Shown: in pieces, positions 1 to 61,421 of the stretch
Layout: each line of letters begins with the position of its first letter
Position numbering within the stretch: the stretch's first letter is position 1
Virus record (IMG/VR): IMGVR_UViG_3300017752_003321
Span: 1-61,421 of that record
DNA: 61,421 nucleotides
Reading direction: 5' to 3' (one strand)
DNA from: a virus
Position numbers and translations under genes: made by a program
The notes under the pieces: generated by a model
What the model was told of the DNA's origin: nothing
What the model saw: the letters and a program-made list of their open reading frames with translations, nothing else
Databases searched by the model: none

Positions 1-734
1 CAAGACGAGAGTCACAAAGATTTTTCTTAAGTGAACTTATAAAAGGCTTAGGGTTAGATCCTGTTAAAGCATTACAAAGCGGAGCAGTAGAAGGAGGAGC
101 AGGCGAAGCAATAGCTATGGCCATTGCCCAAATTAAAGCAGAAAGTAATTATGAACCGCAAAGCGAAAATTTAAATTATAGTTCTGAAGGATTAAGAGCT
201 ACATTTAAAATGTTTAAGAAGCCTGGAGGTTTTCAATTATCTGAAGATTTACATAGAAAGCCTGTTGAAATAGGAAGTGTTGTATATGGAAGTAGAATGG
301 GCAACGGCGGACCTGAAACTGGTGATGGTTGGAGATATAGAGGACGTGGACTTATCCAATTGACTGGTACAGACAATTATAAATTATACGGAGGATTTGC
401 TGGAGTAGATATTTACAAAAATCCAGAATTAGCAAATGATCCTAAAGTTGCTTGTAAACTAGCAGTTGCTTATTTGACCAAAGGACCAAAGGCAAGGTTT
501 ATTACTTGGACCGATACTAATTTTACTAGTCTAGGAAAACAATTTCAAAATGCTGTTGGTTACGCTAATCCAGGATCAAAGACACCACAGAGAATAGAAA
601 TAGGTCAAGGACTTTGGCAACAAATTAAAAATGGTGATTTGACACCATTGGCTGATGTAACACCACCAACAGCAATTGATACTGGTGAAGGATCCGCAAC
701 AATAGATACACCTGCATCAGGAGGACCATTTTAA
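1..734 (+). CDS. GH19-type lysozyme/endolysin domain protein, 5' end missing
   Basis: The frame is open to the left edge (in-frame codons from base 3), so the gene starts outside the window; an internal ATG at 117 is probably not the start. The visible part holds a glycoside hydrolase family 19-like fold: a catalytic-type Glu in QIKAESNY, then YGSRMGN and the family signature GDGWRYRGRGLIQLTG, followed by NYKLYG. Such enzymes cut peptidoglycan. Because it lies directly before a PAAR protein, gp25 and gp6, it is more likely the tail-associated lysozyme at the baseplate hub (role of T4 gp5) than a free endolysin, but that is inference. The C-terminus is a Pro/Thr/Gly-rich tail that looks disordered. 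Confidence 0.85.
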   Translation, partial: RRESQRFFLSELIKGLGLDPVKALQSGAVEGGAGEAIAMAIAQIKAESNYEPQSENLNYSSEGLRATFKMFKKPGGFQLSEDLHRKPVEIGSVVYGSRMGNGGPETGDGWRYRGRGLIQLTGTDNYKLYGGFAGVDIYKNPELANDPKVACKLAVAYLTKGPKARFITWTDTNFTSLGKQFQNAVGYANPGSKTPQRIEIGQGLWQQIKNGDLTPLADVTPPTAIDTGEGSATIDTPASGGPF

Positions 735-937
735 TGCATGAATTTGTTATAATGATAGATGGACAACTTCAAACATTTAATAACTTTGAAGATATACCTA
801 ATGAGTTTGATCATGTAATTAAGTTTAGACCTGAAATTCCTGAAGGTCCGCACACTGAAGAACAACACCAAGAAATAGAACAATGGAATTCAAAATTACA
901 AAAATTAATGGAGATTGAACGTGCCGGCAGTATGTAG
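734..937 (+). CDS. small protein of unknown function in baseplate block
   Basis: A 67-residue acidic protein. Its ATG overlaps the TAA of the lysozyme gene, and an AGGAGG ribosome site lies about nine bases upstream, which supports translation. The first half reads as a short beta-type segment (EFVIMIDGQLQTF) and the second half is a charged helix rich in Glu and Gln. It overlaps the start of the PAAR gene. I do not recognise a family. Its place between the lysozyme and PAAR genes suggests a small baseplate or spike component, or a chaperone for one. Confidence 0.6.
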   Translation: MHEFVIMIDGQLQTFNNFEDIPNEFDHVIKFRPEIPEGPHTEEQHQEIEQWNSKLQKLMEIERAGSM

Positions 938-1217
938 AGGTGATAGCGTTGACGAAGATGTTCCACATTGCTCAACACCAAAAAGAGATGAGTGTAGTGG
1001 TGATGTATTTGTAAACGGAACAGGAGTATCTCGACAAGACGATAACAACACATCTCATGATGTTCCACCAGCACCGTGCGGTACACATGCAAAGCCTATT
1101 ACAACAGGCAGTACGGAAGTATTTGCTAATGGTAAAGGAGTAGGACGAGTAGGAGATGCTATAACAGCTTGTACAAGTGTTTCAACAGGAAGCGATACAG
1201 TTTTTGCTGGTCCTTAG
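921..1217 (+). CDS. PAAR-repeat spike tip protein
   Basis: A 98-residue protein with the repeat pattern of PAAR proteins: MPAVCRGDSV at the start, then DVFVNGTGVSRQDD and EVFANGKGVGRVGD, ending with DTVFAGP. PAAR proteins form the sharp cone on the trimeric central spike of contractile tails; in T4 the equivalent is gp5.4. The spaced Cys and His residues (VPHCSTPKRDEC, PPAPCGTHAKP) fit the metal site at the tip. I chose GTG at 921 because a GGAG ribosome site lies seven bases upstream and it gives the typical PAVCRGD start; an in-frame TTG at 915 is too close to that site. It overlaps the upstream ORF by 17 bases. Confidence 0.87.
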   Translation: MPAVCRGDSVDEDVPHCSTPKRDECSGDVFVNGTGVSRQDDNNTSHDVPPAPCGTHAKPITTGSTEVFANGKGVGRVGDAITACTSVSTGSDTVFAGP

Positions 1218-1234
1218 AATAGGTAAATATTATT

Positions 1235-1669
1235 ATGGCGCAAGATTTATACAAAACAATTAAAGTAACTCCTAAAAGAGAAAAAGCCCCACCTATTAAG
1301 CAAAAAGCCTATAGGGGATTCAGCACAGTCAATCCAGAGAACAACACGTTCCAGCAGTTTGATATTTCATTAATTAAGCAAAATCTACTTAATCACCTTA
1401 ATATTCGACAAGGAGAAAAACTATCCGACCCAACGTTTGGTTGTATTATATGGGACGCATTGTTTGAACCTTTAACTACAGAACTTAAAGATGCCATTAC
1501 AACAAATGTAACAAATATTGTGAATTATGATCCTAGAACTAGAGCTACAGCAATACAAGTAACTGAATTCGAATCAGGATTACAAATTGAATGTACGTTA
1601 ATGTACTTAGATTATAATATTAGCGAAAGTTTAAGGCTACAATTTGATAAAAATGTTGGATTGGTGTGA
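1235..1669 (+). CDS. 25: Baseplate wedge protein gp25 (gp25/GPW family)
   Basis: A 144-residue protein matching the length and core of the gp25/GPW family, which is found in every contractile-tail baseplate and in the type VI secretion wedge (TssE). The motif GEKLSDPTFGCIIWDALFEP followed by an amphipathic helix and NYDPRTRATAIQV is typical. Its role is to join the wedge core and help start sheath assembly next to gp6. It sits between PAAR and gp6, the order expected in T4-like phages of aquatic bacteria. A 63-base gap with a late-promoter-like AATAAATA separates it from gp6. Confidence 0.92.
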   Translation: MAQDLYKTIKVTPKREKAPPIKQKAYRGFSTVNPENNTFQQFDISLIKQNLLNHLNIRQGEKLSDPTFGCIIWDALFEPLTTELKDAITTNVTNIVNYDPRTRATAIQVTEFESGLQIECTLMYLDYNISESLRLQFDKNVGLV

Positions 1670-1698
1670 CACAATTAACTACTAGTATTATCGTTTGT

Positions 1699-1706
1699 AA
1701 TAAATA
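1699..1706 (+). promoter_or_regulatory. T4-type late promoter-like box before gp6
   Basis: AATAAATA followed by CAGTA lies 26 bases before the gp6 ATG, one change from the T4 late promoter box TATAAATA. The same 13-base string AATAAATACAGTA recurs before the gene at 20397. In T4 this box is read by the phage sigma gp55. The spacing to the ATG matches two other boxes in this window (24928 and 58193). Confidence 0.55.
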
Positions 1707-1732
1707 CAGTAGAGCTTATAGAAGGATAATCA

Positions 1733-4700
1733 ATGTCATCAACCGACAGACAAAATAGACTGCTACTTGCAGAAGATTGGACAAAAGTATACCAAAGCTA
1801 TCGGAATGCAGAATTTCGTAGCTATGATTTTGACACGTTAAGACGTGCAATGATCACCTATCTAAGGCAAAACTACCCAGAAGATTTTAACGATTATATT
1901 GATACATCAGAGTATCTTGCATTAATCGATATGATTGCGTTTTTAGGACAAAATATAAGTTATAGAGTTGATCTAAACGCAAGAGAAAACTTTTTAGAAT
2001 TAGCAGAACGTAGAGAATCAGTTCTACGTTTAGCACGTATGCTTTCATACAATCCAAGACGTAACCAGGCGGCAAACGGTCTATTAAAATTTGAAACAGT
2101 TAGCACAACTGAAAGTCTCGTAGATAGCAACGGCAGTAATTTAGCTGAACAAACAATTATATGGAACGATCCTAGTAACTCAAATTGGGCAGAACAATTT
2201 AGACGTGTGCTTAATTCAGCACTTCCGCAAAACGGAACAATTGGTAAGCCTGCACAAAGTAAAGTTATAAATGGTGTCCTAACACAGCAATATAGAGTTA
2301 ATGGCGGACAAGATGATGTTCCTATATTTGGATTCACAAAAGCAGTGAACGGCTCACCTACGCAGTTTGAAGTTGTATCAACAGGTATTGATACAGAGTT
2401 GAATAATATTATTGAAGAAAATCCTGTTCCAGGAACTAGTTTAGCATTTTTGTATAGAGAAGACGGGCGTGGCGCTAACAGTTCTAACTCCGGATATTTT
2501 TTACATTTTAGACAAGGAAAAATGCAATCTAATGAATTTAATGTTGCAAGTCCATCAGCTAATCAAAAGATTGCTATTGAAGCACAAAATATTAACGATA
2601 CAGATGTTTGGTTGTACGGGTTAGACACACAAGGTTTTGCAGATAAAATTTGGACACAAGTAAATTCAACTGAAGGTAACAACGCAATTTACAACAGTTT
2701 AATTAAAAAGATTAAAGATTATTATGTAGTGCAAACTAGAGGCAATGATGAAATTAGTTTAGTTTTTGCTGACGGAACATTTGGAAATTTACCTACTGGT
2801 TCATTTAGGATTTATTATAGAACAAGTGCAAATAAAACACTTAATATAGCACCTGCTGAACTTACAAATATAACAGTAAGTTTACCATACGTAAGCAAAG
2901 CAGGAACAACCGAAACACTTACTCTAGGACTTGAACTTAAAGAAGCAGTTAACAATGCAACTACAAGCGAATCTACAGCTAGTATTAGATCAAATGCTCC
3001 GCAAACATACTATACACAAAATAGAATGGTCACCGGCGAAGATTATAATATTGTTCCTCTTACAACAAATCAAGAGATTGTAAAAGTTAAATCTACTAAT
3101 AGGACAACAAGTGGTATTAGCAGATACTTTGATTTAAAAGATGTTACTGGAAAATACTCTAGTACAAATTTATATGGATCAGATGGCGTACTGTATCAAG
3201 AGCAGTATGAAAATAAAACTTCATTTACGTTTGCAACACAAACTGACATTGAAGGGAATATAGAAAATACAATTTTACCTATAATTAAAAGCAGAGCAAT
3301 AAGCAATTACTACTTTGGAAATTATGCTAAAATTATTGTTAGTGACCTAAATGCACGATTTAAACAGTCTACAAAAACAACAAATAGTTCTACAGGACTA
3401 TTACAGAATTTAAATGATGTTCCGTTTCAAGTAGGTACTTTTACAGGAGGTTCATTAAAGTATGTAGAGGCAGGTGCTTTATTAAAATTTAAACCGCCCG
3501 CAGGCTTCTTTTTTATTGGCAAAGGATTATTAACTAGTGATGGCAAAGCAAAAGGTGCTAGTAGTTATAAATGGGTCAAAGTTATAAGTGCAAAAGGAGC
3601 AGGAACAACTTTAGATAGCGTAACTGGAGAAGGTCCACTTGTGTTCAATGATATTTTACCTGAAAATAGTGTTTTAGAAGAAGTCAAACCTAAAATAGTA
3701 AAAGACATTTCAACTGATGTAAGGGCACAAATTATTGACCAAGTATTTGCATATAAAACTTTTGCTTTAAGATATGATCAGGTTAACAGAAATTGGCGAG
3801 TAATTATTAACGAAAACCTTAATACAGTAGATGTTTTTAGTAATGGTAAAACAGGTGACGTTACAAATAATCAACTTGACTCTAGTTGGTTAATATTGTT
3901 TGAAACAAATGGCGAAAAATATACTGTTACTAATAGAGGATTACGTTATATATTTGAAAGTGATAAAGAGTTGAGTTTTTACTTTGACGGACAGTCAAAA
4001 ATTTACGATTCACAAACAGGACAGTTAGTAAAAGATAAAGTAGCAATAATGAATTTTAATACTAAGCCTGATTCCCTTGATGCATTTAACAATGATATCA
4101 ATTGGGAGATTGTTAAAGAATTTAGGAATGCAGACGGATATGTTAATAGTAAAAAAGTAGAAGTTAGCTTTTTTGATTTGAATGACGATGGTAGTGTAGA
4201 CGATCCAGATATTTTTATAAATGTTGTAGCACCACAAACAAATCCAGATACAAAATATATTTTCTTAAAGAAAGAATCATCAGATCAAGGATTTAGCAAA
4301 TATAATTTTTATGATCAAGGAAGTTCTATTAATGTAGTTAAGACAGAAATAGAGATAGGTGCATATAGTCAATATAGCGACGGACAAATTTTTTATGTAA
4401 CAGATAATGATAATTTTAAAATATTGAATAATAATTTACTTACTGTGTCTGCAGATTATAAAGCACATGTAGGACGCTCAGATTTAAAATTTCAGTATGT
4501 ACATAGTGCAGATCAAAGCAACAGGATCGATCCTAGTGCAAGTAATATTATTGATATCTATATGTTAACTAGATCTTACGATGTAAACTTTAGAAACTAT
4601 CTTAAAGGTGTAATAGGTACAATGCCATTACCTCCTAGCTCAGATGAATTATTTCAGAACTATGGCGGACAAATAAATGAATATAAATCTATTAGTGATG

Positions 4701-5302
4701 AAGTAATTTATCATCCTGTAACTTATAAGCCGTTGTTTGGTGTACATGCACAAGATAATCTACAAGCAACTTTTAAAATTGTTCCTAATTCAGGAGAAGT
4801 AGTTAACGGTAATGAGTTAAAAACTAATGTAATCAGTGCAGTAAATAGATTCTTTGGTTTAGCTAATTGGAACTTTGGTGATAGTTTCCACTTTACTGAA
4901 TTAGCAACTTTTATTATGAATAGTATTTCTCCAGATGCAGTTAATATTTTACTTGTACCAAAACAAGCTACACAGGGCTTTGGTAGCTTGTATGAAGTTA
5001 AAGCCGAAAATAATGAAATCTTTATAAACGATGCAACAGTTGATGATGTAGAAATTATTGACTCTGTAACAGCATCAAGAATACAAGCCTCAGGAAATGT
5101 TATTACATCAACAGGCACAACTAATACAGGTATAAAAAGTCAAGCATTAACAACTACAAGTACAAGTACTAGTAGCACAACAACTAATACGTCAAGCTCA
5201 AGTAGTTCAAGTAGCTCAAGTAGCTCAAGTAGCTCGGGCGGTGGCGGATCAAGTGGCGGCGGAGGTAGCTCCGGCGGCGGCGGTGGAGGCTATGGATACT
5301 AA
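1733..5302 (+). CDS. 6: Baseplate wedge protein gp6, extended
   Basis: A 1,189-residue protein. The N-terminal part carries the gp6-type segment LAERRESVLRLARMLSYNPR (about residues 90-110), preceded by a long helical region with FLGQNISYRVDLNARENFLE. gp6 dimers tie wedges together into the baseplate ring and drive sheath contraction. T4 gp6 is about 660 residues, so this form has roughly 500 extra residues, some of which look like inserted beta domains between about 400 and 1,000. The last 50 residues are a Thr/Ser run followed by Gly/Ser repeats ending in GYGY, encoded by an AGCTCA/AGT microsatellite at about 5150-5290. A ribosome site (GAAGGA) precedes the ATG. The TAA overlaps the ATG of the next gene. 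Confidence 0.85.
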   Translation: MSSTDRQNRLLLAEDWTKVYQSYRNAEFRSYDFDTLRRAMITYLRQNYPEDFNDYIDTSEYLALIDMIAFLGQNISYRVDLNARENFLELAERRESVLRLARMLSYNPRRNQAANGLLKFETVSTTESLVDSNGSNLAEQTIIWNDPSNSNWAEQFRRVLNSALPQNGTIGKPAQSKVINGVLTQQYRVNGGQDDVPIFGFTKAVNGSPTQFEVVSTGIDTELNNIIEENPVPGTSLAFLYREDGRGANSSNSGYFLHFRQGKMQSNEFNVASPSANQKIAIEAQNINDTDVWLYGLDTQGFADKIWTQVNSTEGNNAIYNSLIKKIKDYYVVQTRGNDEISLVFADGTFGNLPTGSFRIYYRTSANKTLNIAPAELTNITVSLPYVSKAGTTETLTLGLELKEAVNNATTSESTASIRSNAPQTYYTQNRMVTGEDYNIVPLTTNQEIVKVKSTNRTTSGISRYFDLKDVTGKYSSTNLYGSDGVLYQEQYENKTSFTFATQTDIEGNIENTILPIIKSRAISNYYFGNYAKIIVSDLNARFKQSTKTTNSSTGLLQNLNDVPFQVGTFTGGSLKYVEAGALLKFKPPAGFFFIGKGLLTSDGKAKGASSYKWVKVISAKGAGTTLDSVTGEGPLVFNDILPENSVLEEVKPKIVKDISTDVRAQIIDQVFAYKTFALRYDQVNRNWRVIINENLNTVDVFSNGKTGDVTNNQLDSSWLILFETNGEKYTVTNRGLRYIFESDKELSFYFDGQSKIYDSQTGQLVKDKVAIMNFNTKPDSLDAFNNDINWEIVKEFRNADGYVNSKKVEVSFFDLNDDGSVDDPDIFINVVAPQTNPDTKYIFLKKESSDQGFSKYNFYDQGSSINVVKTEIEIGAYSQYSDGQIFYVTDNDNFKILNNNLLTVSADYKAHVGRSDLKFQYVHSADQSNRIDPSASNIIDIYMLTRSYDVNFRNYLKGVIGTMPLPPSSDELFQNYGGQINEYKSISDEVIYHPVTYKPLFGVHAQDNLQATFKIVPNSGEVVNGNELKTNVISAVNRFFGLANWNFGDSFHFTELATFIMNSISPDAVNILLVPKQATQGFGSLYEVKAENNEIFINDATVDDVEIIDSVTASRIQASGNVITSTGTTNTGIKSQALTTTSTSTSSTTTNTSSSSSSSSSSSSSSSGGGGSSGGGGSSGGGGGGYGY
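5178..5290 (+). repeat. Ser/Gly-coding microsatellite at the 3' end of gp6
   Basis: Near-perfect tandem copies of AGCTCAAGT (Ser-Ser-Ser) run into GGC/GGA-rich triplets coding Gly4Ser-like blocks. The tract is in frame and ends in Gly-Tyr-Gly-Tyr just before the stop. It can change length by slippage without breaking the frame. Confidence 0.85.
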
Positions 5303-8300
5303 TGGCACAAGATGAAAGCCCAATTCCAACAAATGGAAATAGCAAAAGAAAAACATCAGACCTACTACCGAGGTATTTTAGAAGCACAGCAAATAAAAAA
5401 TTCCTAAGTAGTACATTAGACCAATTAATGCAACCGGGTGTTGTAGAAAAGGTTGATGGATTCATTGGTCGTAGAGATGCCAAAGCATTCAAAGCATCTG
5501 ATAACTATGTTTCAGATATAACAAAAACTAGAGAAAATTATCAGCTAGAACCTGTTACTACAATCACAGACGGTTTGGATAATATTAAATTTTACAGAGA
5601 TTATAGAGATTATGTAAACTCTAGTAAAATTAGAAATGCTGATAATGCAGATCACAGCAAATATAGTTCGCAAGAATATTACGCTTGGGATCCTCACATC
5701 AATTGGGACAAGTTTGTAAACTTTAGAGAATATTATTGGCTTCCAGCAGGACCAGATGAAATTCCAGTATATGGCACTGCAAGGAATATTACAAGTACTT
5801 TTGCAGTAAAGATGCAGGACAACGTAGATAATAATTCTTATATTTTCAGCGAAGAGAACAAAGTAAGTAATCCAACATTAACATTATATAGAGGACAAAC
5901 ATATAACTTTGATATTGACACAGTTGATATGCCCTTTAGTATTAGAACAAATACTAGTATTGAAGATGATACAAACCTTTATAATGAAGGAGTAAGCCAA
6001 CAGAAAGTTGAACAAGGGTCTATAACTTGGGAAATAGATCTTGAAGCTCCTGATCTTCTTTACTACACAAACGATAACGATATTGAAACTACAGGACTTA
6101 TTGTTATCAAAGATATTAGAGATAATACACAACTTGATGTAGGATCAGATATAATTGGTAAAAAAACTTACACTATGCAAAATGGTTATAGTTTAACTAA
6201 TGGCATGAAGATAAAATTTTACGGAGAAATTACACCAGCCAAATACGGAGAAGGTAATTGGTATGTCGAAGGTGTCGGAGATTCAATTAAATTAATTTCT
6301 GAAGAAGACTTAGTTATTACTGCTGATTATTTGTCAGATATATCTACTGAGTTTGACGCACAAGGATTTGCGTCACTGCCATTTGGCGATGCTACTTCTT
6401 ATGCTTCTCTAAAAGACTATATTGTAATTAATAGAGCATCCAAGGATGGAAATCAATGGGCAAGATATAATAAATGGACACATAAAAGTGTAATAGAAAA
6501 TATTGCTGAGATTAATAATATGTCAGCAGTTTTAGACCAAACATATAGAGCAACAAGGCCTATTATCGAGTTTGACGCAGGATTAAAACTTTACAATTTT
6601 GGAACACAATCAAAGACATCAGTAGACCTAGTTGATACAGTTACAACAGATGTGTTCTCTAATATTGAAGGACAAGTTGGTTACTTTGTAGATGGAGTAG
6701 AATTAGTTACAGGCATGCGTGTGTTATTCACAGCAGACCCAGACAGTTTTGTTGCAGGAAAAATATACGAGGTTAATTTTATAAATCAAAACGGAAATTT
6801 ACAGCTTGCCTTAAAAGAAACTACAGATACAATTCCGTTAATTGATGAAACAGTATTAGTTAAAGCAGGTAGTAATTTTAAAGGAAAAATTTTCTATTAT
6901 AATGGAACTACATGGAAGCAAACACAAGATAAGACTAAAGTAAATCAACAACCATTATTTGATATGTATAACGATGCAGGAGCACAGATTAATACATTAG
7001 AGTCAAGCACGTTTGCAGGAAATAAAATTTTTAGTTATAAAGTTGGCACAGGTGCTAATGATACAGAATTAGGATTTCCATTAAGTTATAGAACTATCGA
7101 AAATAGTGGTGATATTGTTTTTGATTTTAATTTATTAGCAGATACTTATCAATATGACGAAATTGCAGATGTATTCACTGTTAGCACAGACACTGCATTA
7201 TTAAGAAAGTATACTGATAGAACAACGTTTACAAATGTTTCTGGTTGGACAAAAGCACCAACAAAATCAGTACAGCCTGTTGTTAAACAAACAACAGTTA
7301 CCGCAAGGACAAATAACTTTATTGTCGACGTTTATACTAACAGCGGAGACTTAAATGATTTAGACATAAAAGTTTATGTGAATAGTAATCGTAAACGAGA
7401 TGGGATTGACTACACAATAAACAGAGTCAACGGGTATGCTTATGTAACATTTGATAAAGAACTAACAGCAGATGACAAACTAGTTTTAAAAACAACATCT
7501 AGTTCACCTAAAAGAGAAGGTGTTGGATATTATGAATTTCCAATAAACTTTGAAAAAAATCCGCAAAATGAAAATGTTACTACGTTTACATTAGGGGAAG
7601 TGTTAGACCATGTTGACAGCATTGTTGATAATGTAAATGGATTTGAAGGCATATTTCCTGGAACAAGTAATTTAAGAGATTTAGGAAATGCATCAAAATT
7701 TGGTTTGAAATTTGTACAACACAGTGGCCCGGTCAATCTTGCTTTATATAATTTGACAGATAAAGATTATGATTCTATAGAAGCAATTAAATATTCTGGT
7801 ATAGAATATCTTAAATTTAAAAGAGAGTTTTTAAGAATAGCAAATGAGTTAGGATTTGAAGGTACTGAAAAAATACATGTTGATAAAGTTCTAACAGAAC
7901 TTAATGCAAATAAAACTAATAGTGATCCTTTTTACTTTAGTGATATGTTAGCACATGGTGGAGATACAAAAGTAAGTCATATTATTGAAGACCAATCACA
8001 AACAATTTTTAGTTTAACAAGCGGAATAGATTTTACAAAATTATCTGAAAAAGCTGTACTAGCATACCTTAATGAAAAACAACTTTTATTATATGAAGAT
8101 TACACTATTAGTACTGATGGATTTTTAACTTTATTAAACGCTCCTAATGCAGGAGACATATTAGATGTTTATGAATATAAAACTACAGACGGTTGCTGGA
8201 TACCTCCTACACCTACAAAATTAGGATTATATCCTAGATTTACTCCTGAGATATTTTTAGATGACACATACATAAAAACACCTACGGATGTAACAGGCCC

Positions 8301-11300
8301 TTGGAAAATTTATGGTAGAGATACAACCACAACTAAATCATATAAAGGCAAACTTGGATGGTTCTATCCTTTGTTTACAGATGAAGTATCGGCATCTCAA
8401 GAGGATATAAGAAACGGCGGAACTGGGGCAACTCATACACACTTATTTACAGGAACTAATACATTATTTTATATGCCAAATAGTGCAATGAGTCATGCAA
8501 CTAATGATACACAATTATTAGAAGAATATCCAAAAGCAAAACCAATGTTACAAGGGCATGATGGTAGTTTGTGGAAATGTTTTGGCGACTTTAGAGATAA
8601 TCTTCTACTAGATATAGAAAAACGAATTTATAATAATATAAAACAGACATATGACGAAAATATTTTAGATATTGTAGATTATGTAGACAGCAAAAATAGA
8701 AATACAGGATTTTCTAGAACACAAGTTTCCAAAACTATGATATCAGAATTTAATGTTTGGTTACAGACTGTAGGCACACCGGATTATGTATCGAATACGA
8801 TTTATCGTTCAGGAGATGGGTTCACATATTATTATGGAATGGCATCTGATCCTTATGACAAACCCTTAGCTGGTTTTTGGCGTGCTATATACAAAGACTT
8901 TTACAATACAGATAGACCTCATAGCCATCCATGGGAAATATTAGGTTTTAAAGAAAAGCCTGATTGGTTTGATACAGAATATGGTACAGCCCCTTATACA
9001 AGTAATAATTTGTTGCTTTGGCAAGATATGGCTAATGCTGTTGTTAGAGGCACAGCAGGTTCAAAAGTAACATACAGAAACAAATTTAAAAATACAGATA
9101 TTTTTAATTATATCCCTGTTGACGAAAGTGGTAATTTAATACCCCCTAGTGGAACAGGTTATTCTAGAGGAAATATTACTACAACATATGGTAATCAATT
9201 TAAGTTTGGTGATGAAGGACCTGTAGAAACTGCGTGGAGAAGAAGTTCTCACTATCCGTTCAGTTTAATGATATCTTGGGCTTTGAATCAGCCTGCACAA
9301 TTTTTTGGTTTAGCATTTGATCGTAGTAGGATAGCACGTAATGGTGCGGGAGAATTAATTTACAGAGATACAAGTAAGAGAATTGAATTAAGTAAATTAA
9401 AATTTCCTAACAGTGCAACTGATAGTGAAAGAGTGTTTACATCGGGTATAATTAACTATATTCAAGGCTACCTTGCAGGTAATGATACACTTAGATTTAC
9501 TGAATATAAATCAAATATTAAAAACATAGAAAATAAATTAGCTTCAAAGATTGGAGGATTTACTCAGAAGTCCAAATTTAGACTTATACTAGATGCTAGA
9601 ACTCCTACAAATGAAGGAAATGTTTTTGTTCCAGAAGAAAACTATAAAATACAATTAACTAAAAGTATTCCTACTGACGTTTTATCTTACAGTGGTATGA
9701 TTATTGAAATATCTCCATCTGGATATATTGTAAAAGGTTATGATAAAGATAATCCTGTATTTAAATATTATCCAGTAAGACGGAAAAATAGCGACAGAGT
9801 AATCAATGTTGGCGGAGTTAGTGAAAACTTCTTAACATGGACAGAAGGAAAAAGTTATGAACCTGGCCAAATTGTAGAAGTATCAGACAACTATTATAGA
9901 GTTAAGATAAGTCATACAGCAGGTGATAGTTTTAATCAAGATAATTATCAAAAGTTGCCAGAACTTCCTGAAGAAGGAGGAGCAACAGCTTATCTGTCTA
10001 CTAATTTTGAAACTGTTGTACAAGAAATGCCATATGGTACATTGTTTAGTGAAAAACAAGAAGTTGTAGATCTTATGATGGGATATCAGGAATATCTTAT
10101 AAGATCAGGATTTAAATTTGATACCTTCAATAAAGAAATTGAGGAAGTTGAAAATTGGAGACTTAGTGCTAAAGAATTTTTATTCTGGACAACACAATCT
10201 TGGGATAACGGAACTATACTTACTGTAAGTCCTAGTGCTAGAAATATTGAATTTAGTAAACCATTTAATGTAGTAGATGATATATATGATAATTTTTATG
10301 ATTATAGTTTATTAAAAGCAGATGGAAAAAGATTACTAGCAGATTTTGCTACCACAGAAAGAGATAATACTAACGATTTTGGAATATTTGTAAAAAATAC
10401 TAATGATGGAATATATCATTTAAAAATTCCTTTAGTTCAACACGAGCATGCAGTTATTATTGATAATAAAACTGTATTTGGAGATGTAATCTATAATAGA
10501 GCTCAAGGATATAGACAAGAAAGAATAAAAGTAAAAGGATATCGTTCAGACGACTGGAACGGATCGTATAATATTCCAGGCTTTATTTTTGATGATGCTG
10601 TTGTTACAGAATGGTTACCATACCAAGATTATAAAATAGGGTCGCTTATAAAATATAAACAATATTTTTATGTTGCAACAACAAATGTAACAGGAACACA
10701 ATTATTTAATGATACAGGTTGGGTATTACTAGATGAAAAACCTGAACAAAAACTTTTACCTAATTTTGATTACAAAGCAAAACAATTTTCAGACTTTTAT
10801 GATCTAGATTCAGATAACTTTGATATTGAACAACAAAAACTTGCACAGCATGCGACAGGATATCAAAAAAGAAAGTATCTTGAAAATATTATTAACGACG
10901 ATGTAAGTCAGTACAAATTCTTCCAAGGTGCTATTCAGGATAAAGGTACTAAGAATGTATTAATAAAACTATTTGATAAGCTAGGAAGTGCAAATAAAGA
11001 TAGTTTAGAATTTTTTGAAGAATGGGCAGTACGTGCAGGACGTTATGGAGCATCTACAGGAGATGAACAATTTGATTTTGTATTGGATGAATCTAAGTAT
11101 AGGCAAGAGCCTCAGCAAATAGAATTAGTAGATAGAATTAATCCACAAGATACAAGTTTAATTTATAGGTTAGATAGAAATTCAATATATGTCAAGCCAA
11201 AAGATTACGACCATAAACCTTTACCTACAAAATACTTCAATGAAGAAAATAGTTATACTAAAACAGCTGGATATGTTAATCCGTCCGACGTTGGTATTAG

Positions 11301-14300
11301 TCTTCAAACATATGATGATTTAATTACACAAAATACAATTCCTACGAATAGTTATATTTGGACAGCTTTAGATAAAACACAGCAAACTTGGAATGTTTAT
11401 AAATTAGAACCAACAGATTTTAGAATTACTAAAGTTACAGAAAGTCAATCTAACAAATTTACTATTACTGTTGATAAATCTGTATTTTTTGCAAAAGGTG
11501 ATATTATCGGAATTAATGATATTTCAGATGCTACCGACGGGTATTATAAAGTAGATAGCGTATCTCTTAATATAATAACTTTAGAAAGTACAGAAGGCGA
11601 AGACATTGAAGCTACAGATGACACTACAGAAGTTAATGGTTATATTACACAATTCAAGCAGGCTAGACTTCCAACACTTGCTTTAGCAAATGACAGTCTT
11701 AATGTATCTAATCAAAATAGCACACTATGGGTAGATGATGACGATACAGGTCGCTGGATTGTTTTAAAGAATAGAGAAATATTTGAATTAAAACCTAACA
11801 TTGTAAACACAGCCGCAGGAGTTTTAGATTCCACTGAAAAGGATTTTGGTACAGCCTTTAGTGTTACTAGTAATAACAACCGCATAGCAATTACAGCACC
11901 AAAAGATCTAAATGGTAGTGTTTACATATATCAAAGACCAAGTGATAATACAGATTTTGGATTTTTACAGCAAATAGATGAACAATCATTCTTATTTGAT
12001 TCAAACGGTGGCTTTGGACAAAGTGTTGCAGTAAGCCCAGATGGCAAATATCTTGCAATTGGTTCACCACATGCTTCTAATGTTAAAAGTAGACTAAAAG
12101 GAGATTATAATAAGAATGAACCATATACGCAAGGTGATATTGTTTTATACTCTAGTCAGTTATGGAAGGCCGCAAGAGATGTAGAAGCAGATGCATTACA
12201 AACTTACAACAATCATGCATCAAATCAACAAGCCAAAGAAAATGATTATGATTCTGCTTCACAACAATATCCAGAAATTGAATATATTGTAAGAGGCGAT
12301 TATACATTAGGTGCTAATTCAGATACAGATCATATTTTAATTAGAGCAGAAAAAGAACAGTTTGAAGGAACTAAGCCAGGCGACATTCTAACTTTAAAAT
12401 GGAACAAATATACAACTACTGCACAAGCAGGTATAGAGCCTTTTAATAATGATAGTGTAATTACTGAATCTTTGTTAAACGGAAATCATACTATAGTTGA
12501 TAAAGTACAACACATAATTCATATTCAAAGTGCATTAAGTGTGCCAAATGCTGGTACAGATATTACCACAGATACTTGTAGGGCAACAATACAATATAGA
12601 AGAACAAACAACGAAAATGAAATGACAGCTTACATTAAAGATGTAAATGGTGCATTTCAAGGCACAGGAAAAATTTACGCAGACGGTATTTTAATTGGAG
12701 ATTATGTAGAAGTATTACAAATCACAGACGACTATCATACAGGTTGGTGGTATGTCAATGTAGGTAGCACATTCACAAGTAACAATCTTACAGAAACAAA
12801 TGCAAATCTTGTGATACAAGATATTACATTAGAAAATAATACTGTTAATAATCCTTTCTTTAGTAACATACTAGATACTAAACAATTACAAAATTTAGCT
12901 AATCCAACAAGAGCATCTGAGTTTGGAATACTATCACATACACAGGGACAAAGCAATATACAAGTGCTTGATAGTAAGTGGTGGCTAAGAACTCCGCTAA
13001 CACACGGTAATAGTATTTCTATAGGCGATAAAACTAGAGTATGGCTTAACACAATCCGTGTTAATGGACTAGTGCAAGATCCTTCTGCTATAGGATTGTC
13101 ATCAACATATATTAACAGTACTGAACATACAGTTGCAGATATATGGAACGGTTATATTGAGGTAAGATTAACAAACTTTGATTTAAATGGTGATCCTTTT
13201 ATACCAAATATTGGAGACACACTAACAGATACAGCAACAGGATCTACAGCGACTATTGCGTATATTGAAAGAGCATTTGCTACTGCTAAAATTTATTTAA
13301 AAAACAAAAGCGGCGCCTGGGCTGTAGGATCAGATTTTGGTGTAAATTCAAATGCAACCTTTGTACAGAATGTTCCAGGTCTTGGACCTGCTACAAGAAC
13401 TATGGGGCCTATTAATTCTGCACACATGGAAAATACTATTTCAGGACCTATCATTGTTATTGATACAGGTACTAATATTCCTATAGTGCAAAGCGGAATA
13501 AACTATTTACGAGATTTAGAATATTGGGTGTATACATCTTATTCAATAGACGGTATTACTGACAGTGCTAATCCTCCATCATCTATTAATTTAGACTGGA
13601 CAAGAGTTTATAACATTCCTGTTGTTGCTGAAGGGTATAGCACAGGATTATCTGAACAAGGTACTTTTGCAATATACGAAATTAAAGGTGTAACATACAG
13701 CCTTATAGATTATTTTACTGTTCCAAATAGTGCAGATAACAGACAGTTAGGTACTAAACTAAGATTTGTACAGCCAGATTCAGATAGTTACAAACTTTAT
13801 ATTCATGCTCAAGGAGATGGATCAGAAGAAAATCAAGGCAGAATATATTTTGTTAATAAAAATTCTACAGATGACTGGGCTTTATCTGTGCAGAAAAATT
13901 ATAGAGGTCACTTTAGTGTTTCTGCAACTTATTTTGAAAATGAATATGCTAGATTTGGAGATACAGTATACAAAGCAAATACAAACTTAATTCCAGGAAC
14001 ATTCGATGTAAGTCAATGGACTGCACAAACAAGTGGATTAGACTTATTAGGTTATGTTCCTAATGATACAAACTTTTCTCTAGTTGAAAGCACATTAGAA
14101 CAAAACAACTTAGAAACATTTGGTTCTGACTTTGATGTTAGTAATGATGGCGAAGTGTTAATTGCTAATTCCGTATATACAAGTGTATATGAAATCCAAC
14201 AAGATGGAGTAACTTTAGGTATAGATAGTAGTATAGCAAACAGAAAAGTTGTTGTATATAGATTAAACGGTACTAATTATGAATATTCACAAATATTAGA

Positions 14301-17300
14301 ACCCTTTAACCTAACAGAAGATTTTGGTTCAACAATAGCAGTATCAGCAGATGGTAGAAAAATAGCCGTTGGAGCACCTTTCAATAGTGACGTAGTAGAT
14401 GATGGCGGAGCAGTGTATCTTTACATACAAAGTGGTGATACTTTTGTATACTCTCAGACATTACGTCCTATAGATACAAAGCCTAATGTACAATTTGGTA
14501 CAAAACTTGACTTCGATGGAGATACTTTAGCTGTAGCATCTAGAGGCGGAACTATGGTAAGTTCTACATCTTTTGATACTTACAAAGAACTTAAAGAAAA
14601 TGAGCTATATGTTTTAGATCCGTTATCTGGACTTAATCCAACAGCAACGTCATTTGATAATAATTCTTCTAAGTTTCAAACAGTTGATACAGGTAGCGGA
14701 GTTGTTACAATATATGAAACAATTAACAACACATTACTTTATAGTCAGAACTTTACATACAATCTAGACACACAAGATTTTGGTAACAGATTACTTGTAA
14801 GTAAAAACCATGTCTATATTGGATTACCTAAGCAACAAGTTCCTGAAAGTAGTATACTAGATAAAGGATTAGTTGCAGAATATCGTAAGCCAGCAGACAT
14901 GAAATCTTGGACAATTACAAGAACACCTATTTTACCTGCAGATACAAGCAAATTTAAAGGTTTATACTTATACAATAAAGATACTAATAGTCTGCTAACA
15001 TACTTAGATTATATTGATCCAATACAAGGAAAAATTGCAGGCCCTGCTGAACAAGAACTAAGTTTCAAAACAAGTTATGATCCTGCAAGGTATACAGTTT
15101 CTACTGATACAACAATTACAGCTGATACTTTAAATTATATCAGCGATGAATGGATTGGTAAGTTATGGTGGGATATAGATAGTGCAAAATTTATTAATCA
15201 TCATCAAGGAACAATTAGTGAAGCAACAGCAAATTTTAACACGTTGTTTCCAGGAAACAGTGTTGAAGTTTATGAATGGGTAGAATCTACTCTTTTACCA
15301 AGTGAATGGGATAATTTAGTTGGCACAGAAGCAGGAATTGCAAGAGGTGTAAGTGGCACAAGTAAATATGGCGATAGTGTTTATAGTGTAAGAAGAAGAT
15401 ATAATAAAAACTCTGAAACATTTACAAATTATTATTACTATTGGGTGTTTAATAAATCTACATTGCCAAATGTGCCGGATAGAATTACTACTTGTTCTGA
15501 TGTTATAAATTACATTACTGTACCTGCTGATATGGGATATAGATTTGTTGCAATGTTAGGCGCAGATAGATATGCAATATATAACTGTGCTTCATTTATT
15601 GAAGATAAAGATACTGCGATTAGTTTTAATTGGTGGACTATTGATAATCAAGAACAGCCTACGCATTTAGAATACCAATTGATCAGTGACGGTCTTGAAA
15701 CAAGTATACCTAATTCAGAAATAGAACAAAAATGGTTCGATAGTCTAGTAGGATTTGACCGAAACGATAGACCTGTACCAGACATAGGCTTGCCTATAAA
15801 ACTTCGTTACGGCGCATTGAACGAACCAAGACAGAGTTGGTTTATAAATAGAACAGAAGCACGTAAACAATTTATTGAAAGAACAAATAATACCTTAAGC
15901 AAAGTTTTAATTGTTGACGAATTTGATCTTTCTAAATTAACAGGTTTTGACCCACAACCAACACTAGCTACAGGAATTTATGATACTACCGCAGACACTT
16001 TTGGTGAGATAGGATTTGTAAGTATTGCTAGAGTGAAACCAGCAAGTCTAACTTTAGAAGTTGAAAACGGTGTAATTATAAATGTTATAATAAATGATCC
16101 TGGACAAGGATATATTAATGAACCAACTTATGTTATAAGTGATAAAGAAGGATCAGGTTGTGAATTAAAACTTAATATAGATGATAATGGAAAAGTTTCT
16201 AGCGTTGATATTATAAATGGTGGTAGAGATTATACAAATAATGTTTCTATTACAGTAAGAAAGTTTGCAGTTCTTGTTAAGAATGATGAAACAATTAATA
16301 ACAAATGGGCAGTATATCAATGGGACGGTGTAGAGTACCTAAGAACTTTTACACAAAGTTACGATATAAACTTATATTGGGAATACAAAGATTGGTATGC
16401 AACATCATATAATCAGTTTACATTTATAAATCATACATTAGACGCAAGCTATCAAATATATGCCCTAAATGATCAAATAGGCGACATTGTTAAAATAAAC
16501 AATGTAGGTACTGGCGGATGGTTGTTACTTAAAAAGATAGCTGAATTAGAAACACAAGACTATACACTAGCTTATGAAACAATTGGTAGAGAAAACGGAA
16601 CTATTGGATTTAAAAATAGTCTTTATGATGTAAATGCAAGTAACACAGCATTTGATGGCGCAAGTTTTGATAAAATATTTTACGATACTGAGCCAAATAC
16701 AGAATTTAGAAAAATATTAGAAATTTTGAAGGCTGATATATTTGTTGATAATCTTGCTGTTCACTGGAATGAATTATTCTTTGCAAGCGTACGATATGTA
16801 TTTACAGAGCAACCTAATGTTGACTGGGCATTCAAAACAAGTTTTGTAAAAGCAAAACATAACATTGGAGAACTAGAACAAAAAGTAACATTCCAAAATG
16901 ATAGTTTACCTAGTTACCAAGATTATGTAGAAGAAATGAAGCCATATAAAACTAAGATAAGAGAGTATCTAAGTTCTTACGAAAAAATAGATCCTGCAAA
17001 TAATGTAATTACAGATTTTGATCTTGCACCATACTATAACGAAGATGAAGGTAAGATTGTTCCGCAAAGTGTTAAAGTCATAGACGGCGAAATTATTGAA
17101 GGAACATCAGATTTACAAAATTATCCAAGCAAACATTGGTTAGATAACTTAGGATATCAAATTAAATCTTTGAGTATTGCAGATGCAGGTTCCGGATACT
17201 TAGTTGCGCCTAAAATTATAATTTCCGGCGGCGGCGGAACTGGAGCGAAAGCTGAAGCATTTATTGGTAACGGAAGAGTTACTAGTGTAAAAGTTACAAA

Positions 17301-20300
17301 CGCAGGTAGCGGATACCTAACAGCTCCTACAATACAAATTGTAGGTACTACAAGTGATGACGGAAGTGTTGCTAGATTAAGTGCTATACTAGGAGAAGGA
17401 AAATCTAAAACTGCACATATAAGATGCAAGTTTGACAGAGTTACAGGAACTTATCTATTCCAAACACTAAATGAAACGCAAACTTTTACATCAACATTAG
17501 ATCAACAAATATTTGATTTAAAATGGCCAATGCAGTTAAAGTCAACACAGATTACTGTTACAGTTGACGGCTTAGAGTCATTGCGTAGTGAGTATACATT
17601 TAGTAATGTTACTACCGACACTAAAGGTTTCACAAGAAGTAATGGACGTATTACATTTACTAATTCTTTAGCACAAAATAAAACTGTTACAATAACATAC
17701 AACAAAGCACCAGAGTTACTACAAGCACAAGATAGGATTAATCTTTATTATAATCCTACATCAGGTATGTACGGAAATGACCTTTCACAACTATTAGATG
17801 GTATAGACTATGGCGGAGTAGAAGTAAGTAGTTTCAGCTTTGGTTCAGGAAGTGGTTGGGACTCAGACGAATGGTTTACAACTACCTATGATACTTTTGA
17901 TACAACATTTGAAGACGAAATATTCCAAATTGGCGACGATAGCACAAGGGTTTTAAATTTTGCTAGTCCTTTAGTTTCAGGAATGATTTACAATGTTTAT
18001 AAAAATGGTGTGAGAATAGATGATCCTAATTTTGGCACAGCAAATCCTGTTACTAATATAAATGCAGTTATGCAAAGTATTACAGGTGCAGGACAAACAG
18101 GAGTTGCTTTATATGATGACGATAGCATATTAGCAGATACAGTTTTATTAGATGAAGAAATTATTCCTACTACTTTAAATGATGTTTTAGTATTTAGAAA
18201 ATCAACTTCAGACGGATCTTTCTTACCAGATCCAAGGTCTTATGATACTGTATTAACAGGCGGCGACTTTGCATTTACACAAGCAAGAGGTATCAATCCA
18301 GAAGAAATAATAATTGACGGAGATGACTTTGTATCACCTACGACTAGTAAAGGACCAGAGGAGCAAGTTCCTGGACAAGTACTAGATTCGGTTAATATTA
18401 GAGTATTCAGTAGACCTAAAGATGGCGGAAGCACACTCTCAAGTAATTCTTATAGAACAGACGGTGTTACAGGCAATTATAATTTTGGAATACAACCACA
18501 AAATAAAGAAGGTTTATTTGTAAAACTTAATGAAGTGCTTCAATCACAATCATCGTATACTGTAAACTATAAAACAAAAACAGTATCTTTCAAAACTATT
18601 CCTAGTGCAAATCAAGATGTTAATATTGTTTCTATTAGTGGCAACGGAAAAAATGCTATAGAACAAAGTGAATTTAGAGGCGACGGAAGTACTAATGCTT
18701 TTGTAACTAAAATACATTATAGTACTGACTTAGATTACTATGCAACAGTAAATGGTGTAGCTGTTGAGTCAGTGCTTACATCTAGTGGTGATAGCACAGA
18801 TCAAGATCCAAAGGCAATGATAGTATTTGGTAGTGCACCACCTGATAATAGTGTCATTAGCTATGCAATATATACTTCTATTGATAGTTTTAGTAAAATT
18901 GAAACTACTGAATTTATAGGCGACGGAAGTACAAAAATATTTACTTTAGATAAAACACCGTATAGCTCATTACCTAACAGTCATAATGTAATTGTAAAAC
19001 TAGATAATACAATATTGAATCCTGGATATAATCAATCATTTAATTGTACACTTGCACAGAGAGAATATTTCTTAGAAGTATGGCAAGCACCAATTGGAAG
19101 TTTCCAAGATAAAGACATACTAATATTACTTAATGGCAAAGAACTTACTATTGCAGTTGAATATAATCTGCGTCCTGCAAACAGTAGTATTATTTTAGAG
19201 CCAGGAATTGGTCGCGAAGGTGATATATTAGAAGTGTATATTAGAACAGACGGAGATTATGCGTTTGGCGATGTGCAACTTATTAATTCTAATTTAACAT
19301 GGGTCGACAGTGGAGCAAATTTACTGCTTAACACAGCACCTGCAGATGGACAAAAATTAACAGTATATACATTTAATAAACATGATAGTATGGATTTTGA
19401 AAGACAAAACTTTGATGTTATTGCTAGAAGCACAATTACAGTAGGTACTGATGACCACATACAATTTAATCATATTAAAGCAGGCCTAATTAAATTAAGA
19501 TATCCAGCAATTGATGCACAATATGTTTGGTTAACAATAAACGGAGTGCTACAAACACCAAGTGTTGACTATAAACTTACTGATGATAGAAACTTTGTAA
19601 AATATAACGGGTCATTTGCAGATGATGATGTTATAGAAGTATTACAATTTAGTTCACAAGGTGAAATCCAATCTAATTTTGGATTCAGCCAATTTAAAGA
19701 TATTTTAAATAGAAATATTTACAAAAGACTTGGAGATACTGCTCCGCTTAAACTTGCTAAAGATCTATTAACATTAGACAAGGAAATCTTATTAGATGAT
19801 GCAAGCAGTATTAGCACACCTGATAAAAATAGCAGTATGCCTGGTATTTTGTTCATTAATGGTGAAAGAATTGAATACTTGATCAAACAAGGTAATGTTT
19901 TACGTCAAATTCAAAGGGGAACACTAGGAACAGGTGCTCCAGCTGTACATGAAGCAGGTAGTGATGTATATAACCAAGGACCAACACAAACAGCACCTTA
20001 TGCAGATCAAACTATTATAGATGAGCAAACAGGTGATGGTTCTACAGCAGTATTTCCGTTAGGATTTACACCAAAAAGTGTAAATGAGTTTGAAATATTC
20101 GTTGCAGGTAAAAGATTGCGTAAAAATGCAATACAAATGTTTAATCCTGCGTTAGATCAAGATTCTCCTGAAGCTGATGAAACTGCACCAGCAGAGTTTT
20201 CAGTAGATGGCACCACAGCAAGTGTAACTCTGTTAAATACACCAGCAGTGAATGCTAAGATAAAAATTGTCAGAAGACAAGGAAAACGCTGGTCAGATCC

Positions 20301-20376
20301 AGGAATTTCACTTAATGATGCGAAAAGTTTGGTAGCACGTTTCTTTAAGGCAGAAAAGGTGGAGCTACCCAAATAA
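5302..20376 (+). CDS. Giant 5,024-residue baseplate/tail structural protein
   Basis: One uninterrupted 15-kb frame, a quarter of the window. The ATG overlaps the gp6 stop. Visible parts: a cupredoxin-like strand pattern near residues 188-268 (NPTLTLYRGQTYNFDI, LLYYTND); a conserved helical block near 1850-1915 (YQKRKYLENIINDD, EFFEEWAVRAGRYG); FG-GAP/propeller-like repeats near 2180-2260 (FGQSVAVSPDGKYLAIGSP) and 2940-3180 (FGSTIAVSADGRKIAVGAP); GSGYLVAPKI-type repeats near 3585-3660 and 3950-4020; and GDGST repeats near 4459, 4538 and 4910. It holds the position of gp7 in the T4 wedge order, but no clear gp7 identity is visible. Its size and propeller repeats suggest a large wedge arm that also displays ligand-binding domains. 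No signal peptide or membrane segment is evident. Confidence 0.75.
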   Translation: MAQDESPIPTNGNSKRKTSDLLPRYFRSTANKKFLSSTLDQLMQPGVVEKVDGFIGRRDAKAFKASDNYVSDITKTRENYQLEPVTTITDGLDNIKFYRDYRDYVNSSKIRNADNADHSKYSSQEYYAWDPHINWDKFVNFREYYWLPAGPDEIPVYGTARNITSTFAVKMQDNVDNNSYIFSEENKVSNPTLTLYRGQTYNFDIDTVDMPFSIRTNTSIEDDTNLYNEGVSQQKVEQGSITWEIDLEAPDLLYYTNDNDIETTGLIVIKDIRDNTQLDVGSDIIGKKTYTMQNGYSLTNGMKIKFYGEITPAKYGEGNWYVEGVGDSIKLISEEDLVITADYLSDISTEFDAQGFASLPFGDATSYASLKDYIVINRASKDGNQWARYNKWTHKSVIENIAEINNMSAVLDQTYRATRPIIEFDAGLKLYNFGTQSKTSVDLVDTVTTDVFSNIEGQVGYFVDGVELVTGMRVLFTADPDSFVAGKIYEVNFINQNGNLQLALKETTDTIPLIDETVLVKAGSNFKGKIFYYNGTTWKQTQDKTKVNQQPLFDMYNDAGAQINTLESSTFAGNKIFSYKVGTGANDTELGFPLSYRTIENSGDIVFDFNLLADTYQYDEIADVFTVSTDTALLRKYTDRTTFTNVSGWTKAPTKSVQPVVKQTTVTARTNNFIVDVYTNSGDLNDLDIKVYVNSNRKRDGIDYTINRVNGYAYVTFDKELTADDKLVLKTTSSSPKREGVGYYEFPINFEKNPQNENVTTFTLGEVLDHVDSIVDNVNGFEGIFPGTSNLRDLGNASKFGLKFVQHSGPVNLALYNLTDKDYDSIEAIKYSGIEYLKFKREFLRIANELGFEGTEKIHVDKVLTELNANKTNSDPFYFSDMLAHGGDTKVSHIIEDQSQTIFSLTSGIDFTKLSEKAVLAYLNEKQLLLYEDYTISTDGFLTLLNAPNAGDILDVYEYKTTDGCWIPPTPTKLGLYPRFTPEIFLDDTYIKTPTDVTGPWKIYGRDTTTTKSYKGKLGWFYPLFTDEVSASQEDIRNGGTGATHTHLFTGTNTLFYMPNSAMSHATNDTQLLEEYPKAKPMLQGHDGSLWKCFGDFRDNLLLDIEKRIYNNIKQTYDENILDIVDYVDSKNRNTGFSRTQVSKTMISEFNVWLQTVGTPDYVSNTIYRSGDGFTYYYGMASDPYDKPLAGFWRAIYKDFYNTDRPHSHPWEILGFKEKPDWFDTEYGTAPYTSNNLLLWQDMANAVVRGTAGSKVTYRNKFKNTDIFNYIPVDESGNLIPPSGTGYSRGNITTTYGNQFKFGDEGPVETAWRRSSHYPFSLMISWALNQPAQFFGLAFDRSRIARNGAGELIYRDTSKRIELSKLKFPNSATDSERVFTSGIINYIQGYLAGNDTLRFTEYKSNIKNIENKLASKIGGFTQKSKFRLILDARTPTNEGNVFVPEENYKIQLTKSIPTDVLSYSGMIIEISPSGYIVKGYDKDNPVFKYYPVRRKNSDRVINVGGVSENFLTWTEGKSYEPGQIVEVSDNYYRVKISHTAGDSFNQDNYQKLPELPEEGGATAYLSTNFETVVQEMPYGTLFSEKQEVVDLMMGYQEYLIRSGFKFDTFNKEIEEVENWRLSAKEFLFWTTQSWDNGTILTVSPSARNIEFSKPFNVVDDIYDNFYDYSLLKADGKRLLADFATTERDNTNDFGIFVKNTNDGIYHLKIPLVQHEHAVIIDNKTVFGDVIYNRAQGYRQERIKVKGYRSDDWNGSYNIPGFIFDDAVVTEWLPYQDYKIGSLIKYKQYFYVATTNVTGTQLFNDTGWVLLDEKPEQKLLPNFDYKAKQFSDFYDLDSDNFDIEQQKLAQHATGYQKRKYLENIINDDVSQYKFFQGAIQDKGTKNVLIKLFDKLGSANKDSLEFFEEWAVRAGRYGASTGDEQFDFVLDESKYRQEPQQIELVDRINPQDTSLIYRLDRNSIYVKPKDYDHKPLPTKYFNEENSYTKTAGYVNPSDVGISLQTYDDLITQNTIPTNSYIWTALDKTQQTWNVYKLEPTDFRITKVTESQSNKFTITVDKSVFFAKGDIIGINDISDATDGYYKVDSVSLNIITLESTEGEDIEATDDTTEVNGYITQFKQARLPTLALANDSLNVSNQNSTLWVDDDDTGRWIVLKNREIFELKPNIVNTAAGVLDSTEKDFGTAFSVTSNNNRIAITAPKDLNGSVYIYQRPSDNTDFGFLQQIDEQSFLFDSNGGFGQSVAVSPDGKYLAIGSPHASNVKSRLKGDYNKNEPYTQGDIVLYSSQLWKAARDVEADALQTYNNHASNQQAKENDYDSASQQYPEIEYIVRGDYTLGANSDTDHILIRAEKEQFEGTKPGDILTLKWNKYTTTAQAGIEPFNNDSVITESLLNGNHTIVDKVQHIIHIQSALSVPNAGTDITTDTCRATIQYRRTNNENEMTAYIKDVNGAFQGTGKIYADGILIGDYVEVLQITDDYHTGWWYVNVGSTFTSNNLTETNANLVIQDITLENNTVNNPFFSNILDTKQLQNLANPTRASEFGILSHTQGQSNIQVLDSKWWLRTPLTHGNSISIGDKTRVWLNTIRVNGLVQDPSAIGLSSTYINSTEHTVADIWNGYIEVRLTNFDLNGDPFIPNIGDTLTDTATGSTATIAYIERAFATAKIYLKNKSGAWAVGSDFGVNSNATFVQNVPGLGPATRTMGPINSAHMENTISGPIIVIDTGTNIPIVQSGINYLRDLEYWVYTSYSIDGITDSANPPSSINLDWTRVYNIPVVAEGYSTGLSEQGTFAIYEIKGVTYSLIDYFTVPNSADNRQLGTKLRFVQPDSDSYKLYIHAQGDGSEENQGRIYFVNKNSTDDWALSVQKNYRGHFSVSATYFENEYARFGDTVYKANTNLIPGTFDVSQWTAQTSGLDLLGYVPNDTNFSLVESTLEQNNLETFGSDFDVSNDGEVLIANSVYTSVYEIQQDGVTLGIDSSIANRKVVVYRLNGTNYEYSQILEPFNLTEDFGSTIAVSADGRKIAVGAPFNSDVVDDGGAVYLYIQSGDTFVYSQTLRPIDTKPNVQFGTKLDFDGDTLAVASRGGTMVSSTSFDTYKELKENELYVLDPLSGLNPTATSFDNNSSKFQTVDTGSGVVTIYETINNTLLYSQNFTYNLDTQDFGNRLLVSKNHVYIGLPKQQVPESSILDKGLVAEYRKPADMKSWTITRTPILPADTSKFKGLYLYNKDTNSLLTYLDYIDPIQGKIAGPAEQELSFKTSYDPARYTVSTDTTITADTLNYISDEWIGKLWWDIDSAKFINHHQGTISEATANFNTLFPGNSVEVYEWVESTLLPSEWDNLVGTEAGIARGVSGTSKYGDSVYSVRRRYNKNSETFTNYYYYWVFNKSTLPNVPDRITTCSDVINYITVPADMGYRFVAMLGADRYAIYNCASFIEDKDTAISFNWWTIDNQEQPTHLEYQLISDGLETSIPNSEIEQKWFDSLVGFDRNDRPVPDIGLPIKLRYGALNEPRQSWFINRTEARKQFIERTNNTLSKVLIVDEFDLSKLTGFDPQPTLATGIYDTTADTFGEIGFVSIARVKPASLTLEVENGVIINVIINDPGQGYINEPTYVISDKEGSGCELKLNIDDNGKVSSVDIINGGRDYTNNVSITVRKFAVLVKNDETINNKWAVYQWDGVEYLRTFTQSYDINLYWEYKDWYATSYNQFTFINHTLDASYQIYALNDQIGDIVKINNVGTGGWLLLKKIAELETQDYTLAYETIGRENGTIGFKNSLYDVNASNTAFDGASFDKIFYDTEPNTEFRKILEILKADIFVDNLAVHWNELFFASVRYVFTEQPNVDWAFKTSFVKAKHNIGELEQKVTFQNDSLPSYQDYVEEMKPYKTKIREYLSSYEKIDPANNVITDFDLAPYYNEDEGKIVPQSVKVIDGEIIEGTSDLQNYPSKHWLDNLGYQIKSLSIADAGSGYLVAPKIIISGGGGTGAKAEAFIGNGRVTSVKVTNAGSGYLTAPTIQIVGTTSDDGSVARLSAILGEGKSKTAHIRCKFDRVTGTYLFQTLNETQTFTSTLDQQIFDLKWPMQLKSTQITVTVDGLESLRSEYTFSNVTTDTKGFTRSNGRITFTNSLAQNKTVTITYNKAPELLQAQDRINLYYNPTSGMYGNDLSQLLDGIDYGGVEVSSFSFGSGSGWDSDEWFTTTYDTFDTTFEDEIFQIGDDSTRVLNFASPLVSGMIYNVYKNGVRIDDPNFGTANPVTNINAVMQSITGAGQTGVALYDDDSILADTVLLDEEIIPTTLNDVLVFRKSTSDGSFLPDPRSYDTVLTGGDFAFTQARGINPEEIIIDGDDFVSPTTSKGPEEQVPGQVLDSVNIRVFSRPKDGGSTLSSNSYRTDGVTGNYNFGIQPQNKEGLFVKLNEVLQSQSSYTVNYKTKTVSFKTIPSANQDVNIVSISGNGKNAIEQSEFRGDGSTNAFVTKIHYSTDLDYYATVNGVAVESVLTSSGDSTDQDPKAMIVFGSAPPDNSVISYAIYTSIDSFSKIETTEFIGDGSTKIFTLDKTPYSSLPNSHNVIVKLDNTILNPGYNQSFNCTLAQREYFLEVWQAPIGSFQDKDILILLNGKELTIAVEYNLRPANSSIILEPGIGREGDILEVYIRTDGDYAFGDVQLINSNLTWVDSGANLLLNTAPADGQKLTVYTFNKHDSMDFERQNFDVIARSTITVGTDDHIQFNHIKAGLIKLRYPAIDAQYVWLTINGVLQTPSVDYKLTDDRNFVKYNGSFADDDVIEVLQFSSQGEIQSNFGFSQFKDILNRNIYKRLGDTAPLKLAKDLLTLDKEILLDDASSISTPDKNSSMPGILFINGERIEYLIKQGNVLRQIQRGTLGTGAPAVHEAGSDVYNQGPTQTAPYADQTIIDEQTGDGSTAVFPLGFTPKSVNEFEIFVAGKRLRKNAIQMFNPALDQDSPEADETAPAEFSVDGTTASVTLLNTPAVNAKIKIVRRQGKRWSDPGISLNDAKSLVARFFKAEKVELPK

Positions 20377-20379
20377 ATA
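20372..20379 (+). promoter_or_regulatory. Late promoter-like box overlapping a stop codon
   Basis: AATAAATA contains the TAA stop of the giant gene (20374-20376) and lies 17 bases before the ATG at 20397. It shares AATAAATACAGTA with the box before gp6. This would let the fibre block be transcribed as its own late unit. Confidence 0.5.
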
Positions 20380-20396
20380 CAGTATAGGACAAAGGT

Positions 20397-21008
20397 ATGA
20401 TTAACAACATAAAAGAAGAAAACGGAGTAATGCTCCAAGGACATATTAAGATTACTGACGCTAATACAGGCGAAGTAATAGTCGATAAACGCAATGCTAT
20501 TCACTACGAGAATATGAGTATTTCACTTGCAGAAAGTTTAGCTAACGCAGGACAAGGAACTGTTTATCAAATGACATTTGGTAACGGAGGAACTAGTATT
20601 GACCCAACTGGAATTATTACATACCTTACACCTAACAGTACAGGAACAAACGCTAGCCTTTATAACCAAACATTTATTAAAGTTGTAGATGACAGAAGTG
20701 TTAATAACACAGACCCTGCAAGAAATAAGATCGAATCAAGGCATGTAAGTGGTACAAATTATACAGATATTGTTGTAAGTTGTTTACTTGATTACGGTGA
20801 ACCATCAGGACAAGATGCTGTTGATAATGCAACCGACGCTAATAGTTTATATGTATTTGATGAATTAGGCTTAGTAAGTTATAGTCCATCAGGACAAGGT
20901 AGACTGTTGACACATGTAATTTTCCACCCAGTACAAAAAAGTTTGAATAGGTTAATTCAAATTGACTATACTGTGCGTGTACAAAGTTTATCAGGATTTA
21001 GTGAATAA
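20397..21008 (+). CDS. Putative tail/baseplate structural protein
   Basis: A 203-residue, Asn/Ser/Thr-rich protein with alternating beta-strand patterns and no membrane segment. It starts with a short lead and then MLQGHIKITDANTGEVIVD, a layout often seen in small baseplate or fibre-connector proteins of T4-like phages. I cannot assign it to gp8, gp53 or another named protein with certainty. It lies between the giant wedge-like protein and the first tail fibre, and its TAA overlaps the ATG of that fibre gene, so the two are translationally coupled. The ribosome site is weak (AAAGG close to the ATG), and the in-frame ATG 12 codons on is an alternative start. Confidence 0.6.
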   Translation: MINNIKEENGVMLQGHIKITDANTGEVIVDKRNAIHYENMSISLAESLANAGQGTVYQMTFGNGGTSIDPTGIITYLTPNSTGTNASLYNQTFIKVVDDRSVNNTDPARNKIESRHVSGTNYTDIVVSCLLDYGEPSGQDAVDNATDANSLYVFDELGLVSYSPSGQGRLLTHVIFHPVQKSLNRLIQIDYTVRVQSLSGFSE

Positions 21009-23089
21009 TGGCTTATACAATTAACTACTCAGATACTAACAAGGGTACTATCTCAATAGAAGATAATACAATTAATCAGCAAACAAGTCTAGATATTCCT
21101 GGACGTAACACAACTAGTTATGGGTCAGTTATTGCAGAAAGTTTTTTAAAGCAATTAGAAAATTTTGCTAATACATCAGCACCAAGAAATCCAATACAAG
21201 GACAGCTATGGTATGACAGTTCAACAGGCATTGATACATTAAAATTGTACGATGGCACAGACTGGGTAAATGCTAGTGGACTTAAAAAAGGAAGCACAGC
21301 ACCAGAGGTATCAAATGCACTGCAAGGCGATCTTTGGTCAGATACAGATAACAATCAGTTGTATATTTTTACAGGTAGTGGTTGGACACTTGTTGGACCA
21401 GAGTATAGTGACGGTTTGCTAACAGGAGCAAAGCCGGAGGTAGTTACAGGTAAAGATGAAGTACTTTATACAATCCTGCAACTTGAAGTTAGCGGAAGTC
21501 CTATTGCAATTTATTCAACAAGAACATTTCAACCAAAAAGTACAATCACAGGATTTACAATTATCCAACCTGGCTTGAATTTATCTTCAGCAAATATTGG
21601 CGGAGACGGAATAGCAAAATATCTAGGTACCAGTGAAAAAGCAGAAAACTTAGTTGTATCAGGTGCAAGTGTTGCGGCAAGTAACTTTTTAAGAAGTGAT
21701 GTTGCAAGTACATCATCAGAAAAATTAACAATTAGTAATAACTCAGGTATACAAGTAGGACAGGACGCTATTGTTACATTTGACGTACAAGGTACATCGG
21801 GAGTTGTAACTAACCTAACATCGGGTGCACCTATTGACTTTAAGGTTAATAACTTAGGTGTACAAGCAAATGTAATTAGAATTGACTCAACTGAAAAAGT
21901 TGGTATTAATACACTATCACCTGCAGAAGCATTAGATGTTGCAGGTTCTATACAAGCAAGTGCAAACTTAATTGTGCAAGGTACTACAGACAGTGCAAGT
22001 ATAGGAACAGGTGCAGTTAAGATTAGCGGCGGCGTAGGTATTGCTAAAAAATTATTTGTAGGAACAGATTTAAATGTTGCAGGAACCAGTACAGTAGGTG
22101 CAGTTGCACCTATAGCAACACAAACATATTCATTAGGCACAAGTGATAGACGCTGGTCACAAGTGCATGCAGTTGAATTTAGAGGTAATGTAGTAGGTAA
22201 CATAACAGGTACAGTTACAGGTGGAGCCGCAAATGCAAATAAACTTACAAGTGCTTCAACATTCCAATTGACAGGAGACGTAAGTTCTAATCAAATTACA
22301 TTTGATGGACAAGTTGGAGGAACTACAAAAACATTTAACACAGCAATCAGTAACACGTTTATTGCTAACAAGACACTTGCTACACAACCTAATAATGATG
22401 ATGAAATTATTATCAACAGAATTTCAGGTGATGATACAGGTGTATTTAAAATTTCACAAGCCGCACTAGTAAGCAGTGTTCCAGTTATACCAATTGGAAC
22501 TATTGTACCATTTGGCGGTGTTAACACACCAGCAGGATGGTTGTTATGTGATGGAACAGAAGTTAGAATTGCTGATTACTTAAATTTATATAATTCAGTA
22601 CAATATCAATTTAAAGATCAAAGCCAAGTTACATCAGGATTTTTTGGACTACCTGACTTTAGAGGTAGGTTCCCACTAGGTGCTGATAACATGGGCGGAT
22701 CAAGTGCTAATAGAGTATCAGACGCAAACGCTGATACAGTTGGACTAGCATCAGGTGTTGAAAGTAGAGCAATTGATGTTAAAAACTTACCAGAACACGA
22801 ACACGATTTAAGATCACCAAAAGGTGCTCAGTTTTATGTAATACTTGACGACAGTGGCGTTCAGCAAGATGCTGATACAATACCATATGATGCTCCAACA
22901 GGATCAGGAGCAGGACAAGCTAGAACATCATCAGGTGGTGTGTTAAACAGAAGAAACATTGCTTACAATCTAAACACAGGTTTAGAAGAATTTGAAACTT
23001 TTGATATTACAGAGCTTGGAACTCCATACAATGTTATGAACCCGTTCTTAACAGTCAAATATATTATCTATACGGGAGTCGGGGGCTAA
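21008..23089 (+). CDS. Tail fibre 1 with C-terminal tail-collar domain
   Basis: A 693-residue protein, first of three paralogous fibres. Residues 1 to about 200 are the shared module (ESFLKQLENFANTSAPRNP, then IQGQLWYDSS). The middle is Val/Ala/Gly/Thr-rich beta-helix-like sequence, including ALDVAGSIQASANLIVQG and GGVGIAKKLFVGTDLNV. The C-terminal part (about 494-565) matches the phage tail-collar domain: PIGTIVPFGGVNTPAGWLLC and then LPDFRGRFPLGADNMGG. Collar-type domains lie at receptor-facing ends of short tail fibres (T4 gp12). It probably binds the host surface. The next gene begins two bases after its stop. Confidence 0.85.
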   Translation: MAYTINYSDTNKGTISIEDNTINQQTSLDIPGRNTTSYGSVIAESFLKQLENFANTSAPRNPIQGQLWYDSSTGIDTLKLYDGTDWVNASGLKKGSTAPEVSNALQGDLWSDTDNNQLYIFTGSGWTLVGPEYSDGLLTGAKPEVVTGKDEVLYTILQLEVSGSPIAIYSTRTFQPKSTITGFTIIQPGLNLSSANIGGDGIAKYLGTSEKAENLVVSGASVAASNFLRSDVASTSSEKLTISNNSGIQVGQDAIVTFDVQGTSGVVTNLTSGAPIDFKVNNLGVQANVIRIDSTEKVGINTLSPAEALDVAGSIQASANLIVQGTTDSASIGTGAVKISGGVGIAKKLFVGTDLNVAGTSTVGAVAPIATQTYSLGTSDRRWSQVHAVEFRGNVVGNITGTVTGGAANANKLTSASTFQLTGDVSSNQITFDGQVGGTTKTFNTAISNTFIANKTLATQPNNDDEIIINRISGDDTGVFKISQAALVSSVPVIPIGTIVPFGGVNTPAGWLLCDGTEVRIADYLNLYNSVQYQFKDQSQVTSGFFGLPDFRGRFPLGADNMGGSSANRVSDANADTVGLASGVESRAIDVKNLPEHEHDLRSPKGAQFYVILDDSGVQQDADTIPYDAPTGSGAGQARTSSGGVLNRRNIAYNLNTGLEEFETFDITELGTPYNVMNPFLTVKYIIYTGVGG

Positions 23090-23090
23090 T

Positions 23091-24932
23091 ATGGCATATC
23101 AGATTAATAAGACTACGGGTGCTTTACTTGTAAATTTAGCAGACGGACAAATTGATGTAACAAGCACTGATATTACATTAATTGGAAAAAACTACACAGG
23201 TTTTGGTGAAGCAATTAACGAAAACTTTGTTAAGATGCTTGAAAACTTTGCAAACGCATCGTCGCCATCTAATCCACTAGCAGGACAAATTTGGTGGGAT
23301 TCATCAAACAGTAGATTAAAAGTTTATACAGGTACTGATTGGACAACAGGTGGAGGACCTATTGTACAACCTAAGCAACCTACAATGGTTGCAGGTGACA
23401 TGTGGATTGATAATGATGCAAATCAATTATACTTTTTTGATGGCACTGATTTAGAATTAGCAGGCCCAATTTACAATGCATTCCAAGGTAAGTCTGGACC
23501 TGAAGTTGTAACCGTGCTAGACAACACAGGTACAAGTAGAACTATTGTTAAGTACTGGGTAGGTGGTACATTTGTAGGCTTATGGAGTAAAGTTCCATTT
23601 ACTCCGCAAAACGTAGATACAATTCCAGGATTTACAGGCGATGTTGTAAAAGGATTTAATGTTGTTGACTCAGATTTTGTATTTGCTGGCACAGCGTCTA
23701 GAACATCAGCACTAGTTGACAGTAATAATGTTTCAAGAACAGCGGCACAGTTCCTTGCAAGTGACTCTGATGATGCAACATCAGGTGCATTAACAGTTAG
23801 AAACAATTTAGGACTTACAATTGGACTTACAGACAACAATGTTACAAAAGTAACATCAGAAGGTGTTGTTAATGAGAACCAAGTATCAGGACAAAACTAC
23901 ACATTTAGAATGACTACCAGCAGTGGTAAGACTGATGCAATGACGATTGATTCATCAAATAGCAGAATTGGTATTTTTAACACTAGTCCAACAGAAACAT
24001 TAGACGTTGGTGGCAACATGAGAGTAGCCGGAAACTTAATTGTTGACGGAGAGACAACAGAACTTGATGTACAAAAATTATTAGTTAGAGATAAAAGTAT
24101 AGAATTAGCAAAAGGTGACGATAGTACGTTGCTTGACGACGCAGGAGTTGACCAAGCAGGTATAACAGTTGCATCTTCAAACGGTACAAAAGAATTTTTA
24201 TGGCGTAACAATACAAACTCATGGACATCTAATGTAAGCGTAAACTTAACTGGAGCAAGTTCACTTAAATTTAACGGGGTTGATATTATTACAGGATCAT
24301 CAGCAGTTGGTATTACAAGTGTTGGTGCATTAACAACAGCAAATATTGGTAGTTTTAGCTTTACAGGCGGCAATGCTTTATCTACAACCACTGTAGATGG
24401 AAGCGGAAACGGTATGAACATTACAGCGGCCGGTAATATTAACTTAGTCACATCAAGACAAATTAGAAATGTTAGTGATCCAACAGCGGCACAAGATGTT
24501 GCAACTAAAAATTATGTTGATAGTAGCATTAATTTAGAAGTGATAGCACTAGCATTAGACGTTACAGGACTAGGAACAGCAGGAACTGCACAACAGCATA
24601 CAAATATAGCTACAATTTTAAATGATATTTCACCGGCAAACACAAAACAAAACGGTACTGAAGCTAGAATACACTGTACAACCACTACAGGTGCTACAGC
24701 GACACTTACAGGTTCTGCTTTGAACACTGCATTTAATGAAAATACAATACTAGTACAGCAAAAAGATAATAGCGGCAACGATGATGGCTCTGTAAGTGTT
24801 ATTCAAAGTGCTACATTTAATGATGCTACTGGTGCTATTACATCTACAGTAACAAGAACACTTAAATTATTTAGAATTTCATCAGGAGCATGGGGTTATG
24901 TCCAAGACTTGACTCCGGGTAGTTTGATATAA
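23091..24932 (+). CDS. Tail fibre 2, paralogue of fibre 1
   Basis: A 613-residue protein. It shares the N-terminal module with fibres 1 and 3 (LIGKNYTGFGEAINENFVKM and LAGQIWWDSSNSRLKVYTG). The middle has ETLDVGGNMRVAGNLIVDG, a motif common in marine phage fibres, and QIRNVSDPTAAQDVATKNYV, a frequent fibre hinge. The C-terminal part differs from both neighbours and ends in an Asp/Thr-rich beta region with SGAWGYVQDLTPGSLI. The shared N-terminus most likely docks onto one site on the baseplate, while the C-termini give different binding tips. A ribosome site is weak here; coupling to the upstream gene is likely. Confidence 0.8.
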   Translation: MAYQINKTTGALLVNLADGQIDVTSTDITLIGKNYTGFGEAINENFVKMLENFANASSPSNPLAGQIWWDSSNSRLKVYTGTDWTTGGGPIVQPKQPTMVAGDMWIDNDANQLYFFDGTDLELAGPIYNAFQGKSGPEVVTVLDNTGTSRTIVKYWVGGTFVGLWSKVPFTPQNVDTIPGFTGDVVKGFNVVDSDFVFAGTASRTSALVDSNNVSRTAAQFLASDSDDATSGALTVRNNLGLTIGLTDNNVTKVTSEGVVNENQVSGQNYTFRMTTSSGKTDAMTIDSSNSRIGIFNTSPTETLDVGGNMRVAGNLIVDGETTELDVQKLLVRDKSIELAKGDDSTLLDDAGVDQAGITVASSNGTKEFLWRNNTNSWTSNVSVNLTGASSLKFNGVDIITGSSAVGITSVGALTTANIGSFSFTGGNALSTTTVDGSGNGMNITAAGNINLVTSRQIRNVSDPTAAQDVATKNYVDSSINLEVIALALDVTGLGTAGTAQQHTNIATILNDISPANTKQNGTEARIHCTTTTGATATLTGSALNTAFNENTILVQQKDNSGNDDGSVSVIQSATFNDATGAITSTVTRTLKLFRISSGAWGYVQDLTPGSLI

Positions 24933-24943
24933 ATACATATAAC
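24928..24943 (+). promoter_or_regulatory. Consensus T4-type late promoter before fibre 3
   Basis: TATAAATACATATAAC contains the exact T4 late promoter box TATAAATA. The TAA stop of fibre 2 (24930-24932) lies inside the box. The box ends 26 bases before the ATG of fibre 3. The identical 16-base string occurs on the minus strand before the fibre gene at 58158. Confidence 0.78.
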
Positions 24944-24961
24944 ACAATTAGGGGTTAATAA

Positions 24962-26452
24962 ATGGCATACGTAATAAATTTAACAAATGGAGGGTCGTTA
25001 GTAACGGTCGAAGACGGAACCATTGACCAGAGTACTTCACTTAAATTAGTAGGTAAGAACTATGCTGGTTATGGTGAAATTCAAAACGAAAACTTTATCC
25101 ATTTACTAGAAAACTTTTCTAGTGCAAGTCAGCCAGCTGGTCCATTATCTGGACAGATTTGGTTTGATAATTCAGTAAAAAAATTAAAGTTCTACGATGG
25201 AACAAAATTTAGAACAACAGGCGGAGCAGAAGTTGCTACTACCCAACCAGTTGGTTTAACAACAGGTGATTTTTGGTGGGATAGCGGTAACAATCAGTTA
25301 TATGCACAAAATGCCGACGGTGGATTTGTCCTAATTGGTCCACAGTCAATAGGTACTACAGTAAGTGCTATGGTAACTGCACAAATACGTGATAACAATC
25401 AAGTAAACAGAACTGTAATTAAAGGTACTGTTGATGATGGTGTGGTTTTTATTGTAAGTAATTCAGAATTTACAATTGATACTACAGATCCAGCAAATGT
25501 TATATCAGGTTTTGATGTAGTACGTCAAGGATTAACCCTAAGAAACACAACAAATGCTACAAACGGTGTGACAAGTTCAGCACACAGATACCACGGTACA
25601 GCAACAAACTCTGAAAGACTTGGCGGAGTGCTTGCTTCACAGTTTGTACAAAACACACCAGGAGAAGAAAGTTCATTTGGTGATATTGTTAGATTTTCCG
25701 ATGCAGGTCTGACAGTTGGTGCGGCAAATGACTTAGCAGTTTACATTGATACATCTGGCGCAGGTAACGAAGGTATTATTGAAAACACAGTAGGACAAAA
25801 AATTAGATTTAAAGTTAAATCATCCGGTGGAGTATCAACAGAAGTATTAAGTATACAAGCAACTGGACTTATTCCAACAATAACAGGAACTTTTGACATT
25901 GGTGATGCAAACTATAAATGGAGAAACATGTATGCTACTTCATTTAACGGATTAGCAACACAGGCGATTGCACTACAAGTTGGATCAAATTATAGAACAG
26001 GTGATGTAAATCCAACTAATAACACAGTTGCAGTACGTGATTCAAGCGGTAACATTTCTGCTAACGTGTTTAACGGTGTTTCAACAAGTGCAAGATATGC
26101 TGACTTGGCAGAGAAATATACTACAGCAGAAGAACATCCGGTAGGAACAGCTATGGAAGTATGCACACACGAAGAGCATGAAGCAGGACCTGCAAAAGCA
26201 AGTTCAATGTGTATTGGTGTAATTTCAGCAGAACCTGCATACTTAATGAATAGCGAAGCAGAAGGCCAAGCAATTGGTCTTAAAGGTCGTGTTCCAGTAA
26301 GAGTAAAAGGTATTGTTAAGAAAGGTGAAGCAGTTTACGCTTGGGAAGATGGAGTAAGCTCAACAGTACAAACTACAGCGTTAGTTGGTATTGCACTAGA
26401 AGCTAGTGATGATGAATCAGAAAAACTAATCGAGTGTGTACTTAAAGTATAA
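24962..26452 (+). CDS. Tail fibre 3, paralogue of fibres 1 and 2
   Basis: A 496-residue protein. The N-terminal module repeats that of the other two fibres (LVGKNYAGYGEIQNENFIHL, LSGQIWFDNSVKKLKFYDG). After a beta-rich shaft with TFDIGDANYKWRNMYATSFN, the last 120 residues form a compact domain starting YADLAEKYTTAEEHPVGTAM and including GRVPVRVKGIVKKGEAVYAW. That type of C-terminal domain is common at the end of fibres in T4-like marine phages. It has its own consensus late promoter, so its dose may be set apart from fibres 1 and 2. Confidence 0.82.
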   Translation: MAYVINLTNGGSLVTVEDGTIDQSTSLKLVGKNYAGYGEIQNENFIHLLENFSSASQPAGPLSGQIWFDNSVKKLKFYDGTKFRTTGGAEVATTQPVGLTTGDFWWDSGNNQLYAQNADGGFVLIGPQSIGTTVSAMVTAQIRDNNQVNRTVIKGTVDDGVVFIVSNSEFTIDTTDPANVISGFDVVRQGLTLRNTTNATNGVTSSAHRYHGTATNSERLGGVLASQFVQNTPGEESSFGDIVRFSDAGLTVGAANDLAVYIDTSGAGNEGIIENTVGQKIRFKVKSSGGVSTEVLSIQATGLIPTITGTFDIGDANYKWRNMYATSFNGLATQAIALQVGSNYRTGDVNPTNNTVAVRDSSGNISANVFNGVSTSARYADLAEKYTTAEEHPVGTAMEVCTHEEHEAGPAKASSMCIGVISAEPAYLMNSEAEGQAIGLKGRVPVRVKGIVKKGEAVYAWEDGVSSTVQTTALVGIALEASDDESEKLIECVLKV

Positions 26453-26471
26453 GTATTAAAAAGGAAGTAAT

Positions 26472-27386
26472 ATGGCAGTAGGCGATACAATTACCGCGGC
26501 GCGGTATAACATTATTCAAGCAAGAATTGCGGCAGTGATTGGTCTAGGATCAGGTGACGAAGGTTATGGTCAGGCTAGAGCAAGTAGCACAGTTGCAGTA
26601 GGTGCAACAGTAACAGCTCAAGACATGACAAACTTGTTTACTGACATGACTAAGATTAGATTGCATCAAACAGGAACGGCGCCAGTTGAGATTGCACAGC
26701 CTAGTGTAGGTGACACAATTTTAGATTCAAATTCTACTAACAAAGAAGGCTACGTACAGTATGAAACATTAAGTACAACAGCACAAGCGGCAAGATTAAA
26801 TGCGGCGGCAAGTCAGTTAGGCTTGCAATCTGGTACATCTAGTTCAAGATCTTCAAGTTGGTCAACAGACATCAATACTACATTCACAGTAACCTTTGGT
26901 GGATATTCAGTTACTAACGGTGACGGATCAACAACTACAATTAGTGGTACAGATCATATGCGTGTATTTTTTAATGCAGGCGGTACTGTAAATTTAAGTG
27001 GATCAATTGGATCCGGTAACACAACAATCAATAATGATTGGCGTAACTTAATGACAAGTGTTGGTACAGTTGTGTTTGGTAGAGCAACTACAAGTAATGG
27101 TTCAACAGGTACAAACTATGGCTATTCAAACTTGCCAACTAGTTTTGTAACAATTTTTAACAAAACAGCAAGTGCATATAGTCAAAACGACTATTTGATC
27201 CAAGCGAAAAAAAGTGGAGCAGTTTTAACATTCAGAGTTACGTTTAACGAAGATAAAACAGGTAATCCAAATTTTGACGAAGCTGTTACAGCGACTACAA
27301 CAAGCACAGCACAGCTTAATAGACCTAACAACTCTAGTAGTGTTAACATATCAGCGCCAACTTTCAACAATACAGACAACCTATAA
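26472..27386 (+). CDS. Putative tail fibre/virion protein
   Basis: A 304-residue, Thr/Ser/Asn-rich protein without charged helices after residue 100. The N-terminus (AVGDTITAARYNIIQARIAA) is a short helical head seen in small fibre or tail proteins of this phage type. The rest alternates short beta patterns, for example FTVTFGGYSVTNGDGS and HMRVFFNAGGTVNLSG. It lacks the shared module of the three preceding fibres. An AAGGAAGT ribosome site precedes the ATG. It closes the structural block. Whether it is a fibre tip, an adhesin or a decoration protein cannot be decided by eye. Confidence 0.65.
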   Translation: MAVGDTITAARYNIIQARIAAVIGLGSGDEGYGQARASSTVAVGATVTAQDMTNLFTDMTKIRLHQTGTAPVEIAQPSVGDTILDSNSTNKEGYVQYETLSTTAQAARLNAAASQLGLQSGTSSSRSSSWSTDINTTFTVTFGGYSVTNGDGSTTTISGTDHMRVFFNAGGTVNLSGSIGSGNTTINNDWRNLMTSVGTVVFGRATTSNGSTGTNYGYSNLPTSFVTIFNKTASAYSQNDYLIQAKKSGAVLTFRVTFNEDKTGNPNFDEAVTATTTSTAQLNRPNNSSSVNISAPTFNNTDNL

Positions 27387-27387
27387 G

Positions 27388-27395
27388 AGTAAATA
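27388..27395 (+). promoter_or_regulatory. Weak late promoter-like box before the accessory operon
   Basis: AGTAAATA lies 25 bases before the ATG at 27421, the same spacing as the better boxes at 1699 and 24928. It differs from TATAAATA at two positions. It is the only candidate promoter I see ahead of the 16.7-kb overlapping operon. Confidence 0.35.
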
Positions 27396-27420
27396 GTAAT
27401 ACTAAAGTAGGAGTATAACT

Positions 27421-27768
27421 ATGGACGAAGCACTAGAAAAAGCATTAGATTTTTCTAATTTTACCGCAACTCTTAATGCACAAAAACGTATATTACATGA
27501 AAAGTATCTTGACGAGCTTGTAATGTACTCCGATAATGGCAAATTTACAATTACCAAAGAACTTCTAAATTTTGTTTTCATGCTTAGTAAGGGCGGTATA
27601 GAGAAAACAGTCATAGTTGATGATAACTATACACCAATACAAATAGACAGTGTTGTTGACTTTGTGTCAAAAGCAATGCAACAATATACAGATGCAACTA
27701 ACAAGTACTTAGACGAATATAAAGCTCTAAGCACCAAGCGTAGTGTAGAAGGTTTAGTTGATGTCTAA
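27421..27768 (+). CDS. Small helical protein of unknown function
   Basis: A 115-residue, mostly helical, acidic protein with a strong AGGAG ribosome site. It begins MDEALEKALDFSNFTATLNA, has a central segment FTITKELLNFVFMLSKGG and ends in a charged helix. I do not recognise a family. It is the first gene of the long accessory operon and overlaps the next gene by eight bases. It could be an assembly chaperone for the preceding fibre (a fibre followed by a small helical chaperone is a common phage arrangement) or a carrier/substrate protein for the tailoring enzymes; neither is shown. Confidence 0.65.
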   Translation: MDEALEKALDFSNFTATLNAQKRILHEKYLDELVMYSDNGKFTITKELLNFVFMLSKGGIEKTVIVDDNYTPIQIDSVVDFVSKAMQQYTDATNKYLDEYKALSTKRSVEGLVDV

Positions 27769-28585
27769 TGGTGTACTATGCTTCGCACATAATAACGGAA
27801 AAATAGACTATTTAAAGCAAGCAGAATTCCTTGCAAAGCGTGTAAAACAACATTTAAATCTTCCAACTACCTTAGTTACGTCTACGCCACAAAGTCTTAA
27901 CAGCAATAAAGTATTTGATCAAGTAATTAAAATAGCAGATGATAATAGTAACGTAAAGCGTTATTATAATGGCTCTCTACATCACCAAAGATTATTATTT
28001 AAAAATAACGACAGAGTAAAAAGTTATGAATTATCTCCTTATGATACTACACTTGTCCTTGATACAGATTACATAATTTGTAACGATGTATTTAAAAATG
28101 CATTTAATAACTTACATAGTTTTCAAATATATAAAAAAGGAATTGATTTGTGTAGTTGGCGTAAGCATAAAGAATTTGATTATATTAATAATACTGGTAT
28201 TCCTTTTTATTGGGCAACTTGCTTTTGTTTTACAAAAACACAAGAAACAAAAATATTCTTTGACCTGTTGAAACACTTAGTAGATAATTGGAAACATTAC
28301 GAACAAGTATATAATTTAGGAAGCAGAAACTTTAGAAACGATCATGTGTTTAGTATTGCTATACATATAATGAACGGATTCAAAGACGATAATTGGGCAA
28401 AGACTTTACCGGGTAAGATGTTTTATACATTAGATAGGGATATTGTCAAAGCTATCAAAGATGATTGTATTACATTCTTAATACAAAAAGAAAAATATGT
28501 AGGAGAATATATTTTAGCATCAACAAAAGACTGTAATGTACATGTCATGAATAAGTTTAGTTTGGGAGAACTTATAAATGGATAA
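27761..28585 (+). CDS. DxD glycosyltransferase-like protein (GT-A type)
   Basis: A 274-residue protein. The segment SPYDTTLVLDTDYIICND (DxD at residues 101-103) is the metal/nucleotide-sugar site of GT-A glycosyltransferases. The N-terminus (GVLCFAHNNGKIDYLKQAEF) resembles the Rossmann-like start of these enzymes. The start is ATG at 27761; a TTG codon just before it is not needed. It overlaps both neighbours by eight bases. It shares the layout (SPYDTTLVLDTD versus TPYDETVVLDTD) with the next gene, so the two are paralogues. It may add sugars to envelope glycan or virion proteins; donor and acceptor are unknown. Confidence 0.68.
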   Translation: MSNGVLCFAHNNGKIDYLKQAEFLAKRVKQHLNLPTTLVTSTPQSLNSNKVFDQVIKIADDNSNVKRYYNGSLHHQRLLFKNNDRVKSYELSPYDTTLVLDTDYIICNDVFKNAFNNLHSFQIYKKGIDLCSWRKHKEFDYINNTGIPFYWATCFCFTKTQETKIFFDLLKHLVDNWKHYEQVYNLGSRNFRNDHVFSIAIHIMNGFKDDNWAKTLPGKMFYTLDRDIVKAIKDDCITFLIQKEKYVGEYILASTKDCNVHVMNKFSLGELING

Positions 28586-29375
28586 GGGATATATTATGGT
28601 AGCTATGGGTGATGACTATGTGCGTCAAGCATATTTGTGTGCATTGAGTATAAAGAAAACACAATCAATTAAAAATGTGTCAATAGTAACAAGTGACATA
28701 GTTCCAGAAGAATATAAAAGTGTGTTTGATAAAATTATAGAAGTACCGTGGCATGACAAACACTCACAAAGTTTTTATAAAACAGAACACAGATGGAAAG
28801 TATTTCATTTAACTCCATATGATGAAACAGTTGTACTAGACACTGATATGATATTTTTATCAGATGTTTCGCATTGGTGGAAATACTTTGCAGAAAAAAG
28901 TATAGGCTTTGTAAGCAAAGTAAGTGATTATCGAGGTAATATTATTACAAATGATTTCTATAGAAAAGCATTTACAGCAAATAATTTACCTAATATATAT
29001 TGTGCCTTTCATTATTTTAAAAAAGATGACACAGCATTAGATTATTATAAAGTATTAAATAGAGTGTGTGAGAACTTTGAAAAATATTATCAAGTATATG
29101 TTCCTAAGCAAAGTCCTAAATTAAGTAGTATGGATGTAAATCATGCTGTTGCATTACTTGATTGCAATATACAAGACTACAATATTAATTCTGCATCTTT
29201 TACACATATGAAAAGTAAAGTACAAGGATGGGATAACCCAACCGATACTTGGACTGATACTGTGCCATATTATATTAGTGACGAATTAAAAGTTGGCAAT
29301 TATAAACAGCATGGAATTTTTCACTATACAGAAAATAGTTTTTGCGAGGAGATGTTATGCAACATGTTAAAATAG
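28578..29375 (+). CDS. DxD glycosyltransferase-like protein, paralogue of the preceding gene
   Basis: A 265-residue protein with TPYDETVVLDTDMIFLSD (DxD at residues 88-90) and an N-terminus YIMVAMGDDYVRQAYLCALS that fits family 8-like glycosyltransferases acting on nucleotide sugars. The second half has HAVALLDCNIQDYNINS and SFTHMKSKVQGW, which resemble the acceptor-side part of such enzymes. A GGGAG ribosome site precedes the ATG, which overlaps the upstream stop by eight bases. Like its neighbour it lacks a membrane anchor and would act in the cytoplasm. Confidence 0.7.
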   Translation: MDKGYIMVAMGDDYVRQAYLCALSIKKTQSIKNVSIVTSDIVPEEYKSVFDKIIEVPWHDKHSQSFYKTEHRWKVFHLTPYDETVVLDTDMIFLSDVSHWWKYFAEKSIGFVSKVSDYRGNIITNDFYRKAFTANNLPNIYCAFHYFKKDDTALDYYKVLNRVCENFEKYYQVYVPKQSPKLSSMDVNHAVALLDCNIQDYNINSASFTHMKSKVQGWDNPTDTWTDTVPYYISDELKVGNYKQHGIFHYTENSFCEEMLCNMLK

Positions 29376-29896
29376 ATACTCCGCAGTATGTTTGTTTTAA
29401 TCAAAAGACTGGTGAAATTTTTAGTATTGGACCTAGCATAGAAGAAGGATATCAGTATTTTGAGGTTACCGAAGAAGAGATTGAACCTATAAAAACTTTT
29501 AAAGCAAACATGACTGACTATGTTGTAGCGTATAACAGGACTGATAAAGCATTTGTTCTTAAAAAGAATATTTATATTGAACACACAGAACAATTTACAG
29601 AAATTATGCCTGCAGATGAATCTGCTATGTATGATTTACTTTTAACGGTTGACAAAAAGTCTAAAAGATGTTATATTAGTACAGGTATTGAATTATTAGA
29701 TACAATGAAAACAACAAATGTAGATCTTCAAAAAGAGATTACTTTTAGTTTTACAAAGAAAGGTGATCCGCACATATTGTATGATATGGCTACATTTAAT
29801 ATTGCTGACCCTAAAGAACAGATGATTAACATTAAAGATGCATATAGTATCTATGCAAGTAGTGATATGGCAACTTGTATGTATAAGGAGTTATAA
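29357..29896 (+). CDS. Unknown 179-residue protein, possible virion component
   Basis: The start is ATG at 29357, chosen because GAGGAG lies seven bases upstream; a TTG-started extension lacks a site. The protein begins QHVKIDTPQYVCFNQKTGEI, then has GYQYFEVTEEEIEPIKTF and NMTDYVVAYNRTDKAFVL, a beta-rich pattern I associate with small structural proteins of T4-like marine phages, though I cannot name a family. It lies between glycosyltransferase-like genes and overlaps the end of the upstream gene. Alternative view: a substrate or scaffold for the tailoring enzymes. Confidence 0.6.
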   Translation: MQHVKIDTPQYVCFNQKTGEIFSIGPSIEEGYQYFEVTEEEIEPIKTFKANMTDYVVAYNRTDKAFVLKKNIYIEHTEQFTEIMPADESAMYDLLLTVDKKSKRCYISTGIELLDTMKTTNVDLQKEITFSFTKKGDPHILYDMATFNIADPKEQMINIKDAYSIYASSDMATCMYKEL

Positions 29897-30816
29897 TGAA
29901 AGTAAAAATTGCAGAAGTAGATATAATTTATTTAAGTTATGATGAACCAAATGCTGATAAAAATTATGCAGACCTATTAACAAAAGTTCCTTGGGCAAAA
30001 CGTGTACACGGTGTAGAAGGTTCAGATGCCGCACATAAAGCGTGTGCTAAATTAAGCGAAACAGAGCGTTTTATTACAGTAGACGGTGACAATACTATAC
30101 GTCAAGACTTTATTAATCAAGTGTTAGATTTTGATGAACACACAGACTTAGAGCATAGTGTAATTAGTTGGTGTGGCAAAAATGCTATTAATGGATTACT
30201 GTATGGAAATGGCGGATTAAAATGTTGGCCAAAGCAGTATGTTTTAGATATGAAAACACATGAAAATGCTGATCCTGATAATAAACAAGCACAAGTTGAT
30301 TTCTGTTGGGACTTACAATATATTCAACAAAATAGTTGTTATTCAGATGTTCATAATAATGAAACACCGCATCAAGCATGGCGAGCTGGATTTAGAGAAG
30401 GCGTAAAAATGGCACTTGATCGCGGAGTGAAGCCAACTAAAGAAGAATTTCTAAACGGTCATTGGAAAAATTTACATAGACTATGGATTTGGTTAATGGT
30501 TGGTGCAGATGTTAAAAACGGTAGTTGGGCAATATTAGGAGCCAGAGAAGGACTTGCTATGACAATGCTTAGTGATTGGGATTATGTGAATGTAAGAGAT
30601 TTTGAATACTTAAATGATTTGTGGGGCGGAAGAGATGAAATGCCTGCAGATGTGTTGCATGATGAAATTTATAATTACGGCGGTCAGTTAATAAATGACT
30701 TAGATGCTCCTATTGCTATTCAACCTTTCAATGAAGAACAAAGTCAATTTTTTAAAACTGTTTATCAAAATCCAAGCAGAGGTGGCAATCAACAGTTCAT
30801 TGATAAGGAAAATTAA
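29896..30816 (+). CDS. Glycosyltransferase-like protein, VDGDN type
   Basis: A 306-residue protein with IIYLSYDEPNADKNYADLL at the start and ERFITVDGDNTI (DxD at residues 63-65), a GT-A-like sugar-nucleotide site. It continues with LYGNGGLKCWPKQYVLDM, HQAWRAGFREGVKMAL and LWIWLMVGADVKNG. The gene at 32176 has the same plan (ISYHEPNAEENFNDLY, VVDGDAKV, YGYGGIKLLP, WKSAFRECAKL, WTTVGGDVPFG), so they are paralogues. The pair flanks a radical SAM gene, which hints at a shared pathway. The start overlaps the upstream TAA by one base. Confidence 0.65.
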   Translation: MKVKIAEVDIIYLSYDEPNADKNYADLLTKVPWAKRVHGVEGSDAAHKACAKLSETERFITVDGDNTIRQDFINQVLDFDEHTDLEHSVISWCGKNAINGLLYGNGGLKCWPKQYVLDMKTHENADPDNKQAQVDFCWDLQYIQQNSCYSDVHNNETPHQAWRAGFREGVKMALDRGVKPTKEEFLNGHWKNLHRLWIWLMVGADVKNGSWAILGAREGLAMTMLSDWDYVNVRDFEYLNDLWGGRDEMPADVLHDEIYNYGGQLINDLDAPIAIQPFNEEQSQFFKTVYQNPSRGGNQQFIDKEN

Positions 30817-32183
30817 TGATCAAAGGTGAACCAATTGAAGTTAAGGAAAAACTAGATAAAGTTGGTTGCGGCTTTTGTCTTGCAAAATGGACACAAGTTA
30901 CAATACATCTCGGCACGGGTATAAATCATAGTTGTCATCATGTTAGAGCTCATAGGATAGATCTAAATGAACTTGCTAAAAATCCTAATGCACTTCATAA
31001 TACTGGATTTAAGAAAAATGTTAGAAAGCAAATGCTCAATAACGAACGTCCTAACGAATGTGATTACTGTTGGCGTATTGAGGATAACACTGACAAATTT
31101 AGTGATAGGGTTTACAAAAGTGCTGATGAATTCAGTTGGAGCGATTATGATGCTATTAGTAACTTTAAAGGTGATGAAGATTTTTATCCTCGTTATGTTG
31201 AAATAAGTTTTAGTAATGTTTGTAACTTTAAATGTGCTTATTGCGGACCAGCGTTTAGTAGTAAGTGGACAGAAGAAGTAAAACAAAATGGACCATATGA
31301 TTTAAACACTTGGTCATACAATATGATTGATCCTAATGAAACTCCTATTCCGGAGCGTGAAGACAATCCATATATCGAAGCATTTTGGAAATGGTTTCCA
31401 GAAGCAGTAAAACATATGCACACTTTTCGCATTACAGGCGGAGAGCCTTTATTAAGCAAACATACTCAGCGTGTAATAGATTATCTTATTGAAAATCCGC
31501 AACCTCAATTACAGTTTGCTATAAACAGTAATGCATGTCCACCTAAAGATTTATGGGTGAAGTTTACAAAATCAATTAAAAAGTTAGAAGATTCAAATGC
31601 AATAAAAGAATTCTGTTTGTACACAAGTGCAGAAAGTACAGGCCCACAAGCAGAATATAGTAGATTTGGTATGGATTGGAATTTGTTTACAGATAATATA
31701 GAATATTTTGCTAGGAATACTAGCAGTAAGATTAGTTTTATGAGTGCATTTAATATATACAGTCTGCCTACATTTAAAAGTTTCTTAGTTTATATTTTAT
31801 ATCTCAAGTCAACATATTTTGGCAGACATAAAGGAAATCAACGGATACTAATTGATATTCCTTATGTTCGTAATCCTTCATTCTTAGATGTTAAAATTGC
31901 AAATGAACAAGTAGTTGATGACTATCTTAAACCTGCACTTACATTTATGAAGCAAAATACAGACCATCATGGTTTTAAAGAAGTAGAAACTGCAAAATTA
32001 GAACGCATTGTTTCTGATGTTGAACACAGGCTTACTAATAAAGACGACTTTTGGAAAGAACAGCAAGAAGCTCAAAAAATGTTTTTTATGTTTACAAAAC
32101 AATATGACAAAAGAAGAGATATAAACTTTGTAAAAATTTTTCCTGAGTACGAACAATTTTTGGAGATTTGTAAACATGTATGA
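30816..32183 (+). CDS. Radical SAM enzyme with N-terminal auxiliary Cys domain (twitch type)
   Basis: A 455-residue protein. The core has CNFKCAYC (CxxxCxxC, residues 136-143), which binds the 4Fe-4S cluster that cleaves SAM, followed by FRITGGEPLL. Before the core lies an extra Cys-rich region (CGFCLAKW, SCHHVRAHRI, ECDYCWRIED) like an inverted SPASM/twitch domain that could bind a second cluster. The same plan recurs in the genes at 37205 and 39706. Such enzymes usually modify peptides or sugars by carbon-centred radicals; the substrate here is unknown. It sits between the two paralogous VDGD glycosyltransferase-like genes, overlapping each. Confidence 0.85.
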   Translation: MIKGEPIEVKEKLDKVGCGFCLAKWTQVTIHLGTGINHSCHHVRAHRIDLNELAKNPNALHNTGFKKNVRKQMLNNERPNECDYCWRIEDNTDKFSDRVYKSADEFSWSDYDAISNFKGDEDFYPRYVEISFSNVCNFKCAYCGPAFSSKWTEEVKQNGPYDLNTWSYNMIDPNETPIPEREDNPYIEAFWKWFPEAVKHMHTFRITGGEPLLSKHTQRVIDYLIENPQPQLQFAINSNACPPKDLWVKFTKSIKKLEDSNAIKEFCLYTSAESTGPQAEYSRFGMDWNLFTDNIEYFARNTSSKISFMSAFNIYSLPTFKSFLVYILYLKSTYFGRHKGNQRILIDIPYVRNPSFLDVKIANEQVVDDYLKPALTFMKQNTDHHGFKEVETAKLERIVSDVEHRLTNKDDFWKEQQEAQKMFFMFTKQYDKRRDINFVKIFPEYEQFLEICKHV

Positions 32184-32856
32184 TATTGTTTTTATAAGCT
32201 ATCACGAACCTAATGCAGAAGAAAATTTTAATGATCTTTATACAAGATACAATACTGTTGGAGTATTTGGTGATAGAGTAAAACGTGTAAAAGATGTTAA
32301 AGGCATTCACAACGCTCATGTAGAAGCGGCCAAACTTGCAAACACAAGTTACTTTTATGTAGTAGATGGTGACGCAAAGGTCGTACAAGACTTCAAATTT
32401 GCTCATACAGCAGAGGAAACAGATGTAGTGCATGTTTATCGTAGTTCAAATCCTATTAACAATTTAACATATGGATATGGCGGAATAAAGTTGTTGCCAA
32501 CTACACTTACACTTAATATGGATACAACTACTAATGATATGACCACAAGCATTAGTGATAAGTTTAAGGTTATGAATGAAGTAAGTAATATAACAGCATT
32601 TAACACTGATGCGTTTAGTACTTGGAAGAGTGCATTTAGAGAATGTGCAAAACTAAGCAGTAAAACTATTAAAGGACAAAAAAATGATGAAACAGAAAAA
32701 AGACTACACATTTGGACAACAGTTGGAGGAGATGTTCCCTTCGGCAAGTACGCTATTGCAGGTGCTGTTGCTGGCAGGGACTTTGGGCTTTCTAGCGAGT
32801 CTGATCTTCAGTTGATAAACAATTTTGATTGGTTAAAGGAACAGTTCGATGATTAA
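32176..32856 (+). CDS. Glycosyltransferase-like protein, VDGD type (short paralogue)
   Basis: A 226-residue protein, a shorter copy of the gene at 29896: VFISYHEPNAEENFNDLY, YFYVVDGDAKVV (DxD at 64-66), TYGYGGIKLLPTT and TWKSAFRECAKL align with it in order. The loss of about 80 residues is mainly in the linker between the last two motifs and at the C-terminus. A GGAG site precedes the ATG, which overlaps the upstream stop by eight bases. Whether it keeps activity is uncertain. Confidence 0.62.
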   Translation: MYDIVFISYHEPNAEENFNDLYTRYNTVGVFGDRVKRVKDVKGIHNAHVEAAKLANTSYFYVVDGDAKVVQDFKFAHTAEETDVVHVYRSSNPINNLTYGYGGIKLLPTTLTLNMDTTTNDMTTSISDKFKVMNEVSNITAFNTDAFSTWKSAFRECAKLSSKTIKGQKNDETEKRLHIWTTVGGDVPFGKYAIAGAVAGRDFGLSSESDLQLINNFDWLKEQFDD

Positions 32857-33538
32857 ATGGAAAGATGATAATGATATATTTGGTAGAATGCTTATCCTGA
32901 CGAATAATCCATTATTTAATAATCTTCGGAATGCTGTTGACAACCACAATGCTGATCTTAGCGATGCTCTTAGTTGGGGACAATTAAAAAGCAAAAGATG
33001 GCTAGTAGATGAATTAGAAAAGATAGATTTGCCATTAGGAACTATATTTTTATGTGCAGGCTGGTATGCTACACTTGCTAGTATGTTATTTGCAAGTAAA
33101 TGTAGTGTAACTAAAATACGTAGTTTTGATATAGATGATAACTGTGCAACTATTGCAGAAACAGTTAACAGGAATAACACAAAAAACGAATGGAGGTTCA
33201 AAGCATCTACAGCAGATATACATAATATAGAATACACAGATTATACGTATAAAACAAAACGATTTGACGGAACAGTATGCGAGATTACAGACACTGCTGA
33301 AACTGTAATTAATACAAGTTGTGAACACATAGTAGACTTTAATAAATGGTATTCAAAAATTCCTAATCAAACTATTGTTGTGCTTCAAAGTAATAACTAT
33401 TTTGAAATTGACGATCATATTAATTGTTCAAAAAATATTTTAGAATTTGCTGAGCAGACACCGATGACTGATTGTTTATACAGTGGTGTATTAGAATTAC
33501 CTAAATATACAAGATTTATGAGAATAGGAGTAAAGTGA
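32849..33538 (+). CDS. Class I SAM methyltransferase-like protein
   Basis: A 229-residue protein with a Rossmann-like layout: GTIFLCAGWYATLASMLF in place of the usual glycine-rich motif I, then IRSFDIDDNCATIAETVNRN, where the acidic residues fit the SAM ribose contact, then WRFKASTADIHNIEY as a motif III-type segment, and FDGTVCEITDTAE. The glycine-rich loop is degenerate (CAGWYAT), so activity is not certain. The substrate is unknown. It overlaps both the preceding glycosyltransferase-like gene (8 bases) and abuts the next gene. Confidence 0.6.
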   Translation: MIKWKDDNDIFGRMLILTNNPLFNNLRNAVDNHNADLSDALSWGQLKSKRWLVDELEKIDLPLGTIFLCAGWYATLASMLFASKCSVTKIRSFDIDDNCATIAETVNRNNTKNEWRFKASTADIHNIEYTDYTYKTKRFDGTVCEITDTAETVINTSCEHIVDFNKWYSKIPNQTIVVLQSNNYFEIDDHINCSKNILEFAEQTPMTDCLYSGVLELPKYTRFMRIGVK

Positions 33539-34084
33539 ATGCAAAAAGTTATACATGAGACACACTTATCTAAAATAGTTCATGATCTTGATAAAAATAT
33601 TCTGATTAAAACACTCAAAAAAAGAGATATTCACCGAGCATGGTTTGACCTTTATCAGAAACTACAAGAAAAAACTCCTAATGTTGTAAAAATATTTGAT
33701 ATGATAGATAAACGTACCTACACGATGGAATATTTAGATCACATAATTGATAACTTTGATGACTTTACAAAACCACCTAGGGTATTTCCTCCTGAAAAAA
33801 AGTTAACTAAGTTAGACTTTTTAAGACTTCATAAGTGTATAAACAGCGTGTGGACATCAGCATTTGAATTAAGTCTAGATTTACCAGATCATGAATTTTT
33901 TACAAATAACGATGCCAAGTTAGCTAATATATGCATACTCAAACATAAGAGCGGATATCAATTCAAGTATATAGATGCAGATGGATGGTCAACAACTAAC
34001 GGTTATCATAGCATAGATTGTTATTATCAAACACAATTAAAAATAGCATTACAAATGCAGAGGATTTTAGTTCCTAATGTATAG
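33539..34084 (+). CDS. Minimal kinase-like (aminoglycoside phosphotransferase-fold) protein
   Basis: A 181-residue protein with traces of the protein-kinase/APH fold: VVKIFDMIDKRTYTMEYLDH resembles the strand 5 and hinge region, FFTNNDAKLANICIL resembles the catalytic loop (HGDxxxxN, here D125 and N130), and FKYIDADGW resembles the metal-binding Asp strand (D146/D148). There is little N-lobe, so it is much shorter than usual (250-330 residues). It may phosphorylate a small molecule or sugar, or be a non-catalytic relic. An AGGAG ribosome site precedes the ATG. It overlaps the next gene by eight bases. Confidence 0.55.
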   Translation: MQKVIHETHLSKIVHDLDKNILIKTLKKRDIHRAWFDLYQKLQEKTPNVVKIFDMIDKRTYTMEYLDHIIDNFDDFTKPPRVFPPEKKLTKLDFLRLHKCINSVWTSAFELSLDLPDHEFFTNNDAKLANICILKHKSGYQFKYIDADGWSTTNGYHSIDCYYQTQLKIALQMQRILVPNV

Positions 34085-35153
34085 ATACCAAGATATAAAA
34101 ACAATACATCTTGAAGTCACTCAAAACTGTCAAGCGGCTTGTCCTATGTGCGATCGTAATTGCAATGGTGAAGGAGTCAATCCACACATAAAACTTGATG
34201 AACTTACATTAGAAGATTGTAAACGTATTTTTTCGCCTACGTTTATTGCACAACTAGATACAATGTATATGTGCGGTAACTTAGGAGATCCTATAGTTGC
34301 ACGAGATACATTAGAAATATTCCGCTATTTTAGAAAACATAATTCGCAAATGTGGTTAAGTATGAATACAAACGCAGGAGCAAGAGATGAAACATGGTGG
34401 GCAAACTTGGCCGAAATCTTTGGAAGGATGGGGTCTGTTATTTTTAGCGTGGACGGTCTTTCCGATACTAATCATTTATATCGTCAAGGTGTTGTATGGA
34501 ATAATGTAGAACGTAGCATGGATGCTTTTATAGAAGCTGGCGGTAGAGCACGTTGGGACTTTTTAATATTTGAACATAATCAACATCAAGTTGAAGAAGC
34601 AAAAGCACTAAGCGAACAAAAAGGTTTTGAAAAATTTACTGCTAAAAAGACTGGACGCTTTATTACTACTAACAGTGATAAGAAAGAATCTCATCAAGCA
34701 GTAGATAAAAAAGGTAACGAAACTACAGAGCTTAAAAAGCCAGATGCAAAATATCAAAACAAGGCATTACAGAAGCAAGATGTTATTATTAACAAATATG
34801 GTAGTATGGATGCTTATTATGATGCCGCACCTATTGTATGTAAAGTAAAAAAGGATAATAGTTTATTCATCACAGCCGAAGGACTAGCCATGCCATGTTG
34901 TTGGACAGCTGGACGTATGTACAAATGGTGGAACAAAGATCCTTATGTAGAACAGATATGGGAACATATTGATATTGCAGGAGGCAAAGATGCCATCAAT
35001 GCAAAAAAAGGTTTGCGAGAAGTATTTGATACAGGAATATTTGATACAATTCAGCGTAGTTGGAAGTATGAAAGTTGTAATTTAGGAAAACTTAAAGTTT
35101 GCGCCATGAAGTGCGGAGCAGAGTTCGATCCGTATGCTGAGCAATTTAGATAA
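34077..35153 (+). CDS. Radical SAM/SPASM-type enzyme, group A
   Basis: A 358-residue protein with CQAACPMC (CxxxCxxC, residues 18-25). Where most family members have GGEP it has CGNLGDP. Other conserved landmarks are SMNTNAGARDE, FSVDGLSDTNHLYRQG and FLIFEHNQHQVEEAK. The C-terminus has SPASM-like Cys residues (IVCKVK, MPCCWTAG, SCNLGKLKVCAMKCG), so a second Fe-S cluster is likely. Genes at 35170, 36210 and 40779 share all these landmarks. SPASM enzymes commonly modify peptides, but carbohydrate-active members are also known. Confidence 0.83.
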   Translation: MYRYQDIKTIHLEVTQNCQAACPMCDRNCNGEGVNPHIKLDELTLEDCKRIFSPTFIAQLDTMYMCGNLGDPIVARDTLEIFRYFRKHNSQMWLSMNTNAGARDETWWANLAEIFGRMGSVIFSVDGLSDTNHLYRQGVVWNNVERSMDAFIEAGGRARWDFLIFEHNQHQVEEAKALSEQKGFEKFTAKKTGRFITTNSDKKESHQAVDKKGNETTELKKPDAKYQNKALQKQDVIINKYGSMDAYYDAAPIVCKVKKDNSLFITAEGLAMPCCWTAGRMYKWWNKDPYVEQIWEHIDIAGGKDAINAKKGLREVFDTGIFDTIQRSWKYESCNLGKLKVCAMKCGAEFDPYAEQFR

Positions 35154-35169
35154 GATAAGTAAGTATATA

Positions 35170-36213
35170 ATGGTTACTATAGACGATATTATTAAAATAG
35201 AATTAGAAATTACAAGTGATTGCAATGCGGCATGTCCGGGATGTGCTAGAACACGCCATATAGATAAATTATTAGTTACAAAATTTAGTTTTAATGATCT
35301 TAAACGCATTTTTCCTGATGTACGACATATAAAAGGTAAAGAATTTAAACTTTGTGGTGTGTTAGGCGATCCTATGATACATCCTGAAGTGGTTGATATG
35401 ACAGAATATTTGCTTGGCAATGGCGGAAGTGTGACAATAAGCACTAATGCAGGTGTAGGCAAAAAAGAAGATTATTATAGACTAGGAATGTTAAGTAGTA
35501 AATTTACAAATAAATTTATAATGCAGGCATGCATTGATGGGCATAGAGAAACAAATCATATCTACAGGGTGAATACAAAGTTCGATGTAATTGAAAGAAA
35601 CCTAAAAGAGTTTGCAAAAAATTCATATAAAGAACAGGATAAAAATAGATGGGTTTTTATTGTTTTTGATCATAATGAATATGAAATCGAAGCGGCTAAA
35701 AAACATGCTACAGAATTAGGTATGGTATTTTATACACGTACTGGTATGCGTAACGATTTACACAACTGGATTGCAGAGTTAGGTAAAAAGAATAACAAAG
35801 CACAAAAAGTTATTAGTACTAGTAAAGAACACAAGGGTAAGCAACAAGTGCTTGAGTTGGATAAATTGATTGCAACAAATAAAGTAGATACTGAAACACT
35901 AAAAACTATAAAATGTAAGTATGTACATGAGGGTGAATTATTTATAAATTCACAACAACAATTATGGCCTTGCTGTTTTTTGTGGGATACTATGTTTAGA
36001 GATAAAGAAAATATAAGAGAAAAATATTCTGAATTTGGCCCCAATTGGAATAATTTGAAAAAAATGACTATAGATAATATATTGGCTAGCCCATATTATG
36101 ATAAAGTGTTACAAGACAGTTGGAATCCTAATCATAATAAACATCTTTCAAGGTGTATACGGACTTGCGGATATAATGCGGCCTACCAGAATAAAGTGGA
36201 GAAAGTAGTATGA
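35170..36213 (+). CDS. Radical SAM/SPASM-type enzyme, group A
   Basis: The ATG at 35170 is chosen because it places CNAACPGC at residues 18-25, exactly as in the paralogue at 34077; an upstream in-frame ATG at 35134 would overlap the previous gene and lacks a ribosome site. The resulting protein has 347 residues. Landmarks: CGVLGDP in place of GGEP, TISTNAGVG, ACIDGHRETNHIYR, FIVFDHNEYEIEAAK, and C-terminal Cys at IKCKY, WPCCFLW and SRCIRTCG. It overlaps the next gene by four bases (ATGA). Confidence 0.82.
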   Translation: MVTIDDIIKIELEITSDCNAACPGCARTRHIDKLLVTKFSFNDLKRIFPDVRHIKGKEFKLCGVLGDPMIHPEVVDMTEYLLGNGGSVTISTNAGVGKKEDYYRLGMLSSKFTNKFIMQACIDGHRETNHIYRVNTKFDVIERNLKEFAKNSYKEQDKNRWVFIVFDHNEYEIEAAKKHATELGMVFYTRTGMRNDLHNWIAELGKKNNKAQKVISTSKEHKGKQQVLELDKLIATNKVDTETLKTIKCKYVHEGELFINSQQQLWPCCFLWDTMFRDKENIREKYSEFGPNWNNLKKMTIDNILASPYYDKVLQDSWNPNHNKHLSRCIRTCGYNAAYQNKVEKVV

Positions 36214-37208
36214 CTTGGAAAGTACCAGTATCAGAAAGGTTAGGGTTACAAGTAGAACTTACTAATCATTGTAATGCGGCATGCCACGCTTGTGCAAGAG
36301 TATGGCTAGTTAAAAATAAAGATAAAAAAGATTGGCACGAATATGATCTTTCAGTTAACGACAACTATGTAAGTCTAGAAGATTTTAAAGGTTGGGTTGA
36401 TAAAGATAAGTGGACAAGGTTAAAAAGAATTTTATTTTGTGGTAATTATGATGAACCTACAATTAATCCAGATGTTATAGAAATATGTAAATGGATAATT
36501 GATAGTAAGACTTTATTCCCTGCATTGCCTAAAATTACTATATCAACAAACGGCGGCGCCAGGAATGAAGAGTTTTATAGTGAATTAGGAAAATTATCCA
36601 AAGACAATCCAAACCGATTAAAAGTTAACTTTGGTATAGATGGATTTGAAGATACTAATCATCTGTATAGAGTTAATGTTAAATGGGAAAAGTTACAAAA
36701 AAATTGGAGAGCATATATAGCGGCAGGAGGAGAAGCATGGTGGCAATGGATAGAGTTTTCGCATAACAGCCATCAAAAGCATCTTGTTGCTGATTATGCT
36801 AAGAAAGAAGGATTTGTTAAAATCAAACGTATTAATAGTTGGCGCCCTAATGTAGCTGGCGCAAAAAATGTCGGCTATATAGAAAAGAAAGAGTCTCCTA
36901 AAATTGTACCAGATTGTTATAAGAATACTATGGATAGTCAAGGAATTTTTATTAACTACCAAGGATATATGACCCCTTGCTGTTGGATGGCAACAAATAG
37001 TGGATTCAAAGGCCTAGCCAACAACTTTTCTAACGATCACGGCAAAGATGGACATAAACTCAACGGCACTAATAGTATTCAAAGTGTATTTGATTCACAA
37101 TGGTTTACTGATTTTGCAGTTGAAATGGAAGCAGGAAAGATTCCAGTGTGTACTACAAAGTGCAAAGAAAATAAAACCAACTACTATAATTTTCAGGATA
37201 TAAGATGA
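36210..37208 (+). CDS. Radical SAM/SPASM-type enzyme, group A
   Basis: A 332-residue protein with CNAACHAC (residues 21-28). It has CGNYDEPTINPD where GGEP is expected, TISTNGGARNEE, FGIDGFEDTNHLYRVN and WIEFSHNSHQKHL, and C-terminal Cys at PDCYK, TPCCWMAT and VCTTKCKEN. It is a paralogue of 34077, 35170 and 40779. A GGAG ribosome site precedes the ATG. The gene overlaps both neighbours by four bases (ATGA), so it is translationally coupled. Confidence 0.83.
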   Translation: MTWKVPVSERLGLQVELTNHCNAACHACARVWLVKNKDKKDWHEYDLSVNDNYVSLEDFKGWVDKDKWTRLKRILFCGNYDEPTINPDVIEICKWIIDSKTLFPALPKITISTNGGARNEEFYSELGKLSKDNPNRLKVNFGIDGFEDTNHLYRVNVKWEKLQKNWRAYIAAGGEAWWQWIEFSHNSHQKHLVADYAKKEGFVKIKRINSWRPNVAGAKNVGYIEKKESPKIVPDCYKNTMDSQGIFINYQGYMTPCCWMATNSGFKGLANNFSNDHGKDGHKLNGTNSIQSVFDSQWFTDFAVEMEAGKIPVCTTKCKENKTNYYNFQDIR

Positions 37209-38608
37209 CCGATTCACCTAGCGAAACATTTTGCATTTTACCTTGGGTACATTTGAGCACTAGACCTGATGGAAGTATGCGTGTTTGTTGTACAGCCAAT
37301 GCTAGTAGTGTTGGCCCTACTAACGATAAAGAACATGGCGGACAAGTTGGAATACTTAAAGACGATGAAGGTAAGCCTAACAATTTAAATGTAGTTGACT
37401 TTGAAACTGCATGGAACAGCAAATATATGTGTAATGTTAGAAAACAAATGTTAGCTGGTGAAAAACCTCCAAGTTGTATTAAGTGTTATAAAGAAGAAGA
37501 TGCAGGACATAATTCTAAACGTATGTGGGAAACAGCATACTGGAAAAAACGTGTAAATTTAGATAAACTTTTACAAGAAACTAACGAAGACGGTAGTGTA
37601 CCTCCTAATCTTGCATATATCGATTTAAGATTTGGAACAAAATGTCAACTTGCATGTGTTATGTGTTCGCCTCATGATAGTAGTGGTTGGATCAAAGATT
37701 ATAAAAAAATATTTCCTCAAGTAAAAAACGAGTCTTTAAAAGAAATTATGCAATGGGAAAATAAAGGTAGTACGAATGGTAGTAGTTATAACTGGCATAA
37801 ACAAAATCCTATATTCTGGCAACAATTTTATGAACAAATGAAGCATATGAAGCAAATTTACTTTGCTGGCGGAGAAAGTTTGATTATCGAGGAACATTAT
37901 GAAATATTAGAAGAAGCAATTAGACAAGGGTTAGCACCGCAATTAGAATTGCGTTATAATTCAAACGGAGTAGAATGGCGCGATGACCTATTTGAGTTAT
38001 GGAGTCATTTTAAATTAGTTAGATTTCATTATAGTGTTGACAGTATAGAAACTATGAATGAGTATATACGTTACCCAAGTAAATGGGATAGGACTAGAGA
38101 AGTATTTCACATATTAGACAAAGAAACAACAGACAATGTTGAAATAACTGTTGCTTGTGCAGTACAAGCCTTAAACATTTACTATATTCCTGACTTTATT
38201 AAATGGAAGATGCAAGAAGGTTTTAAAAAAGTAAATATGTGGCCGTTCGGTGCAGGTATGATCAACTATCATTTTGTATATTGGCCCGCACATTTAAATG
38301 TAAAAGTACTTCCTAAATGGTTTAAAGAAGAATGTAGACGTAAGTATGAAGAATTTTATCCTTGGTTAGAAGAAAATTGGGAACTATGTATACCTAGTTG
38401 GCACAAAGGAAAGGTAGATTACGAAAAATGGCGTGAAGCAAGTTATGGTATTAGCAGATTAAATGGTATGTTAAGTTTTATGGAGTCAGAAGACTGGAGC
38501 AGACGATTACCTGAAATGAAAGAATTTTTAACCCTGTGTGATAAACAACGTGGTATTACATTTGAAGAAACATTTCCGGAGATGAAGGATATCTTTAATG
38601 AGCTTTGA
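37205..38608 (+). CDS. Radical SAM enzyme with N-terminal auxiliary Cys domain (twitch type)
   Basis: A 467-residue protein of the same plan as those at 30816 and 39706: an N-terminal Cys-rich part (FCILPWVHLSTRPDG, MRVCCTAN, PSCIKCYKEED), then the core CQLACVMC (residues 147-154) and IYFAGGESLIIEEHYE, where GGES replaces GGEP. N-terminal ILPWVH with CC and CxxC is typical of so-called twitch-domain radical SAM proteins. The second half is Trp-rich. The ATGA overlap couples it to the gene before, and it overlaps the gene after by 11 bases. Confidence 0.84.
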   Translation: MTDSPSETFCILPWVHLSTRPDGSMRVCCTANASSVGPTNDKEHGGQVGILKDDEGKPNNLNVVDFETAWNSKYMCNVRKQMLAGEKPPSCIKCYKEEDAGHNSKRMWETAYWKKRVNLDKLLQETNEDGSVPPNLAYIDLRFGTKCQLACVMCSPHDSSGWIKDYKKIFPQVKNESLKEIMQWENKGSTNGSSYNWHKQNPIFWQQFYEQMKHMKQIYFAGGESLIIEEHYEILEEAIRQGLAPQLELRYNSNGVEWRDDLFELWSHFKLVRFHYSVDSIETMNEYIRYPSKWDRTREVFHILDKETTDNVEITVACAVQALNIYYIPDFIKWKMQEGFKKVNMWPFGAGMINYHFVYWPAHLNVKVLPKWFKEECRRKYEEFYPWLEENWELCIPSWHKGKVDYEKWREASYGISRLNGMLSFMESEDWSRRLPEMKEFLTLCDKQRGITFEETFPEMKDIFNEL

Positions 38609-39716
38609 TACCGTAGATTTATTGACAGGAGATGTATTTCAAATTACATGGGATTTAGGAAGAAGATGTAATTATGATTGTAGTTATTGCCCTGCACACA
38701 GACATGATAACTTTAGTAAACATGCAACTTTGGATGAATTAAAAAGTAGTGTAGATTTTGTATTTGAATATATCGATACTTATATGCAACATCGAACATA
38801 TAAAGAAGCAAATATTAGTTTTACTGGCGGCGAGCCAACTGTTAACCCAAATTTTATTGCTTTTGTAAAATATTTAAAGGAACAATACGAATTAAAGTAT
38901 AAAGACAAATGGGTTTGTGGATTTTCGTTAACAAGTAACGGTGCTATGAGTTCTAAGATGGCACAAAGTATTATAGATAATCTATATTACATAACGGTAA
39001 GTTATCATGCCGAAAGTTCTGAAAAATTAAAACAGCAGGTAAAGGATAGGATATTACAATTCCATAATGCAGGATTTAACATGAACTGTAATGTAATGTT
39101 TCATGCACAGCATTTTGATGAATGTAAAGAACTATGCTCGTGGTTAAAGAACTTAGGAGTTGATTTTACTCCGAGAATTATAGGAGAAGAACCAGACAGT
39201 GCAAAAACATTTGCCCACGTATACACAGAAGAACAAATTAATTGGATGAAAACTTATTGGGGTCTTAAAGTTCCTAATAAAAACAAAGTTGATTCTAAAG
39301 AAAAACAACTAGGAAATAGTATAGGACGTCCATGTTGTGGCGGCAGAAAAATGTGTCTAAGTTCAGGCACAAATAGTCGTACAGACAAATTTGTAGACTT
39401 TAGAGAATTTAAAGGTTGGAGTTGTAGTGTAAATTGGTTCTTCCTACACTTAGAACAACAAACAGATCAAATATTCCATCATCAAACATGCCAAGCAAAG
39501 TTTGATGGGACTAGGGGAGCAATAGGAAAAATAAGTGAAGGATATAAAGTAGTAAAAGAACTTAAACACAAACTAGAAACACAAACAATGCCTACTATTA
39601 TATGTCCCAAACATACTTGTGGTTGTGGGTTGTGTGCTCCTAAGAGCAAGTATCAAGAAAAATATTTAGAAACTACTAAAAGACATTTTGATATTGGAGT
39701 ATTAGATGTCGTATAA
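38598..39716 (+). CDS. Radical SAM enzyme, group C
   Basis: A 372-residue protein with CNYDCSYC (residues 24-31) and canonical FTGGEPTVNPNF. C-terminal Cys-rich stretches (RPCCGGRKMC, GWSCSVNW, TCGCGLCAPK) likely bind an extra Fe-S cluster. It resembles the gene at 42368: GRRCNYDCSYCPAHR versus GRFCNYRCSYCWPYAR, and FKGWSCSVN versus FKGWSCNAG. An AAGGA site lies nine bases before the ATG. It overlaps both neighbours by 11 bases. Confidence 0.85.
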   Translation: MSFDTVDLLTGDVFQITWDLGRRCNYDCSYCPAHRHDNFSKHATLDELKSSVDFVFEYIDTYMQHRTYKEANISFTGGEPTVNPNFIAFVKYLKEQYELKYKDKWVCGFSLTSNGAMSSKMAQSIIDNLYYITVSYHAESSEKLKQQVKDRILQFHNAGFNMNCNVMFHAQHFDECKELCSWLKNLGVDFTPRIIGEEPDSAKTFAHVYTEEQINWMKTYWGLKVPNKNKVDSKEKQLGNSIGRPCCGGRKMCLSSGTNSRTDKFVDFREFKGWSCSVNWFFLHLEQQTDQIFHHQTCQAKFDGTRGAIGKISEGYKVVKELKHKLETQTMPTIICPKHTCGCGLCAPKSKYQEKYLETTKRHFDIGVLDVV

Positions 39717-40779
39717 TTGCTTAGAGTCAATAAACAGTATATATGTTGAGAAAGCAGAACAAGGATATGCAGTAAGTCCGTGCTGTCTATATAAAGATAA
39801 AAGTAAAGTTTTTGTACCTACTTTAGATGATGTCATTGACAATCCAACAATTAATGAGATTAGAGAAGGTTTTAAAGGATATTGGAAACGACCTGAATGC
39901 ATAGCCTGTGTACAAAAGGAACAAATAGGCAAAAAAAGTAAGAGACTACGTAGTTTAGATAGACCAGCTAATCAAATTACAAGTTGGGATTTGCGTCCAG
40001 GAAATACTTGTAACTTAAAATGTGCCATGTGTAATCCTGGTAATAGTAGTAAATGGTATGAAGATATAGATGTTTACAAAAAATATCTTGGACCATTTAC
40101 TAATGAAAATAACAGACAGTCAAGAGAGTCGCTAGATTGGGATTGGATATATGAAAAATGTGTAGACAAAGCAGAAATAATTTATATAGCAGGCGGCGAA
40201 CCTTTTTATATGAAGCCAGTTCAAAAATTTCTAAAACAGTTATCTAACCACGAATGGAATTGTAACAACACAAGAATACAAATTCAAACTAATGGTGTAA
40301 GTAATACTCCACATCTATTAAACATATTAAGTAAATTTAAAAAGTTAGAATTTAGTATCAGTGTTGATGGTTGGGGGAGCGTAAATGATCTTATACGGTT
40401 TCCAACTAAACATAAAGACTTTTTAAAAAATACACAAGAACTTGTTGACTTAAATTGCGATCATCTATATTTTAATATTACTGTACAAGCAATGAACTTA
40501 CCTAATGTTGATAAGTTAGTAACAAAATTACAAGAAACTTGGAACGGAAAATATGATGTTCATAAGTTAACCAAACCTAGTTATCTAGCAGTAAATTGCT
40601 TAAAACCTAAAGTAGTTGAAAGAGTTTTACATGATACAAAAGTTTTTGAATTAAACAGTTTTTATAAAGATTATAAATTTGATAGCAAGTTAAATAAACG
40701 TATGCAAAGTTTCCTTTTAGATTTAGATGCTAAAAGAGGAACTGATAGCAGAAAAATTATACCGTGGTGTTTTGAGTAA
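39706..40779 (+). CDS. Radical SAM enzyme with N-terminal auxiliary Cys domain (twitch type)
   Basis: A 357-residue protein, shorter relative of the genes at 30816 and 37205. The N-terminal Cys part reads YAVSPCCLYKDK and ECIACVQKEQIGKKSKR; the core is CNLKCAMC (residues 102-109), followed by IIYIAGGEPFYMKPV and FSISVDGWGSVNDLIRFP. The canonical GGEP is kept. The TAA overlaps the ATG of the next gene by one base. The substrate is unknown. Confidence 0.84.
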   Translation: MSYNCLESINSIYVEKAEQGYAVSPCCLYKDKSKVFVPTLDDVIDNPTINEIREGFKGYWKRPECIACVQKEQIGKKSKRLRSLDRPANQITSWDLRPGNTCNLKCAMCNPGNSSKWYEDIDVYKKYLGPFTNENNRQSRESLDWDWIYEKCVDKAEIIYIAGGEPFYMKPVQKFLKQLSNHEWNCNNTRIQIQTNGVSNTPHLLNILSKFKKLEFSISVDGWGSVNDLIRFPTKHKDFLKNTQELVDLNCDHLYFNITVQAMNLPNVDKLVTKLQETWNGKYDVHKLTKPSYLAVNCLKPKVVERVLHDTKVFELNSFYKDYKFDSKLNKRMQSFLLDLDAKRGTDSRKIIPWCFE

Positions 40780-41720
40780 TGTGGACAACTGAAACATTAG
40801 AATGGATTGATATTGAACTTACAAGTTTTTGTAACATACGTTGTAAAGGGTGCTTTCGAGAATTATCCACACATGCAGATAAAATTCTTAATAAAACATA
40901 TTTAGATATTACTACGATTAAAGAAAAATTTAAAAAAGAAATGTTTCCTAATATTAAAATCATTAATTTTTGTGGTAGTGTTGATGAACCAACTAGTCAT
41001 CCTCAATTTTTTGAAATCGTAAAACATTTTGCTAGTTGGGACTGTCATATTAATGTTGCTACTAATGGCAGTTTACGTAGTGAAAAATGGTGGGGAGACC
41101 TAGCCAAAATATTACCTAGTAGTCATAGAGTCACTTGGGGCATAGACGGTAGCGATGAATTATCAGAAGTTTATAGGCAAGGTAGTAATTTTAAAAAAGT
41201 AGAAAAGAATTTTAGATCATTTATAAAAGCTGGCGGCTTAGCTAATTGGCAATTTATTGTGTTTGAACATAATGAACACCAGTTGGAGATTGCTCGTGCT
41301 AGAGCCACTGAAGAAGGATTTCATGCGTTCCAAACAATTTATAGTCATCGTAAAGACACAAAAGATGTAAAACCTAAACAAGTTGATAATAAAGAGTCGA
41401 GCTGTATTAGTTGCAAATATGCTAATCAAAAACGCATATTTGTAAATCACATGGGTAATGTTATTCCATGCTGTCACCTTAATGCTAAAATGTTAGAATA
41501 TCCGGTAAGTAATATTAATAAAGATAAATTTGAGGACATACTTGAAGAACAAGACTATATATCTGATATTAATTTGAAAAATGTAACTATAGAACAAGCT
41601 ATAAACGGAAAAGTTTGGACAGACATAAAAAACAGTTGGACATCAGATAACAAGATTCCTCGTTGCGAGCAAGTGTGTAAGCAAAATAAAAGAGATAAAT
41701 TTGTGAAGGAAATATTATGA
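40779..41720 (+). CDS. Radical SAM/SPASM-type enzyme, group A
   Basis: A 313-residue protein, fourth of the group A paralogues although separated from the other three by three genes of other groups. CNIRCKGC is at residues 18-25; CGSVDEPTSHPQ stands where GGEP is expected; then NVATNGSLRSEKWWGDLAK, GIDGSDELSEVYRQGS and FIVFEHNEHQLEIAR. C-terminal Cys residues lie at SCISCKYA, IPCCHLNA and PRCEQVCKQ. The next gene starts with a four-base overlap (ATGA). Confidence 0.83.
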   Translation: MWTTETLEWIDIELTSFCNIRCKGCFRELSTHADKILNKTYLDITTIKEKFKKEMFPNIKIINFCGSVDEPTSHPQFFEIVKHFASWDCHINVATNGSLRSEKWWGDLAKILPSSHRVTWGIDGSDELSEVYRQGSNFKKVEKNFRSFIKAGGLANWQFIVFEHNEHQLEIARARATEEGFHAFQTIYSHRKDTKDVKPKQVDNKESSCISCKYANQKRIFVNHMGNVIPCCHLNAKMLEYPVSNINKDKFEDILEEQDYISDINLKNVTIEQAINGKVWTDIKNSWTSDNKIPRCEQVCKQNKRDKFVKEIL

Positions 41721-42322
41721 ATAAGATAATAGGAAAAATATCAAGCCTATTAGGTATAGTATCACATTGTCAACGTAATTGGATTGAATCGAAAAAAATA
41801 CCCGAAGAGCATCTAAATTATATTATTGAAGCCTGTACGGACATGCCAACAAAACAACAAAAAGACGTATACTCATTAGTAGCAATTACAGATAGAAAAA
41901 TAATTATGGAACTTTTCGAAACTTGTTATGAAGAGAAGGATTATGCAAGAACATTTAAAAGAAATACACAAGTATTGGCAAATTTATTATTAGTATGGAT
42001 ACCTAGTAATAGTATTAAAGGAACTGATTCATATGGCCAATCGTTAGGAATAGCTGTAGGAATATCGGCCGCGGCGGCCGCACTTGCAGGAGCAGAATTA
42101 GGATACCGCACAGGATTTTGTCGATGTATTAATGAAGAAAAATCCAAAAAGGTACTTGAATCTTATATTGGAAAAATAAAAAAAGAAGAAGTACCTCTTA
42201 TGTTAGGAATAGGAATACCAGATGAAAAATTTGAACATAATGTTATGGCAATAAATGGTGCAAGGTTTGGACATAAAATTAGCGACGATAAACCTAATCG
42301 CAAAGTATACAGACTAGCATAG
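41717..42322 (+). CDS. Nitroreductase-like flavoprotein
   Basis: A 201-residue protein with the outline of the FMN nitroreductase fold: CQRNWIESKKIPEEHLNYII then EACTDMPTKQQKDVYSLVAI (compare RRSxRxF...PxxxxL..IL..A...PSxxNxQPW), a small-residue helix GISAAAAALAGAELGYRTGF and LMLGIGIPDE near the end. Family members reduce nitro groups, quinones or flavins, or oxidise azolines in peptide tailoring. In this setting it may supply reducing power to, or work on the product of, the radical SAM enzymes; that is inference. GAAGGA precedes the ATG. It is the only such gene in the operon. Confidence 0.68.
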   Translation: MNKIIGKISSLLGIVSHCQRNWIESKKIPEEHLNYIIEACTDMPTKQQKDVYSLVAITDRKIIMELFETCYEEKDYARTFKRNTQVLANLLLVWIPSNSIKGTDSYGQSLGIAVGISAAAAALAGAELGYRTGFCRCINEEKSKKVLESYIGKIKKEEVPLMLGIGIPDEKFEHNVMAINGARFGHKISDDKPNRKVYRLA

Positions 42323-42333
42323 GAATATTTTAA

Positions 42334-42362
42334 TTGACAAATATATATAAAAGTGCTATAAT
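42334..42362 (+). promoter_or_regulatory. Consensus sigma-70-like promoter with start codon five bases downstream
   Basis: TTGACA (42334-42339), a 17-base spacer and TATAAT (42357-42362) are both perfect consensus hexamers. The ATG of the next gene begins at 42368, so transcription would start at or within one base of the start codon. No ribosome site fits between. This predicts a leaderless mRNA made by the host polymerase. Confidence 0.8.
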
Positions 42363-42367
42363 TAACT

Positions 42368-43483
42368 ATGAATGAAGATTTGAAATGGTCGAACTATGAC
42401 TTCTCTAAAATACCGTTTGATGATATTGTCAGTGTGGGTCAACGTACTCTGCTTTATCGTGATCTATTTACTGTATCCTGGCTCCTCGGCCGCTTCTGTA
42501 ACTACAGATGTAGTTATTGTTGGCCCTACGCACGAAGTGATAGAAAAGATCACAGACCTACCGAATTGTGTATTCGAACGATCGACGAAATCAAGCGACA
42601 AGCCCGGGGAAACGGATTCAATAGCTTTCACTTTTCATTGTCAGGGGGTGAGCCTACCTTTCATCCAGGATACTTGGACATTCTCAAACACCTCGCCCAA
42701 GATGTAGTAAACACAAATTATACAAGTATACACATGACTTCAAACTGTTCACGTAAAATGAATTGGTTTGAAACCTATGTAGAATATGCAAAACCCTTTC
42801 ATAGAGCTAGTATTACTGCAAGTCTACATACTGAACATGTAAACACACCTGTAAAGATGCAGGAGTTTGCTGACAAACTTATATTTTGCCAAGAGCATGA
42901 CGTACAAGTTACAATTAATATGGTTATGGTACCACAGTGGTTTGAACGTGATTGGGATAATGCATTATTCTTCCATGATCAAGGAATCAATGTAACACTA
43001 AAGCCACAAAGTGATCCTACAGCAAGTTTTGTTGTAGATGGATATACTGAAGAACAATTACAAAAATTATATAACGGAATGCCACAACGTGCATATACTG
43101 ATAAAAAACGTAAATGGGCAAACAGACCAAAACCTAAATTTAGTTTACTTCCACCTATGGAAGTAAGCACAGGGGAAAGAATACCTGCACATTATCAAGT
43201 TGAGTTAGAAGATTCTAATGGCGATAAGTATTATATGGATCAGGCAGAAAGATTTAATGCTTTTAATTTTAATAAGTTTAAAGGATGGAGTTGTAATGCA
43301 GGATACAGCGGAATTATTATTAGAGAACCAGACGGCAGTATAAAACGTAGCTATAGTTGTAGAGATGTGCCTTTGGGTAATATTGAAACAGGTTTTAAAC
43401 TTTTTGACAGTCCTATGCCGTGTATTACAGATAGTTGTGTATCAAGTGCAGATTCTAAGATACCAAAAAGGAGAATATTATGA
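42368..43483 (+). CDS. Radical SAM enzyme, group C, with own promoter
   Basis: A 371-residue protein with CNYRCSYC (residues 44-51) and FSLSGGEPTFHPGY. C-terminal Cys are at GWSCNAGY, SYSCRDVP and PCITDSCVSS. It resembles the gene at 38598. No ribosome site precedes the ATG, which follows a consensus promoter by five bases. The first ~340 bases use C- and G-ending codons (CTC, GGC, TTC, TAC), while the rest returns to A/T-ending codons like its neighbours, which points to a recombined 5' part or different selection there. An overlapping +1-frame ORF at 42396-42707 looks like a by-product of that composition. Confidence 0.85.
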   Translation: MNEDLKWSNYDFSKIPFDDIVSVGQRTLLYRDLFTVSWLLGRFCNYRCSYCWPYARSDRKDHRPTELCIRTIDEIKRQARGNGFNSFHFSLSGGEPTFHPGYLDILKHLAQDVVNTNYTSIHMTSNCSRKMNWFETYVEYAKPFHRASITASLHTEHVNTPVKMQEFADKLIFCQEHDVQVTINMVMVPQWFERDWDNALFFHDQGINVTLKPQSDPTASFVVDGYTEEQLQKLYNGMPQRAYTDKKRKWANRPKPKFSLLPPMEVSTGERIPAHYQVELEDSNGDKYYMDQAERFNAFNFNKFKGWSCNAGYSGIIIREPDGSIKRSYSCRDVPLGNIETGFKLFDSPMPCITDSCVSSADSKIPKRRIL

Positions 43484-44130
43484 TAGAAAATGTTTCAAAT
43501 TTTGATGACGAATCATGGGGACCAAAAGCAGAGAAAATTAGCATTTGGCATTTTGATCCGACAATAGTTGATAAAGAAGAAGATGTTTTTATGAAGGTAT
43601 GTAACTTCGATTTAGATTTTGATGAAGACCTTAAAAAAGCAAAAGAAAACATACAGCCAACAGTTACTCACCATACAGAGTTTTGGAGCGGAATAGGATA
43701 TCCAGAAGGAGTGCCTATTACTGATTCTTCTTTCAAATTCGATTTATCTAAGTACCCAAACTTCAAAGAAATAATAGACCGTCTAGGATTAGTAGAACAT
43801 GAAGAATTTGATATCAAAGTAAAATTATTTTGCCAAAGACCAGGGCAGATGTTACCAACTCACATTGATAACTATAAAAAAGCATCAGAAGAAAAAACAT
43901 CAGAAATTGCTCTAACTGCTCTTAGATTTGTTGTTGCTCTTAATGACTGGGACATTGGTCATTATTGGCACTTTGGAAATGCAGTTTGGAAGCAATGGAA
44001 AAAAGGAGACTGTGTCCATTGGCATAGAACTATGGCACATGGTACTGCAAATACAGGACATAGTGATAGATTAAGTTTGCAAATTACAGGCATACCTAGC
44101 GAAAAAACTTTTAAGTTAATTCATAGTTAA
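43480..44130 (+). CDS. 2OG-Fe(II) oxygenase-like (Asp/Asn hydroxylase type)
   Basis: A 216-residue protein with a cupin-like core: MLPTHIDNYKK gives HxD (H128, D130), and HWHRTMAHGTANTG with H187 and R197 (SDRLSLQI) gives the distal His and the 2-oxoglutarate Arg. The layout fits aspartyl/asparaginyl beta-hydroxylase-like enzymes, which hydroxylate proteins or small molecules using Fe(II), 2-oxoglutarate and O2. AAAGGAG precedes the ATG, which overlaps the radical SAM stop by four bases. Its 3' end overlaps the converging sulfotransferase gene by 20 bases. Confidence 0.78.
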   Translation: MIENVSNFDDESWGPKAEKISIWHFDPTIVDKEEDVFMKVCNFDLDFDEDLKKAKENIQPTVTHHTEFWSGIGYPEGVPITDSSFKFDLSKYPNFKEIIDRLGLVEHEEFDIKVKLFCQRPGQMLPTHIDNYKKASEEKTSEIALTALRFVVALNDWDIGHYWHFGNAVWKQWKKGDCVHWHRTMAHGTANTGHSDRLSLQITGIPSEKTFKLIHS

Positions 44131-44767
44131 ACTTGTTTATCTCCCATTTAAAACTTTCTTCTACAATCTGTTTTAATTCAGGAGTATAATACTCTTCGAT
44201 TGGTTTTTCTCGTTCGGGTCCTTTGTTCCTAATTTTTCTTTCTATGTTAGGTTTGTATATATTGTATCTTTGTAAAAGACCATCAAGATCATCATATAAA
44301 TTATCAGTATCAATGTAATGATCGCAAGCCGGAATATTGTTTTCATAATAGATGTTTTTATCAACATGACAATGACCATGCTTGTCATACATGCTTTTGA
44401 TCCAAGTTTCAAATGTCCGCCAATCGTATTCCACACCAGTGAGTACATTCTCTCTAGGACTTAAATGCCATCCTTCTTGATGTCTGTATTCGTAAAAACT
44501 AACTAATTTTTTATATGGATTTCTTATGGATGTAAAAAATTTAAAATTTTCTGCCCCTGGAACATTTTGTTTTACTTGCGTGATGTTGCTATGTAAATAA
44601 AAATTCATTAGATTTGGTTGATAATTATCCCTGTGATTTGACCTTGCTATATGATAGTTGTAGTATTGATAATGTAGCGTATTTTCTATGTAACGCTTCA
44701 CACTTACACTACCGGTTTTTACAGTTGCAATATAAACAAGATTTATTGGATGGTATATGATAATCAC
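44111..44767 (-). CDS. Sulfotransferase family protein
   Basis: A 218-residue protein. IATVKTGSVSVKRYI (residues 13-27) is the 5'-phosphosulfate loop and FFTSIRNPYKKLVSFYEYR (77-95, with R82 and S90) is the 3'-phosphate motif of PAPS-dependent sulfotransferases. It is shorter than typical family members (about 250-300). The start is GTG at 44767 (no better start). It would move sulfate from PAPS to a sugar or other hydroxyl. It is the only minus-strand gene between two plus-strand blocks and converges on the oxygenase gene with overlapping ends. Confidence 0.78.
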   Translation of the reverse strand: MIIIYHPINLVYIATVKTGSVSVKRYIENTLHYQYYNYHIARSNHRDNYQPNLMNFYLHSNITQVKQNVPGAENFKFFTSIRNPYKKLVSFYEYRHQEGWHLSPRENVLTGVEYDWRTFETWIKSMYDKHGHCHVDKNIYYENNIPACDHYIDTDNLYDDLDGLLQRYNIYKPNIERKIRNKGPEREKPIEEYYTPELKQIVEESFKWEINKFNYELT

Positions 44768-44809
44768 ATAAGTATTTACACAAATGCATAGGCGGTAAAT
44801 ATACTTATG
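44767..44809. promoter_or_regulatory. Inverted repeat in the divergent intergenic gap
   Basis: CATAAGTATTTAC (44767-44779) and GTAAATATACTTATG (44795-44809) are inverted copies apart from a two-base insertion, separated by 15 bases. The right arm ends in the ATG of the radical SAM gene; the left arm covers the start of the sulfotransferase gene. TTTAC and TATACT-like pieces on both strands could act as back-to-back promoters, or the repeat could bind a regulator. Confidence 0.4.
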
Positions 44810-46861
44810 AGCCTAAAAGTCCTGATCTCACAACCAAATTTATACGATTCAAAAGTCTTTATGCCACTAGTGTTCTTATGCCTAAAAACATACGTGGATA
44901 AACAAGAAGACATACAGCCTGTTACTTGGCTCGATCCTTTATTTAGAAATACAGATGTTGATACAATGTTAAAAGGTATAAATTTAAAACAATTAGATAT
45001 CTTAGGATTAAGTTGTTATGATTGGAATTGGCAACTAAATTTACAAATAGCAAAAAGAGTAAAACAAGAAAATCCTAATTGTTTGGTTATAGCAGGAGGA
45101 CCTCACCCTGATTGGAAAGATGTAGATTTTTTTAAAAATTATCCACAGATAGACATTATTGTGTATAACGATGGAGAACGTCCTTTTGCTGAAATTATAA
45201 AAGCAGTGCAACAAGGCACAGAATTTAAAAATATTAATAATTTGATATTGCCCGGATTAAGAACTCCGCCAGATTCTTTGTTTAAAGAATTTGATGCAAG
45301 TCCATGGCTAGAAAATAAAGAGTGGGTGTTAGATTTTAAAAAACGCTATATAGACGAAGGTAGCAATCAGCACTTTACATTGCTATGGGAAACAGATAGA
45401 GGATGTCCTTTTAAATGTTCTTTTTGTGATTGGGGTAGTGCTACAAATAGTAAAGTGCGTAGGATACCTGAGCAAAGGGTTTATGACGAGATTGATTTCT
45501 TTACCAAAGAATTAAAGGTAGATGTTCTATATCATGTAGGTGCAAACTTAGGAATTTTTCCTAGAGACTTAGATTTTGTAAAATACATATGTAACAAAAA
45601 GATAGAAACTGGATATCCTAAAAGTTTTCAATATAGCACTAGTAAAAACACTCCTGAACGCACAGTTGAAATAGCCAAGTCTTTGTATAATGCTAAACTA
45701 TTAAAAAAACATGTTGTAAGTTTACAGCATACTAAACAAGAAGTATTAGACTGTATTGATAGATATAATATTCCAGTGAAACGACAAATACCAATGATTA
45801 GAGATTTAAATAAAGAACGAATGCCATGTATTAGTCAAATGGTAATGGGAATGCCAGGAGATACTCCTGATCTTTGGATGCAAGCATTGACAGATACTAT
45901 TGAATGGGGTATACATTACGAATGTAGAATATATGACTTCCAATTACTTCCTAATGCTCCAGCCGCTCAAAAAGAGTATATGGAAAAATGGCAGATAGAA
46001 ACCAGGGTAAGAAAACATTTTATAAACGGATATCATAAATTTTTAGAACAAGATCATGAGAGCGAACCTTCTACCAGTGAGTTTATTGTTGCTACAAAAA
46101 CATACTCATTAGAAGACTGGCTACAAATGAAGGTATTTGGAAAAATGTTTATGGCTTTACATGGTGGAAGTATCACTAAATGGGCTAGTATGTTTTGTAG
46201 AAATACATTAGGTATAACTTATTACGATTTTTACAAAGGTATATATAACAATTTTTTTAAAAATCCTTTGTATACATATACTAATTCCATATATAACACA
46301 GGCTACACGCATTTTAAAAATTTTATAGATGACGATAATTTGACAGATGAACTTCAAATTCCAGAATTAGAAAACGGCAGATTCTACCAATTAGAAGAAT
46401 ACATTCTTTGGAAATGCTTGTATGATACAAATTTTGAAGTTAATCAAAAGTTTTGGACAGAATTACAACAATACTTAGATACAACATATAATAACGAAAT
46501 GTTACACGACCTGTTAGAATTTAATAAAAAAATGATACTAAATTTTGACTATAGATCAGAAGTTGGAAAAAACATAATGTGCAATAGAGATTGGTTAGAA
46601 TACATTGATTCGTGTACATGGAACACAGTAGATAATACAGCAGAAAATTTTGATGTAAATTCAAATCTAATTAATGTTCCTGTTGCTTTTAATCAAGGAA
46701 AAGTTTGGTATACTAAAGATCATAAGATAGGACAATTTCCTATGGGAGGAGCACAGGATGTTAATTGGTATGATAACAAAGAAATGTTTGTTAATACGAT
46801 ACTAGCACCAACCTATATGCGTGGAACTAGAACGGTATATAATAGGGGTAGCTATGTTTAA
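44807..46861 (+). CDS. Radical SAM enzyme with B12-binding-like N-terminus
   Basis: A 684-residue protein. Residues 1 to about 170 form a Rossmann-like B12-binding-type domain (VLISQPNLYDSKVF, LDILGLSCYDWN, LVIAGGPHPDWKDVDFF, IVYNDGERPF), but the DxHxxG cobalamin motif is not seen, so binding of B12 is doubtful. The radical SAM core has CPFKCSFCDWGS (CxxxCxxC at 200-207) and SQMVMGMPGDTPDLW. About 250 extra C-terminal residues are Tyr/Trp/Asn-rich and match nothing I know. It starts only one base after a TATACT. Members of this class methylate or rearrange unactivated carbon atoms. Confidence 0.83.
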   Translation: MSLKVLISQPNLYDSKVFMPLVFLCLKTYVDKQEDIQPVTWLDPLFRNTDVDTMLKGINLKQLDILGLSCYDWNWQLNLQIAKRVKQENPNCLVIAGGPHPDWKDVDFFKNYPQIDIIVYNDGERPFAEIIKAVQQGTEFKNINNLILPGLRTPPDSLFKEFDASPWLENKEWVLDFKKRYIDEGSNQHFTLLWETDRGCPFKCSFCDWGSATNSKVRRIPEQRVYDEIDFFTKELKVDVLYHVGANLGIFPRDLDFVKYICNKKIETGYPKSFQYSTSKNTPERTVEIAKSLYNAKLLKKHVVSLQHTKQEVLDCIDRYNIPVKRQIPMIRDLNKERMPCISQMVMGMPGDTPDLWMQALTDTIEWGIHYECRIYDFQLLPNAPAAQKEYMEKWQIETRVRKHFINGYHKFLEQDHESEPSTSEFIVATKTYSLEDWLQMKVFGKMFMALHGGSITKWASMFCRNTLGITYYDFYKGIYNNFFKNPLYTYTNSIYNTGYTHFKNFIDDDNLTDELQIPELENGRFYQLEEYILWKCLYDTNFEVNQKFWTELQQYLDTTYNNEMLHDLLEFNKKMILNFDYRSEVGKNIMCNRDWLEYIDSCTWNTVDNTAENFDVNSNLINVPVAFNQGKVWYTKDHKIGQFPMGGAQDVNWYDNKEMFVNTILAPTYMRGTRTVYNRGSYV

Positions 46862-47510
46862 TTGGCAAAATGTGGAAGTATTTAACGTGCCATACAAATT
46901 TGTTATTTGTGATAACTTTTTACAAGACTATGATGACAATTTATTTCCTAACCAAGAATGGTGTAATAAGAATTTAATTACTCGTGAGAACTCTGTTACA
47001 AAAGCAATTAGTGCGATTAACAGTTTAGAAAAGTTAGATGGAAATAAAAGAAGTTTGCTAGAAAATATTTTAAGCCAAGATTTTCATAACAAAGTTTGCA
47101 AAATTTTAAACGTACCTTTAGTAAACGAATCTGTTGCTGTTAGGAAAACAGTAGGAGATTATAGGATAGCCCGTGAGGCTATGTATGTCACAAATTTAAA
47201 AACTGACAAGGATATACTAGATGTGCATTATGATAGTGAGGTAACTATTTGGACAGGATTACTTTATTTTAGTGATAGCAATTATGGTGGAAGTTTTAAT
47301 ATACATACTGAAGATAAAACAATTTTTAAAAAAATACCTATAAAAAAGAATAGACTTATACTTACACTGAATAGTAGTAACAGTTGGCATAGTGTGTCAT
47401 CTTGGCACGATAATAATCCACGTAAGAGCATATACATTACAAGTGAATTTAAAAACTTTGGAAGAGATAAAGATAGAAAACCTATAGAAGCAAAGGAGGT
47501 ATGGTTCTAA
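46854..47510 (+). CDS. 2OG-Fe(II) oxygenase-like (prolyl 4-hydroxylase-like)
   Basis: A 218-residue protein. The ATG at 46854 follows an AGGGG site; an upstream alternative at 46821 would sit inside the previous gene without a site. DVHYDSEVTIWTGLLYF gives HxD (H125, D127), GGSFNI follows, and SNSWHSVSSW gives the distal His (H179), with an Arg in NPRKSIYITS for 2-oxoglutarate. The spacing resembles P4H-type dioxygenases common in marine phages. It overlaps the upstream gene by eight bases, and its stop overlaps the next ATG. Confidence 0.78.
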   Translation: MFNWQNVEVFNVPYKFVICDNFLQDYDDNLFPNQEWCNKNLITRENSVTKAISAINSLEKLDGNKRSLLENILSQDFHNKVCKILNVPLVNESVAVRKTVGDYRIAREAMYVTNLKTDKDILDVHYDSEVTIWTGLLYFSDSNYGGSFNIHTEDKTIFKKIPIKKNRLILTLNSSNSWHSVSSWHDNNPRKSIYITSEFKNFGRDKDRKPIEAKEVWF

Positions 47511-48166
47511 TGACTAAAGAACTAATTAGAAAATTTGATATTGGATTAGATATAAAAAAGTTACAACAAGACTTTAATAATTTATTACCACAGATGGAGG
47601 AAATTGGCTGGTGGGGAGCAGAAGGTGCAACACACCAATTTCAATTTGCTGTTCAATCTAAGTTCGGTAGTAATAATCCTTATCACGAATGTTGCGGACC
47701 ACAGCCTAGTTTAAATAAAGAGGATGGCTCTAATCCTCTAAACGAAGGTAGTTTTAACATAATCAACGATATGTTTATAGGCACATATTTTGAGGATGTT
47801 ATTAGCAAGTTTCCAATTGATGTTACACGAGTTAGAATATTAAAACTTAAAGGAAAGAGTTGTTATAGACTACATAGAGACATGACATATAAATTTCATA
47901 TTCCTATTATAACAAATCCTAGTAATTTATTCTTCTTTCCAGAACAACATCATAGGTATGTAATTCATTTACCTGCTGACGGAAGTATATATTACACTGA
48001 TACTTCAGAGCCACATACATTTTTGAATGGAGGAACTAAGGACAGATATCATATTGTGTTAAGTAGCACTATCGACAAAGATATACTTTTGAATGACTTT
48101 ACAAAGGAGTTAGATTTTACAAGAGATCATTTTCCATCTCTTGATAAAAACGGCGAATGGATATAG
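47510..48166 (+). CDS. 2OG-Fe(II) oxygenase-like (Asp/Asn hydroxylase type)
   Basis: A 218-residue protein. ATG at 47510 (TAATG overlap) is chosen because GGAGG lies about ten bases upstream; the ATG at 47501 is too near that site. CYRLHRDMTYKFHIPI gives HxD (H122, D124), SEPHTFLNGG gives the distal His (H169) and KDRYHIVLS the Arg (R179). It is the second oxygenase in a row, but the two belong to different subfamilies. Substrate unknown. Confidence 0.77.
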   Translation: MTKELIRKFDIGLDIKKLQQDFNNLLPQMEEIGWWGAEGATHQFQFAVQSKFGSNNPYHECCGPQPSLNKEDGSNPLNEGSFNIINDMFIGTYFEDVISKFPIDVTRVRILKLKGKSCYRLHRDMTYKFHIPIITNPSNLFFFPEQHHRYVIHLPADGSIYYTDTSEPHTFLNGGTKDRYHIVLSSTIDKDILLNDFTKELDFTRDHFPSLDKNGEWI

Positions 48167-49602
48167 TATTACTATCTGATGTTTATGCAGAAGGCTACAT
48201 ACGTGGAGCAGGAGCATACAAACTAGCGACAGAACTACGGTCTGCCGGCTATTCTGTACAGGTTATTGACTTTGCAAGTAGGTTGACAGAACAAGAAGTA
48301 AACAAATTATTTAATAAATTCTTAACGCAGGAAACAAAACTGTTAGGAGTTAGTAATACATTTATGAGTAACAAAGGAAATAAAATATTTGAACAAGATT
48401 GGATGCTAAATTTAATCAATGAATATAAACAACGTTTTAACTTCAAAGTTGCTATCGGCGGAAATAGAGGGGGTCCTGCGACTTATTCTAAGTTAGCCAG
48501 AAATGTATTTGACATATTAGTAAGTGGTTTTGCTGATAAAGCAATTTTAGCTGTTGCTGAAGGAAATGCTAAAGGAAAATTAGTAAACAATCAACTTATA
48601 GTAGATAGCAATGTAGATTATGAATACACAGATTTTCACAACAGCAAAACTATATTTACAGAACAAGATTGTGTATTTCCAGGTGAAGCATTGCCTATTG
48701 AAATTGCTAGGGGTTGTAAATTTAGATGCAGTTATTGTTTTTATCCAGGAAATGGGAAAGGTGATACTTATAAACATTTAAAAAATAAAAGTGTTCTTAG
48801 AGATGAACTAATATATAATTATGAAACATTTGGAACACAAGTGTACGATATTATGGATGATTTGCTAAATGATAGTCCTGAGAAATGCGAATATATACAC
48901 GAAGTATTTACAAACTTACCCTTTAAGGTCAGTTTTGGATCGTATGCAAGAAGTGATTTACTTATAAGCAATATGCATACATTACCTTTGTTAGAAGAAA
49001 GCGGAGCAGTAGGACTACAATTTGGTATAGAAACATTATTTAAAAAATCTGGAAGTGCTATTGGAAAAGGAATGGCCAAAGAAAAAACTATCGAAGGCTT
49101 ACATTATATCAAAGAAAATAGTAACATAAGTTTAGGAAGCGGATTTATTTTCGGATTGCCATACGAGCCTTTAGAAAGTATAAGAAGTACTATAGAATGG
49201 TTAGACTCAAAAGATTGTCCTCTAGATAATAAAGAAGTATATGCATTAAGTATTCCAAGTTTGAATAGTCATTTTGAACATAGTAAGCTAATGATTGATC
49301 CTTATCGCTGGGGATATAAAGATTTAGAACCAACAAATAAAGACAGAATGATTTGGGACAACGGACACATAAATTGGTATCAAGCAAAAGAGTTAGCAGA
49401 TGAATGTTTAAATAGATTTCGTAACCATAATCACTTTAATGCTCATCAGATAAGTAGAGTATACAACATGGGCTATGATGTCGGCACAATTACAAATACA
49501 CCTGCCGCAGTATTTAGAAACAAATTTGAATCTATTAAACCTAATAGCGATAGTGTATTGAGTAAGAAAAAACAGTATTTGGAAAAATTGTATGCAATAT
49601 AA
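48157..49602 (+). CDS. Radical SAM enzyme with B12-binding-like N-terminus
   Basis: A 481-residue protein. N-terminal Rossmann-like part: DIVLLSDVYAEGYIRGAGAY, LLGVSNTFMSNKGN, FKVAIGGNRGG and DILVSGFADKA. The core has CKFRCSYCFYPG (CxxxCxxC at 187-194), GLQFGIETLFKKSG and GSGFIFGLPYEPLE. This resembles the methylthiotransferase/cobalamin-dependent class in outline, but lacks a TRAM domain. It overlaps the oxygenase before it by 10 bases and the next gene by 11. Confidence 0.83.
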   Translation: MDIVLLSDVYAEGYIRGAGAYKLATELRSAGYSVQVIDFASRLTEQEVNKLFNKFLTQETKLLGVSNTFMSNKGNKIFEQDWMLNLINEYKQRFNFKVAIGGNRGGPATYSKLARNVFDILVSGFADKAILAVAEGNAKGKLVNNQLIVDSNVDYEYTDFHNSKTIFTEQDCVFPGEALPIEIARGCKFRCSYCFYPGNGKGDTYKHLKNKSVLRDELIYNYETFGTQVYDIMDDLLNDSPEKCEYIHEVFTNLPFKVSFGSYARSDLLISNMHTLPLLEESGAVGLQFGIETLFKKSGSAIGKGMAKEKTIEGLHYIKENSNISLGSGFIFGLPYEPLESIRSTIEWLDSKDCPLDNKEVYALSIPSLNSHFEHSKLMIDPYRWGYKDLEPTNKDRMIWDNGHINWYQAKELADECLNRFRNHNHFNAHQISRVYNMGYDVGTITNTPAAVFRNKFESIKPNSDSVLSKKKQYLEKLYAI

Positions 49603-51151
49603 AAGTTTAACGATACCTAAAGGTCAAGATATTGTAATAGCAAATATACCTAGTATTGAACTTAGACCTCCTATTGGACCAGCACGAATTAAATCTTTTA
49701 TTAAGAGTAAAGGAATGTCCTGCTATTGTATAGATCTAAATTTAGACTTATGGCATAGATTAAAAAAAGATAAAGAATATTTTCAAAGTGACGAAGATAG
49801 GTTTTGGGAAGGGTCAGATAAATGGCAACTATGGCAAGATCCTATTATGTTCGAAGACTTTTATGACGTTACTTTAGAAGCTATTGTAGACGAATGGGTA
49901 GCATTGATTGCAGAAGCTAATCCAAGATTCTTTGGTATAAGTGTACATTTCCTACGTAGTCAATTAACTGCTAAGAAGTTATTAACTAAACTTAAAGAAG
50001 TAGCACCTCATATACCGACAGTGTTAGGCGGAAGTGCCGCTGAGCATTTTGGTTTAGAATTAGGGTGGGATATACTGGACTGGATTGTAGTTGGAGAAGG
50101 AGAGCATGGTGTTGAAAGTTTATTAAACGGAACACTAGCAAGCGGAGTTTATAATAAAGATACATATGACCCTGAATGGAAACTAGAAGCACCTAGAACC
50201 CCAAAAGTAGATTTATCTAAAATAAACTATCCAGACTATACTGATTTTCAATTTTCGCAATATCCAAAAGATGCGTATGAAGTAGCAGAAAATACATTAG
50301 GTGTTGCTAGTTTGTTTATTGAAGGAACACGTAGTTGTATCTTTGATTGTAAGTTTTGTAACGTAAGAGGAGAATTTGGAGTTTATAGAGCAAGGCCCGG
50401 AGAAGATGTTGCCAAAGAAATAATTTATTATTATGAAACATATGGCGTTGCTGATTTTGTTTTTGTAGATAATATTGTAAACGGTGTATTAAAACAAATG
50501 AATCAAATGGTTGATACACTTATAGATTACCAAGAAAAGAATAATATAAAATTTGCCTGGAGTGCATACTTTGCTGTAAGGGCAAAAAAACAAATGCCAC
50601 CTGAGATGTGGGATAGATTAAGGCAAAGTGGCTTACATCATATCAAGTTAGGTATTGAAAGCGGAAGCACTGATACTTTGAAAGAGATGGATAAAAAGTA
50701 TACTAAAGAAGATTTGTTATATACTATGGAGCAATGTCATCGTTTGAATATTACTACAAGAAGTATGTATTTTGTAGGATATCCTACAGAAAGTGAAGAG
50801 GAATTTTTAGATACTTTAGATACTATAGAAAAACTTAAACCATATGACGAAATATTAAAACCATTATATATTGGAGTACTAATGCGAGTAAAACCTAATA
50901 CTAGGGCTAAGACAGATTATACACTGGCAGGATATCTAAAAAAAGACAAACGCTTTCCGAATAATTTTCCATATAGAATGTACTGGGTATATGATAATGG
51001 TAAAGTTTTTAATGATCTTCCAACACGTATAGATAGGCACAAGCGTTTAGCAAAAAAATGTATAGACCTAGGGTTTAAGTATTTTGATGATCCCTTACAA
51101 TATGAAATAGGTAAACTAGAAGAAAATTGTAACAAATACGTTAGTACATAA
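49592..51151 (+). CDS. Radical SAM enzyme with B12-binding-like N-terminus
   Basis: A 519-residue protein with IVIANIPSIELRPPIGPARI, RFFGISVHFLRSQLTA, TVLGGSAAEHFG and WIVVGEGEHGVESLL, the typical order of a B12-binding-like domain (but no clear DxHxxG), then CIFDCKFCNVRG (CxxxCxxC at 249-256), HIKLGIESGSTDTLKEMDK and MYFVGYPTESEEEF. This outline fits P-methyltransferase-like and BchE-like enzymes. It ends the plus-strand accessory block, and its stop overlaps the converging minus-strand gene by 11 bases. Confidence 0.85.
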   Translation: MQYKSLTIPKGQDIVIANIPSIELRPPIGPARIKSFIKSKGMSCYCIDLNLDLWHRLKKDKEYFQSDEDRFWEGSDKWQLWQDPIMFEDFYDVTLEAIVDEWVALIAEANPRFFGISVHFLRSQLTAKKLLTKLKEVAPHIPTVLGGSAAEHFGLELGWDILDWIVVGEGEHGVESLLNGTLASGVYNKDTYDPEWKLEAPRTPKVDLSKINYPDYTDFQFSQYPKDAYEVAENTLGVASLFIEGTRSCIFDCKFCNVRGEFGVYRARPGEDVAKEIIYYYETYGVADFVFVDNIVNGVLKQMNQMVDTLIDYQEKNNIKFAWSAYFAVRAKKQMPPEMWDRLRQSGLHHIKLGIESGSTDTLKEMDKKYTKEDLLYTMEQCHRLNITTRSMYFVGYPTESEEEFLDTLDTIEKLKPYDEILKPLYIGVLMRVKPNTRAKTDYTLAGYLKKDKRFPNNFPYRMYWVYDNGKVFNDLPTRIDRHKRLAKKCIDLGFKYFDDPLQYEIGKLEENCNKYVST

Positions 51152-51542
51152 TTTTACTTAACCATTCATCTCGACCATCTGTGGGTTTGCCATTTTCAAA
51201 TCTCCAATTAAGATTATTATGCATTTTTCTTAATTTGTCTTGTGCAAACCAATGGGCCATAAATGAAGCTAATGATTGAGGTGTCCACTTTGTCTTATAA
51301 GGTTGTGGCTCCCAATTAGAATAAATTATATCGTCCATTACAATATTTTCATATTTAGACAATTCTTCTACATAGCATCCAAAGAAAATAAATTTCCCTA
51401 CATATGAAGGTGCTTCAGAAGCTGTCAAAACAATACAATCAATATAGTGTGGATATACTGTATCTAAGAAGTTTGCCTTTGCTTCTTTGTTAGGTACTAC
51501 AACAATATTTTTTATGTTACACAGTTTTAATGCCGAGTCCAC
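51141..51542 (-). CDS. Unknown 133-residue protein
   Basis: The start is set at GTG 51542, because GGAGG lies ten bases upstream and it overlaps the end of the PP-loop gene by only 26 bases; the longest open frame, to 51722, would lie inside the PP-loop gene with no ribosome site. The protein begins DSALKLCNIKNIVVVPNKEA and has DCIVLTASEAPSYVGKF, a Rossmann-like pattern, and later NWEPQPYKTKWTPQSLAS. I do not recognise the family. It is the last gene of the minus-strand operon with the PP-loop, GNAT and TTT genes. Confidence 0.6.
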   Translation of the reverse strand: MDSALKLCNIKNIVVVPNKEAKANFLDTVYPHYIDCIVLTASEAPSYVGKFIFFGCYVEELSKYENIVMDDIIYSNWEPQPYKTKWTPQSLASFMAHWFAQDKLRKMHNNLNWRFENGKPTDGRDEWLSKIMY

Positions 51543-52500
51543 TTTTTGGATACCTCCATGGAATGTTTGTAAGATCTTTGTACATTTCTTTATATAAGTT
51601 TTTTTTGCCTTTATACTCACTAGGCATATTAGTACATATATCAATAAATTCGTTTTCAGCAAACGGATGAACCCATTTATATCCATCCATGCCATAATTA
51701 AATAATCTGTATGCACCCTCATCTTGTAGTCTACTAAACATAACTCTATTTAATATATCAGGATGATTATCCCACTGTGCAAATCTCATGTTAAAATGCT
51801 CAACACATTCTTTATAGATAGGGTCATTGCTAAGAGGTAACACACTATTATTTCGTCTATAGCTACCGCACACATTAACATGCCAATGTGCTAAGTCTTT
51901 AGGCTGGTAACCGTTCATAGCAGTATATTGTAAACTTTGATTAATTTGCATTTCACCGGTTCCTATTTCACCAGTAAAAATTACATGCTCAGTAAGACCT
52001 AAATTTTCTAAAGCCATACGTTTTGCAGTATAAGGATTTTCTATCCAATACGGAAAATTAGTCTTTGGTATAGTGTCTAATTTATAATACTCTACCTTTA
52101 TATCTAGTTCTTTTTCTATTTGTTCAACAACATATTTTTCAGTAGTATTTGAAACGCTAGAATATAAACTTACAGCAGTAAACGGAATATCAAGGGTTTT
52201 GAATATATGTGCTAGTGCAGTGCTATCTTTGCCTCCTGATAAGAATATGACGTTATTATTGGTGGCATATTGCTTTACAGTTGTTTCTATAATGCTTCTT
52301 AAATCTTTGGGTGTAGCTGTATTAATTTGCTTCTTAGGCAGTACTAGTGACGCTGTATGACGCTTTAAACCAGCCACAGGATGCCTTGCACTTACTGTCC
52401 AACCTCCTAACATATCTCTTTCTGTAAAGAAGTCTTGATTAGTTTGGCCTTCGCCTAAATCAAATTTACAAGAAAAGTAATCAATGTTGTTTAAGTTCAT
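51517..52500 (-). CDS. PP-loop ATPase, asparagine synthase C-terminal-like
   Basis: A 327-residue protein with the ATP-pyrophosphatase loop NVIFLSGGKDSTALAHI (SGGKDS at residues 88-93). The end (WRYPKSGLGIKTV) matches the C-terminal Lys/Gly-rich strand of asparagine synthase-like amide-forming domains. There is no N-terminal glutaminase domain (no Cys2), so a separate amine donor is needed. Such enzymes adenylate a carboxylate or amide and join it to an amine. ATG 52500 overlaps the GNAT stop by 20 bases. Confidence 0.75.
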   Translation of the reverse strand: MNLNNIDYFSCKFDLGEGQTNQDFFTERDMLGGWTVSARHPVAGLKRHTASLVLPKKQINTATPKDLRSIIETTVKQYATNNNVIFLSGGKDSTALAHIFKTLDIPFTAVSLYSSVSNTTEKYVVEQIEKELDIKVEYYKLDTIPKTNFPYWIENPYTAKRMALENLGLTEHVIFTGEIGTGEMQINQSLQYTAMNGYQPKDLAHWHVNVCGSYRRNNSVLPLSNDPIYKECVEHFNMRFAQWDNHPDILNRVMFSRLQDEGAYRLFNYGMDGYKWVHPFAENEFIDICTNMPSEYKGKKNLYKEMYKDLTNIPWRYPKSGLGIKTV

Positions 52501-52963
52501 AATCTAGTTCTTTCATTACATAACAATTAGGACCGAATTCCATACCTTCGTCGAAGAAGTTACTTGTTTTTACAAATCCGTATTTTACGTATGCAGGTAA
52601 TGCTTCTTCTCTTGGAACGCTCCATATAGAAATACATTTTTCTTTCATTGCTTGTCCTTCAAGTTCACAAAATAATATTCCTGCTATTCCTTTTTTCCTA
52701 TATAGAGGATCAACCCATATACCTCTAGATCTATAAACTTGTTCATCTGTTCTATGTCCGCTGTTAACGCCTATAATTTTATTAGCATTATTATAAACAG
52801 CAAAGAATGTCGGAGAATACAAGTTATAGATATCCATATTATATCCGCCTTTATACAACATACTGCTCATAGGCTTAATAGGACTGTTTCTTCCTCTCCA
52901 AAGTTTTTCCTGCCATACTGGTAATATATCTTGGAACGAAACTAATTCTGATCTATATTTCAT
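52481..52963 (-). CDS. GNAT family N-acetyltransferase
   Basis: A 160-residue protein, the usual GNAT length. The acetyl-CoA loop is seen in GIWVDPLYRKKGIAGILFCE (RKKGIAG, residues 89-95), followed by a long helix and EEALPAYVKYGFVKTSNFF, the typical motif B region. It moves an acyl group to an amine on a small molecule, sugar or protein; the substrate is unknown. The ATG overlaps the upstream stop by four bases. Confidence 0.78.
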   Translation of the reverse strand: MKYRSELVSFQDILPVWQEKLWRGRNSPIKPMSSMLYKGGYNMDIYNLYSPTFFAVYNNANKIIGVNSGHRTDEQVYRSRGIWVDPLYRKKGIAGILFCELEGQAMKEKCISIWSVPREEALPAYVKYGFVKTSNFFDEGMEFGPNCYVMKELDYELKQH

Positions 52964-53604
52964 TTTTGCTGTAAACTTCTAATTACTGATTTATAGTTTT
53001 CTGTTGTCAATGGAATATTTAGAACACATTGTACACTGTTGTCTACATAAGAAAAGACACTGTGTCGCTTTCGAGTGTTAATAAAATATGGTCTACCTGG
53101 TTCTAGTGTAACTACTTTATCTTCGTATACAAAAGCAAATTCATTTTTATTACAATTATGACAAAGTGTAATAATTCTAAAACATGTAACATCTAATATC
53201 TTACCATCTCTGTGTGGAGGGAAAAATCCGCCTTGATTTAAGCGTATAAAATGAGAACGTCCTAGAGTATCAAATGTATCTAAAAGCGGCTGTATGACGC
53301 TTAAATTGCTTGCTACAGGTGTTTTAACGTTAATGTCTACTTCAGATATTTCTGTACCATTCTGCTTGTTGTACTCGAACAAGCTATCAAGATCTGGCAC
53401 ACCACTAAGTCCGCCGTCTAAACTGGTTATACTTAACCCTTGTCTATTATTTGGTTTACGGGGATTATATTGTTTCCAATCATTATCAAACAAAGATAAT
53501 TCATTTTTAAGTTTCTTTATATCAATAGTAAAGTCTAGAGGAACTATGTCCCCTAAACTTGAAAGATGTAATATTAAATCCCTATTAGTCGATTGTTTTT
53601 TCAT
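52960..53604 (-). CDS. 2OG-Fe(II) oxygenase-like (Asp/Asn hydroxylase type)
   Basis: A 214-residue protein. IRLNQGGFFPPHRDGK gives HxD (H131, D133) and PYFINTRKRHSVFSY gives the distal His (H181), with flanking Arg residues that may bind 2-oxoglutarate. The Cys-rich piece LCHNCNKN (148-154) is unusual. The ATG is inside the 3' end of tctC (20-base overlap). It is the fourth oxygenase of the window and the only one on this strand. Confidence 0.75.
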   Translation of the reverse strand: MKKQSTNRDLILHLSSLGDIVPLDFTIDIKKLKNELSLFDNDWKQYNPRKPNNRQGLSITSLDGGLSGVPDLDSLFEYNKQNGTEISEVDINVKTPVASNLSVIQPLLDTFDTLGRSHFIRLNQGGFFPPHRDGKILDVTCFRIITLCHNCNKNEFAFVYEDKVVTLEPGRPYFINTRKRHSVFSYVDNSVQCVLNIPLTTENYKSVIRSLQQK

Positions 53605-54610
53605 CTACGTATTCAGCAGTTGACCATTCCATTTTGTCTTTAGCAAAATCAACAAGCAACTTCAGTCTTTCTTTTGTAACGTAGCTATACAATGAATCCA
53701 TAATTATATTTGACTCTTCACCAAAGTACATAGGATAATCGCCAAGTTTGGAAATCAGATATTCTCTACTTTCTTTATTAGCCATCATATTTTCAAATGC
53801 TTGTACTACTTCATTTGAATTTGCACCTGGATGCATAAACAGTCCTTTTTGCAATCCATCACGCCATACTGCTGATAAGATGTATGCTTCGTAAATATCA
53901 CCTGATGGTTCTTTATTAAATGTTTTCTTGTAAAGATCTACTACTGTAGGTGTATCTGGCCAGTTATAATCTTGGACAAAACCGTTATCAGGAGTAAACA
54001 TTCCGTGATTGAATAATCTTACTGCTTCTCCATCTTCTACCATAGGAGCAGTATTCTTAATATGTCTTGAAGCTGGCTCTCTAATATATGTAAAGTCACC
54101 TCTTAGCCAAGCCTGTTTCGCATCACCTGCACTCATCTTTCTTACAAAGTTAATATTGTTCCAACCTTTAAGCAAAGTCCAGCCTAGTGTTTCAGGTACA
54201 CAACCTGAACAGTCTGCTAAATTAAGTACATCATTTTGCCAGTCGTAATCACTAGCAATAGTTGTTGTAATATTATATGGTTGAATTAAGATCGGTTCCC
54301 AATCTTTAAAACTCCATTTTACATTTTCGATTAACCATGCATTAGCATTGCCGCCATGTGCAAGTAAAATAACCTTAGGATCGTTTTTATATTTGGTATT
54401 GAAAGTTTCTAAACCAACATTACCTTTACCGCCCTTAATATTTTCTACAATTACTTTTTCGCCTAAGTATTTTTCTAGCTCAGACGCAACAACATCGGCC
54501 CAAATTGCAGTACCTGTTCCTTTAGGGCTAGGAACAACTAATCTATAATCGGCCATCGCCGAGGTTGCCGTTAGAATTAATCCTACAACCAATGTTAACA
54601 TATGTTTCAT
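53585..54610 (-). CDS. tctC: Tripartite tricarboxylate transporter periplasmic binding protein TctC
   Basis: A 341-residue protein with a clear signal peptide (MKHMLTLVVGLILTATSAMA, likely cut near residue 20). The mature part starts DYRLVVPSPKGTGTAIWADV and has EKVIVENIKGGKGNVGLE, the hallmark of the Bug/TctC family, which binds carboxylates in the periplasm and hands them to TctA/TctB. Its start overlaps the TctA stop by a single ATGA, with AGGAG upstream. No TctB is seen in the window. Which carboxylate is bound cannot be read. Confidence 0.86.
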   Translation of the reverse strand: MKHMLTLVVGLILTATSAMADYRLVVPSPKGTGTAIWADVVASELEKYLGEKVIVENIKGGKGNVGLETFNTKYKNDPKVILLAHGGNANAWLIENVKWSFKDWEPILIQPYNITTTIASDYDWQNDVLNLADCSGCVPETLGWTLLKGWNNINFVRKMSAGDAKQAWLRGDFTYIREPASRHIKNTAPMVEDGEAVRLFNHGMFTPDNGFVQDYNWPDTPTVVDLYKKTFNKEPSGDIYEAYILSAVWRDGLQKGLFMHPGANSNEVVQAFENMMANKESREYLISKLGDYPMYFGEESNIIMDSLYSYVTKERLKLLVDFAKDKMEWSTAEYVDEKTID

Positions 54611-56043
54611 TTATAACTCCTATTTGTTTCAACATATTTTAGACCGGCAACAATAGTTACTAGTGTTAACACGAACAATACGATAGTAATTGGACGTTCT
54701 ATCAACGTAGTTATATTGTACAACGACATTGTTTGATAACTCAATGCTTCAATCTTAGCAAATAAGATAAAAGCTAACAATATCGCTGGTCTATTTAATT
54801 CAAGGCGCTTAGATGTTAATCCAATCGCCGCACATACTACTAAAGTAGCAATATCATAATATGTATGCGATATTTGATAACATGACCAACCAATTAATAA
54901 TAATATCAAAGGCGCATACACTTTTACTGGAATCCTTAAAAGTAAAGTAATAGGCTTACTCAACAACAAACAACTAATGCCTACCAAAACAGTACCTCCT
55001 AAAAATCCTATTGTAAGATATTTATAGAACTCACTATCTTGTTGAATTGAAACTGAACCCAAGTCAAAATGTAGCAAGTAAAATAAACTTAATATGACAG
55101 CAGTAAACGGTGTACCTGGTATACCAAATACTACTGTCGGAACAAAACTAGCGGCCGTGACAGCATTATTTGCACCTTCTGGTCCTACTACTCCTGCTAT
55201 GTTTCCGTTGCCGAATTTTCTTTTAGGTAAACTAAATTTAGTTTGTGCATAACTAAGCCAATCAGCAACTATGCCGTGTACTCCTGGCAGAGCACCAACT
55301 AATGCTCCTATCATTCCTCCACGTAGACTTATGAACCAATATTTTTTCCAAGCCAAGATACCTAGCACTACTTGCCTCCAGCTTGAGTTTAATTTTTGTA
55401 ATTGGTTATTTTTTAAAAACATATCAACTATTTCTGGAACAGCAAATAATCCACTCACAAGAATGAGTACATTAATACCATCTTCTAGATATGTGTAACC
55501 AAATGTAAGTCTAGGTGCATTATTCTCATCAATACCTATATAACCTAATAAGAATCCTAATAAGATACTTACTATTCCTAGTCTAATATTTCCTTTTACT
55601 AAAAATACAACACAAGTAAGAGCTAATATATTAAGCATTAATAATTCAGGAATGCCAAAAATTAAAAGTAGTTTACCATAAATTGGCATTAACAAGAAAA
55701 CAAGCGAACCAAATAGCAATCCGTTTATCGTACTACTTGTAAAAGCGGCACTTAAAGCGTAGGTTGCTTTTCCTTTTTTCGCTAGAGGATATCCGTCTAG
55801 CACCGTTGCCGCACTAGAACTACTTCCAGGAATACCAAGCAATATGCTACTCCATGTATCTCCTGTGGCACAAGCCGCGACCATTGCTGTGTAAAAAGCT
55901 ACACCTAAATAAGGATCGCTATAAAAATAAGGGAAAAATACGTAACTAGTAAGTAGTGCGGTTGTAGGACCAGCTGTTGGAATTACACCAAATGCAAGTC
56001 CCCAAGCTACTCCTAACGATACAAATATAAAAACTTCAAACAT
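54607..56043 (-). CDS. tctA: Tripartite tricarboxylate transporter large membrane subunit TctA
   Basis: A 478-residue, very hydrophobic protein with about 11-12 membrane segments. GVIPTAGPTTALLTSYVFF, SILLGIPGSSSSAATVLDGY and AKKGKATYALSAAFTSS are TctA family signatures; GALPGVHGIVADWLSY is the inverted second-half copy. It normally pairs with the small subunit TctB and the binding protein TctC to import citrate or other carboxylates by a cation gradient. The first gene after a strong promoter; no ribosome site fits before its ATG. Without TctB, either the host supplies one or the phage pair works alone. Confidence 0.88.
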   Translation of the reverse strand: MFEVFIFVSLGVAWGLAFGVIPTAGPTTALLTSYVFFPYFYSDPYLGVAFYTAMVAACATGDTWSSILLGIPGSSSSAATVLDGYPLAKKGKATYALSAAFTSSTINGLLFGSLVFLLMPIYGKLLLIFGIPELLMLNILALTCVVFLVKGNIRLGIVSILLGFLLGYIGIDENNAPRLTFGYTYLEDGINVLILVSGLFAVPEIVDMFLKNNQLQKLNSSWRQVVLGILAWKKYWFISLRGGMIGALVGALPGVHGIVADWLSYAQTKFSLPKRKFGNGNIAGVVGPEGANNAVTAASFVPTVVFGIPGTPFTAVILSLFYLLHFDLGSVSIQQDSEFYKYLTIGFLGGTVLVGISCLLLSKPITLLLRIPVKVYAPLILLLIGWSCYQISHTYYDIATLVVCAAIGLTSKRLELNRPAILLAFILFAKIEALSYQTMSLYNITTLIERPITIVLFVLTLVTIVAGLKYVETNRSYK

Positions 56044-56048
56044 AACTT

Positions 56049-56077
56049 ATTATACAACAAATTTAATTAAAAGTCAA
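56049..56077 (-). promoter_or_regulatory. Sigma-70-like promoter with tctA start five bases downstream
   Basis: On the minus strand, TTGACT (56077-56072), a 17-base spacer and TATAAT (56054-56049) precede the tctA ATG by five bases. The -35 box lies in the last codons of the upstream PP-loop gene. As at 42368, no room is left for a ribosome site, so a leaderless transcript is predicted. Confidence 0.75.
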
Positions 56078-56996
56078 GTAATTCTGTATAATTTACAAAG
56101 CCACAAAAGCCTTTTTTAACTAATGTAAACAATTCTCTGTCGTAATGTTTATACATATTCTCTTCCATTTCGTCATAAATTTCCTGGTAAAAGTTATCAT
56201 TTGGATGAAAATGATCTGTTTTTTCTTTATAGATAAGCTCGGGCCATTCGGAGTTTTTCATAGACATAGTATTACAAACACCTTTGTTTTGTTTTCCATA
56301 ACTTAATAAAGGGTGTGTAATTTGACTTTTAATCAAAGGTAGTGTGCTATTAAAAAAAGTATATTGTCCTTCTCTTTGAGTATGTTTTGCCCATAGCCAC
56401 CAAACAATTTCTGTAGGCGGACAAGGAATGATAATGTCTGTATCCCAATCTTTGCCTATACAATTCTCCATAGTGACACGATAGATGTGTCCGTCCTTTT
56501 CCAGTTCGCCTAGGCCGCCCACAATAAATTGATCTTGTGGTATCTTATCAAACAGCCCTAACGTAATTAAAAAACCTCTACTCATATTGCCTAGCATTAC
56601 ACTATACTTTTTCATACGTTCTAAACATTCAGAACGATCAGCAGTATATTCTACCCAGTCGTATTCGAGTTCGTTTGCTATCTGTTTACTTTTAGTACGA
56701 TGTGTGTCGTTTGCCCAAGGATAATGTTCGTAATATATTGTAGCATCTTTTCCTAGTATCTTAGCACAACGGGCAATAATTTCACTGTCGCTACCACTTA
56801 CTGGAATAGCTAAATTGTTAGGAAGTAATTTTGCGGCATTTAAACATTCTTGTCTGAAGCTATCACAATCTACATCTAAAGGAGCAATTTTGTAATTAAA
56901 TTTTTTTAAAGGAATGTTTTTGTCTAGATAAGATTTAAAATCAGCATACGGTGAATCGTTCACTGACCAATAGATATGTTTAGGTACTTCTAACAT
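56067..56996 (-). CDS. PP-loop ATPase-like protein
   Basis: A 309-residue protein with LAIPVSGSDSEIIARCAKIL (SGSDS at residues 67-71), a variant of the SGGxDS ATP-pyrophosphatase loop in which the second Gly is Ser. Then IYYEHYPWANDTHRTKS and a Trp-rich middle TEIVWWLWAKHTQREGQ. It is a distant relative of the gene at 51517. The family activates a substrate by AMP transfer in amide, thio- or amidine-forming steps. It is the first gene of the minus-strand accessory group. No ribosome site precedes the ATG; TATACT lies only two bases before it. Confidence 0.65.
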   Translation of the reverse strand: MLEVPKHIYWSVNDSPYADFKSYLDKNIPLKKFNYKIAPLDVDCDSFRQECLNAAKLLPNNLAIPVSGSDSEIIARCAKILGKDATIYYEHYPWANDTHRTKSKQIANELEYDWVEYTADRSECLERMKKYSVMLGNMSRGFLITLGLFDKIPQDQFIVGGLGELEKDGHIYRVTMENCIGKDWDTDIIIPCPPTEIVWWLWAKHTQREGQYTFFNSTLPLIKSQITHPLLSYGKQNKGVCNTMSMKNSEWPELIYKEKTDHFHPNDNFYQEIYDEMEENMYKHYDRELFTLVKKGFCGFVNYTELLDF

Positions 56997-57024
56997 ACAG
57001 TATATATCTGTTATTTTATTTGAT

Positions 57025-58158
57025 TTAGACTAAATTGACCCAGGAGCTGTTTTCATAGCCTTGGAATTTATTATCTGATGAATTGTAAATAACCATTCCG
57101 TTAGCTGGCGTAAGTGCATTACGTTCTGTAGTTGTCATTGATCCAAACTGAACATAACCAGAGGCAGGCATAACAGCACCACCGTCGTTCTGGAAAGCAA
57201 ATTCTGTATTAGTCCCTGCAGGATTACGTATTTTAAAAGTAGCCTTACCTGGTGCAACATTATTAGATACTGCGCCTGTAGTTTCAAAAACAAGGGTAAC
57301 ATTTTCTCTGTTACTTGATCCGTCATATGCTTGACCAACAAGTTCCATAGTTCTATCACCAGATTGATATGATGCTGGCGCATCTACTGTGCCTCTATGT
57401 TTAACACTTTTCATATCAGCAACATTGTCGCTATCGTGATATGTGTTAACTGACACAGCAACACCTGATGTAGCCGAACGCTTAATTAATAATTGTCCAT
57501 TTTTAAATGCGTTGTCATCACCTACAGAACCAATTGTAAGATTAGATCCACTTGCAAGACTAATTCCGCCAGTTGCATTAATTTGTAGGTTACCTATATT
57601 AGTAATTTTTGCTATTGTTAAAACTTTTGCCATTGAATCAATAACTGATGAACTATCATCAGCAAATAATGATCCAACTACGTCACCTGTTACGTTACCA
57701 TTTACGTTACCAAAGTGTGTGCCTGTTGAATTACCAACTACGTTACCTGTAACTGATCCAACTACGTCACCTGTTAAGTTACCAACTAGGTTAGTTGCTG
57801 TTACTGAAGTAGTTTCTACTGGAGCAACAATTTTTCCATTAATAGCGTCAACTAGGAGCGTTGAATCGTCACCATAAATGTTACCTCTTATATCTACAGC
57901 TGGGTTGTCTGTAGCGGCCCATTTAGTGCCATTGTATACAAGGATTTGATCGTTTTGTGCGGCTAACGCTTGTACGTTACCTAAGTCTTCTAAATTCTGT
58001 GTTGATACAGATACTGGAGTACCGCCTGTTGTAGCGCCATCTCCTACAAATACTTCTTTGCTGTCTGTTGTGTAAACAAGTTCACCCTCAGCTGGTACAT
58101 ATCCTGGACTGGATTGTAGTTGCGTCTTGGTGCCTCGTTTGATTCGTAAAGTACCCAT
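57025..58158 (-). CDS. Tail-fibre-like protein with Mtd-type N-terminus
   Basis: A 377-residue protein. The N-terminus MGTLRIKRGTKTQLQSSPGY, then GELVYTTDSKEVFVGDGAT, matches the N-terminal domain known from phage major tropism determinants and many marine fibres. The middle is a repeat-rich beta-helix (NLTGDVVGSVTGNVVGNSTG), and the C-terminus TTTERNALTPANGMVIYNSS is a common marine phage fibre end. It is likely a fibre or adhesin subunit and is on the opposite strand from the main structural block, 30 kb away. AGGAGC precedes the ATG, and a consensus late promoter lies 27 bases upstream. Confidence 0.8.
   Translation of the reverse strand: MGTLRIKRGTKTQLQSSPGYVPAEGELVYTTDSKEVFVGDGATTGGTPVSVSTQNLEDLGNVQALAAQNDQILVYNGTKWAATDNPAVDIRGNIYGDDSTLLVDAINGKIVAPVETTSVTATNLVGNLTGDVVGSVTGNVVGNSTGTHFGNVNGNVTGDVVGSLFADDSSSVIDSMAKVLTIAKITNIGNLQINATGGISLASGSNLTIGSVGDDNAFKNGQLLIKRSATSGVAVSVNTYHDSDNVADMKSVKHRGTVDAPASYQSGDRTMELVGQAYDGSSNRENVTLVFETTGAVSNNVAPGKATFKIRNPAGTNTEFAFQNDGGAVMPASGYVQFGSMTTTERNALTPANGMVIYNSSDNKFQGYENSSWVNLV
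57671..57790 (-). repeat. Imperfect tandem repeats coding a beta-helix segment
   Basis: A 22-base stretch is repeated exactly at 57671-57692 and 57755-57776, 84 bases apart (28 codons, in frame), with a diverged third copy at 57731-57754. The units code for Gly-Asn-Val-Thr-Gly-Asp-Val-Val-Gly type turns in the fibre protein. They could recombine and change the shaft length. Confidence 0.8.
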
Positions 58159-58177
58159 GTAATGCTCCTAATTCATT

Positions 58178-58193
58178 GTTATATGTATTTATA
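58178..58193 (-). promoter_or_regulatory. Consensus T4-type late promoter before the Mtd-N fibre gene
   Basis: On the minus strand this reads TATAAATACATATAAC, identical over 16 bases to the promoter before fibre 3 (24928-24943). The box is 27 bases from the ATG at 58158. Exact conservation beyond the core box suggests extended recognition or recent copying. Confidence 0.78.
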
Positions 58194-58209
58194 CCAAAAC
58201 AATGATAAC

Positions 58210-58524
58210 TTACTTTTTCTTTTTTGTAGGATTCTTTAAAAAAGCCCTAGTTTTTTTCTGTATATCCCGCTTTACTTTTGCTGTATTCAACCTAAAGTCC
58301 ACATGTTTAATGTCTTTGCCGTATTCATTAAAGAGTTCTGCTATAGTGTCATCTAAATTAGCGCCTGTACTGCGTTTGGCATTGCAATCTATTTCCCATA
58401 TCTTACCTTCTTTGAATTCAACTCTTATTGATTGAAGATAGTTTATGGGAATAGTTTGAATGTCTATGTCACGAAAAACCTCAGGCCAATGCCTAATTAC
58501 ATCATCAGGCAGTTGTTTTGGCAC
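58210..58524 (-). CDS. Conserved phage-type protein of unknown function
   Basis: A 104-residue basic protein. I place the start at GTG 58524, in a GAAGAAG context, where it overlaps the preceding gene by 20 bases; the longer frame to 58635 would lie deep in that gene. It begins PKQLPDDVIRHWPEVFRDID, then has INYLQSIRVEFKEGKIWEID and ends in a Lys-rich tail (NPTKKKK). The tail may bind nucleic acid. I do not recognise a named family; it lies with other small genes of the phage maintenance-type block. Confidence 0.65.
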   Translation of the reverse strand: MPKQLPDDVIRHWPEVFRDIDIQTIPINYLQSIRVEFKEGKIWEIDCNAKRSTGANLDDTIAELFNEYGKDIKHVDFRLNTAKVKRDIQKKTRAFLKNPTKKKK

Positions 58525-59164
58525 TAGTCTTCTTCTTTGTCGTAGGAACAAGCTCTTCAGCCTGTGCTCTAAGTGCCTTTGCTTCTTTGTATAATCTATC
58601 CGCATCACTTCTATATTTTGCGGCCAAGTCAGCATCAGTTAACACACCGTCTGTTGGTGCTTGTAATTTAGCGGCTTGTGCTTCAGCTACCACTGCCTTG
58701 TTAGTAGTGCTTGGCATTTCACTTACACTACCAGCTTCGGTAATACTTGTACCTTCTGGAAGTTCGTTTGGATCTTTCAGAGCTAAGTCTGCAATAGTTA
58801 CACCTCTTTGATCTGCAATGATTTTGTTTAACTCGTCTAAACCAACTTGTGTTGCAGTGTTAGGTGTCATCTCAACTTCTGTCATTGGAACAGCTTGAAG
58901 TTTTCCTGTGCTATGGAATCTTGCTAACATATTAGCACCGTCGCTAAGTTGTGTTCTTGCCATAACTTCAGAAAATTCAAAAGCAGTTTGTGCTGAGTTA
59001 CTTTCTACAGTTTTAATTAATGTATCGTGATCTGCATCGGTTAGTGTAGCAGTATCAATTACTAAAGCATTTGCAGGAGGATTTTCTCCTGGAATAACTC
59101 TGTAGGCTACTACAACCTTACGGTTGTTCTTTTTAAGTCTGCCTACGTGTTTAATTTCAGCCAT
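58505..59164 (-). CDS. Conserved T4-like marine phage protein of unknown function
   Basis: A 219-residue protein. The N-terminal half is globular (KHVGRLKKNNRKVVVAYRVI, TATLTDADHDTLIKTVESN, SEVMARTQLSDGANMLARFH) and resembles a conserved protein that I recall from T4-like phages of marine bacteria. The second half is Ala/Glu/Lys-rich and helical, probably a coiled coil, with a basic tail (TTKKKTSAKTTA). Function unknown; structural or assembly roles are possible. The ATG is directly after the stop of the upstream gene. Confidence 0.65.
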   Translation of the reverse strand: MAEIKHVGRLKKNNRKVVVAYRVIPGENPPANALVIDTATLTDADHDTLIKTVESNSAQTAFEFSEVMARTQLSDGANMLARFHSTGKLQAVPMTEVEMTPNTATQVGLDELNKIIADQRGVTIADLALKDPNELPEGTSITEAGSVSEMPSTTNKAVVAEAQAAKLQAPTDGVLTDADLAAKYRSDADRLYKEAKALRAQAEELVPTTKKKTSAKTTA

Positions 59165-59460
59165 TACTTGTCTCCTTTAGGTGCCTCTGCCGCAGTTCCT
59201 TCTTTTTTAGCTTCTTCTTCAGCTTTTTGAACTGTCTGCAGGAAAGCATCTAGTTTGTTAAATGTTTTGCCAACGGCTTCCATTTCATTGGCTTTGAATG
59301 CACCTCTTTGCGATGCAACATCAATAATTGATCTAATTACACCAAGGTCTTGAACAGTAAGTTCAACCGGTGCAGTTGATACACCTGCTTGTGGTGCTTC
59401 ACCTGCTGGTGCCGCTGTCGGCGCCGCTTGAGCTTCTGCTGTTTTATTTTCTTCTGACAT
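59164..59460 (-). CDS. Small Ala/Glu-rich phage protein
   Basis: A 98-residue acidic protein. ATG at 59460 has AGGAG eight bases upstream; an in-frame GTG nine bases earlier is too close. The first 30 residues are Ala/Pro-rich and look disordered, then ELTVQDLGVIRSIIDVASQR and EMEAVGKTFNKLDAFLQTVQ form helices. Similar small proteins are found near the VWA gene in T4-like marine phages as far as I recall. No function can be given. Its stop overlaps the start of the next gene. Confidence 0.65.
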   Translation of the reverse strand: MSEENKTAEAQAAPTAAPAGEAPQAGVSTAPVELTVQDLGVIRSIIDVASQRGAFKANEMEAVGKTFNKLDAFLQTVQKAEEEAKKEGTAAEAPKGDK

Positions 59461-59495
59461 ATTATTCACTCCTTATGTATTATATATGTACTTTA

Positions 59496-59503
59496 TATTT
59501 ATT
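59496..59503 (-). promoter_or_regulatory. Late promoter-like box overlapping a stop codon
   Basis: The minus strand reads AATAAATA, 35 bases before the ATG at 59460. The TAA of the upstream gene (59499-59501) is inside the box, as at 20372 and 24928. Confidence 0.45.
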
Positions 59504-59777
59504 TGTACTTTAAATGTGGACATGCTAAAACGAAATAGGACAGTTCTTTTGGATCCTCAAACCCTGCTCTAAGCACTGTATCTATCTTGTTTGATTTAGT
59601 TAAACTTACTGCCTTTTTAAGAAAGTATCTCTTTTTAAGGTTAGATTCTATCCACTTGCTAATAGCACTTTCCATATTGTATGATTGTGGTAGATCGATT
59701 GTCGTAAGATGTGGTGGCTCAAATTTAAGCCTTCTTATCTCAAAAAAGTCCTGGGCAGATATTTTGTTTGCTATCAA
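59499..59777 (-). CDS. Small protein of unknown function, TTG start
   Basis: A 92-residue basic protein. The start is TTG at 59777, overlapping the upstream stop as TTGA; GAGGAGG lies four bases before, which makes this unusual start credible. It begins with IANKISAQDFFEIRRLKFEP and has SYNMESAISKWIESNLKKRY and VLRAGFEDPKELSYFVLACP. I see no known motif. Coupling to the VWA gene suggests a joint role. Confidence 0.6.
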   Translation of the reverse strand: MIANKISAQDFFEIRRLKFEPPHLTTIDLPQSYNMESAISKWIESNLKKRYFLKKAVSLTKSNKIDTVLRAGFEDPKELSYFVLACPHLKYK

Positions 59778-61060
59778 CGTGCCTCCTCATAGTGAGCAGT
59801 TACACCAAATGGTGCTTTCGTATTCTTATCGTGATGACCATGTATAATGAATACTGTTTCACAGTAGTCCTCATCACCCCAACTACCAAATGGATAACCG
59901 TCTGTAAACATAATAAACTTCTTAGGTGTAATATTATGTTCTTTCATATACTCCCAATTAGTCATAAAGTCAGTACCGCCACCGCCTTGAATATCATAAT
60001 CAAGTAAGTCTTCACCACCGTCTCCGCTAAAGTCTGCCTCATTATAAACGGCAGTGTCAAAACACCATAATTTAATATTGTAGTCTTTGTACTCGTCCAT
60101 AATACCTTTAACTTCACTAAGAAATACTTTTGCTTGACTGTCACCAATTGAACCACTCATATCAATTCCAATAGCAACATCAATTGTATCCATAAAGTTC
60201 ATACCTGGAAGTATTGCACCAGTATGCCAACCTTTACGTGAAGGGCGACTAAATGTATAATCATTTCTAATTGTAGATTGTATTTGCTGTCGTAGTAGTT
60301 CACGCCAGTTCATTTTAGGTTCTGTAAGTTCTTTAATGATACGTTGCACCTCTGCAGGTGTGTTACCAGCACCGGCCGCCTGTGCAGAACTTATCATGTT
60401 TTCTTTAATCTCGTCACGTATTTTTTTAAGTTCTTCTTTAGAGTAAGTAGGTCTGCCTTCGCCTTTTCCATCTTTACCTTTTGCTTTTTTGTTGTCTTTG
60501 CCTTCAGGTTCTTTTTCCCAGTCAACATGTTCGTCAAGTAAGTCGCCTAGTTGTTTTAGATACTCTTGACCATTTTCTTCTGCTTGTTTAAATAGGTCAT
60601 CGTATACAGCCTCTGACATCCAACCTTCGTATTTGAAGTCTTGATAACACTTAACAATTTTTACCATTTCACCAATACGATCACGTACTAGTGTATTGTT
60701 AACGATGTAATCGCATGCGATGTTGTGTAATATTGGAATACGATCTTCTCTACGTGTAATATGATCAAAAACACAATGTAAAATCTCGTGTGCGATTACA
60801 AATTCTATTTCCTTATTGCTCATTGCATTAAAGAATTGTGTATTGTAAAATAAATGTCTTCCGTCTGTTGCGGCAGTAGGACACCAATCATCACAGTTTT
60901 TAACAATAAGCCTAGTAGCCATATTGCCAAAGAATGGATGTCTAAGTAGTAAACCAACACGAGCAACAATAATTCTATCAGCTACATCAATTCTCATAGC
61001 TTCTAATTCTTCTTTTGTAATGTCTGGATTTGGTTCAAAACCTTTTGTATCTATGCCCAT
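59774..61060 (-). CDS. VWA domain/HExxH metallopeptidase-like protein
   Basis: A 428-residue protein with two parts. Residues 85-100 carry IEFVIAHEILHCVFDH, an HEILH zinc-protease motif (H91, E92, H95). Residues 294-310 (DVAIGIDMSGSIGDS) give the MIDAS site DxSxS (D300, S302, S304) of a von Willebrand A domain, with GGGGTDF later for the third metal contact. A Lys/Gly-rich linker (about 185-205) joins them. This arrangement fits the DUF2201-type family of putative metallopeptidases, known from bacteria and large phages, usually beside a MoxR-like AAA+ ATPase. AAGGAG precedes the ATG, and a near-consensus promoter lies upstream. Confidence 0.85.
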   Translation of the reverse strand: MGIDTKGFEPNPDITKEELEAMRIDVADRIIVARVGLLLRHPFFGNMATRLIVKNCDDWCPTAATDGRHLFYNTQFFNAMSNKEIEFVIAHEILHCVFDHITRREDRIPILHNIACDYIVNNTLVRDRIGEMVKIVKCYQDFKYEGWMSEAVYDDLFKQAEENGQEYLKQLGDLLDEHVDWEKEPEGKDNKKAKGKDGKGEGRPTYSKEELKKIRDEIKENMISSAQAAGAGNTPAEVQRIIKELTEPKMNWRELLRQQIQSTIRNDYTFSRPSRKGWHTGAILPGMNFMDTIDVAIGIDMSGSIGDSQAKVFLSEVKGIMDEYKDYNIKLWCFDTAVYNEADFSGDGGEDLLDYDIQGGGGTDFMTNWEYMKEHNITPKKFIMFTDGYPFGSWGDEDYCETVFIIHGHHDKNTKAPFGVTAHYEEAR

Positions 61061-61094
61061 AATTTGTACTCCTTCAGTGCCTTATTGTTCTTAC

Positions 61095-61123
61095 AGTATA
61101 CTATATTTACTATCATATGTCAA
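61095..61123 (-). promoter_or_regulatory. Near-consensus sigma-70-like promoter for the VWA gene
   Basis: The minus strand reads TTGACA (61123-61118), a 17-base spacer and TATACT (61100-61095). Transcription would begin near 61088, giving a leader of about 28 bases with an AAGGAG ribosome site. Unlike the promoters at 42334 and 56049, this one leaves room for a normal leader. Confidence 0.72.
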
Positions 61124-61137
61124 CAGTTTTGGTGAAA

Positions 61138-61182
61138 TATTGGGTAAGGTCTTACCAGCATAAGCCGTTGCCTTACCCAATA
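61138..61182 (-). repeat. Perfect 12-base inverted repeat downstream of the last gene
   Basis: TATTGGGTAAGG (61138-61149) and CCTTACCCAATA (61171-61182) pair perfectly around a 21-base loop. A smaller GGTAAG/CTTACC pair competes inside. It lies between the stop of the partial gene and the promoter of the VWA gene. There is no T-run after the stem on the minus strand, so a simple intrinsic terminator is not proven; an operator or RNA processing site is as likely. Confidence 0.6.
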
Positions 61183-61187
61183 CCACT

Positions 61188-61200
61188 GCGCCTTAGGCGC
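61188..61200 (-). repeat. GC-rich palindrome centred on a stop codon
   Basis: GCGCC-TTA-GGCGC is a perfect five-base stem whose loop is the TAA stop (minus strand) of the partial gene at the right edge. Together with the stem at 61138-61182 it makes two successive hairpins after that gene. Confidence 0.55.
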
Positions 61201-61421
61201 TCTGTGCGGCTTGGATATACTTACCAAAACGCTCATGGAACTCATCAAAACACTCAACTTCATCTGGATCGATTGGAAGTGAGTATTGTGTAAGAGCAAG
61301 TTTGATACCCATAACAACTAATTCAGTATCAAAGTTATCCATTGCAAACCTTAAGAAGTTATTTACTTTGTTGTCAAACTTCTTATCGTTTTTATCGCAT
61401 GCGTCTTTAAGTTCATAGCAA
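61193..61421 (-). CDS. C-terminal part of a gene cut by the right edge, possibly an AAA+ ATPase
   Basis: A minus-strand frame open to the right edge gives 75 residues ending DEFHERFGKYIQAAQSA. It contains FLRFAMDNFDTELVVMGIKL and ALTQYSLPIDPDEVECFDEF, a helical sequence with no motif I can name. Its position just before a VWA/HExxH gene is where a MoxR-like AAA+ ATPase is often found, so this could be its C-terminal lid; that is inference from context only. The gene start is outside the window. Confidence 0.6.
   Translation of the reverse strand, partial: CYELKDACDKNDKKFDNKVNNFLRFAMDNFDTELVVMGIKLALTQYSLPIDPDEVECFDEFHERFGKYIQAAQSA

What the first reader, a model, noticed from the sequence alone, without database searches (positions are those of the whole stretch)
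42334..42710. Perfect promoter and leaderless start on a radical SAM gene whose 5' third has different codon use
TTGACA-17-TATAAT is perfect and ends five bases before the ATG, so the mRNA would start at the start codon. The first ~340 bases of the gene use C- and G-ending codons, unlike the AT-rich remainder and neighbours. The composition change begins at the promoter, suggesting that a promoter-plus-5' segment was acquired from a richer-GC source or is kept under another constraint, such as early expression without a ribosome site.
Basis: partly seen in the sequence, partly recalled or inferred. Interest (0 to 1): 0.65.

Follow-up and report, generated by a model that had tools for sequence, protein, structure and literature searches.

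The report
Conserved leaderless promoter on phage gene
A gene for a radical-SAM enzyme found in many uncultured marine phages carries a bacterial-type promoter placed exactly so that the messenger RNA should begin at the start codon with no ribosome-binding site, and this arrangement has been kept by selection in dozens of relatives; the odd codon use that drew attention to it is mostly a separate and ordinary matter.

Summary
The promoter is real: TTGACA-17-TATAAT at 42334-42362, five bases before the ATG at 42368. It is conserved. Of 66 non-redundant homologues, 38 have a near-consensus sigma70 promoter (at least 10 of 12 hexamer bases), nearly all ending 5 or 6 nt before the ATG. Only 4 of 619 other ORFs in the same loci do. 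A second set of homologues repeats this (28 of 35). Hexamers are conserved and the spacer is not, and the base before the ATG is a pyrimidine in 36 of 39, as expected if transcription starts at the A of AUG. Best reading: a host-sigma70 promoter giving a leaderless mRNA. This is inferred; no transcript was measured. Related phages carry the same design on other genes (UvdE, PanD, primase-like, TctA).

The codon claim holds only in part. GC3 is 0.44 over codons 1-110 against 0.20 after, but the rise covers codons 38-110 and does not start at the promoter; it is the gene's tail that departs from the family. Both parts are closest to the same sister sequence. A recombination breakpoint exists near 42511, between homologues, not at the GC boundary. 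Acquisition from a GC-rich source is not supported.

The parts
42334..42339 (+). -35 hexamer TTGACA
42340..42356 (+). 17-nt spacer, ending AAAAGTGC with a TG one base before the -10 (extended -10); the family consensus here is GGTGn
42357..42362 (+). -10 hexamer TATAAT
42363..42367 (+). 5-nt gap TAACT between -10 and ATG; base before the ATG is T (pyrimidine in 36 of 39 promoter-bearing homologues)
42368..43483 (+). radical SAM gene, 371 aa: CX3CX2C at C44/C48/C51, four invariant C-terminal cysteines C309/C331/C352/C357; predicted +1 of the mRNA is the A of its ATG
42368..42511 (+). first ~48 codons, closest to L034/L041/L043-like homologues; recombination breakpoint at its 3' end
42479..42697 (+). 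codons 38-110: the part with raised GC3 (0.48, 0.30 expected from amino acids)
43467..43473 (+). Shine-Dalgarno-like AAAGGAG before the overlapping second gene
   Evidence: sequence
43480..44130 (+). second gene of the transcription unit, overlaps the first by 4 nt; weak Asp/Arg beta-hydroxylase match (just below the curated cut-off)
54607..56043 (-). TctA-family transporter gene with a second leaderless-type promoter TTGACT-17-TATAAT-5-ATG (-35 starts at 56077), kept in homologue L211

Best explanation
The 37 bases 42334-42370 are a complete leaderless expression signal. Host RNA polymerase with its housekeeping sigma factor would bind the consensus promoter and start at the A of the ATG, six bases after the -10. 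The 5'-terminal AUG would then be used directly by ribosomes, without a Shine-Dalgarno sequence, as for lambda cI. This would let a radical-SAM gene, shuffled between many different gene neighbourhoods in marine myovirus-like phages, be expressed on its own with almost no intergenic space. It also heads a two-gene unit whose second gene has an ordinary Shine-Dalgarno site. Shown: sequence, placement, conservation, neighbourhoods. Inferred: the start site, the polymerase, the translation mode, the timing.
For: 38 of 66 non-redundant homologues score at least 10 of 12 for the two hexamers with 16-18 spacing; the distribution is nearly bimodal; counting one more that scores 9, 39 have gaps of 5 (24), 6 (14) or 7 (1) nt; other ORFs in the same loci: 4 of 619. 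Second set: 28 of 35, gaps 5 (16) and 6 (12). Pairwise identity is 0.94 at -35 and 0.85 at -10 but 0.43 in part of the spacer. Base -1 is a pyrimidine in 36 of 39 against 182 of 416 other ATG ORFs, Fisher p 1e-9. The protein is conserved from residue 4-5 on in the aligned members, which fixes the start region. The promoter sits in the only gap (45 nt) of the run of abutting or overlapping genes 27421-44130. Other promoters of these phages have longer leaders, several with AGGAG-like sites. In 16 records of related phages, perfect sites of this kind number 22 against 2 for the reversed control, and 14 open ORFs of at least 100 aa. In IMG/VR, ATG at gap 5 opens a long ORF in 46 of 116 sites, at gap 11 in 19 of 118.
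Against: No transcript ends, host or ribosome data exist. 27 of 66 homologues lack the promoter; most of these abut or overlap the upstream gene, so the arrangement is not essential to the gene. The gap-2 control is also somewhat raised (29 of 120), partly through one repeated family. Read-through from the upstream operon is not excluded.
Confidence: 0.82

Rival explanations
1. The gene is expressed mainly by read-through from the long upstream operon; the promoter adds little, and an AAGGTG-like stretch about 12-13 nt before the ATG serves as a poor ribosome site in some copies.
For: The upstream genes run on the same strand, mostly abutting or overlapping. No terminator-like site in 41500-45000. 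AAGGTG occurs before the -10 in many homologues.
Against: In the window the stretch reads AAAAGTG. The GGTG element lies where an extended -10 belongs, and its spacing to the ATG is long for a ribosome site. Promoter hexamers would not be kept against a free spacer if they did nothing. In several copies the upstream gene is on the other strand (L004, L007, L041, L067, L068, L072).
Confidence: 0.1
2. The promoter is functional but starts a few bases away, giving a leader of one to three bases or a start just inside the ATG.
For: -10 to +1 distances vary in bacteria; gap 6 and one gap 7 occur as well as gap 5.
Against: Pyrimidine at -1 and A at +1 fit a start at the A of AUG. A leader of up to three bases could not hold a ribosome site, so the mechanism would be nearly the same.
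Confidence: 0.06
3. A promoter plus the first ~340 bases was acquired from a GC-richer genome.
For: GC3 0.44 against 0.20; a recombination breakpoint exists in the gene.
Against: Codons 1-37 are not GC3-rich. The breakpoint is at about 42511, not 42700, and the donor-like sequences are homologues from other phages. Both parts are nearest to L001. Codons 38-110 are above amino-acid expectation in the whole family (0.371 against 0.307), while the window's codons 111-371 fall below the family.
Confidence: 0.04
4. The 5' third is under another coding or RNA constraint, such as an overlapping gene (the +1-frame ORF 42396-42707) or an RNA element.
For: A 103-codon alternative-frame ORF coincides with the GC3-rich part. 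GC3 in codons 38-110 is higher in promoter-bearing homologues (0.418 against 0.346).
Against: Synonymous conservation is not raised there; only codons 1-10 are (1.52 times expectation). With tree-independent pairs the GC3-promoter link is not seen, though too few pairs were available to decide. Conservation of the +1-frame ORF itself was not checked.
Confidence: 0.02

Closest known systems
Leaderless mRNA of phage lambda cI
   Same: Phage gene whose AUG is at the 5' end of the mRNA, no Shine-Dalgarno site (PMC9031893 names cI as a lambda leaderless mRNA; that cI is read from PRM is from general knowledge)
   Different: Here an auxiliary enzyme gene with a near-consensus promoter in large myovirus-like phages; no operators were looked for; placement conserved across a divergent family in changing neighbourhoods
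TA-led leaderless genes of bacteria (Zheng et al. 2011, PMC3160421)
   Same: TATAAT-like box about 10-12 nt before the start codon, no Shine-Dalgarno signal
   Different: Described for cellular genomes by signal profiles; here a full -35/-10 promoter in viruses, tied to particular genes
Phage moron cassettes (general knowledge)
   Same: Extra gene with its own host-type promoter inserted among unrelated neighbours
   Different: No terminator-like site, and the next gene overlaps by 4 nt, so it heads a small operon
T4-type late promoters TATAAATA in the same window
   Same: Promoters of the same phage
   Different: They precede putative virion genes at 24962(+) and 58158(-) with about 26 nt between promoter and ATG
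MoaA / PqqE / anSME / viperin group of radical SAM proteins with twitch or SPASM ends
   Same: CX3CX2C core and extra C-terminal cysteines; MoaA is the best Foldseek match (TM about 0.44-0.5)
   Different: Far below all curated NCBIfam cut-offs shown; substrate unknown

Membership tests
sigma70-type promoter | TTGACA and TATAAT with 16-18 nt spacing | tested here: met
   12 of 12, spacer 17
sigma70-type promoter | hexamers conserved against a free spacer in relatives | tested here: met
   0.94 and 0.85 against 0.43 identity; note that copies were selected for matching hexamers, the control being 4 of 619 other ORFs
sigma70-type promoter | recognised by host RNA polymerase | not testable with these tools
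   host unknown
leaderless gene | -10 box about 8-14 nt (from its A2) before the ATG | tested here: met
   10 nt; range given in PMC3160421
leaderless gene | no Shine-Dalgarno site between the -10 and AUG | tested here: met
   only 5 nt, TAACT, between the -10 and the ATG
leaderless gene | AUG start that is the true start | tested here: met
   ATG in nearly all homologues, N-terminal residues invariant from L5 on
leaderless gene | mapped 5' end at the A of AUG | not testable with these tools
   only indirect: pyrimidine at -1 in 36 of 39
phage moron | own promoter, variable neighbourhood | tested here: met
phage moron | own terminator | tested here: not met
   no terminator-like site in 41500-45000; next gene overlaps
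radical SAM with twitch/SPASM-like end | CX3CX2C and conserved C-terminal cysteines | tested here: met
any named radical SAM equivalog (MoaA, viperin, PqqE) | curated score cut-off | tested here: not met
   best score 42 bits against cut-offs of 130 or more

The most novel reading that the evidence does not exclude
These marine phages have a leaderless gene class: a defined set of auxiliary and early genes (this radical-SAM gene, TctA, PanD, UvdE, primase-like, QueC-like) read from host promoters placed 5-6 nt before the AUG, so that they are translated by a route that differs from that of the Shine-Dalgarno-led late genes and may be favoured at a given stage of infection.
Probability: 0.3. 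Interest if true: 0.72.

Novelty: new variant of a known kind. Interest (0 to 1): 0.52.

Why it matters
Leaderless phage genes are known mostly as single cases such as lambda cI. Here one arrangement is conserved to the base in a large family of uncultured phages and recurs on other genes of the same phages. That makes leaderless expression predictable from sequence, gives a way to call true start codons in such genomes, and offers a natural set of genes for asking when in infection leaderless translation is used.

Tried and rejected
Overlapping gene or RNA element in the 5' third: rejected on synonymous conservation; conservation of the +1-frame ORF itself was not examined. Link between raised GC3 and promoter: present without correction for kinship, not with independent pairs, which were too few to decide. 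A second breakpoint near codon 110 is weak (L001|L045|L024, p 0.006 before correction). Single origin of the promoter-bearing state: the best tree needs 12-13 changes, though well-supported branches force only 2. Shine-Dalgarno difference between promoter-bearing and promoterless copies: none seen with a crude match score, which also counts untranscribed bases. Cultured relatives: none in the phage collection. Cellular relatives: five MAG contigs, 64-81% identical, none with the promoter by eye. The literature searches found no report of this gene family or arrangement.

Full report
Observation. It is the only perfect consensus promoter in the window; about 0.05 per strand are expected by chance. 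The gene at 42368-43483 has GC3 0.44 in codons 1-110 and 0.20 after, more contrast than any other ORF in the window.

What the gene is. It encodes a 371-residue radical SAM protein (Pfam PF04055, 1.4e-13) with CX3CX2C at C44/C48/C51 and four invariant cysteines near the C-terminus. The AlphaFold model (pLDDT 78) is closest to MoaA and to peptide-modifying enzymes such as SkfB and anSME, at TM 0.44-0.5. It falls far below the curated NCBIfam cut-offs, so the substrate is unknown. The protein is highly conserved: at least 278 stretches in IMG/VR encode a relative, the best 80 being 80-88% identical, and none was found in cultured phages. The window is a virus record of 61 kb with a myovirus baseplate protein, a long array of radical SAM genes with oxygenase-like genes among them, and T4-type late promoters before putative virion genes.

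Is the promoter more than chance? Upstream regions of 66 non-redundant homologues were scored with the same rule. 38 have at least 10 of 12 hexamer matches; the -10 ends 5 or 6 nt before the ATG in nearly all, and there are few intermediate scores. Of 619 other ORFs in the same loci, 4 reach this score. A set found with a different peptide pattern gave 28 of 35 further distinct sequences; a few of these are near-copies of one another. The hexamers are 94% and 85% identical between promoter-bearing copies, part of the spacer 43%. An extended -10 (GGTGn) is common. The base before the ATG is a pyrimidine in 36 of 39 copies, against 182 of 416 for other ATG-started ORFs; this fits the usual pyrimidine-purine start (general knowledge) with +1 at the A of AUG. 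Residues from L5 on are invariant in the protein alignment, so the start codon is hardly in doubt.

Neighbourhood. The gene lies in ever-changing surroundings. Many promoter-bearing copies leave only some 18-40 nt to the upstream gene, about the size of the promoter; in others the upstream gene is on the other strand. Most promoterless copies abut or overlap the upstream gene. In the window the 45-nt gap before 42368 is the only gap in a run of abutting or overlapping genes from 27421 to 44130. The downstream gene overlaps by 4 nt and has its own AAAGGAG. So the first gene of this small unit is led by the promoter and the second by a Shine-Dalgarno site.

Other genes with the same design. In the window a TctA-family gene (PF01970, 2.9e-92) on the minus strand has TTGACT-17-TATAAT-5-ATG, kept in its 92% relative L211 although the spacer differs. 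In 16 longer records of related phages, 22 perfect sites with an ATG 4-7 nt after the -10 were found against 2 for the reversed control. Fourteen open ORFs of at least 100 aa: six are this gene, and the others include UvdE, PanD, a Toprim-domain protein and QueC-like proteins. Across IMG/VR, an ATG 5 nt after a perfect promoter opens an ORF of at least 100 aa in 46 of 116 sites, against 19 of 118 at 11 nt and 29 of 120 at 2 nt. Ten of the gap-5 ORFs were scanned: exonucleases, a nucleotide kinase, a QueE-like protein, a peptidase and others.

Codon use. With amino acids taken into account, the rise is in codons 38-110, not next to the promoter. The same codons are raised in the family as a whole, and the window's codons 111-371 are lower than the family's. 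Codons 1-110 and 111-371 both have L001 as nearest relative. Synonymous sites are conserved above expectation in the first ten codons but not in the rest of the 5' third. There is a recombination breakpoint at about nt 143 of the gene (42511): before it the window sequence resembles L034, L041 and L043, after it L001 (p 5e-5 per triple in 20,000 shuffles, some 64 triples looked at). So promoter-proximal sequence has been exchanged, but between homologues and without carrying the GC-rich part.

Mechanism. Best reading: host RNA polymerase makes a leaderless mRNA from this promoter, and ribosomes start at the 5'-terminal AUG, as described for lambda cI and other leaderless mRNAs (PMC9031893) and for TA-led bacterial genes (PMC3160421). 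The first 45 nt fold weakly (mean -2.9 kcal/mol against -6.7 inside the gene), as is usual for starts. Early expression is an inference from the host-type promoter; nothing here shows timing.

Noticed in passing
54607-56043 (-): A phage-borne TctA-family (tripartite tricarboxylate transporter) gene, with its own leaderless-type promoter; six relatives in IMG/VR.
   Followed up: partly
24928 (+) and 58193 (-): Two near-identical T4-type late promoters TATAAATACATATAAC before putative virion genes, about 26 nt before the ATG.
   Followed up: partly
27421-44130: Long run of abutting or overlapping genes rich in radical SAM enzymes, with a nitroreductase-like neighbour (41717, by resemblance of its homologues) and an Asp/Arg hydroxylase-like gene; looks like a biosynthetic island of unknown product.
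   Followed up: partly
57025-58158 (-): Protein with a major tropism determinant N-terminal domain (Mtd_N, 1.6e-12); no search for a diversity-generating element was made.
   Followed up: no
L545:1156-1503 (-) and L534:382-1503 (-): PanD-like aspartate decarboxylase and UvdE-like UV endonuclease in phage records, each with a perfect leaderless-type promoter.
   Followed up: partly
L411-L523 (gap-2 control loci): A repeated family of about 135-aa proteins (MLLYDWKKIF...) with the -10 ending 2 nt before the ATG.
   Followed up: no
L224, upstream of the homologue: The start region appears duplicated: a copy reading ATATCATGACAGAAGATATTAAATA lies just before the ATG, itself preceded by ATATC.
   Followed up: no
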